From positions 1 to 32,360 of IMG/VR virus record IMGVR_UViG_3300043424_000433: a stretch of DNA of 32,360 bases; one strand, written 5' to 3'. Origin of the DNA: a virus. Of this stretch, positions 1-32,360 are shown in pieces. The translations under genes were made by a program, and so were the position numbers. The notes beneath the pieces were generated by a model. The model saw only the letters and a program-made list of their open reading frames with translations, was not told the origin of the DNA and did no database searches. Within the stretch, counting starts at the first letter, position 1. Every line of letters begins with the position of its first letter.

Positions 1-1
1 T

Positions 2-337
2 GATAGTGCTAAGATAAAGACTATGCGTGTTCGTTCTGGTTTAGCCAGACACTTCATTACAAAGAACAAGACAATCCGTGCTACGAAAGTTATGAACTCA
101 AACATGGAGATTCCTATGGGAACCGTAGTGGTTTGGCGTAGGGGAACAACAATGTTTGGTCATGTTGGGTTTACTGATAGATGGAAAGGAAGCAGTGGAA
201 CTACCATTGAAGGTAATACATCTTCCGGTAAAAGCGGTAGAGAATGGGATGGTGGGGGAGTATGGTATCGAAAGAGAACAATCAATCCATACAACCATTT
301 CCGAATAACAGACTTTGCTCTGTTAGACCAACGATAA
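2..337 (+). CDS. CHAP-like cell-wall hydrolase, 5' truncated
   Basis: The reading frame is open to the left edge of the window, so the ATG at 23 is probably internal and the N-terminus is missing. The visible part has GTVVVWRR, GHVGF and EGNTSSGKSG in order, the pattern around the catalytic histidine and following polar residue of CHAP or NlpC/P60 amidase/endopeptidase domains of phage lysins. The catalytic cysteine would lie upstream of the window. The likely role is peptidoglycan cleavage at lysis or entry. It ends just before a strong hairpin terminator at 344. A GH19 lysozyme at 8042-8647 would make this the second wall hydrolase of the phage. The family call rests on one motif block and is moderately sure. 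Confidence 0.6.
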   Translation, partial: DSAKIKTMRVRSGLARHFITKNKTIRATKVMNSNMEIPMGTVVVWRRGTTMFGHVGFTDRWKGSSGTTIEGNTSSGKSGREWDGGGVWYRKRTINPYNHFRITDFALLDQR

Positions 338-343
338 AATAAA

Positions 344-367
344 GGTGAGTTTATACTCACCTTTTTT
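344..367 (+). terminator. Rho-independent terminator
   Basis: A perfect 7-bp stem (GGTGAGT / ACTCACC) with a TTAT loop is followed by TTTTTT. It sits 7 nt after the stop of the CHAP-like gene and closes that transcription unit. Confidence 0.85.
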
Positions 368-370
368 ATT

Positions 371-406
371 TTTGCTTGTTTATTACCGAAAGTTTTTGTA
401 TATTTG
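371..406 (+). promoter_or_regulatory. Bacteroides-like promoter for the gene at 436
   Basis: TATATTTG at 399-406 matches the -7 box TAnnTTTG known for Bacteroidota sigma-A promoters. TTTG at 371-374 is a candidate -33 box, although the 24-nt spacing is longer than the usual 19-21. The same TTTGCTT...TATATTTG arrangement, also with 24-nt spacing, occurs upstream of the acidic-protein gene at 13009-13044, which supports a real element. Confidence 0.5.
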
Positions 407-435
407 TTGGAACAAAAATAAACATGGAGATTATT

Positions 436-606
436 ATGCATTCAACTAACGAACAAATCAAACCACCAATCAAAGTAAAGACCGAAGAAGAAATTCGTAT
501 GGAGAAGAAACATCAACTGATGAATCTGATTATGGAACTTTCGGGTGAAATAAATCGTTTGGATGATACACTTGATAAAATTAGGACAATCGTTTACAAT
601 TTATGA
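436..606 (+). CDS. Small charged coiled-coil-like protein (56 aa)
   Basis: I do not recognise this protein. The start at 436 is chosen because GGAG at 426-429 lies 6 nt upstream; an in-frame ATG at 424 overlaps that site. The 56-residue product has a basic and acidic N-terminal half and a C-terminal half with heptad-like leucines and isoleucines (MNLIMELSGEINRLDDTLDK), suggesting a short coiled coil or helical hairpin. It stands alone between a terminator and the HNH-like gene and has its own host-like promoter, so it may be expressed early. No function can be assigned. Confidence 0.7.
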   Translation: MHSTNEQIKPPIKVKTEEEIRMEKKHQLMNLIMELSGEINRLDDTLDKIRTIVYNL

Positions 607-613
607 GTTACCC

Positions 614-623
614 CATATTTATA
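614..623 (+). promoter_or_regulatory. Candidate late promoter box (CATATTTATA)
   Basis: CATATTTATA lies 35 nt before the ATG at 658. Near-identical boxes occur at similar distance upstream of 3490 (plus) and of 9371 and 14717 (minus). T4-type late promoters are a lone TATAAATA at -10; this box is the same word read in the other orientation, so the assignment is inferred from recurrence only. Confidence 0.4.
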
Positions 624-657
624 TTAACAATGTTTTAGTGTTATGAGTTAGTATGTT

Positions 658-1353
658 ATGAATAGAAAAAAGGGTAGACCACCGTTGATATTAACGGAAG
701 CACAAATCCGTTACGCAATGCAAAACAGTTTCGGTAATAAAGATGCTTCAAGGTTTCTTAAAGTTGATTATAGAACATATAAGAAATGGGCAAAGGAACA
801 TATCGACAGTGAAACTGGTAAGACTTTGTTTGAACTACATTCAAAGATTGGTATTCCACTCACAAGAGAAAAGAAAGATGACAAGTGGAATGGTAAATCA
901 TTTGATTGTAACAAAGGTTACAAAGAAAGGTTAGAGGATATTCTTGACGGAAAGTATCCTGGTTATGATTCGAGAAAGTTACGAAAAAGATTATTACTAT
1001 CAGGATGGATTCCGTGTGTATGTGCGGCGTGTGGTTGGGATGAACCAAGAATGACTGATGGTAACTATCCCTTATTGATAGACTTCATAGATAACAACTG
1101 GCGAAATACTCGATTGGAGAATCTTCGTCTGTTGTGTTTTAATTGTTACTTCAATCTGGTAAGGACACCATCAACATCATATCAAGGATGGACATACGGT
1201 ACAGTATCAAAGACACCTTGGTATGGCGAGAAACGTCCACGAGACGGCAGATACCGTAGACGATTAGAAGAACGAATCAAGCAACAAGAACAAAAGAAAA
1301 AAGAAGAACAAGAAAAGTTTTTCGATTGGGATGAAACTCCTGATCAAGAATAG
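658..1353 (+). CDS. HTH plus HNH-like zinc-finger protein lacking the catalytic His
   Basis: The N-terminus has an AT-hook-like RKKGRPP (residues 3-9) followed by a helix-turn-helix-like stretch (residues 13-48, with KDASRFLKVDYRTYKKW). Residues 120-165 resemble an HNH nuclease core: C122-x2-C125, then LLIDFID, RLENLRLLC and C160-x2-C163. The canonical DH of HNH enzymes is D142-F143 here and the usual CH after the last cysteine is C163-Y164, so the metal-binding histidines are absent while the structural zinc site is kept. I infer a DNA-binding or regulatory protein rather than an active endonuclease. The C-terminus is a charged K/E/R helix. A candidate late box lies upstream. The ribosome-binding site is weak (GAG about 10 nt upstream). 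Confidence 0.75.
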   Translation: MNRKKGRPPLILTEAQIRYAMQNSFGNKDASRFLKVDYRTYKKWAKEHIDSETGKTLFELHSKIGIPLTREKKDDKWNGKSFDCNKGYKERLEDILDGKYPGYDSRKLRKRLLLSGWIPCVCAACGWDEPRMTDGNYPLLIDFIDNNWRNTRLENLRLLCFNCYFNLVRTPSTSYQGWTYGTVSKTPWYGEKRPRDGRYRRRLEERIKQQEQKKKEEQEKFFDWDETPDQE

Positions 1354-1399
1354 TGGTTATAGTTTTTAACAATTTACATTTATTTAATTGGAGGTTTAT

Positions 1400-1723
1400 A
1401 TGCAAATGGGTGGATTTGAAGAAATCATTCCATTGGAAGATCGAGTAATAATTCGACCTTCGGAAGAAGAAGAAGTGACCAGTTCGGGTATTATTATTCC
1501 AGAATCAGTTGCAGAAGGAGCAGTGCGAGGTGTTGTGTTGGCTGTTGGACCTGGTAAGTATTCTGAACAAGGTACTATTATACCAATCACAGTTAAGGTT
1601 GGTGATGAAGTTTTATATGGGACAAAATACTTTGGAACAGAATGTATTTTGGATGGTGAGAAAGTTTTAATCATCCCACACACAAACATATTTGCAATCC
1701 TTAAACGTAAAGTTCAAGAATAA
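1400..1723 (+). CDS. groES: GroES-type co-chaperonin (107 aa)
   Basis: This is a full-length co-chaperonin that caps the GroEL cylinder during folding. It shows PLEDRVIIRP at the N-terminus, a mobile loop with SSGIIIPESV (the GroEL-contacting hydrophobic tripeptide), RGVVLAVGPGKY, VKVGDEVLYG and the C-terminal strand KVLIIPHTNIFAIL. At 107 residues it is slightly longer than bacterial GroES (about 97). The start at 1400 follows GGAGG by 5 nt; an upstream in-frame TTG at 1388 is unlikely. It precedes groEL by 27 nt in the order normal for bacterial operons. T4 encodes only a GroES analogue (gp31), which works with host GroEL for capsid folding; here the sequence is a recognisable true GroES. 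Confidence 0.93.
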   Translation: MQMGGFEEIIPLEDRVIIRPSEEEEVTSSGIIIPESVAEGAVRGVVLAVGPGKYSEQGTIIPITVKVGDEVLYGTKYFGTECILDGEKVLIIPHTNIFAILKRKVQE

Positions 1724-1747
1724 ATTATTAACATTTGGAGGTTATAG

Positions 1748-3397
<1,650 letters not shown>

Positions 3398-3403
3398 TGG
3401 ATT

Positions 3404-3436
3404 AAAAATCCCACTCATTTTTGGGTGGGATTTTTT
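3404..3436 (+). terminator. Rho-independent terminator after groEL
   Basis: A 14-bp stem (AAAAATCCCACTCA / TGGGTGGGATTTTT, one G-U pair) with a TTTT loop runs into a T tract. It starts 7 nt after the groEL stop and ends the groES-groEL unit. Confidence 0.88.
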
Positions 3437-3442
3437 ATATTA

Positions 3443-3452
3443 CATATTTATA
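3443..3452 (+). promoter_or_regulatory. Candidate late promoter box (CATATTTATA)
   Basis: This decamer is identical to the one at 614-623 and lies 38 nt before the ATG at 3490, directly after the groEL terminator. It would drive the three-gene operon 3490-5883. Confidence 0.45.
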
Positions 3453-3489
3453 GTTATATTTATTATTTTATCAAGTTTATGTTTGTATT

Positions 3490-4275
3490 ATGGCAATACC
3501 ATCTTTAGCATCGTTGATTAAACGTAGAGACTTATCAGGTGTAGTTAGTGACACCATTTCTTATTTAGCATTACAACCTGCTAAACGAGTCTTGTTCATA
3601 ACAACATCAACAAGATACCCATTCAATACGGAGTATTCTGCAGGTGGTGTTGAATTAGAACTACCAAAATCAACTGAACTTGCATTGTTCATCAAAGAAC
3701 AGATACCTAATAAATCAGAATGGATTGATATACCACAATTAAAAATATACCCATGTGAAGGCAATGTCTCACATAAAACAGGAAACACTTGTGGTGTTAT
3801 GGATTCTGTATTAAAAGATAAGAAGAAGAATCCAACTGGAAATCATAGATGTTGGGCATCAGTAAACGATAAAGAAGATGAACTGTGGATGGTAAGTAAA
3901 GAACTATTCAAATCAGATATAGTTCTTTTCTTTTCATCTATCCGTTGGGGACAGGCAAATTCAGAATATCAAAAGTTGATTGAAAGATTGACATGGTTGG
4001 AAAACAGACATAGTACATTAGGTGAAGATAATCTACTGGCAGATAAACAAGCCGGGTTTATTTGTATAGGACAAAATTGGAATGGTGCAAATGTAACAAA
4101 AATACAGAAAGATGTTTTGTCTTTCTATGGATTCAATACACCTGATAACCTATTTTGGAACTGGCAATATACAACAAACCCAACAGACGAATCACAAGAA
4201 TCTTATGAAAAATCAGATAAACAGTTTCATTTAGATTTAGGAATACCATATATTGATCCGGAAAAATATGATTAA
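3490..4275 (+). CDS. Flavodoxin-fold / NADPH-dependent FMN reductase-like protein
   Basis: The protein has 261 residues. After about 35 N-terminal residues it shows an alpha/beta pattern like the FMN_red/flavodoxin fold: AKRVLFITTSTRYP (strand 1 and a phosphate-binding-like loop), SDIVLFFSSIRWGQ around residue 145 (the position of the flavin-contacting P-x-Y/R-W-G loop), and QAGFICIGQNWNGANV followed by FYGFNTPDNLFWNW. A redox or flavin role is therefore plausible, but no substrate can be named. It leads an operon with two proteins that carry prohead-protease-like N-termini, so it may be made late or be packaged. The first 30 residues (SLASLIKRRDLSGVVSDTI) are helical and do not end in an obvious L-x-E site. 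The stop overlaps the next gene by 8 nt. Confidence 0.6.
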   Translation: MAIPSLASLIKRRDLSGVVSDTISYLALQPAKRVLFITTSTRYPFNTEYSAGGVELELPKSTELALFIKEQIPNKSEWIDIPQLKIYPCEGNVSHKTGNTCGVMDSVLKDKKKNPTGNHRCWASVNDKEDELWMVSKELFKSDIVLFFSSIRWGQANSEYQKLIERLTWLENRHSTLGEDNLLADKQAGFICIGQNWNGANVTKIQKDVLSFYGFNTPDNLFWNWQYTTNPTDESQESYEKSDKQFHLDLGIPYIDPEKYD

Positions 4276-4714
4276 ATTAAAAGACATATTAGAAGAAGCA
4301 TTTGGTTTGGGGTTTAATATAAACACACCAGTATCAAATGTAATAAAATTAGGCAGGTCTCCATCTGGTAATATCTTTCTGAACTTTACAGAGAATGGTA
4401 TACGAGAAGGTAGGTCTCCATCTGGTGATATTCTTTTGAATATAGACCGTGATAAAATACGATTGGGTAGGTCTCCATCAGGAAGAATTATTGCTAGATT
4501 CGTGAATCCATTTGTCAGACTTGGTGAAAGTACGACTGGAAAAGTAATAGCAAATATAGATTCTTCAAACAGAGTTAGAGAAGGACGTTCACCATCCGGA
4601 GATATACTTGCAACTGTTATCGTTGGTAAGATGGAAAAAACTAATCCTAAAATGGCAGGTGCGGCTGCCGCTGTTTATTTATACACTAAAAATATGATAA
4701 GGATGATAGAATGA
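4268..4714 (+). CDS. 19-residue tandem-repeat protein with capsid-targeting-like N-terminus
   Basis: This 148-residue protein starts at 4268 (GGAAAAAT just upstream; overlap with the previous stop). It begins MIKLKDILEEA, an amphipathic leader ending in I-L-E, which fits the (L/I)-x-E cleavage rule of T4 prohead protease gp21. Residues about 25-120 are five repeats of 19-20 residues, each built on [LE]GRSPSGxI followed by a hydrophobic strand; the fourth is diverged (LGESTTGKV). Such G-x-S-P-x-G-x-I repeats suggest a small beta structure like beta-flower or beta-solenoid folds. The C-terminus has a short Ala-rich hydrophobic segment (MAGAAAAVYLYT). The stop overlaps the next start (ATGA). I do not recognise the family. 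An internal head protein is a reasonable inference. Confidence 0.72.
   Translation: MIKLKDILEEAFGLGFNINTPVSNVIKLGRSPSGNIFLNFTENGIREGRSPSGDILLNIDRDKIRLGRSPSGRIIARFVNPFVRLGESTTGKVIANIDSSNRVREGRSPSGDILATVIVGKMEKTNPKMAGAAAAVYLYTKNMIRMIE
4352..4640 (+). repeat. Coding tandem repeats, 57-nt period
   Basis: Units begin at 4352, 4409, 4466, 4523 and 4583 (spacings 57, 57, 57 and 60 nt). The core GGTAGGTCTCCATCTGGT is nearly identical in the first three units, diverged in the fourth, and recoded in the fifth (GGACGTTCACCATCCGGA encodes the same GRSPSG). Each unit encodes about 19 residues of the protein at 4268-4714. Confidence 0.9.
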
Positions 4715-5883
4715 TTACACTTAAAAAACTATTGGAAACACTAACCGAAGATACTAAAGCATCACAAGAACGCCGTAAAAGATTTCGTATGGTAAACGAA
4801 GGTGGTGAGATTAGTTTTGAATTAGATGCAAAAGAATTTGCAGACTTGAATAATGTTGCAAAGAAATTCGGTGCAGACTTAAAACCACTTGTAGATATGG
4901 AACTACAAGAAAAGGAAAAGCCAGAATATCTCAAAATGACATCAGCAGAATTAGAAGAAGGTGGGTATGTTGTTAAGATTGATAAATCTATATTCGATGG
5001 TCTTGACGAAATAATGGACTTAGGAATGCAAGCTAAAAAATGGTATGAGGATATGAATACAAAAATTCTTTCAGCCATGAATGAATCAGATGGATGTTTG
5101 TTTCTAATTCTACTTGGGATATTCGCATCTTTCTCCAGACTATCTGATAACTTCAAACTCGCATCTCAAGTTTATACTGGTATAAAGAAAGACCTTTCTG
5201 ATCCAAAAACAGAAGCACAATTACTGAGAATGATAGAAATGTCAAGTACAGAATTGTATAAGAGTATAAAAGAACGTGGTGAGTTTAAGAACTTGGCAAC
5301 AGTACAAGGTATGATTAAAGGTAACAAGAGTCTTCCAACAGTTCTACCGAACATACTAAGAACATTGAAACTATACAAGAGTAAAAATTATACATTCCAA
5401 AAACAAGATGTTGCAAAAGAGATTGGTAAACACATCAAACCAACAACTGGTGAATTGATGGACACAAAAGTTATATCATCTGAAAAGATACTTGCATTCT
5501 GTTTGAATCTAATCGATCCAACATATAAGACAGAAAGTGGTTGGATGCCAGTTACAATGGATATTTGGATGGCAACATTTTTCTATCCAGAACTATCAAC
5601 AAAAGAAAAGAGAAAACTACTTGCAAAGAATGCAAACTATGTTTACTTGGCAAAACTAACACATGAACTTGCAGCCAAATATAACATGGAACCATTGGAA
5701 ATGCAGGCAATCATTTGGGTAGGTAAGATTAGAAAAGTAAAGGGTGACAATTATCTATCAACATTTGACCAAGCGATAGAACACAACCTCAATAAGTTTC
5801 AGATAAAGATAGAAGAACTAAAAGAATCTGGTAAAGTGTTTGAAGAAATAATAAGTCTAATCGGAAATAAGGCATTCAGTTAA
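4711..5883 (+). CDS. Unknown 390-aa protein with capsid-targeting-like N-terminus
   Basis: The protein begins MITLKKLLETLTED, an amphipathic leader containing L-L-E and L-T-E, both fitting the T4 gp21-type cleavage rule and resembling the leaders at 4268 and 8040. The rest is mostly helical. A C-terminal region of about residues 275-345 has WMPVTMDIWMATFFYP, then YVYLAKLTHELAAKY and PLEMQAIIWVGK. The last block (P-x-x-x-Q-A-x-x-W) resembles motifs I recall in uncharacterised phage proteins of the DUF7178 type; no activity is known to me. The start overlaps the previous stop (ATGA), so translation is coupled. A bidirectional terminator follows. It may be an internal protein delivered with the DNA, but this is inferred from the leader alone. 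Confidence 0.7.
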   Translation: MITLKKLLETLTEDTKASQERRKRFRMVNEGGEISFELDAKEFADLNNVAKKFGADLKPLVDMELQEKEKPEYLKMTSAELEEGGYVVKIDKSIFDGLDEIMDLGMQAKKWYEDMNTKILSAMNESDGCLFLILLGIFASFSRLSDNFKLASQVYTGIKKDLSDPKTEAQLLRMIEMSSTELYKSIKERGEFKNLATVQGMIKGNKSLPTVLPNILRTLKLYKSKNYTFQKQDVAKEIGKHIKPTTGELMDTKVISSEKILAFCLNLIDPTYKTESGWMPVTMDIWMATFFYPELSTKEKRKLLAKNANYVYLAKLTHELAAKYNMEPLEMQAIIWVGKIRKVKGDNYLSTFDQAIEHNLNKFQIKIEELKESGKVFEEIISLIGNKAFS

Positions 5884-5888
5884 AAAAG

Positions 5889-5913
5889 AAACCCCATGAA
5901 TTTCATGGGGTTT
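5889..5913. terminator. Bidirectional terminator between converging operons
   Basis: A near-perfect palindrome (AAACCCCATGAA t TTCATGGGGTTT) is flanked by an A run on the left and a T run on the right. It can end transcription from both the plus-strand operon (stop 5883) and the minus-strand operon (stop 5918). Confidence 0.9.
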
Positions 5914-5917
5914 TTTA

Positions 5918-6199
5918 TTAGAAGATGTCTTGTTTCAAATCATTTGTTATCAGATTAAGAAATTCAACGCCCTTTATAGTTAATGAACAATCGCTAAATC
6001 TTATTCTATTCTTTATACTTGTTACAATATCATAATCATACTTTCTCTTATCCTTTATCTTATGCAATTTTAGTAATACCCAATCTACCTTTTCCAAAAC
6101 ATCTTCTTTTTGTTCTTGTGTTTTATACGAAGAATTTTCCGTATATCCCAATTCAGATATATCATCTATTTCTAAACTTGCCCAAAACGAATCTAACAT
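5918..6199 (-). CDS. Hypothetical protein (93 aa)
   Basis: I do not recognise this protein. It is a 93-residue soluble, charged product with an acidic N-terminal part and a Lys-rich middle (KLHKIKDKRKYDYD). The last third (SIKNRIRFSDCSLTIKGVEFLNLI) resembles a winged-helix-like arrangement seen in small regulators, but this is weak. It starts 5 nt after the stop of the 611-residue gene with a poor ribosome-binding site (GGGTAAG), and is the last gene of its operon before the shared terminator. Confidence 0.65.
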   Translation of the reverse strand: MLDSFWASLEIDDISELGYTENSSYKTQEQKEDVLEKVDWVLLKLHKIKDKRKYDYDIVTSIKNRIRFSDCSLTIKGVEFLNLITNDLKQDIF

Positions 6200-6204
6200 T
6201 ATAC

Positions 6205-8040
6205 TTACCCTACAAATGCCCGTGTAACAAAACTTCCATCGGCTGTACTATCAGCTTCTACTGCAAATGTAAAGTCTGAACCACTGTTACATTTGAATGC
6301 AATTACATTGTATGTGAAATCAGAATCCTTTGGTTTTGAACCCGTTGTTCCTTTGTAATCTGAGAGACAATAAATTGTTATCGCATAATATGTAGATACT
6401 TCACCAGTCTTGCCCTTACTTGGAACAATTCGTAAGCCGATTATTGGTATTGTTTTTGCAGAATTAAAATAGTTCACCATGTTTGTTGAATGACTGTCTT
6501 CGTATTTATCTCGTGAACCATATTTTATTATCACTTTACCGTTGTATTTTATCAATGGAACGTCTATCGCTCCACCGAAGATTGCCTCAGCATTTATCTG
6601 TGTTGCGAACTTTACCAAATTCTGTATTGCTTCTTTTGTGTTTCTTTTGTTTGTCTTCTTCAAATAGTCTTCAACCATTCTACTCAACATTCCGATTGCA
6701 ACAAAGTTTGCATTTGACATCAATATATTTTTCAACTCTTTTCTTGTAAACTGTAAAGGTGTTCCTCCATCAAAAATGGGAGCACATTTTTGTTTCTTTG
6801 ATGTATCTGTACCGGTTTTTGGTTTGGCGGATTTGACACGCTTCATCATAGATTCAATTCGATTCATTTCATTTTTGAAATCTCTATTAGTTTCTGACAA
6901 TGATTCAAACTTCAATCTGAAAAAGTTCTTTGATGCATATTGATTCACTACCTTTTCAAAGTCCGTAAATACTGTGTTGTATTTCTTTTTACTATTATCG
7001 AACTTTGAATACCAAGCAAGTAATTTGGTTTGAAAACATAAACTTACTTGTATTGGTTCATCGTCACTTGCTTCTGTTATTGGTTTACCAGTTCTATTAA
7101 AATGTTCAGCTATCTCTTGATCAAATGCAGATAATACATCATCGGCATCTTCTTGCATTTCTTTTATTTCAATCTCTGATTCAGTTACATTTTCATTAGA
7201 GACGGAGAATACATCTGTTATTTCATCCTTAGTTTCCTTCACCCACTCTGTAAAATCGGTTAGATATTCTTTTGCCTTCTTTATAGCAGCAGAACCAGCA
7301 TCCTTTACTTTTGATACAGCACCTTTGAACAAATCCATCACCCCTTCATCTATGGAGTTAATTATTGATTCAGTTGATAGGTCTGATTGATCACCAAACT
7401 TATCTGTGAAAAATGCAGTAACTTTACCGACTCTACCTTCAAGTGCTTTAAGACTAACACACGCCATCACTGTTTTCCCATCTTTCAATTTAATCAATGA
7501 TTCACTATCAGGTTTCATTCCCTTTAATAAGTCACCTTGAAATGCATCTTGAACTCTGCCAGGTCCCCAAAACAATACAACATCCGCCGTGAATGTTTTA
7601 CTTTTCTCATTGTATTTTGAAACGGATTTTAATTTTGCATAGAATTTTGTTATGTTGTTGTGTATAAATCCAGATACGGGTTCACCATTATACAACTCTT
7701 TGAGTGTTGGTGCACCTGGATCAACAGTTCCAGCAACAACCATTTTTTTGAAAGTATCAAACGCCTTTTCATCATTCCGTATTTTTTTCAAAACTTTCAT
7801 TAACCAATCCTTACCGGCAGTGTCCCAATCGAAAGGTTTGTTTAATAGTGTTATCATATCATCTGCAGTCAAATCATCCTTTTCAGAAACAGCATATATC
7901 AATGGTATAGTTTCAAATACCTTTGTTCTATTCGATAGAGCTTTCCAAGACTGTTCTATGAATCTTTCATTTGCAGTCATCTTTGGTGGTGCAGCTTCTG
8001 TTAGCAATTTAACAAGTGATGTATTATTATGTTTATTCAT
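6205..8040 (-). CDS. Large unknown protein (611 aa) with capsid-targeting-like N-terminus
   Basis: The N-terminus contains SLVKLLTEA, ending in L-T-E/A like T4 prohead-protease sites. A second such site, PITEA, lies near residue 320, after a Lys-rich then Glu/Asp-rich helical segment (about residues 235-310), so the precursor could be cut into two mature parts. The first part has a globular region (about 20-230) containing VVLFWGPGRVQDAFQGD. The second part (about 325-611) has long helices, a stretch around GGTPLQFTRKELKNILM and a beta-rich C-terminus. I recognise no enzyme motif. It sits in the operon with the endolysin and two proteins with similar leaders. I infer an internal head protein, perhaps an ejected effector; tail or baseplate roles are not excluded. 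Confidence 0.7.
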   Translation of the reverse strand: MNKHNNTSLVKLLTEAAPPKMTANERFIEQSWKALSNRTKVFETIPLIYAVSEKDDLTADDMITLLNKPFDWDTAGKDWLMKVLKKIRNDEKAFDTFKKMVVAGTVDPGAPTLKELYNGEPVSGFIHNNITKFYAKLKSVSKYNEKSKTFTADVVLFWGPGRVQDAFQGDLLKGMKPDSESLIKLKDGKTVMACVSLKALEGRVGKVTAFFTDKFGDQSDLSTESIINSIDEGVMDLFKGAVSKVKDAGSAAIKKAKEYLTDFTEWVKETKDEITDVFSVSNENVTESEIEIKEMQEDADDVLSAFDQEIAEHFNRTGKPITEASDDEPIQVSLCFQTKLLAWYSKFDNSKKKYNTVFTDFEKVVNQYASKNFFRLKFESLSETNRDFKNEMNRIESMMKRVKSAKPKTGTDTSKKQKCAPIFDGGTPLQFTRKELKNILMSNANFVAIGMLSRMVEDYLKKTNKRNTKEAIQNLVKFATQINAEAIFGGAIDVPLIKYNGKVIIKYGSRDKYEDSHSTNMVNYFNSAKTIPIIGLRIVPSKGKTGEVSTYYAITIYCLSDYKGTTGSKPKDSDFTYNVIAFKCNSGSDFTFAVEADSTADGSFVTRAFVG

Positions 8041-8041
8041 T

Positions 8042-8647
8042 TCAAATTACTCCGAGCAATTTACCGAACTTTATTGTATATTTTATACGGTCTTGTAAAC
8101 CGTTTGTCCCACCATTTATTATTTTTGTTAATTCGAGAATCACAGGTTCAGTCAAACCTTTGTCTGATATTGTATTCAGTTTATTCTTTTGAAAGAACCA
8201 AGCAGCTGAAAGTAAAGGGTATTTAGTTGCAACTAAATTTGGATTAGATATGATGTCTTCATTTACAAATTTATCAAAAGATGAATAGTTACTTCTACCG
8301 GTTAATTGTATGTAACCTCTGCCTCTGAATTTCCAACCATCACCCGATCCCTCTGTTCCGTTTCCCATTCTATCTGCATAAACTCTCGATGCTATTCTTT
8401 CTGGATTACGAGCATATGCTTCTGCAAGTCCAGGTTGTTTGAAATACTTTGGGAATGTTGCAATCAAACCTTTGGTTGAATAATTTAGATTCTCCGATGT
8501 GAACTTGAAGTTTCCACTTTCATGTGCACATTGACCGAGAAAATGAGACAACCTTGTTGGAGTGTTTATAGAAAATACATCAATGACAGATTGTATTTCG
8601 TCATAGACATTATCTGCTATTTTCCCTTTAAGTTTAGCAATGTCCAT
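8042..8647 (-). CDS. GH19 (chitinase-type) endolysin
   Basis: This is a glycoside hydrolase family 19 lysozyme of 201 residues, expected to cut peptidoglycan glycan strands at lysis. The general-acid glutamate is E43 in GQCAHESGNF. Further family marks are FPKYF, the block RGRGYIQLTGRSNY in the middle, an AAWFF segment and INGGTNGLQDR near the C-terminus. There is no signal peptide or transmembrane segment, so it would need a holin or other release route. AAGGAG lies 9 nt before the ATG. It is in the same operon as the candidate internal proteins, consistent with late expression. Confidence 0.92.
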   Translation of the reverse strand: MDIAKLKGKIADNVYDEIQSVIDVFSINTPTRLSHFLGQCAHESGNFKFTSENLNYSTKGLIATFPKYFKQPGLAEAYARNPERIASRVYADRMGNGTEGSGDGWKFRGRGYIQLTGRSNYSSFDKFVNEDIISNPNLVATKYPLLSAAWFFQKNKLNTISDKGLTEPVILELTKIINGGTNGLQDRIKYTIKFGKLLGVI

Positions 8648-8653
8648 TTTATT

Positions 8654-8974
8654 TTACTCCTTGTTAGCAAAAAATTCTGTTACATGAAGTTTAGCCCAAT
8701 CCTCTGGAGTATTCTTCCAAGAGTCTTTTCTTAGTTTTTCCAACATAGAAGCAACATCTTGTGTTTTGGCTTCATCTGGATTTACACTAAAAAAATCCCA
8801 CTCGTGTTGAACTCCGGCAGTATATCTTGGATTGTTTGCCAATCTGTTTGTCAATACTTCTTCTTTTGCTTTTGGTGAAAGTTCTATTCCAAGATCTTGA
8901 AATACATCTTCCTTCAATAATTTTTTACGGAAATTATCTTGTAATGTTCTACCATAATTTACTAAGTCTTTCAT
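8654..8974 (-). CDS. Short protein with shared N-terminal module, copy 1 (106 aa)
   Basis: The start at 8974 lies 1 nt after the stop of the next upstream gene (TGAtATG) with AGGTG in front. The first about 22 residues (MKDLVNYGRTLQDNFRKKL, then LKE) match the neighbour at 8976-9371 almost residue for residue, while the remainders do not resemble each other. The leader is amphipathic and ends in L-K-E, fitting prohead-protease cleavage. The rest is charged (ELSPKAKEEVLTNRL, HEWDFFSVNPDE, and a WKNTPEDWAKLHVTEFF tail) and unrecognised. I infer an internal or scaffold-associated protein with a capsid-targeting leader. Confidence 0.72.
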   Translation of the reverse strand: MKDLVNYGRTLQDNFRKKLLKEDVFQDLGIELSPKAKEEVLTNRLANNPRYTAGVQHEWDFFSVNPDEAKTQDVASMLEKLRKDSWKNTPEDWAKLHVTEFFANKE

Positions 8975-8975
8975 A

Positions 8976-9371
8976 TCAATCACCTGTCCAATGTTCAACT
9001 CTAACCGGAACTATGATGGTGTTCCCTTCTTGTTGTGGACTACCTGAACTGTAAGATGTATTGTAGTCCTCTAACTTATTACATATATCTCTTGCAATCA
9101 TAGATGCATCACGCATTAAAGACTGTGGATTCATCATTGTGTCAGTTGAATTGGACTTAAATCCAAACACTATTTGCATTTTTGTTGTTCCTCTGTTCGA
9201 GGAATATCCACTCTTATCTTCTCTTATTGTCAATACAGTCAACACAGGATGGTTTATCTTATAGTGAACATCCGCTTTTGAAGGTCCAGTTGGTGCATCC
9301 ATAGGAGATTCTTTCAATTTTTTCTTAAAGCTATCTTGAAGATGTCTACCTTCATTTACTAAATCTTTCAT
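8976..9371 (-). CDS. Short protein with shared N-terminal module, copy 2 (131 aa)
   Basis: The start at 9371 follows GGAG by 6 nt. The protein begins MKDLVNEGRHLQDSFKKKLK then E, matching the module of the following gene. The remainder has alternating strands (YKINHPVLTVLTIRED, TKMQIVFGFKSN), a helix (LMRDASMIARDICNKLEDY) and a final strand (NTIIVPVRVEHW), suggesting a small alpha/beta domain of unknown family. It is the first gene of the minus-strand operon reaching down to 5918, with a candidate late box 28 nt upstream. The L-K-E end of the module fits capsid targeting and cleavage. Confidence 0.72.
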   Translation of the reverse strand: MKDLVNEGRHLQDSFKKKLKESPMDAPTGPSKADVHYKINHPVLTVLTIREDKSGYSSNRGTTKMQIVFGFKSNSTDTMMNPQSLMRDASMIARDICNKLEDYNTSYSSGSPQQEGNTIIVPVRVEHWTGD

Positions 9372-9398
9372 CAAACACTCCAGTTACAGTAAATATCA

Positions 9399-9410
9399 CA
9401 TATAAATATC
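9399..9410 (-). promoter_or_regulatory. Candidate late promoter box (GATATTTATATG on minus)
   Basis: Read on the minus strand this is GATATTTATATG, 28 nt before the ATG at 9371. It shares ATATTTATA with the boxes at 614, 3443 and 14751 and would drive the operon 9371 to 5918. Confidence 0.42.
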
Positions 9411-9434
9411 AATCAAAATTAAAATATACAGAAA

Positions 9435-9455
9435 TCGCCAGACATAATCTGGCGA
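9435..9455 (-). terminator. Hairpin terminator of the secreted cassette
   Basis: An 8-bp perfect stem TCGCCAGA / TCTGGCGA with a 5-nt loop lies 36 nt past the stop of the 391-residue gene. On the minus strand it is followed by TTTCTGTATATTTT, an imperfect T tract. Confidence 0.65.
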
Positions 9456-9490
9456 CTTCGTAACTCCATTAACACATGGTTATTGAGATA

Positions 9491-10666
9491 TTATTCTACA
9501 ACCACCCAATTAGTTCCATTATACCAAAGAGTTCTTGATTGGTTTGGATAAATAGGGTAATTCAAAGCAGTATCGGTACTCCATGCCGTGTTCAAAATAG
9601 TAACTGTATTTGCAGTTGAGCCATTGAAGATGGAAATGAGCTGACCAACAACTGGATTTGTAGGTGATGTAATGTTGTAATCGACCGCAACACGACTGAC
9701 AACCCATCGTGTATCTCCAGAAATACTTGTTGGGGCGGCGGTATAAACTTGAACACTACTTGTTCTGTGTTGTGGATTAACTTCCCACGAAATTCCGTTA
9801 GTTCCACGAACTGCATACGAACCAACTGATGCAGTTGAACTCCCTTCGAGTGATGAAAGTCTAACAGATCCTGGTTGAAAGTTACGATGTTCTATTGAAT
9901 TATCAACCAATGTTTTTGCGGTATCTGCAAGAACTGAACGAGCAGAGTTTGTTGCAAACGCAGATGTAGATGCGAAATTTGCATGGTCTGCATCATAAGC
10001 AAACACTGATGTATCAGCTAAGTTTGCATGAGTTCCATTCAAAGAATAGAATGATGTATCGGACTTAGCAGAATGTGCAGCCGTTGAAGCATAGGTTGCC
10101 AAATCTGAAAGAGTTGACTTACCAGCGGCTCTACTTGTATCTGAATATCTACTTGTATTTGAATGATTACTCACTGCAGTTGAGTCTGCATATTCAGCAG
10201 TTCCGGCTCTTTTAGAACGAACTGCGAAATCTGATGTGTTTGCACTATCGGCATATATTGATCTGTTAGCAGTTTCTGCAACTTTTGCCTGAGCAGCTTC
10301 TAATGAATATGTTGAAAGAAGTGAATATGGAACACTACGAATTTGTAATCTACCAAGTGACACACCATCTACATACGCATATACAAACAATTTCTTACCG
10401 TAGTTATCAATCAAGATGTTGTCTGCAACATTCTCAATAAGATAATTGATAATACCGTTGTTGATTTCGATGTTCTCATTCTCACGATACCAAAGTGCAT
10501 TGGAATTTAGATGTGAGTTTTCATCGAAAGAACTATCTGCAATATAAATAGAAAACTTTGCTTCGGTTGGTGAACCGGCAGGTGCGTGTGCCTGATACTG
10601 AATGTTTGTTCCAGCAAAAGCATTAAATGAAACGAGAGCAACAAGTGCCAAAATAAAATAACGCAT
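9491..10666 (-). CDS. Secreted FCB-type adhesin/tail-fibre stalk protein
   Basis: This 391-residue protein has a clear Sec signal peptide (MRYFILALVALVSFNAFA, cleavage after AFA). Residues about 20-110 match the N-terminal domain of surface stalk proteins common in Bacteroidota and relatives: KFSIYIADSS, NALWYRENENI, LFVYAYVDGVSLG and the hallmark IRSVPYSLLS. Residues about 115-255 are degenerate repeats rich in A-D-[ST]-x-x-[YF]-A, like trimeric fibre stalks. The C-terminus (VRGTNGISWEV to TLWYNGTNWVVVE) looks like a fibre head. An export signal is not expected on a virion fibre assembled in the cytoplasm, so the product probably goes to the host envelope or cell surface. It follows the T9SS-domain gene by 21 nt; AGAGG precedes the ATG. 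Capture from an FCB host is likely. Confidence 0.78.
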   Translation of the reverse strand: MRYFILALVALVSFNAFAGTNIQYQAHAPAGSPTEAKFSIYIADSSFDENSHLNSNALWYRENENIEINNGIINYLIENVADNILIDNYGKKLFVYAYVDGVSLGRLQIRSVPYSLLSTYSLEAAQAKVAETANRSIYADSANTSDFAVRSKRAGTAEYADSTAVSNHSNTSRYSDTSRAAGKSTLSDLATYASTAAHSAKSDTSFYSLNGTHANLADTSVFAYDADHANFASTSAFATNSARSVLADTAKTLVDNSIEHRNFQPGSVRLSSLEGSSTASVGSYAVRGTNGISWEVNPQHRTSSVQVYTAAPTSISGDTRWVVSRVAVDYNITSPTNPVVGQLISIFNGSTANTVTILNTAWSTDTALNYPIYPNQSRTLWYNGTNWVVVE

Positions 10667-10687
10667 TGTAATAAAACCTCTTAAAAA

Positions 10688-11104
10688 TTAGTAAATGATA
10701 GTTGTTGAATAAGTAACATCAGAGTTTGTTGTAACTCTAACAATGTACACACCACGATTTGTGAATGTGATAGTTCTGGTGGAAACATCAATCCCCTCTG
10801 TTAGAAACTTACCATACAGGTCAGATACTTGAATTGATTTAACATTGTCCATACCAACAGTTGCAACGCCATAACAAGGGTTCGGATAAACCAACCCATC
10901 AACATTTCTGGTTTCTTCTACCGATACAGCAACTCGTTTTGGAATACGAATACCGATATGAAACCTATTCTTGTAACCAGCAATCACTTGTCCAAGTGTT
11001 GCATTCTTATTTCCACCACTTACACAACACTTGTGTAGATGTGGTTTGGTGTCACTCGCAGTTAATATGCCAACTGCGAGGAATAAGGCAATGATATATC
11101 TCAT
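10688..11104 (-). CDS. Secreted protein with T9SS C-terminal sorting domain
   Basis: The 138-residue protein has a hydrophobic signal peptide (MRYIIALFLAVGILTAS) and a C-terminal domain from about residue 70 to the end with the marks of a type A type IX secretion sorting domain: LVYPNP (73-76 is YPNP), IQVSDLYGK, RTITFTNRGVYIVRV and a short final strand (TIIY). In T9SS bacteria this domain takes proteins across the outer membrane and anchors or releases them. The cargo part is only about 50 residues, with an HKCC motif and a basic segment (GIRIPKRVAV). AAAGGAG is 8 nt before the ATG. It leads the two-gene secreted cassette. The domain call is strong by motif; the function on the host surface is unknown. 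Confidence 0.82.
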   Translation of the reverse strand: MRYIIALFLAVGILTASDTKPHLHKCCVSGGNKNATLGQVIAGYKNRFHIGIRIPKRVAVSVEETRNVDGLVYPNPCYGVATVGMDNVKSIQVSDLYGKFLTEGIDVSTRTITFTNRGVYIVRVTTNSDVTYSTTIIY

Positions 11105-11137
11105 TGTCTAAACTCCTTTTGAAAATTATTAAGTGTA

Positions 11138-11169
11138 CTAATATAACAAATTTATAGGTAAGAAGCAAA
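11138..11169 (-). promoter_or_regulatory. Bacteroides-like promoter of the secreted cassette
   Basis: On the minus strand TTTG (11169-11166) is followed after 20 nt by TATATTAG (11145-11138), close to the Bacteroidota pattern TTTG-N19-21-TAnnTTTG. It lies 34 nt before the ATG at 11104. TTTGCTT at the upstream box recurs at 371 and 13044. Confidence 0.5.
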
Positions 11170-11175
11170 TATATT

Positions 11176-11508
11176 TTAACCCATTGGGTTGGCATCCCTA
11201 ATCTTTTCTTTTATCCATTCATATACTTGTTCATCATGTGCATTCACTTTCCACTCTTTGATAGACTTAACATCCATTTCATGCATTCCGAAAGGACGAA
11301 CATCTGATATTTTAGCAACATGACCAGTTTCAAATTCAATGTGCCATGCAACCTTTTCTACACCGTCAAATTCATCACCCGATTCTGTTGAGAATGTTGG
11401 TTGACCGAATGCACGAATCAAGTGTCTAAGTTCACATTCCATAACGCCAACTTGTGGTGCCAATCTGACCACAACATTTTTTCCCAGTCTGTGTTTGGGA
11501 TAATTCAT
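11176..11508 (-). CDS. Hypothetical phage protein (110 aa)
   Basis: I do not recognise this protein. The start at 11508 is chosen because GAGGTGG lies directly upstream and the preceding gene ends at 11516; longer in-frame starts overlap that gene. The product begins MNYPKHRLGKNVVVRL and contains LIRAFGQPTFSTESGDEFDG and VAWHIEFETGHVAKISDVRPFG, suggesting a small alpha/beta fold, then an acidic C-terminal helix ending in VYEWIKEKIRDANP. It is the last gene of the small-gene cluster read from the right. Confidence 0.72.
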   Translation of the reverse strand: MNYPKHRLGKNVVVRLAPQVGVMECELRHLIRAFGQPTFSTESGDEFDGVEKVAWHIEFETGHVAKISDVRPFGMHEMDVKSIKEWKVNAHDEQVYEWIKEKIRDANPMG

Positions 11509-11515
11509 AACCACC

Positions 11516-11707
11516 TCATTTATTTTTGTAATCTGTTTCATAGAATCCATTTGTTTTTAGTATTGGTTTACTATTTGAAAATGAATCTATCTTATTTAAT
11601 TTTGATTTTTTACCACAAGCACATTTTTCTGGAACAGAATTAGTGAGTGGAACGATGTATTCTTCAATCCTACCACATTTGTCACATTCAAAATCATAGG
11701 TTGGCAT
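11516..11707 (-). CDS. FmdB-like zinc-ribbon protein (63 aa)
   Basis: The protein begins MPTYDFECDKCGRIEEYIV, matching the FmdB/CxxC putative regulatory family start. The first metal-binding pair is C8-x2-C11 and the second is in EKCACGKK. FmdB-like ribbons are small zinc proteins, some regulating amidase genes, mostly of unknown role and frequent in phages. The start at 11707 has GGAGG 8 nt upstream. It overlaps the end of the membrane-protein gene by 14 nt. The C-terminus (NGFYETDYKN) is the usual family tail. Confidence 0.82.
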   Translation of the reverse strand: MPTYDFECDKCGRIEEYIVPLTNSVPEKCACGKKSKLNKIDSFSNSKPILKTNGFYETDYKNK

Positions 11708-11876
11708 AATTAAAACCTCCATCAAATATCCAACGAATAAACATTTGTATAAAATATATCCCAATAGCAATCGGTAATCCTAATGCAAATGTAAAAAGAA
11801 TAACAAAAATAGAATAGATAACATATAATACAGGCGTAATTATGCTGTATAATATAAATTCGATAAACCTGTCCAT
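11694..11876 (-). CDS. Small membrane protein (60 aa)
   Basis: The 60-residue product is almost entirely hydrophobic from residue 5 to 50 (IEFILYSIITPVLYVIYSIF and ALGLPIAIGIYFIQMFI), enough for two transmembrane helices, with a charged N-terminus (MDRF) and a short polar C-terminus. AAAGG lies 7 nt before the ATG. It could be a holin or an envelope-acting protein, but its position in a small accessory cluster away from the lysins does not decide this. No family is recognised. Confidence 0.7.
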   Translation of the reverse strand: MDRFIEFILYSIITPVLYVIYSIFVILFTFALGLPIAIGIYFIQMFIRWIFDGGFNYANL

Positions 11877-11894
11877 AACAAAACCTTTAATTTA

Positions 11895-12176
11895 TTAAGA
11901 TGTAACTTCTTTAATTAGAAACTCGTAATCTATATTCTTCAAATTTATTGTTCCTTTTAATATACCCAAATTCATTTTGGTAAGTTCTTTTCGGAACAAA
12001 AAATCTTTCAATCTGTTTTTAATGAGGGGAACCACTGAACTTGGCAATGCAGATTCTTCAAACTCATCATCACTATCTAAATAAGAATGTTCAGCTAAAA
12101 TTATTTCAAATAATGATTCTTTCAATTCTTGATTCAAACTTATCAAATCCATTATAGTTCTTGTATCAAAATTCAT
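11895..12176 (-). CDS. Hypothetical protein (93 aa)
   Basis: I do not recognise this protein. The start is uncertain: 12176 (MNFDTRTIMDL) or 12188 (MMFTMNFD); both overlap the end of the preceding gene and neither has a clear Shine-Dalgarno, suggesting coupling. It is helical and acidic in the middle (SYLDSDDEFEESALP), then has VVPLIKNRLKDFLFRKELTK and a final IDYEFLIKEVTS. Nothing indicates a function. Confidence 0.6.
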   Translation of the reverse strand: MNFDTRTIMDLISLNQELKESLFEIILAEHSYLDSDDEFEESALPSSVVPLIKNRLKDFLFRKELTKMNLGILKGTINLKNIDYEFLIKEVTS

Positions 12177-12369
12177 GGTAAACATCATCTGTTATTGAAA
12201 AATTAAATAGATCCTGTGAAGTTAAGTATGAGAATGAAATAGACTTTATTTCATCTTCACTTAAACCGTTTTCTTTGTAGTTTTCCAAATCTTCTGGAGT
12301 AACATACAAATAATTTCCTTTTGATGAAAAGAATCTCCATCCATCAACGAATATAAAATTTCTGAACAT
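12166..12369 (-). CDS. Hypothetical protein (67 aa)
   Basis: I do not recognise this protein. It is a 67-residue acidic product beginning MFRNFIFVDGWRFFSSKGNY with a pattern of short strands and then a helix (TPEDLENYKENGLSEDEI). It starts 16 nt after the stop of the acidic-protein gene and overlaps the next gene by up to 23 nt. The ribosome-binding site is poor, so it is supported mainly by its place in a tightly packed run of genes. Confidence 0.55.
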   Translation of the reverse strand: MFRNFIFVDGWRFFSSKGNYLYVTPEDLENYKENGLSEDEIKSISFSYLTSQDLFNFSITDDVYHEF

Positions 12370-12385
12370 ATATTGATATTATTGT

Positions 12386-12976
12386 TTATACTGCAAAATC
12401 GTCTTCATCGTCTTCAAAGTATTCGTCTTCTTCATCGAAATCATCGAAGTCTTCAAAATCGTCAAATGATTCTTCATCATCGAAGTATTCTGCATCTTCA
12501 TCGTTGAAATCTTCTTCTTCAACATCATCCCATTCTTCGTCATCACGCATTTCTTCTCTGTCCATTTCTTCACCTCCATTAAAGTATTTGATAAAACCAT
12601 GAACAGCATCGATGTAATTTTCAGCTATTGACAGTTTATATTGTAACCAATCTTCAAGATGATCCATACCATCTATCATATCATGTAATTCTTTGGATTT
12701 ATCTATTATGGCAGCAAGTTGTGCTTTTGCCATTTCACTTTCGTCTTCGTATTCGTGAGTTTCTTTTAGACGCTGACGTTCTTTGATAAACTTGTTCTCA
12801 CTAATCGATACCAATTTTTTTGCAATTTTATATTTTTTAGGATTACCTTTTACCACATCAGCGGTTTTTATTGCCTCATATAGATTGGAAGCAATAGCGT
12901 CTACTTGTTTTTTTGTTTTCATTTCTCTCAAAACTTTTGCAGTTTCTTCGATTATGATTCTTTTCATTTGGTTCAT
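12386..12976 (-). CDS. Helical protein with extremely acidic C-terminal tail (196 aa)
   Basis: The start at 12976 has TTGGAGAG about 6 nt upstream. Residues 1-135 are helical and Lys-rich (MNQMKRIIIEETAKVLREMK, KFIKERQRLKETHEYEDESE, then LEDWLQYKLSIAENYIDAV). Residues about 138-196 are mostly Asp, Glu and Phe in runs such as FDDFEDFDDFDEEDEYFEDD. Such tails occur in DNA-mimic proteins, histone chaperone-like proteins and T4 prohead-core proteins (gp67/gp68); none can be assigned here. It has a host-like promoter at 13009-13044 with a hairpin just before the start codon, suggesting early or constitutive expression and arguing against a head-core role. Confidence 0.72.
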   Translation of the reverse strand: MNQMKRIIIEETAKVLREMKTKKQVDAIASNLYEAIKTADVVKGNPKKYKIAKKLVSISENKFIKERQRLKETHEYEDESEMAKAQLAAIIDKSKELHDMIDGMDHLEDWLQYKLSIAENYIDAVHGFIKYFNGGEEMDREEMRDDEEWDDVEEEDFNDEDAEYFDDEESFDDFEDFDDFDEEDEYFEDDEDDFAV

Positions 12977-12990
12977 TACACTCTCCAATA

Positions 12991-13003
12991 CCTCCAATGG
13001 AGG
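12991..13003 (-). promoter_or_regulatory. Leader hairpin with Shine-Dalgarno-like arm
   Basis: On the minus strand CCTCCA T TGGAGG forms a 6-bp hairpin about 15 nt before the ATG at 12976 and a few nt after the TATATTTG box. Its right arm is itself a GGAGG, next to the true site TTGGAGAG. It would stand at or near the mRNA 5' end and could stabilise it or tune initiation. Confidence 0.4.
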
Positions 13004-13008
13004 ATATA

Positions 13009-13044
13009 CAAATATACTAAAATTATTTCAAAATAAAAAGCAAA
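13009..13044 (-). promoter_or_regulatory. Bacteroides-like promoter for the acidic-protein gene
   Basis: On the minus strand TTTG (13044-13041) and TATATTTG (13016-13009) are 24 nt apart, the same boxes and spacing as at 371-406. The -7 box is 32 nt before the ATG at 12976. The -33 box abuts the stop of the preceding gene (13045). Confidence 0.5.
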
Positions 13045-13524
13045 TTATTCTTCATCCAGAATATCATCCATTCCACCGAATAAATAATCTAACTCGTCTT
13101 CTTCATCTTCGGGTCTAATGAAATCTCTCTGACTAATACGGGTATCTAAATCTACAAATGAATCGAGAAACGCATCTTTATCTGGTGATATGTATGATTT
13201 TCGTTTCATCAAAGGTTCTACCACTGCAACAAACATTTCTTTTTCAGCATCAGTTGTTGGTTGCATTAGTTTGTTCTTCAAACGAAGTGTATCTTTCGGC
13301 GAGTATTGTGTTACACGATGTCCGAATACATCCTCTTTCATCATGTCCATAATATACTTTGCATCGTTTATTTCTTTATACATCTTTTTACCTCGTTTCT
13401 TTTTTCTTCCGGCACAATGTGCCTTCTGACTAAATCCCTTTGGTCTTTTACAATTTATAGATTTCTTGTATTTGTTAGACCACTTTTCTAATAGAATTGA
13501 TATTTCATCATTAAATGTATTCAT
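13045..13524 (-). CDS. Unknown protein with basic Cys/His N-terminal motif (159 aa)
   Basis: The start at 13524 gives MNTFNDEISILLEKWSNKYK. Next comes a basic block, SINCKRPKGFSQKAHCAGRK then KKRGKK, with two cysteines and a histidine. I recall closely similar blocks (S-I-x-C-x-x-P-K-G-F-S-x-K-A-H-C) in proteins of other marine T4-like phages, but know no function. The middle is helical, and the C-terminus is acidic with aromatic residues (RPEDEEDELDYLFGG). Charge runs from strongly basic to strongly acidic, which suits a nucleic-acid or scaffold contact. No good ribosome-binding site is visible, and the preceding Nudix gene ends 11 nt upstream. Confidence 0.68.
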   Translation of the reverse strand: MNTFNDEISILLEKWSNKYKKSINCKRPKGFSQKAHCAGRKKKRGKKMYKEINDAKYIMDMMKEDVFGHRVTQYSPKDTLRLKNKLMQPTTDAEKEMFVAVVEPLMKRKSYISPDKDAFLDSFVDLDTRISQRDFIRPEDEEDELDYLFGGMDDILDEE

Positions 13525-13535
13525 AGTAATAAATA

Positions 13536-13967
13536 TCAAATTCTATGTATTGCATCATAAATTTGTGAAGATATTGGTTCCGGAAGATTATCCTTTGTGA
13601 ACCAATTTACATCTTCATGTTCCCAATCTATCTTTACAAAGAATCTTTTTTTAACTTTATAGAGAAATAAAAAGTACATTCTATCATCAGCAAAATATCT
13701 ATCTATACAAGTTAGTTTAGCATCATCAGGTATTTGGTGTGTGGTTTCTTCAAAAAATTCTCTACGAGCACATTGTTCCATAGATTCTAAACTGTTCACA
13801 TCAACTTCACCTGATGGAACAGACCAATGACCACCGAGATAATGTGCCTTTGAATTTCTTTTGGTCAATAAAAATTCACCAGAAGCAGTCATGGTTAAAA
13901 CACCTGCTGCTCCTGGTTTGACTATTTTAGATAATTGTTCTGGTGTTATGTAGTTTATATCAGGCAT
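13536..13967 (-). CDS. Nudix hydrolase
   Basis: A 143-residue Nudix-fold pyrophosphohydrolase. Before the box is LGGHWSVPSGEV. The Nudix box spans about residues 53-79 and contains REFFEETTHQI, with the metal-binding glutamates E70, E73 and E74; the glycine-to-REUxEE distance is about two residues longer than the GX5EX7REUXEE consensus. KIDWEHEDVNWFTKDNLP is the usual C-terminal strand and loop. Substrate cannot be told; phage Nudix enzymes act on (d)NTPs, ADP-ribose, dinucleoside polyphosphates or mRNA caps. It overlaps the preceding gene by 8 nt and has a weak ribosome-binding site, so is probably translationally coupled. Confidence 0.9.
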   Translation of the reverse strand: MPDINYITPEQLSKIVKPGAAGVLTMTASGEFLLTKRNSKAHYLGGHWSVPSGEVDVNSLESMEQCARREFFEETTHQIPDDAKLTCIDRYFADDRMYFLFLYKVKKRFFVKIDWEHEDVNWFTKDNLPEPISSQIYDAIHRI

Positions 13968-14154
13968 CTTTGTTCAATGATTGTGGATATTTACCGTTCT
14001 TCAATCTATTGTATATCATAATGAGTTCAACTTCCGTCATATCATCAAGATGTTTTTTACCAACTGTATTCTGACACCATGACATAAATTCCTTATCACC
14101 ATCCCATGATACATTCATTTTATTGGCAATCTTATGTATGTCCTTGGGTATCAT
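13960..14154 (-). CDS. Hypothetical protein (64 aa)
   Basis: I do not recognise this protein. It is a small helical product, MIPKDIHKIANKMNVSWDGD onwards, with MSWCQNTVGKKHLDDMTEVE and a basic end (YNRLKNGKYPQSL). Its ATG overlaps the stop of the preceding gene (ATGA) and its own end overlaps the Nudix gene by 8 nt, so it is held in a translationally coupled chain. The pattern of a helix, a short loop and a KHLDDMT helix is common in small phage proteins of unknown role. Confidence 0.68.
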   Translation of the reverse strand: MIPKDIHKIANKMNVSWDGDKEFMSWCQNTVGKKHLDDMTEVELIMIYNRLKNGKYPQSLNKDA

Positions 14155-14339
14155 CTGTTGTATGGAAACATATCGTTTAATTTTTGGCGTCTCTTATTAC
14201 AACCACAATCTTCTTTACCAACTGCATTTGCAACCACTTCAGCAACCTTATCCAATCCAACTGCGTGTGTAACTTTAGCAATCGTGTCTCCGAATCCTTT
14301 TGATTCGTTGTTTTCTTTTAGTTTTGTTTGTTCAGCCAT
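14151..14339 (-). CDS. Small protein with C-terminal CGC-FPYNR motif (62 aa)
   Basis: The start at 14339 has AAGGTGG 5 nt upstream; an in-frame GTG at 14348 overlaps that site. The first part is Lys/Glu-rich (MAEQTKLKENNESKGFGDTI), the middle an Ala/Val-rich helix (VGLDKVAEVVANAVGKE), and the end DCGCNKRRQKLNDMFPYNR. Similar C-terminal GCGCxKRxxKLNxxFPY blocks occur in many phage proteins that I remember only as hypothetical; the CxC and basic residues suggest metal or nucleic-acid binding. The stop overlaps the next start by 4 nt. Confidence 0.72.
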   Translation of the reverse strand: MAEQTKLKENNESKGFGDTIAKVTHAVGLDKVAEVVANAVGKEDCGCNKRRQKLNDMFPYNR

Positions 14340-14360
14340 AGCAACCACCTTCTATTAGTT

Positions 14361-14717
14361 TTACTTTAATGTAATTAAATAACGAAGTTTATTAAACTCA
14401 GCAACCATTTCGTCACGGATGTTTAACAAATCTGTATCTGTTTGTGTGTTTAGAACATTATCAAGATTCAGTAGATAGGATATAGTTTCATCTATAAATG
14501 ATGAAATATCCTTCTCGTTCCTATTGTATAATTTGAAAGGCAAAGCAGGAACTCTACCATATTTTCCCATCATTACTTCAACGAAATTATCAATCAACCC
14601 ATCCATTGCAGAGTATGTTCCCCCATATGCCTGGTGACGTGCATACGATTTAGTTTGCCAATGAAAAAATCTTAATTGAGTTTGAATAGCCACCAGTGTA
14701 CTTGCTACTTCATGCAT
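14361..14717 (-). CDS. Ferritin/Dps-like four-helix protein (DUF5856-like, 118 aa)
   Basis: The start at 14717 has GGAG 6 nt upstream; the longer frame would need a TTG at 14729. The protein begins MHEVASTLVAIQTQLRFFHW and continues QTKSYARHQAYGGTYSAMDG then LIDNFVEVMMGKYG, a pattern of two helices like Dps/ferritin-like proteins with H-x-x-T-x-x-x-x-x-H near the intersubunit site. It matches what I recall of the phage DUF5856 family. The second half (ISSFIDETISYLLNL, LLNIRDEMVAEFNKLRYLI) gives the other two helices. At 118 residues it is shorter than Dps (about 160), and metal oxidation or DNA binding is unproven. It has a candidate late box upstream and heads the run of small genes. Confidence 0.7.
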   Translation of the reverse strand: MHEVASTLVAIQTQLRFFHWQTKSYARHQAYGGTYSAMDGLIDNFVEVMMGKYGRVPALPFKLYNRNEKDISSFIDETISYLLNLDNVLNTQTDTDLLNIRDEMVAEFNKLRYLITLK

Positions 14718-14750
14718 ACATTTCTCCAAAATTAAATGTTATATCTCATG

Positions 14751-14762
14751 TATAAATATATG
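14751..14762 (-). promoter_or_regulatory. Candidate late promoter box (CATATATTTATA on minus)
   Basis: On the minus strand this reads CATATATTTATA, about 34 nt before the ATG at 14717. It is flanked by a 9-bp inverted repeat, AAAATTAAA (14728-14736) and TTTAATTTT (14763-14771). It is the fourth occurrence of the ATATTTATA box and separates the glycan operon from the small-gene operon. Confidence 0.4.
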
Positions 14763-14780
14763 TTTAATTTTCTTTTATAT

Positions 14781-15782
14781 CTATTTTTTCCAAAAAGAGT
14801 ATATGCCTTTATCCAATTCGTACTCACTCCAAATGAATTGTTCTCGCATTGGTTGTAACTTTGCCCAATCCCACATCTGTCTTAATCCATCTTCGAGTGT
14901 TGTACTATCAGAATAATCCAATAATTCCACTGACTTTTTCCAAGTTGGGTGTGCATATTTTACCTCATGTCTTGGTTCAAGATGTATGGTTTCACCATAA
15001 CCAATAACTGATTTTAGAACTCTATTTGCTTCGTTTATACTATAATCCTTAGTTCCACCCAAGTTTATTATTTGTTTTGAAGCTCTAGAATCTACTGCTG
15101 CCTTCCAAAGTGGTTCAAGACAATCATCAATATAACTGAATGATCTGACTTGATTACCGTCACCGTAAATGGTCATTGGTTTATCATTGAGAACTTGATA
15201 CATCCAAATCCCAAGAACATTTCTATACTTGTCCCAAATGTTTTGTTTTATACCGTATACATTATGTGGTCTGATTATACACCAGTCCAAACCATGTTGT
15301 TCACCTGCAATTTGAATATCTTGTTCACAACCAAATTTAGCAACACCATACGGATCGATTGGTGCAGGTTGATGTGATTCATCAAATGGTGGGGTTCCAT
15401 GACCATAAACTGCCATAGTTGATGTGAATACCAATCTATCAACATTATGTTTAATACAGTTATTAACTATATTTGCTGTTGCAAGTAGATTGTTTTCGTA
15501 ATTGAAACATCTAATGAATGGCGATAGTCCTTCCGCTGCATAAGCTGCCATGTGATAGACATATGTTGGTTTGTGTCTATCGAATATATCGTCAATCTGT
15601 TTCCTATCAACACAATCTGCCTCGTAAAAAATTACATTTGGATTGACATTATCAATATATCCACCGGAAAGATTATCAATGGAAATAACAGTATATTCGG
15701 AATGGTTTGATGTTATCCAATCTGCAAGTCTCGAACCCAAAAGACCAGCGCCACCAGTTATTAGTATCGTTTTGTTATTCAT
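14781..15782 (-). CDS. Extended SDR NAD-dependent sugar epimerase/dehydratase
   Basis: A 333-residue extended short-chain dehydrogenase acting on a nucleotide sugar. ILITGGAGLLGSRLAD is the NAD-binding TGxxGxxG loop, YHMAAYAAEG the NNAA-type segment, FTSTMAVYG the Ser/Thr of the active site and YGVAK the catalytic Tyr-x3-Lys. IYGDGNQVRSFSYIDDCLEP is the usual substrate-side block. It resembles UDP-glucose/GalNAc 4-epimerases more than GDP-fucose synthase, but the exact sugar cannot be read. It is the last gene of the glycan operon and overlaps its neighbour by 8 nt, with GAGG upstream. Full length and no lesions seen. Confidence 0.88.
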   Translation of the reverse strand: MNNKTILITGGAGLLGSRLADWITSNHSEYTVISIDNLSGGYIDNVNPNVIFYEADCVDRKQIDDIFDRHKPTYVYHMAAYAAEGLSPFIRCFNYENNLLATANIVNNCIKHNVDRLVFTSTMAVYGHGTPPFDESHQPAPIDPYGVAKFGCEQDIQIAGEQHGLDWCIIRPHNVYGIKQNIWDKYRNVLGIWMYQVLNDKPMTIYGDGNQVRSFSYIDDCLEPLWKAAVDSRASKQIINLGGTKDYSINEANRVLKSVIGYGETIHLEPRHEVKYAHPTWKKSVELLDYSDSTTLEDGLRQMWDWAKLQPMREQFIWSEYELDKGIYSFWKK

Positions 15783-16563
15783 ATTTTATACCTCGTATTG
15801 TATTTCCCAGCGGAGAATGTCTATTACTAGATGTTCTAAATGCTCTGAATCCCCACTTGTATTGAAAAGTTTCTGATGCAGCAACCTCACTATCTTTGAA
15901 TCTCTTTGATTCTGATCCATTTTTTGTAGACATACTACCGAAGTGATAAAAATTTAATTTTCTACTTCTTAAAAATTTAAGACCAATCAACTCCAATTTA
16001 AGAAAGAAATCCCAATCACAAATGAAAGGTGAATCATAAATAGTATCGAATCCACCAACTGCCATATAGTATTTCTTCTGCATTACAAATGGAAAAATTT
16101 CACCGTCAGATGTTAGTGAATCTTTTCTATATTTTATTTCTTCTTCTGTATACTTCTTGAAATCGAAGTTATCAACGCCACCGAAATCGAGAGTTACGAA
16201 ATCAAATATGCTAGGAGTTCTTTCTATTTGATTGGGAGTTATTACCAACTTATCTTCAAAATCTTTTTCAAGAATGGTGTCCCAATTTTTCGGAAATACA
16301 TTGTCATCATTTACAATCAATATCCATTCATTGTTTGCATTGTATGTACCAACGTTTAATGCGTACTGCATTCCAGAATTACTTTCTATTGGTATGAAAG
16401 AAACTCTGTTACTATATTCATCTATGATATGTTGTGATTCTTGAACGAATCCATCTATCACAACTATTATCTCGTTCTCATGTGTTTGGTTTTCTAATGC
16501 AGACTTCAAACAAATATCCAAACACTTTGGATTTCTATAAGAAGGTATTATTACTGAAATCAT
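15775..16563 (-). CDS. GT2-family glycosyltransferase (GT-A fold)
   Basis: A 262-residue family 2 glycosyltransferase. It starts MISVIIPSYRNPKCLDICLK, then EIIVVIDG, NSGMQYALNVGTYNANNEW and the DxD-type ILIVNDDNVFP near residue 90 for metal and nucleotide-sugar binding. A later VGGFDTIYDSPFICDWDFFL segment is the acceptor-side motif of this family, with the conserved aspartates. No membrane segment, so it acts in the cytoplasm. TTGGAG lies 6 nt upstream and the start overlaps the previous stop (ATGA). The donor and acceptor are unknown. Confidence 0.88.
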   Translation of the reverse strand: MISVIIPSYRNPKCLDICLKSALENQTHENEIIVVIDGFVQESQHIIDEYSNRVSFIPIESNSGMQYALNVGTYNANNEWILIVNDDNVFPKNWDTILEKDFEDKLVITPNQIERTPSIFDFVTLDFGGVDNFDFKKYTEEEIKYRKDSLTSDGEIFPFVMQKKYYMAVGGFDTIYDSPFICDWDFFLKLELIGLKFLRSRKLNFYHFGSMSTKNGSESKRFKDSEVAASETFQYKWGFRAFRTSSNRHSPLGNTIRGIKYE

Positions 16564-17261
16564 ATTTTACTCCAATCGGTTAATGGTGATAACCAAGCGG
16601 TTTCACCGTGAGTTGAATAGCCAGGAATTGGTGTCATCAGTGCAACACCCTTATCTCTTAATTCTAAAAACATATCGAAGTCTCTTGGATAATGACCCAT
16701 GTTAGTCCACTTACGAAGTATTTCTTCATCGCGTTTTAGACTTTTAACTTTACAAGCAAATGTCATAGTGGTGCTGTTTGCAAGTTTCCAATGACAAGAT
16801 TCAGAAAGATATATCTTAGTTACCTCACCACCATCATCATCAACATATTTATTACCACCACGATTTGCGGGAATGTATTTATCAGGATGGTCATACAGAC
16901 TAACATAATCTGCACCCAATGTAATTCCTTCCAATAATATCTTATCTGAATTTGGTTTATGAATATAATCATTTTCTAAGAAATAAACAAGCGTTTCTTC
17001 ATCTTGTTTCAATGCCCAATCCAATGCCAAATTAAAAGTTCCTGCACCATGACCAACGGAAACATAATCAATCTGTTCATCTTCTATATCACCCGATTGC
17101 CGAATTATTCTTTTTGTTTCTTCCGATACATTATCTGCAATCACATGGAAGTTTTCTTTTCCAAAAACTCTAACTGCATTTTGTAGACAATTGGCATTGT
17201 TAATGTAAAGTGGTTTAACCTTGTTGTAACCCGCATCCGATATTCTATAAATTATTTTCAT
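16560..17261 (-). CDS. Probable GT-A glycosyltransferase (233 aa)
   Basis: The protein has a GT-A-like start (MKIIYRISDAGYNKVKPLYI), a nucleotide-binding-like middle and a DxD-like LVYFLENDYIHKPN around residue 90, followed by LGADYVSLYDHPDKY. Later it has HWKLANSTTMTFACKV and GVALMTPIPGYSTHGET with conserved-looking His and Thr. I recall similar proteins in marine phage glycan clusters annotated only as glycosyltransferase or hypothetical. The start is either ATG 17261 or TTG 17270, which is 4 nt after AAGGAG. It overlaps the GT10-like gene by 17 nt or more. Activity is inferred from motif and context. Confidence 0.7.
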   Translation of the reverse strand: MKIIYRISDAGYNKVKPLYINNANCLQNAVRVFGKENFHVIADNVSEETKRIIRQSGDIEDEQIDYVSVGHGAGTFNLALDWALKQDEETLVYFLENDYIHKPNSDKILLEGITLGADYVSLYDHPDKYIPANRGGNKYVDDDGGEVTKIYLSESCHWKLANSTTMTFACKVKSLKRDEEILRKWTNMGHYPRDFDMFLELRDKGVALMTPIPGYSTHGETAWLSPLTDWSKI

Positions 17262-18114
17262 GGTTTTCAAAAAACTCCTTTAATCCGTAATTCCATAATA
17301 CATCGCCAAAACTAACAAATTTTTTAGCAATTTCAAAATTATTTTTTATTGATTCGATTCTAGACTCATAATACGATTCACAAAACATTCCAGATTCAAT
17401 CATTTCAATTAGTTCATCGAAATTAGAAAATACAACAATTCCATTCAAATCAAACATGGATAAGTAGTTTATATCGTTACCACTCCAATATATCGGAATG
17501 CATCCACACAACATAGAGTCTATAAGTTTTTCTGTAAAGTTTGGTGAATCCTCATTTTCAATAACTAATTCAAATCTGTAATCACTCAACCCATCAACTT
17601 TTCTATCGATTGGTGGGTTTAGATAATCAATCGGAGTATTATCAGATTCATTATAGTATTCTTTTATCTTATGTCTTAGTTTGTGACCATCGAGATATTT
17701 CTTTGGAGAAACTATCGAAGATATGTTCTTAGTTTTTTGATAGACCATTCTTTCGTCAGGTCTTATGAAAGACCTGCATCCTCCTGGATAATACTTAAAC
17801 TTTGTAGAATTGCCAAAGGATTGGTATGTTGAAAATATCATGTCAAACATAGAACTGTTTTCATGTGCCCATTCATAATTTTTAGGACAAAGTGAAACTG
17901 GTTCCATTAAAACAAAGATTTTGTATTTTGAATTACTATACAAAACTTGACTTTTTATATTTTGAAATTGATCTAATCCGCCTGGTGTATCTACCCAAAT
18001 GGTAGTTTCAGTTTCAGAATCCGTCCATTTAATAAACTCACTATCCCAACATGGATATAAACCATTAGATTCTTCATGTCCGTAATTACCAGGACTTATC
18101 AATTTTATTTTCAT
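17245..18114 (-). CDS. GT10-like alpha-fucosyltransferase
   Basis: A 289-residue GT-B enzyme of the family that transfers fucose or a related 6-deoxyhexose from a GDP donor. The signature is in the C-terminal half: NISSIVSPKKYLDGHKLRHK, then YRFELVIENEDSPNFTEKLI and CGCIPIYWSGNDI, which parallel the YKFYLAFENS...TEKF...VPVYWGG block of alpha-1,3-fucosyltransferases that binds GDP-sugar. The start at 18114 (MKIKLISPGNYG) overlaps the gmd stop by 4 nt, and AGGGG lies 9 nt upstream. The neighbour makes GDP-4-keto-6-deoxymannose, the precursor of GDP-fucose and GDP-perosamine, which agrees with a GDP-6-deoxysugar donor. Confidence 0.8.
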   Translation of the reverse strand: MKIKLISPGNYGHEESNGLYPCWDSEFIKWTDSETETTIWVDTPGGLDQFQNIKSQVLYSNSKYKIFVLMEPVSLCPKNYEWAHENSSMFDMIFSTYQSFGNSTKFKYYPGGCRSFIRPDERMVYQKTKNISSIVSPKKYLDGHKLRHKIKEYYNESDNTPIDYLNPPIDRKVDGLSDYRFELVIENEDSPNFTEKLIDSMLCGCIPIYWSGNDINYLSMFDLNGIVVFSNFDELIEMIESGMFCESYYESRIESIKNNFEIAKKFVSFGDVLWNYGLKEFFENHENNL

Positions 18115-19091
18115 TTCGATAAAACCCCTAACCAATGGTGTATCATTTCATCCATAGTACCATTAAAATCATATTCGGGTTTCCATCCTATGATATTCCT
18201 TATACGAGTAGAATCACCTTTTAAGTATGGTAGTTCTTCTGGTCTTAAAAACTTTGGATTCTGAACAACATAATCTCTATAATCCAAACCAAGTTTATTG
18301 AAAACATACTCACACATTTCTCTAACAGAACGAGTCTCACCAGTTGCAACAACCCAATCATCAGCGGTGTCCTGTTGTAATATCAAATGCATAGCCCTAA
18401 CGTAATCCTTTGAATGCCCCCAATCTCTGAATGAATCAAGATTACCTAATTCCAATTTATTATCCAATCCAAGTTTTATTCTGACAGCAGTTTTTACAAC
18501 TTTATTTGTTACAAAATTAGATCCTCGTCTTGGTGATTCGTGATTGAAAAGAATACCATTACTCGCATGGAGATTATATGAGTTTCTATAATTACGGACA
18601 ATGTTATATGCAAAAACTTTTGAACAACCATACGGTGAAACTGGTTTCATTATGGTTGTCTCTCTTTGGAATCCATCATCATCAACAGAACTTCCAAACA
18701 TTTCCGATGATGATGCCTGATAGAATTTTGCATTTGGACATATTCTTCTATATGCATCTAGTATATTAAGAACACCAACTGCATTTGTTTGAACTGTAAA
18801 TTGTGGAATATCGAAACTAACTCTAACATGACTCTGTGCAGCAAGGTTGTATATTTCATCCGGCATTATTTCAGACAACAATCTTTCCAAACTGGATTGA
18901 TCCAATAAATCACCATAGAATACTTTTATGTTTTCAATAGGACTTGCATCAAGTCTACTCTGTTGATGTTCAGGTGTAGAGTTTCTTCTAATCATACCAT
19001 AAACATCATATCCAAGTCCAACTAGATATTCTGCAAGATATGATCCATCTTGACCACCTATTCCGGTTATGAATGCCTTCTTCTTAATCAT
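18111..19091 (-). CDS. gmd: GDP-mannose 4,6-dehydratase
   Basis: A 326-residue extended SDR that converts GDP-D-mannose to GDP-4-keto-6-deoxy-D-mannose. TGIGGQDGSYLAE (residues 9-21) is the GMD form of the NADP-binding loop. MIRRNSTPEHQQSRLD, YGDLLD, YNLAAQSHVRVSFDIP, the active-site SSSEMFG and the catalytic YGCSK follow, then LFNHESPRRGSNFVTNKV and LGNLDSFRDWGHSKDYV. All are classical GMD signatures and the length is close to typical (340-370). The start is 1 nt after the preceding stop (TAAtATG). Its product is the branch point to GDP-fucose, GDP-rhamnose and GDP-perosamine; the adjacent aminotransferase and acyltransferase favour the perosamine-type branch. Confidence 0.95.
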   Translation of the reverse strand: MIKKKAFITGIGGQDGSYLAEYLVGLGYDVYGMIRRNSTPEHQQSRLDASPIENIKVFYGDLLDQSSLERLLSEIMPDEIYNLAAQSHVRVSFDIPQFTVQTNAVGVLNILDAYRRICPNAKFYQASSSEMFGSSVDDDGFQRETTIMKPVSPYGCSKVFAYNIVRNYRNSYNLHASNGILFNHESPRRGSNFVTNKVVKTAVRIKLGLDNKLELGNLDSFRDWGHSKDYVRAMHLILQQDTADDWVVATGETRSVREMCEYVFNKLGLDYRDYVVQNPKFLRPEELPYLKGDSTRIRNIIGWKPEYDFNGTMDEMIHHWLGVLSK

Positions 19092-19092
19092 A

Positions 19093-19692
19093 TTACATTC
19101 CTATATTATTTTTGAATACTTCCATTTGTGTTAAATCTGGCCAATCAGAAACAACCCATTGTCTAGGTTTGTTTTTTATTGCATCCGGTAATTTATCCAA
19201 ACCATTTTTTGCAGTTTCGGGTGTCATGTAGTAGTGATAACCAAATGTTGATATGTTTTGATCCCTCCATGGTATTACAGGCATTCTTCCGTCATAAGAC
19301 ATTTTCTTCAACTCAATAGCATCGGTTTGATTATCTAATAGAAGAACACCACCCCTACCGAGAGATAAATGTTTTTGATATTGAAAACTAACACCCATCA
19401 TTGTGTTTGGAATGTAACTATTTTCTTTCCACAAAACGGCAGCATCAATTATATTATCAGTCAGATAATAATAATCTAACCATTCTTCTTCTCTCCATTC
19501 TAATTCTATATTGAGTTTATTAGCAAGAAATGGAATAGAAATGTATGTGTGTTTTGGTACACTTATTTTATTAGCATTAGTATAACGAAGTGCAAGTTCA
19601 ATACCATGTGTACAACTATCAACTGCAATAGCAAAAGGTGCACCAAAGAATTTTGCAATCTCTTTCTCGAAATCTTGGACTATCTGAAACAT
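19093..19692 (-). CDS. Compact DegT/DnrJ/EryC1-type aminotransferase (199 aa)
   Basis: PLP-dependent sugar aminotransferases of this family are usually 360-390 residues; this one has 199. It keeps the N-terminal FEKEIAKFFGAPFAIAVDSC and THGIELAL (PLP phosphate loop), then ISVPKHTYISIPFLANKL, IIDAAVLW (the Asp that pairs with the PLP ring nitrogen) and VSFQYQKHLSLGRGGVLLLD, with the lysine that would bind PLP. The usual segment between the strand after HTYIS and DAA is shortened, and most of the C-terminal domain is missing. Flanking genes abut on both sides, so it does not look like a fragment left by a frameshift. It could aminate the GMD product at C4. The start 19692 is 1 nt after a stop (TGAtATG); 19704 is an alternative. 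Confidence 0.75.
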   Translation of the reverse strand: MFQIVQDFEKEIAKFFGAPFAIAVDSCTHGIELALRYTNANKISVPKHTYISIPFLANKLNIELEWREEEWLDYYYLTDNIIDAAVLWKENSYIPNTMMGVSFQYQKHLSLGRGGVLLLDNQTDAIELKKMSYDGRMPVIPWRDQNISTFGYHYYMTPETAKNGLDKLPDAIKNKPRQWVVSDWPDLTQMEVFKNNIGM

Positions 19693-19693
19693 A

Positions 19694-20230
19694 TCAAATA
19701 CCATAACCTAATTGTTTAACATGATTTAATATAACATCCTTTCTTCTTATCTTTATTGGTTTTGCCGGTGAGCCAACATATATTGTCCATGGTTCTGTAT
19801 CTCTTGTTAATAGAGAGTTTGCACCCAAAATAGATCCCTCTGCCAAAGTAACACCAGGCATTATAGAACAATTAACCCCACATCCAGAATACTTTTCAAA
19901 TTTTATAGATGTGAATTTTATATCCCTATATTTTCTTGGTATAGTTGGTCCAACCAATCCGAGTCCAGTGTAATCCTCGCTACCAGCAACAAGTTTTGTT
20001 CCAGCGGCAACGAAAGAAAAATCATCAAGTATTATTGTAGATTCAATACCACCTATCATACAAACATAAGGAGCTATGTGAACATAGTCACCTATTTGCA
20101 GTTTTGTTGTAACCGTCACACCATTATCTATTGCAACATGGGATCCTATTGATGTATCATTTGGATATTTTATTATTGCAGTATCATGTATGAATACGTC
20201 ATCGCCCACATTAGATAAATCTTTTATCAT
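19694..20230 (-). CDS. Hexapeptide-repeat (left-handed beta-helix) acyltransferase
   Basis: A 178-residue LbH-fold transferase. Hexapeptide turns appear as TSIGSHVAIDNGVTVTTKLQ, IGDYVHIAPYVCMIGGIE, SGCGVNCSIMPGVTLAEGSI and ILGANSLLTRD, then the typical end YVGSPAKPIKIRRK. The His in the HIAPYV turn is a candidate catalytic residue. By context it could N-acylate a 4-amino-4,6-dideoxyhexose made by the aminotransferase next to it, as PerB/FdtC-type enzymes do, although O-acylation is equally possible from sequence. The start 20230 has AAGGA 7 nt upstream; 20245 is an alternative. Both overlap the cupin gene. Confidence 0.85.
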   Translation of the reverse strand: MIKDLSNVGDDVFIHDTAIIKYPNDTSIGSHVAIDNGVTVTTKLQIGDYVHIAPYVCMIGGIESTIILDDFSFVAAGTKLVAGSEDYTGLGLVGPTIPRKYRDIKFTSIKFEKYSGCGVNCSIMPGVTLAEGSILGANSLLTRDTEPWTIYVGSPAKPIKIRRKDVILNHVKQLGYGI

Positions 20231-20621
20231 TCTCTTGTCCTTCATATGGTCCTGTTTTATATTCGTAAACTAACGTATCGTCTTCAAGTATTTCATAGTT
20301 ATGGCCGCCCTCAAGTGTAAAACTCGCATCACCAGGATACAATATCGGTTCTGCTATTATAGTATCATCCGTATCGTAAAAGATACACTTAACACTACCT
20401 TGAACAACAATCCAACTTTCTTGAGCAATAACATTTCTACTTCTTTCTTTCCATATATGTTTATGTGGTCTGAATGTTTTTCCCTTTTCCATTTGTAGAA
20501 TAGAACATTGTATAAATTGATCCACATCAACAATATCCTCTCTACCTTGTTTGAAATCATCCTTACGAACAATTATGTGTAACAACTTATCAGAACTAAC
20601 TTTTGAATAAAATTTTTCCAT
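20211..20621 (-). CDS. Cupin-fold protein (136 aa)
   Basis: A small single-domain cupin. FRPHKHIWKERSRN supplies a His-x-His pair, ESWIVVQGSVKCIFYDTDD the conserved G in the first cupin block, and LYPGDASFTLEGGHNYEILE the second block with PGD and a later His. The end is LVYEYKTGPYEGQENDKRF. Such cupins in polysaccharide clusters (WbuC- or FdtA/TylM3-like) either isomerise a keto sugar or have no known role. A 3,4-ketoisomerase role would extend the dideoxysugar branch, but TDP-type FdtA signatures are not obvious. It follows the unknown protein by 29 nt with a weak AGAGA site. Confidence 0.75.
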   Translation of the reverse strand: MEKFYSKVSSDKLLHIIVRKDDFKQGREDIVDVDQFIQCSILQMEKGKTFRPHKHIWKERSRNVIAQESWIVVQGSVKCIFYDTDDTIIAEPILYPGDASFTLEGGHNYEILEDDTLVYEYKTGPYEGQENDKRFI

Positions 20622-20650
20622 ACAATTTTCTCTAATTATTATTAAAACAG

Positions 20651-21283
20651 TTATACAGTTTCTTCAACTCTTTTCAATATAACAAATGCATATTCTGTAT
20701 TAAACCCTTTAACCATTCCCCAAGATTTATTTGATTCTAAAAATCCGTTAATGGTATTCTCGACTGACATAGTATTCATTCTATTGCCAAGACTAAAAAC
20801 ATTCTTCTTTATCATTTCCAAAAATTCACTATCATAAACGATTATGTATTTATTGACTTTATCAAAATTAGATTCTAATATCTGCATCAATCCATCATAA
20901 TCGAAGTTGGTGTGTATGAACATCATATCAGTTTTTTTATCTATATCTTTGTCATCTTTTTTAACAACCACGTTAAAGTCTATACCAAGATACTGTGATA
21001 TGTCTCTTGCGTATTTAGTTTCTTTTCCTATGGTATTATAGGTAACTGATGTAAATTCTTTTTTAGAAATATCATCTACGTTTTCAAAAAGACCATGTAA
21101 CAAACACCAAGTAAATGTCAGATTCTTTTTTATTTTAACTGCATTTATTTCGGTAATCGAATTACATTGTTTTGCAAAATCGTTTAGTATTCTACAATAT
21201 GGAAAATCTTCAATTAAAGATATTGATGTATTCAGATATTTCTTTTCTAAAAGATTTATTGATAATTTTTCAAAAGTATTCAT
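20651..21283 (-). CDS. Unknown protein, possibly degenerate methyltransferase fold (210 aa)
   Basis: The start at 21283 is 1 nt after the stop of the GT9-like gene (TGAtATG). The region SITEINAVKIKKNLTFTWCL then LHGLFENVD resembles the motif I strand and helix of Methyltransf_24-like proteins (E-I-G-x-x-x-G-x-S-T-W-x-L-L-x-G-L), but the glycines are absent. DMMFIHTNFDYDGLMQILES is where an IHID...Y-x-x-V motif would lie. The C-terminus is KSWGMVKGFNTEYAFVILKR. I infer a Rossmann-like fold with a doubtful SAM site, so it may be inactive or have another substrate. It lies within the operon and shows no frame damage. Confidence 0.6.
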   Translation of the reverse strand: MNTFEKLSINLLEKKYLNTSISLIEDFPYCRILNDFAKQCNSITEINAVKIKKNLTFTWCLLHGLFENVDDISKKEFTSVTYNTIGKETKYARDISQYLGIDFNVVVKKDDKDIDKKTDMMFIHTNFDYDGLMQILESNFDKVNKYIIVYDSEFLEMIKKNVFSLGNRMNTMSVENTINGFLESNKSWGMVKGFNTEYAFVILKRVEETV

Positions 21284-21284
21284 A

Positions 21285-22148
21285 TCAACTATTAACAATA
21301 TCTAAAATGTTTTTGATAACTTCTTCATCACTAATATACGGATTTAATGTGACATGGCCAAATTCTGGAAAATAAAATTTTGGTCCAAGTTTTGGTTCTT
21401 CATTTTTTTCTATAACACCATTCCAACCATATAGTTGATGAACAAAGTCACCTGTTATTATGGTTTTAACACCAAGACCGGCTGCTATATTAGACAACCC
21501 ACCTTCCGAACCAATGAAGTAATCACAGTTTTTAATAACAGATGCCGTCAATGATAATTCACTAACGATTGGTATTTCGGTAGTAGTCTGATTGAATCCA
21601 TTTGGTTTACCAACCGGTATCAATATCAATCTATCTTGTTTGTTTAGTACATCCACTATTCTATTCACATCCCTTCTCTTGCCACCATATCCCAGATTTG
21701 GAACATTCACACCCTTCTTATATTCTTCTTCTGAGAAAAGGAAACTTTTTTCTTCCCAATTAGTTTGAACTGCAATCAATATATTACCGTCTCTACGATA
21801 AGACTTAAATGCATCTTGTATCAATCTATCGTTTACTTTATTTGTATAGACTTGATAATGGGTGTCTGTGTCATCTATATCACATTGTAATTGGAACTGT
21901 TCTATTGGTGTTGTTTGTCTGTGTATAGGTTGGAGTTGATATATTATGTTATACTCATTTTCATCACAGTCAACAAAATAAACGTTATCTACATATGGAT
22001 TGTTAGCGATAAGTTCAAATGGTGCAAGTATAGATAAATGAAAATCAACAATGGAATCACTTCCGTATTTTTCTTTTAACTTCTTTGCAACTGATGAAGC
22101 AAATATATTATCACCTATAAAACCAACAGTCTTTACTAAAATTTTCAT
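21285..22148 (-). CDS. GT9 heptosyltransferase-like glycosyltransferase
   Basis: A 287-residue GT-B protein similar to ADP-heptose:LPS heptosyltransferases. It starts MKILVKTVGFIGDNIFASSV (the GT9 N-terminal GxIGDxxxxxP-like loop), then has VDFHLSILAPFELIANNPYV with VDNVYFVD. The C-terminal donor side has DYFIGSEGGLSNIAAGLGV followed by KTIITGDF, the family's D-T/S-x-x-x-H-x-A-A-A-x-G block in a modified form (E-G-G-L-S-N-I-A-A-G). Donor sugar is unknown. ATGA overlap with the preceding stop and AAAGGG upstream show coupling. Confidence 0.8.
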   Translation of the reverse strand: MKILVKTVGFIGDNIFASSVAKKLKEKYGSDSIVDFHLSILAPFELIANNPYVDNVYFVDCDENEYNIIYQLQPIHRQTTPIEQFQLQCDIDDTDTHYQVYTNKVNDRLIQDAFKSYRRDGNILIAVQTNWEEKSFLFSEEEYKKGVNVPNLGYGGKRRDVNRIVDVLNKQDRLILIPVGKPNGFNQTTTEIPIVSELSLTASVIKNCDYFIGSEGGLSNIAAGLGVKTIITGDFVHQLYGWNGVIEKNEEPKLGPKFYFPEFGHVTLNPYISDEEVIKNILDIVNS

Positions 22149-22756
22149 TTTATCAACCCTTTATTTATGAATAGAATATCTTGTTGATGTGAGCCATGAT
22201 TGAATGATTCATCCAAAACATCAGTCATCTTGAAACCAAAGTTGTCCATAAATGATATTACCTCGTCATATAAAGGTGCACCATGATTATATGGAGTCAA
22301 TGATACTTCCAATATGATTCCTTTTGCCTTACTACATAACTTTTTTCCACCTGAGATAATATCCAATTCAGATCCTTGTGTATCTATTTTTATCAAATCA
22401 AATTCGGAATCTCGCATGAATAAGTTATCCAACGTCATAGCTTCTTGTTCCAAAACATTAACTTGATCGTCTGAATAGAATTGAGTCATTTCTCTGTAAA
22501 TAGAATTTCCTGTGCATGTTGGATCACCCTTTCTACTATAAAACTCATATACAGAATTATCCTTTGCTAGAAGAGCAATCAAATAATCATTTGTAATTTT
22601 TTTCAATTCAGATTCACATTCTTGTGATGCCTCAATACTGAATATGTAACTATAAGAATAATGTTTCTTGAATAGAGAATGGAACTGACCTATGTTTGCA
22701 CCAATATCTAAAACACGATATGGTATGAAATAATTTGAAACGATATTCACATTCAT
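22145..22756 (-). CDS. FkbM-family SAM-dependent methyltransferase
   Basis: A 203-residue class I methyltransferase. YRVLDIGANIGQFHSLF (about residues 14-30) is the SAM-binding motif I, FSIEASQ the acidic motif II, and FDLIKIDTQGSELDIISGG the FkbM/Methyltransf_21 signature. It ends ESFNHGSHQQDILFINK. FkbM-type enzymes in glycan clusters O-methylate sugars. The start at 22756 (MNVNIVSNYFIPYR) is 1 nt after the preceding stop, with TTGGAAA about 7 nt upstream; a longer frame to 22789 overlaps the GT7-like gene and is less likely. Confidence 0.88.
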   Translation of the reverse strand: MNVNIVSNYFIPYRVLDIGANIGQFHSLFKKHYSYSYIFSIEASQECESELKKITNDYLIALLAKDNSVYEFYSRKGDPTCTGNSIYREMTQFYSDDQVNVLEQEAMTLDNLFMRDSEFDLIKIDTQGSELDIISGGKKLCSKAKGIILEVSLTPYNHGAPLYDEVISFMDNFGFKMTDVLDESFNHGSHQQDILFINKGLIK

Positions 22757-22757
22757 A

Positions 22758-23474
22758 TTAAATTTCCAATTTATTGTAAACAAATTCACTTACTTTCAAC
22801 CATCTGATATTATCAGACAAATTAAATTCTTCAACATTTGCTGATACATGATTGTAACCTAAGTGTAATAGATTTCTTATTTTGAATAACAATTCATGGT
22901 TTTGTATAAAATCAGAATCATTATCACTTGGTTTATTATCGGTGTGGTATAATGCGTAAAACAATCCATCATAATTTCTTTTCCATTCGTAACCGTGTAA
23001 TCGCAATCTCTCTCTTGTATCATCATCTTCTTTGCCCCAACCTTTATAGTATGGATTAAGACCACCAATCTTTTCAAACAAATTCTTATGTATAACAAAT
23101 ACACCACCGGAATGATCACCAACAGTCATGTGAAAATTTCTATAACCAAATGGTATATCGTTTATACTTCTTTCAAAATCATTATCATCTAAGAATTTAA
23201 CTTTACCAACTGGATACAACGGCGTATCTTCACTCGTTTCATATGAAATGTTAGAAACTGGATAATAATCAACATCGTGAAAAATTAAAAGTTCTCCATT
23301 AGACTGTTTAGCGGCGATGTTATACAATGAATTTTTTTGAAACTTTTCGTTGTTGTTCTGTTCTACAACAATTATTTCATAGGATTCATTTTCAAAAATC
23401 TCTTGCAATCTTGGTAGAAGTTTTTTAAGATGTTCTTCTCTATCCCTATATGATATTATTACAGAGTATTTCAT
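22758..23474 (-). CDS. GT7-like (beta-1,4-galactosyltransferase type) glycosyltransferase
   Basis: A 238-residue GT-A protein. It begins MKYSVIISYRDREEHLKKLL, then NSLYNIAAKQSNG and FHDVDYYP (D67-V-D69, the metal-binding DxD). The acceptor side is GGVFVIHKNLFEKIGGLNPY, then YKGWGKEDDDTRERL and LFYALYHTDN. This order (DVDxxP, GGV, N-G-L/F-P-N-x-Y-x-G-W-G-x-E-D-D-D, late His) is that of animal beta-1,4-galactosyltransferases and bacterial relatives (Glyco_transf_7C). The donor may be UDP-Gal or another sugar. The start at 23474 is 1 nt after the preceding stop (TAAaATG). Confidence 0.85.
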   Translation of the reverse strand: MKYSVIISYRDREEHLKKLLPRLQEIFENESYEIIVVEQNNNEKFQKNSLYNIAAKQSNGELLIFHDVDYYPVSNISYETSEDTPLYPVGKVKFLDDNDFERSINDIPFGYRNFHMTVGDHSGGVFVIHKNLFEKIGGLNPYYKGWGKEDDDTRERLRLHGYEWKRNYDGLFYALYHTDNKPSDNDSDFIQNHELLFKIRNLLHLGYNHVSANVEEFNLSDNIRWLKVSEFVYNKLEI

Positions 23475-23475
23475 T

Positions 23476-24333
23476 TTAACCATTAAACCTTGAATCAATC
23501 TGTGATTTCAAATTGTTTACTCTATCGTATTGATGTACGATTGCGTATGGAGTTGATGAATTTTTTGGATAAAGTATACCGTCTCTGTAATCAACATGGT
23601 TGTCCAGTTCATTTATTATTGCACCAATTTGAAGTGCCCATGAATCTTTGTAATCAACCCATTGTGATTTATCTTTTAATAGAGTGTTTGTTAATATATT
23701 AAATGAAGGTTGGTCAGCATGGCCTGTGTTATTTGACATTAGATAAAGTATCAAACACAAATCTCTAGCAATGTTACCTTTGCATGCAAAAGTACCAACA
23801 TTACACGCAAACTTTTCTTTCAAAAGATATTCATAGACATATGGACCGTAATTGGATAGAAGATTGTTTCTGTTCCACGATTCGTTCTCATAAGTAACTG
23901 CCTCGGATGGAACAACAATATCGACTTTCATTTCAGAGTCCAACCATTCAGACGGATTGGTTTGAAAGTAAACGTCTCTACCGTCTGTGAAAATTACACG
24001 ATTGTATTCCTTATCCAATCCAGTTTCAGTGAAATACTGCCATAAATGAAATAGTCTAACATTATGTATCAGTTTATTTGCATTAGATGGATTCACTTCT
24101 CCAGAGTGCCATATAAAGTTATTTTCTATTTCACCACGATATGTATTATTCGGTGTCAGTACAGTTACGCCAAGTTCTCTCAATTTATCTAAGTAAGAAT
24201 GATTGTCCTCAAAGTTGTATGCAATAACTAATACATCTCCTGTATATGAGGTTTGTTTTAGAGAACTAATCCAATTATTTATATCATTCCAAATATAATT
24301 TTTACTTATAGTAGTTACTATCAAATCTTTCAT
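23476..24333 (-). CDS. Probable GT-A glycosyltransferase with DxxD motif (285 aa)
   Basis: The protein reads as a GT-A enzyme of the kind with MKDLIVTTISKNYIWNDINN at the N-terminus, GDVLVIAYNFED, and a metal-site-like RVIFTDGRDVYFQTNPSEWL near residue 112 (D-G-R-D-V-x-F-Q, as in fucosyl/galactosyl hydrolase-like and DUF616-like transferases). Later NVGTFACKG and HADQPSFNIL match the G-x-x-x-G and D-Q-x-x-x-N blocks of such enzymes, and AIVHQYDR closes the domain. The substrate is unknown. It starts 8 nt after the preceding stop with a poor ribosome-binding site (GGG). Confidence 0.75.
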   Translation of the reverse strand: MKDLIVTTISKNYIWNDINNWISSLKQTSYTGDVLVIAYNFEDNHSYLDKLRELGVTVLTPNNTYRGEIENNFIWHSGEVNPSNANKLIHNVRLFHLWQYFTETGLDKEYNRVIFTDGRDVYFQTNPSEWLDSEMKVDIVVPSEAVTYENESWNRNNLLSNYGPYVYEYLLKEKFACNVGTFACKGNIARDLCLILYLMSNNTGHADQPSFNILTNTLLKDKSQWVDYKDSWALQIGAIINELDNHVDYRDGILYPKNSSTPYAIVHQYDRVNNLKSQIDSRFNG

Positions 24334-24341
24334 AAATTACA

Positions 24342-24968
24342 TTAACCCATATTTTGATAAAATAAATTCTGTGATTCTTGTTTTTGAATAGACTTCATGT
24401 GATACAAACAATATGCCTCGTCATCAGGAAAGAATGTATATGTTTCAAATCCAGTTATTCTTTCATGTACTTTATTTTCCCAAACAATAGAATCAGTGTT
24501 TTTGTAAATTCGAGTTTGATAGTCTGGCCAATTAACTCTTTCTTGTTCATCAAAATTCCAACCCCATCTTGTTATGTGATCAGGTGTTATATTGAAAACA
24601 GTATTCCATCTTGGAACTAAGAACATATCTATATCTGTATTGGATTCCAATATAGTTTTAAGATTGGATAATAGAAACTGTGAGGGAACTTCATCTGCAT
24701 CTATATTGAATATCCATTCTTTTGAACAGTATTTTTTAAGATTGTTTTTGAATCTCGAAAAATCTTTGTCTAATGGAAACTCTATCACAATTAAATTCTT
24801 TATGGATTCCAAATATCTATAAATGACTTCTCTAACTTCTTCTGTTAATTTCTCACTATCCAACTGTATTACAAGTTCATCATCATCTGTTATATGTTGG
24901 GATAATGTATCAAGAAGAACAGCGAGTTCTTTTTCTTCATTGCAGGCAGTTATTGTGTATGAAATCAT
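24342..24968 (-). CDS. GT2-like glycosyltransferase (208 aa)
   Basis: A short family 2 glycosyltransferase of the WaaE/SunS-like type. MISYTITACNEEKELAVLLD is the typical start, DDELVIQLDSE follows, FSRFKNNLKKYCSKEWIFNI precedes DADEVPSQFLL, the D-x-D-E metal site near residue 93. WPDYQTRIYKN and VWENKVHERITG match the family's acceptor-side block (R-x-x-x-x-x-W-x-x-x-x-H-E). Length is under the usual 250 but the core is complete. GAGG is 7 nt upstream and the ATG overlaps the previous stop. Confidence 0.85.
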   Translation of the reverse strand: MISYTITACNEEKELAVLLDTLSQHITDDDELVIQLDSEKLTEEVREVIYRYLESIKNLIVIEFPLDKDFSRFKNNLKKYCSKEWIFNIDADEVPSQFLLSNLKTILESNTDIDMFLVPRWNTVFNITPDHITRWGWNFDEQERVNWPDYQTRIYKNTDSIVWENKVHERITGFETYTFFPDDEAYCLYHMKSIQKQESQNLFYQNMG

Positions 24969-26284
24969 TTGGATTCCTCTTTTTTAAGTTGAGTTAGTTT
25001 TGGCAATTCTTTTAATTGTGGCAAACTTATTTTCATTTTCTCTGCAAATTTAGGTAGATTATCTTCTAACATAGTTTGAAACTTATCATGCATAGAATCG
25101 AATGACCATTTCTTTTTCATAATATCTATATTCTTTTTTGAAGACATAGTTGCAGTACCATAGTTTGTATAGATTTTATCCATCATCTTAGAAGCATTTT
25201 GGTAATCAACATTAAACCATCTTGAACCAGGATTTATTACACCTTCCCAAATTGCAGATTTATCAACTTCACGGAGTTCACCTTTCAATAGGGTGTTAAA
25301 TTTTTCATCAACAAAATCAATCTGACCACTCCATCCTGAAACAAGAACTGGTTTTCCTGTTGTCATAAATTCTGCAATAGGTCTTCCATACCCCTCACCT
25401 TTTGTGAAAGAAACAAACGCCTTTACTTTCGGATGATTATACAATGCATTCATTTCTTCCTCATTCAAATCACCGTGTAGGATATAAACATTCGGTAAAC
25501 TTTTCTTTTTACTCATATGTCTTATCAGATTAACCTTTTCAACAAGTCTACTTCTATCTGTGATTGAAAATGTTCCAGATGATGTTTTGAGAATAAGTGC
25601 AGGTGGATTTGGTCTATCTGCAAATGTTTCAAAAAAAGTATGAACTAATCCAGATACATCTTTTCTATCTTGACCAAAATCTCCTTTCATCCAATGACCA
25701 ACAAATAAGAATGCAAAACTTTCGTCAATCTTATTCAATTCATCATAAACCAATTCATTATCTTTCTTTTCATTGTTGAAAATATCTGTTCTAACACCTT
25801 CGTGTAATACATGAACAGGAACATTCAATTCTACTTTACCAACAATCTGATTTGTTTGTTTATCTCGTTTTTCATATTGTGTATTATCGAAAACCCATTT
25901 AGCATGATTTGATGGGACGATAATCATATTCATTCTATTACATCCCTCTATAAACTCACCGGAGCATATATCGGTTTCAATGCCAGCAGTTATTCCTATA
26001 TTAAACTTACCAACTGGTTGAAACTCATTTGGTATTGTACATTGCATCCAAATATCCGGTTGGGATTGTAGTGGTGCAGGATTCAATAAATCCAATATCA
26101 GTTTATGATCTGGATTGGTTTCATCCAAAGCATTCATTGGGGTATGTCCCCAATTTATAGGAATGATAGTTATTCTAAACTTATCCATTTTTATCAGAGA
26201 CAATACTAAATCTCTAGCATGAGATCCATATCCACTAACGGTAGTAACCGGTCCACAAAAAACTAATTCTGGTTTGTAACTCAT
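24965..26284 (-). CDS. GT4-type glycosyltransferase (439 aa)
   Basis: A GT-B glycosyltransferase. The N-terminal domain begins MSYKPELVFCGPVTTVSGYG with a glycine-rich acceptor loop, and contains IGITAGIETDICSGEFIEGC and IIVPSNHAKWVF. The donor domain starts around FAFLFVGHWMKG and includes VYILHGDLNEEEMNALYNHP, then FTKGEGYGRPIAEFMTTGKP (the E-x7-E motif, E-G-Y-G-R-P-I-A-E) and VLVSGWSGQIDFV. Donor unknown. GAGGATAAA precedes the ATG. Distantly similar in layout to the neighbour at 26292-27716, and duplication with divergence is possible. Confidence 0.88.
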   Translation of the reverse strand: MSYKPELVFCGPVTTVSGYGSHARDLVLSLIKMDKFRITIIPINWGHTPMNALDETNPDHKLILDLLNPAPLQSQPDIWMQCTIPNEFQPVGKFNIGITAGIETDICSGEFIEGCNRMNMIIVPSNHAKWVFDNTQYEKRDKQTNQIVGKVELNVPVHVLHEGVRTDIFNNEKKDNELVYDELNKIDESFAFLFVGHWMKGDFGQDRKDVSGLVHTFFETFADRPNPPALILKTSSGTFSITDRSRLVEKVNLIRHMSKKKSLPNVYILHGDLNEEEMNALYNHPKVKAFVSFTKGEGYGRPIAEFMTTGKPVLVSGWSGQIDFVDEKFNTLLKGELREVDKSAIWEGVINPGSRWFNVDYQNASKMMDKIYTNYGTATMSSKKNIDIMKKKWSFDSMHDKFQTMLEDNLPKFAEKMKISLPQLKELPKLTQLKKEESK

Positions 26285-26291
26285 TTTATCC

Positions 26292-27716
26292 TCACGCTAA
26301 ATGTAATTCAAATCTTTTTCTTTTAGTAAAATTATCAAATGTACTGTTTATACTCTCGATAATTCTTTCTGACATATTATCTCTATTCATACCAACCTTT
26401 TCATCTAAAATATACTCACGACCATTCAGACCAGCATACTTTCTATCATCCTTAGATGTTAGATACCACTCATACAATGCCTGCCCAATATCTCTGAAAT
26501 CTGCACGGTCATCAAAAATATACGGAGTTGGTACTGAACCTTGTAGTGATATATTTGAAGGCCAAACTGGTTTAACCCAATCACCATGACTCAAATTACC
26601 CCAAACATCTTTTCTATGTAAGGTGTGAATTTTAATGTAATCTTCTGCCGTAAAATAATCATTTGTTTCTGGATTGATGAATCCACATTGATCCTGTAAT
26701 CCACCTGTTACATTAACAACAATGGGTGTTCCGGCTGCAAGTGCCTCGGCAGTACCTAATCCGAATCCCTCGTTTGATGCCATATTCAGAACAACATCTG
26801 CACAATTATAGAAAACATTTAACCGTTCTGCAGGAATTACTTTATCATCAAACAATACCGTGTATTCTGTACACAGTTCACCTATAAGAGCAAGCAAATC
26901 TGTTCCATTTGGATCTATTGGTTGAGTGTGCATAAACAGAAGACAATCATTTGCCGCATTACCGCCATTTTTATCAACCAACTGGCAAAAATGTTTATAT
27001 GCAAGTACAACATCGCCTGGATGTTTTCTATGTATGTTTCTATTATTCCACATTACAACAAATTTATTTGGGTTATCACCTTTCAATTTTGTTGATTCAA
27101 ATTTTAATGCTTCAAAGTGTTTATGGTTTTCATCGATTGGTTGGAATATGTTTGTATCAATACCATGAGGAACATATGTCAGTATATGTTTAGACATATC
27201 TTCACCAAACTTTTTTAGAATCCTATTATTCAAACCATACGTTTGTTTTGAAATTGCCATCAATAAATCACAACTTGAATATGCCTCTTTATTCCACATA
27301 GGATCAGTTGGGGTATCTCCAACTAAACCTGCACCATCCCATATATTCAAATACATGAGTGGCATCTTTTGACGAATTTCATGTTCCATATCATACAACC
27401 ATCCCCAAAATCTTGGATCAGTAAAGTGTAAGATAGCATCTGGTTTTTCTTCTTCAATAAGTCTACGAAGAAGAAACGGATCACCGTACCCATCATTGCA
27501 ATATATCCGTACAGATGCATCCTGAATACCATGATTATTTCTTAAATCTTCTGATAGGTCTAATACCTTACCCTTATCAGGATGATTTATAGCGGCACCA
27601 ACTTGAACCCAATCAAATTCTCTCGCCGTTCCAATTACCATATCACGTGATACAGTTGCAATACCAGATGTTAAACGCATATCATCCGATAGTAGTAGTA
27701 TCTTTTTCTTTGCCAT
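26292..27716 (-). CDS. GT4-type glycosyltransferase (474 aa)
   Basis: A GT-B glycosyltransferase. It begins MAKKKILLLSDDMRLTSGIA with the G-I acceptor loop. YLNIWDGAGLVGD, LMAISKQTYGL and LTYVPHGIDTNIFQP (the P-H-G-I-D block at the start of the donor domain) follow. VVMWNNRNIHRKHPGDVVLA is the R/K-containing phosphate region, and SNEGFGLGTAEALAAGTPIV the E-x7-E motif near residue 320. The C-terminus has YEWYLTSKDDRKYAGLNGRE typical of GT4. AAAGG lies 6 nt before the ATG. Substrates cannot be read from sequence. Confidence 0.9.
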   Translation of the reverse strand: MAKKKILLLSDDMRLTSGIATVSRDMVIGTAREFDWVQVGAAINHPDKGKVLDLSEDLRNNHGIQDASVRIYCNDGYGDPFLLRRLIEEEKPDAILHFTDPRFWGWLYDMEHEIRQKMPLMYLNIWDGAGLVGDTPTDPMWNKEAYSSCDLLMAISKQTYGLNNRILKKFGEDMSKHILTYVPHGIDTNIFQPIDENHKHFEALKFESTKLKGDNPNKFVVMWNNRNIHRKHPGDVVLAYKHFCQLVDKNGGNAANDCLLFMHTQPIDPNGTDLLALIGELCTEYTVLFDDKVIPAERLNVFYNCADVVLNMASNEGFGLGTAEALAAGTPIVVNVTGGLQDQCGFINPETNDYFTAEDYIKIHTLHRKDVWGNLSHGDWVKPVWPSNISLQGSVPTPYIFDDRADFRDIGQALYEWYLTSKDDRKYAGLNGREYILDEKVGMNRDNMSERIIESINSTFDNFTKRKRFELHLA

Positions 27717-27725
27717 GTGAAACCT

Positions 27726-29111
27726 TTATATGTTAAAAAACTTTTGTGTTGTAGTTGATGAAACACCGTTCATGTTAATAAGCATTTTACGGTATGGTTT
27801 GAATTTGTAACCCATCTGTTCAAATGAAGAATTAAACCAATCTTCTGAGTAATCATCTTTATTCCTTTTACCGTTTGAAACTATTGTCTGCATATCACTA
27901 ACAAAGTTATCAAGTTTATTCATATCTCTTGTTAATCGTATCAATCTCAATCTTCGTCTGTTATATTCTTCTTCGTCTTGTTCTAATCTTTGAATCTCTA
28001 ATATAAGACTTTTTAATGAATTTTCCAAATCATTTATATCATAAGATAAAACTAATTCAGGAAATTCCGTTCCCTTAAACAAATCAATATATGTTTTATC
28101 ATAGATTGGAATAGTCATCAAGTTTTTTTCTATTTGAGCATATTCAAATCTTGGTGTAATAAACATTCCAAAGAAGGGCACTTTTGTATTTGTTGTTGAT
28201 ATACTGAATCTACAACCGGTTAAAAAGTCCATCATACTTTCCATAGTGTATGTTCCAGCAAGTATCATGGGTTTATGGTTATCGAAAACTTTGAATACGG
28301 TTGGATCCAAATCATAGTCTGGTAGGAATGTATCATTAAAAGTTTTACGAGAAACATTCGCGTGTTCTGCTAATATCTTTACATGATTGAAATAATTTTC
28401 AGGAGAATATGTGTTTCCAATATGAACCAATTTCTTACCAGACAAGTCTCTAAGTCCCATCTTATTCATCGTTTCTACTATTGGTTTGAAGTTCCCATGA
28501 CCTTTGAATTTTGCATAGTAAGCACATTCTGAAATGTATGGTAATTCTTTTTTATCCAACCATGACTTTTCAATCCACTTGTCATAAATACTCATGTCAA
28601 TATAACCACCGACTTGAAAAGTATAGTTAGAAGTTCCTCTCATTCCAATATATTCTTTTAACGCATCTACAAAGAATGGTGTGTATGTCAAATAATAATC
28701 ACTATACTTTATGAATGCCGGAACACAGATAGTATTGAAATGCATGCCCTCATACGGATATATCTCGTGGTCAAAGAATGCAGTTATAGTATTCAACTTA
28801 CAATACATCTTTGCCAATTCTATCAGTCTTTCTCTATGTTCTGGTTTTCTTTTTTGAATACCGTCAACATCGTAAATAAATTTGTTGAGGTTCAAAACAA
28901 CAATATCATAGTCTTCCAACTTATCTTTCAATTCAGTTATTTCCATTTCGGAAATATCTATACAGTTCTGATATTCAGATTTGAAATTGTTTGTTTCACT
29001 TGGGTTAAAATAGAAAGTATCAACACTATCAAGTGATGATATATTTTTAGTGAATGTATGTATGCCCCTATAAACTGAAAGGTCAATGATTGCTAATTGA
29101 GCTATTTTCAC
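27726..29111 (-). CDS. Large GT-B-like protein, possibly T4 AGT-like (461 aa)
   Basis: The start is a GTG at 29111 (AGGTG just upstream) that overlaps the stop of the 50-residue gene as GTGA. The N-terminal domain begins MKIAQLAIIDLSVYRGIHTF and includes DYDIVVLNLN and ITAFFDHEIYPYEG. A second domain begins around AYYAKFKGHGNFKPIVETM, has KLVHIGNTYSPENYFNH, and later AGTYTMESMMDFLTGCRFSI then FGMFITPRFEYAQIEKNLMT. This order (a lysine-containing W/F-K-G-x-x loop, a strand, an E-x-x-x-x-x-G-C/F segment, R-x-E-Y-x-x-x-E) recalls the phage DNA alpha-glucosyltransferase (T4 a-gt, GT72), but similarity is faint. The C-terminus is a long charged helix. A GT-B role fits the operon; DNA modification is only a possibility. 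Confidence 0.6.
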   Translation of the reverse strand: MKIAQLAIIDLSVYRGIHTFTKNISSLDSVDTFYFNPSETNNFKSEYQNCIDISEMEITELKDKLEDYDIVVLNLNKFIYDVDGIQKRKPEHRERLIELAKMYCKLNTITAFFDHEIYPYEGMHFNTICVPAFIKYSDYYLTYTPFFVDALKEYIGMRGTSNYTFQVGGYIDMSIYDKWIEKSWLDKKELPYISECAYYAKFKGHGNFKPIVETMNKMGLRDLSGKKLVHIGNTYSPENYFNHVKILAEHANVSRKTFNDTFLPDYDLDPTVFKVFDNHKPMILAGTYTMESMMDFLTGCRFSISTTNTKVPFFGMFITPRFEYAQIEKNLMTIPIYDKTYIDLFKGTEFPELVLSYDINDLENSLKSLILEIQRLEQDEEEYNRRRLRLIRLTRDMNKLDNFVSDMQTIVSNGKRNKDDYSEDWFNSSFEQMGYKFKPYRKMLINMNGVSSTTTQKFFNI

Positions 29112-29260
29112 GAAACACCTAAACTTCCGGTTAAATGATTAAGAATTAGTTTTTCTACCAACCCACTCAACTTATACCCATTATCATGGCAATAATTTAT
29201 CAATTCTTCTTTGAGTTGATTTCGTATTTGAATACTGGAGTATTTTGATTTTGCATCCAC
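29108..29260 (-). CDS. Ribbon-helix-helix-like small protein (50 aa)
   Basis: A short frame not covered by longer ORFs: GTG start at 29260-29258 (AGAG about 7 nt upstream) to TGA at 29110-29108. The product starts MDAKSKYSSIQIRNQLKEEL, continues INYCHDNGYKLSGLVEKLIL and ends NHLTGSLGVS. The strand S-I-Q-I-R followed by two helices joined at N-G-Y-K-L-S-G is the ribbon-helix-helix layout of Arc/MetJ/CopG-type DNA-binding proteins. Its stop overlaps the GTG start of the glycosyltransferase as GTGA, showing translational coupling and supporting both starts. It is the first gene of the glycan operon, with two perfect inverted repeats 24-60 nt upstream. An autoregulator of the operon is inferred. 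Confidence 0.7.
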   Translation of the reverse strand: MDAKSKYSSIQIRNQLKEELINYCHDNGYKLSGLVEKLILNHLTGSLGVS

Positions 29261-29284
29261 AAGATTCTCTAATGATTAAACATA

Positions 29285-29319
29285 TACATATAAGTATGTA
29301 GTAATGTTAGAAAACATTA
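29285..29319. promoter_or_regulatory. Two inverted repeats, candidate operators of the glycan operon
   Basis: Two perfect inverted repeats lie head to tail: TACATA-taag-TATGTA at 29285-29300 and TAATGTT-agaa-AACATTA at 29302-29319, each with a 4-nt spacer. They sit in the 78-nt gap between the nuclease stop (29339) and the RHH-like start (29260). Neither is followed by a T tract on the minus strand, so a terminator is unlikely. No convincing promoter box is visible beside them, though TATATGTTT overlaps on the minus strand. Confidence 0.5.
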
Positions 29320-29338
29320 GAAAATAGTAGATTTATTT

Positions 29339-30250
29339 TTAGAATGGTAAAGTATTTCTTTTTTCTTTCGGACAGAGTTCTTCATTTTTATTGAACTCAC
29401 AGTATTTACAATTTGAATAATCACGACCTGCCTCTGGAGTTTGTATAACATCCAAACGATATTCACCTTCTTCTGTAAAGTTTGTTGTGATAAACTCTGC
29501 AATTTCTTTTTTGATATTGTTCTGTGAAACTTTGCCGTTGGATGGTTCAAATCTTTGAACTCTTTGTTTCATCGCCTCATACTCAGCATTTTCCATTATT
29601 TTACGGCGAAGAATTAAATACTCGATATGTATTTGTTCTGGACTAACATCATATTGTTTTGCATAATATGTCTTGTAAAGTATCAACTGTGAGGTTTTTA
29701 CTTTATCAGTCTTTGCATATTTATTCCAACCATTCGTGCTGGTTTTGAAATCGTATATGTATATGTCTCCCGTTTTGGTATTTTTAATTACCAAATCAAG
29801 AAAACCAACTAACTTTACTGTTGGGTGTGTTTCAAGTGGAACTATGTTTATTGGAACTTCTATACCGACTAATTCATAATCTTTCTTTTGGAAAAAGTCT
29901 GCACGATGTGCCTTAAACCATTGTAGAATTTGAACACCATCGGAATAGTATTCTTTCAACTCTTTATCATTTGAGAAGTGAATACCCTTCGATTCTTCGA
30001 GAAGTTTTTTATATTCACTACGAATGCCCGTGTGTAACATTTCATCGAGGTCAAGTTTATTTGCCTCAACGATTGATTTCTCATAAATGTTTTTTACATA
30101 TTCTTGCAATACTTCATGCATCACTGTTCCGAAAAGAGCAGCAGTTGATGGTTGATAAGTATAATGTTTATCTATGTAATTCAGTTTCCATCTATGAGGA
30201 CAGACTTTCCACATTTGATATTGTGAGAAAGATACTTTTCGGTTGGCCAT
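29339..30250 (-). CDS. PD-(D/E)XK nuclease of the RecB/Cas4 type with Fe-S cysteines
   Basis: A 303-residue nuclease of the PDDEXK_1/RecB superfamily. VSFSQYQMWKVCPHRW is the N-terminal motif with C17. ALFGTVMHEVLQEYVKN supplies the conserved G-x-x-x-H. VGFLDLVIKN and IYIYDFKTSTNGW provide the catalytic Asp and the D-F-K lysine, and KTSQLILYKTYYAKQY the Q-x-x-x-Y motif. The C-terminal NCKYCEFNKNEELC gives three cysteines (C-x2-C-x8-C) which, with C17, form the 4-cysteine iron-sulphur set of AddB/Cas4 nucleases. The role is probably DNA end processing, recombination or replication, given the clamp-loader genes next door. No CRISPR repeats are near, so a Cas4 adaptation role is not indicated. 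The start overlaps the preceding stop by 1 nt (TAATG). Confidence 0.9.
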   Translation of the reverse strand: MANRKVSFSQYQMWKVCPHRWKLNYIDKHYTYQPSTAALFGTVMHEVLQEYVKNIYEKSIVEANKLDLDEMLHTGIRSEYKKLLEESKGIHFSNDKELKEYYSDGVQILQWFKAHRADFFQKKDYELVGIEVPINIVPLETHPTVKLVGFLDLVIKNTKTGDIYIYDFKTSTNGWNKYAKTDKVKTSQLILYKTYYAKQYDVSPEQIHIEYLILRRKIMENAEYEAMKQRVQRFEPSNGKVSQNNIKKEIAEFITTNFTEEGEYRLDVIQTPEAGRDYSNCKYCEFNKNEELCPKEKRNTLPF

Positions 30251-30621
30251 TATTTACCCCACTTGCCTGACTGAACAAGTTGTGCGATAATACCATATAC
30301 TGAAATATCTTTGAATGTGTCATCAAGACTTTCACCAACTGCATCTTTTGAACCAAACATAATCATTTGTTTGTAACGATTTATTTTATCATTCAATCTG
30401 AAAAACAAACCTTGTAGGGAGAGTTTACGGTCTTCTTCTCTTTCAAGTGTACTACCCATTGATATATTATCAGGTCCGTAATTACTTTGTTTTGCACAAA
30501 ACAATTCATATTGAGCAAGTTGAATACGCTTAAATTCTGCAGTCATAATGGGAAATTTATTTTCCATTTCAACCACAACATCACTTTGTTTTATTCCCAA
30601 ATCTCTTTCTGTTATTGCCAT
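30250..30621 (-). CDS. DUF1599 (nucleotide modification associated domain 1) protein
   Basis: A 123-residue protein matching the pattern of the DUF1599/Nmad1 family: FKRIQLAQYELFCAKQSNYG, PDNISMGS, EEDRKLSLQGLFFRLNDKIN and ESLDDTFKDISVYGIIAQ. The helical E/D-rich pattern recalls all-alpha NTP pyrophosphohydrolases. The family name comes from its association with phage DNA-base modification genes; its reaction is not established. The start at 30621 has GAGGAA 8 nt upstream. It lies between the nuclease and the clamp-loader genes, consistent with a nucleotide-metabolism or replication role. Confidence 0.82.
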   Translation of the reverse strand: MAITERDLGIKQSDVVVEMENKFPIMTAEFKRIQLAQYELFCAKQSNYGPDNISMGSTLEREEDRKLSLQGLFFRLNDKINRYKQMIMFGSKDAVGESLDDTFKDISVYGIIAQLVQSGKWGK

Positions 30622-30632
30622 TTTAGTATTCC

Positions 30633-31088
30633 TCATTTTACATTCTTTAATTGTTTTTCAAATTTCTTAATGTCTGCTTCTGGTGTTCCATACTTTTTAA
30701 GTATATCTATCAATTCATCAGAATTTTCTTTTGCAAGATATTTGATGTAACCATAAACCTCGTTCCTTCCCAATTCATAATGGTTACAAAATACAGATAG
30801 AAGTTCTGGCTCTATCTCCACTTTATTTTTTGCCTTTATGTATTTGAGAAAGAACGATTTTTTTGGAAGTATATCATGTAAAAGTTTATAGTATTCCTTT
30901 GAAGATAGTATTCCGTTTGAATAAGTTTGAAATTCATTTATTACTTCAACAAATTCCGGTTCCATAGAAAAGAAACGGGCAATCATATAATTGCTCCAAG
31001 ATTTAGTATCTTCTTCTGAAAGGTCTTCCCATTTCGTTTTGCGAATGGTAACACCTTTTATGTGGTCAAATAAACTTTTTGATGACAT
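30633..31088 (-). CDS. 62: T4 gp62-like sliding-clamp loader small subunit
   Basis: A 151-residue protein, a little shorter than T4 gp62 (187). MSSKSLFDHIKGVTIRKTKW, then EDLSEEDTKSWSNYMIARFF and SMEPEFVEVINEFQTYSNGI follow the gp62 pattern (F-x-x-I...R-x-x-x-W-x-x-L-x-x-x-D-x-K-x-x-x-x-Y-M-I-x-R-x-x-S-M). The C-terminal half is helical with ELGRNEVYGYIKYL. With gp44 it loads the sliding clamp at primer ends. It lies two genes downstream of the gp44-like gene in the T4 order 44-62, here with a zinc-ribbon gene inserted between. AAGGA precedes the ATG. Confidence 0.85.
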   Translation of the reverse strand: MSSKSLFDHIKGVTIRKTKWEDLSEEDTKSWSNYMIARFFSMEPEFVEVINEFQTYSNGILSSKEYYKLLHDILPKKSFFLKYIKAKNKVEIEPELLSVFCNHYELGRNEVYGYIKYLAKENSDELIDILKKYGTPEADIKKFEKQLKNVK

Positions 31089-31096
31089 GATAATCC

Positions 31097-31363
31097 TTAA
31101 TCATTAAGTTGTTGTCTTTTTGTTGGCATAAATTCATCGTTAATGTTTCCACATTCTAAACAAGCATATGTTGGAATCGGAATGATACCTTCTTGTCCAG
31201 TTGGTGAAACAAATGCAGAAATCTTTTTGAAAAAAGTTACTTCGTGAAAAAACTTACCACCACATTTTGAACATGCAATATCAGTTGCCTGATTCAAGTC
31301 AATGTTCACTTGTTGTGGTTCTTGTGGAACTTGTCCACCACCGTTAATGTCATACACGCCCAT
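31097..31363 (-). CDS. Small zinc-ribbon protein between clamp-loader genes (88 aa)
   Basis: The product has two CxxC knuckles, ACSKCGGKFF and YACLECGNIND, about 35 residues apart, flanking a beta-like VTFFKKISAFVSPTGQEG loop, so a zinc ribbon is likely. The N-terminus (MGVYDINGGGQVPQEPQQ) is low-complexity. Proteins like this accompany replication genes in several marine T4-like phages as far as I remember, without known function. Two ATGs are in frame: 31366 overlaps the gp44 stop by 1 nt, but GGAGG ends only 2 nt before it, so 31363 (5-nt spacing) is preferred. Confidence 0.8.
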   Translation of the reverse strand: MGVYDINGGGQVPQEPQQVNIDLNQATDIACSKCGGKFFHEVTFFKKISAFVSPTGQEGIIPIPTYACLECGNINDEFMPTKRQQLND

Positions 31364-31365
31364 CA

Positions 31366-32304
31366 TTACCTCCGTTGATCTATTTCCATAATAATTTGAA
31401 TAAACATAGCCATGGCATTTATTTCATGGTCTACAACAAAACTGTCTTTATATTGTGATTCAGCAATGATTAGAATAATCGTAGATACAAAACCATTAGC
31501 GAATGTATCAACATTATCATAAAGATACCTAAACATCTGATTGAAGTCTCTAACATGATTGTCAGCAAGTAACTGACGAATACCATCAAACTTTTCTTTT
31601 TTGTTCTTACTTGATTTGAGAATATCAACAATAGAAGAAAGATAATTGTGTTCTACCAAAGTTGTTTCATCCAATTTCAAAACACCACCGATAACACATC
31701 TTTGAGTTGTGTTAATCACACGGCGAATATCTGGATAAGATTGATTGATGATTGTTACAAGACTATCTTTCTCATACTTTACACTTTCACCATCAAGAAT
31801 TTTTACAAGATGTGATGCAACCTCTTTTTTCGATGGTGGAACTATATTGAATATCTGACAACGAGATTGGATAGGATCGATAATCTTATCTACATAGTTA
31901 CAAGTCAAAATGAAACGAGTTGTCTTACTGAATGTTTCGATGACATTACGAAGTGCTGCCTGAGCATTCGGTGTCATGTAATCACATTCATCGAGGATAA
32001 TCAATTTCAATCCACCAAAACCAATCGAAGAAGCAAACTGTTTGATTTTATCACGAACAGTATCTACGGAGTTTTCATCAGATGCGTTGATATAAATGTA
32101 GTTATCTTTTGCAATAGTATTTGCAACAATCTTAGCAAGTGTGGTTTTACCACTACCAGCGTCACCGTAAAGAAGTAAGTGAGGAACATCGTTTGTGTCA
32201 ATATATTGTTGAAAGGTTGCCTTTACAGTATCGTTGCCAACATAAGTGTCAAGTGTCTGTGGACGATACTTTTCATTCCAAATTGTGTGTGAGGGGTTAA
32301 ACAT
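31366..32304 (-). CDS. 44: T4 gp44-like clamp loader large subunit (AAA+ ATPase)
   Basis: A 312-residue AAA+ clamp-loader subunit of the gp44/RFC-small type. WNEKYRPQTLDTYVGND opens the protein, LLYGDAGSGKTTLAKIVA is Walker A (residues 47-54), LKLIILDECDYMTPNAQAAL holds Walker B with DEC(D), and TRFILTCNYVDKIIDPIQSR then CQIF carries sensor 1 and the SRC arginine-finger motif. PDIRRVINTTQRCV is sensor 2. It loads the replication sliding clamp together with gp62. Length is close to T4 gp44 (319). A TATATTAG box lies 32 nt upstream. Confidence 0.95.
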   Translation of the reverse strand: MFNPSHTIWNEKYRPQTLDTYVGNDTVKATFQQYIDTNDVPHLLLYGDAGSGKTTLAKIVANTIAKDNYIYINASDENSVDTVRDKIKQFASSIGFGGLKLIILDECDYMTPNAQAALRNVIETFSKTTRFILTCNYVDKIIDPIQSRCQIFNIVPPSKKEVASHLVKILDGESVKYEKDSLVTIINQSYPDIRRVINTTQRCVIGGVLKLDETTLVEHNYLSSIVDILKSSKNKKEKFDGIRQLLADNHVRDFNQMFRYLYDNVDTFANGFVSTIILIIAESQYKDSFVVDHEINAMAMFIQIIMEIDQRR

Positions 32305-32335
32305 AACATACCTTAATGATTGATAATTTCATATA

Positions 32336-32343
32336 CTAATATA
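32336..32343 (-). promoter_or_regulatory. Bacteroides-like -7 box upstream of the gp44-like gene
   Basis: On the minus strand TATATTAG is set in the context TTTTGTATATTAGTATATG, nearly identical to the boxes at 399, 11138 and 13009. It is 32 nt before the ATG. The -33 region would fall at or beyond the window end and cannot be checked. Confidence 0.42.
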
Positions 32344-32360
32344 CAAAATTTCTAGATAAG

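Follow-up and report, generated by a model that had tools for sequence, protein, structure and literature searches.

We found that a small viral gene for a protein ending in a type IX secretion system (T9SS) type A sorting domain is paired with a gene for a fibre-like protein with a signal peptide; gene order in related viral records gives good support to the pair as a two-gene module. The sequence analysed here (the window) is a 32-kb IMG/VR record fragment of 32,360 nt, IMGVR_UViG_3300043424_000433. We propose, tentatively and at a little under an even chance, that the two genes form a module for remodelling the host surface, probably by masking or altering receptors of the infected cell. 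The small gene and its parts are:

10688..11104, minus strand: small T9SS-tagged protein, 138 aa, start ATG at 11104, with homologues in 21 other viral contigs
11054..11104, minus strand: likely Sec signal peptide, residues 1-17 (MRYIIALFLAVGILTAS), with a hydrophobic core in family members and an AF2 helix at 2-18
10892..11053, minus strand: short conserved spacer, residues 18-71, motif SGGNxNATLGQVxAGYKNxFHxGIRxP, from the alignment
10691..10891, minus strand: T9SS type A C-terminal sorting domain, residues 72-138, from profile matches, AF2 pLDDT of about 80-88 and nearest folds

An earlier note on this DNA had placed the gene at these coordinates and left the strand unstated. Read on the minus strand, the 417-base gene gives one 138-residue protein; the plus-strand reading is full of stops. 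The motifs that the note had picked out are where it put them (YPNP at 73-76, DLYGK at 95-99 and FTNRGVYIVRV at 114-124). It had also named the domain as a T9SS type A sorting domain and proposed two profile searches, both of which bear it out: TIGR04183 scored 30.5 bits (E 2.7e-7; curated cut-off 23 bits) at the extreme C terminus, residues 72-137 of 138, and PF18962 scored 28.0 bits (E 2.8e-6; curated cut-off 27 bits) over its full profile (1-75/75). A six-frame search of the whole window placed the sorting domain at this single site. An AF2 model built with 16 family members gave a confident C-terminal beta sandwich (residues 74-138, pLDDT about 80-88), in agreement with an Ig-like fold of seven strands, the strand number given in the earlier note. 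T9SS substrate domains were its best fold matches (8gl6, 8glj, 8glk and 8gl8), with SprA-PorV-bound substrates heading the list; Foldseek ranked the RemA sorting domain bound to T9SS first, and three T9SS substrate domains topped the VIA-align list. Because the Z score of about 6 is moderate and other Ig folds follow close behind, the fold by itself would not settle the identity of the domain. Taken together, the profile scores and the fold make this identity well supported. In the reverse direction, a profile of the phage family matched large secreted proteins from flavobacterial, Dyadobacter, chitinophagal and Bacteroidales genomes at their C-terminal domains.

A scan of 2.9 million viral contigs yielded 21 further records with the small gene, 22 in all; for the 17 relatives with reported values, identity to the query was 41-93%. 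The sorting domain was detected in 16 of 17 other records holding the gene (14 over the cut-off) and in all four of a further set, with scores of up to 47 bits. Across the 22 members, TIGR04183 exceeded its cut-off in 19, fell just below it in two and met a protein truncated by the contig end in one. Such recurrence across other viral records argues that the match is more than chance. The dN/dS ratio among relatives is well below 1, indicating purifying selection. The sorting domain itself seems to have been exchanged between two types, with the first half of the protein left unchanged (window 10688-11104 compared with L009:10001-10423): L009 combines a window-like first half with a sorting domain like that of L006.

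The homologue search proposed in the earlier note thus found relatives in viral contigs, and none among deposited phages, where tblastn of the small protein against INPHARED returned chance matches only. PHROGs held no family for the small protein, and family patterns retrieved no close relative from genome contigs of 84,980 bacterial species. For the spacer, 395 genomes of the phylum gave no convincing match, the best (L128) lying inside an unrelated protein, and the guessed bacterial motif GQVVYTT gave nothing in 60 genomes. The pattern QGVQQP did retrieve a family of small bacterial T9SS proteins, considered below.

The N terminus of the small protein looks like a Sec signal peptide: a hydrophobic core follows M-K/R/N in 18/18 members checked, and most of these have a likely cleavage site with small residues. 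Between this signal-like helix and the beta sandwich lies the spacer, which is the best conserved stretch of the family and, taken alone, is predicted by AF2 to be disordered, with no fold of its own.

The earlier note had described a single T9SS-tagged gene. The tagged gene stands; what was overlooked is its obligate partner downstream, predicted to be exported:

9491..10666, minus strand: partner, exported fibre-like protein, 391 aa, 21 nt downstream of the small gene and the next gene in 20/20 testable records
10613..10666, minus strand: partner signal peptide, residues 1-18 (MRYFILALVALVSFNAFA), with a conserved AxA-type site (NAFA|G or LSA|Q)
10331..10612, minus strand: partner N-terminal beta domain, ending SVPYSL, AF2 pLDDT about 60-84, with a similar exported bacterial protein in L179
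9902..10330, minus strand: partner repeat shaft of A..ADTS repeats, from the alignment, differing in length among members
9494..9901, minus strand: partner C-terminal tip, like phage depolymerase and tail-fibre C-terminal domains, from a PF25692 match below cut-off and Foldseek

Every record long enough to check has the partner directly after the small gene, including L008 and L017, where the other neighbours have changed. Conversely, all four records first found through the partner carry the small gene just upstream. Across records the partner has 328-407 residues, starts within about 5 to 21 bases of the small gene and keeps one layout: signal peptide, beta domain ending VPYAL or a variant, shaft and tip. 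Profile searches recognised no sorting domain in it. Its tip matched PF25692 at 15.4-21.4 bits in four members, below the cut-off of 25, and the first Foldseek match, a tailspike depolymerase, was weak. With a mean pLDDT of 49, the full-length partner model is poor, and its fold matches are only hints. Against INPHARED deposited phages the partner gave weak partial matches only. We also considered whether the tip duplicates part of the tail fibre of the phage itself; the records, most of them fragments, contained no other copy of it.

Signals for expression were located around the pair:

11138..11169, minus strand: candidate Bacteroidota-type promoter TTTG-N20-TATATTAG, of a kind enriched upstream of genes
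11113..11118, minus strand: ribosome-binding site AAGGAG, conserved in most relatives
9431..9459, minus strand: terminator-like hairpin after the partner gene, 13 pairs, where chance alone would give 1.3 such sites over the scanned stretch

The small gene and its partner are probably made from one transcript. Bacteroidota-type promoter sites upstream of genes numbered 18, against 3 in a reversed-string control (window plus a 177-kb relative); over the whole window, TTTG-N18..21-TAnnTTTG showed only a mild excess (5 versus 1.7). Sites of the form TTG-N19..22-TAnnTT(T/A)G are enriched upstream of phage genes (window, L019-L027). The T4 late promoter TATAAATA was tried as well and is not enriched there (3 versus 3).

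That this is a phage gene, as the earlier note had it, agrees with the rest of the gene content. Two T4-type clamp-loader genes lie in the window, together with genes for a PD-(D/E)XK exonuclease and a GH19 endolysin, and three longer related records that hold the gene pair encode a T4-type Gp23 capsid. The window, being a fragment, has no capsid gene, and its assignment joins the clamp loader found here with Gp23 in relatives; on these genes the carriers class as T4-like (Gp23) phages. Elsewhere in the window lie a long run of glycosyltransferase-like and nucleotide-sugar genes (14781-29111), variable among relatives, which may build or alter a glycan, and a gene for a 153-aa protein with repeats of the form LGRSPSGNI (4253-4714), also found in the relative L003.

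The phage also carries its own chaperonin genes, which bear on the host:

1388-3397: phage groES and groEL

In a GroEL tree, eight related phage GroELs formed one clade whose sister was an Ignavibacteria UBA961 GroEL (support 100/99), on a contig whose gene content (groES, groEL and a dapA-like gene) marks it as bacterial chromosome. The genome to which this contig belongs, the closest by GroEL, contains 48 T9SS sorting domains. This placement beside Ignavibacteria and the T9SS-rich genome there indicate that the host probably belongs to the Ignavibacteria/Bacteroidota group, with the proviso that GroEL can be borrowed; the phage sorting domain is closer to the flavobacterial type than to that of the Ignavibacteria genomes tested. 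The GroEL tree and the promoter type agree with the earlier suggestion that the gene predicts the host group.

From these sequences we infer T9SS export, a surface location, a partnership of the two proteins and receptor masking. A T4-like phage of a Bacteroidota/Ignavibacteria-type host would produce both proteins, and their signal peptides would take them through Sec to the periplasm. As a T9SS type A substrate of minimal size, the small protein would be moved across the outer membrane by PorV and SprA through its C-terminal domain, and would then be displayed on the host surface or released from there; its predicted export follows from what is established about the sorting domain, type A domains being recognised by PorV (PMC12618676). 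The partner would be exported as a fibre whose N-domain is of a bacterial surface-protein kind, followed by a repeat shaft and then by a tip resembling phage receptor-binding proteins. Together they would coat or alter the infected cell, which would keep other phages from adsorbing or progeny from re-adsorbing to debris.

The slot after the pair varies among relatives, which have a tail-collar protein, a 211-aa protein or other genes there. In G475 it is occupied by a 1411-residue protein with a signal peptide (L234:5426-9661, that is, G475 25190-29425), an IgGFc-binding domain (E 1e-44) and choice-of-anchor/HYDIN-like Ig domains, a layout that bacterial surface proteins also have. The C-terminal 60 residues may represent a divergent form of the T9SS sorting domain; profile searches of this protein gave no sorting-domain match at its C terminus. 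The surface-remodelling role is suggested by the two predicted exported proteins, the receptor-binding-like tip and this G475 surface protein. Several points weigh against it: the spacer lacks a predicted fold, the partner tip is unmatched in the same phages' other proteins and scores below the Pfam cut-off, and a tail-collar gene comes next in L006, L007 and others.

Among the readings, receptor masking is our first guess. The two proteins could be related differently, the small one serving as an adaptor whose spacer binds the untagged partner in the periplasm while its sorting domain drags the fibre through T9SS. The partner has a signal peptide, has no recognised sorting domain and is always the next gene, and the spacer is highly conserved although no fold is predicted for it alone, all of which would suit an adaptor; we nevertheless think it unlikely, as the partner could remain periplasmic or be released at lysis, and we know of no T9SS carrier of this kind. 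The fuller form of this idea, in which the infected cell displays the ferried receptor-binding-like fibre on its own surface, is likewise rather unlikely. If true, it would make both T9SS piggy-back export and phage-built surface fibres new, neither being known to us so far. Capture of a host surface protein for attachment or inter-bacterial competition, instead of phage exclusion, seems quite improbable. Bacteroidota do have similarly laid-out small proteins, and the large IgGFc-binding protein in the next slot of G475 would fit, but T4-like phages are normally lytic, the bacterial genomes searched gave no close relative, and the spacer, taken by itself, does not match the bacterial family significantly.

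We are very doubtful that the small protein is a decoy that floods PorV and the translocon during infection and so lowers the display of host receptor proteins. Being scarcely more than a sorting domain (138 aa), it would suit that task, and flavobacterial T9SS mutants are often phage-resistant; a decoy, however, leaves the conserved spacer and the obligate exported partner unexplained. Least credence goes to the pair being tail-fibre parts or acting on the envelope at lysis. The GH19 endolysin gene is no more than about 3 kb away, as is a tail-collar gene in some relatives, and the tip resembles depolymerase C-termini. The tail-collar gene follows the pair in L006 and L007 (Pfam match) and in L192 and L193 (by sequence), so a tie to virion parts may exist. 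Against this, both proteins start with likely signal peptides, which would remove them from cytoplasmic virion assembly, and the pair is intact in L008 and L017 despite the loss or displacement of its usual neighbours.

The surface-remodelling reading thus stays in front as a tentative one. Phage proteins that travel by the type IX system would offer a way into the poorly known question of how Bacteroidota/Ignavibacteria phages change the host surface, and a two-gene unit kept across divergent T4-like phages makes this question testable. The short sorting domain may double as a minimal secretion tag.

Among known proteins, the small Bacteroidota T9SS proteins retrieved by pattern (L130-L142, SYSVGQVVYTT...QGVQQP) share with the phage family a signal peptide (a likely one in the phage proteins), a short conserved part with a GQ motif, a type A domain and a similar size. 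In the spacer they resemble the phage family only weakly (hhalign E 0.03, probability 1.6% alone), and a spacer-to-spacer comparison of the two families was not significant. Several of them (L130, L131, L132-L142) sometimes occur in one genome. Phage T5 encodes Llp, a lipoprotein that acts on FhuA and excludes other phages by blocking the receptor. Like Llp and similar exclusion proteins, the protein described here is a small phage protein, predicted to be exported, that may act at the host surface; Llp differs in having neither T9SS nor a fibre partner.

The earlier note had called use of the host T9SS by a phage an undescribed strategy, which is wrong: T9SS-tagged cargo was reported in Cryophage in 2020 (PMC7468147), and PMC6949934 mentions further cases, in gut phages, where T9SS sorting domains lie beside BACON proteins. 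These BACON-linked cases share with ours the presence of sorting domains in phage genomes; they belong to another phage group, and the passages on them describe no paired module. Cryophage carries three variable T9SS type A cargo genes, for which superinfection exclusion or competition was suggested (PMC7468147). Sorting domains of type A, presumed use of the host T9SS and a proposal of superinfection exclusion are common to both systems. The Cryophage cargo, however, is an endoglucanase, a GH39 protein and a PA14 protein that vary between variants, whereas the family described here is small and stable, lacks any recognised enzyme domain and always occurs with a fibre-like partner predicted to be exported, in T4-like phages. 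With the principle known from these two sources, the present case is a new conserved, paired variant. Within the open-access literature, its novelty is a small, dedicated, conserved family, paired with a partner, in 22 T4-like phage contigs.
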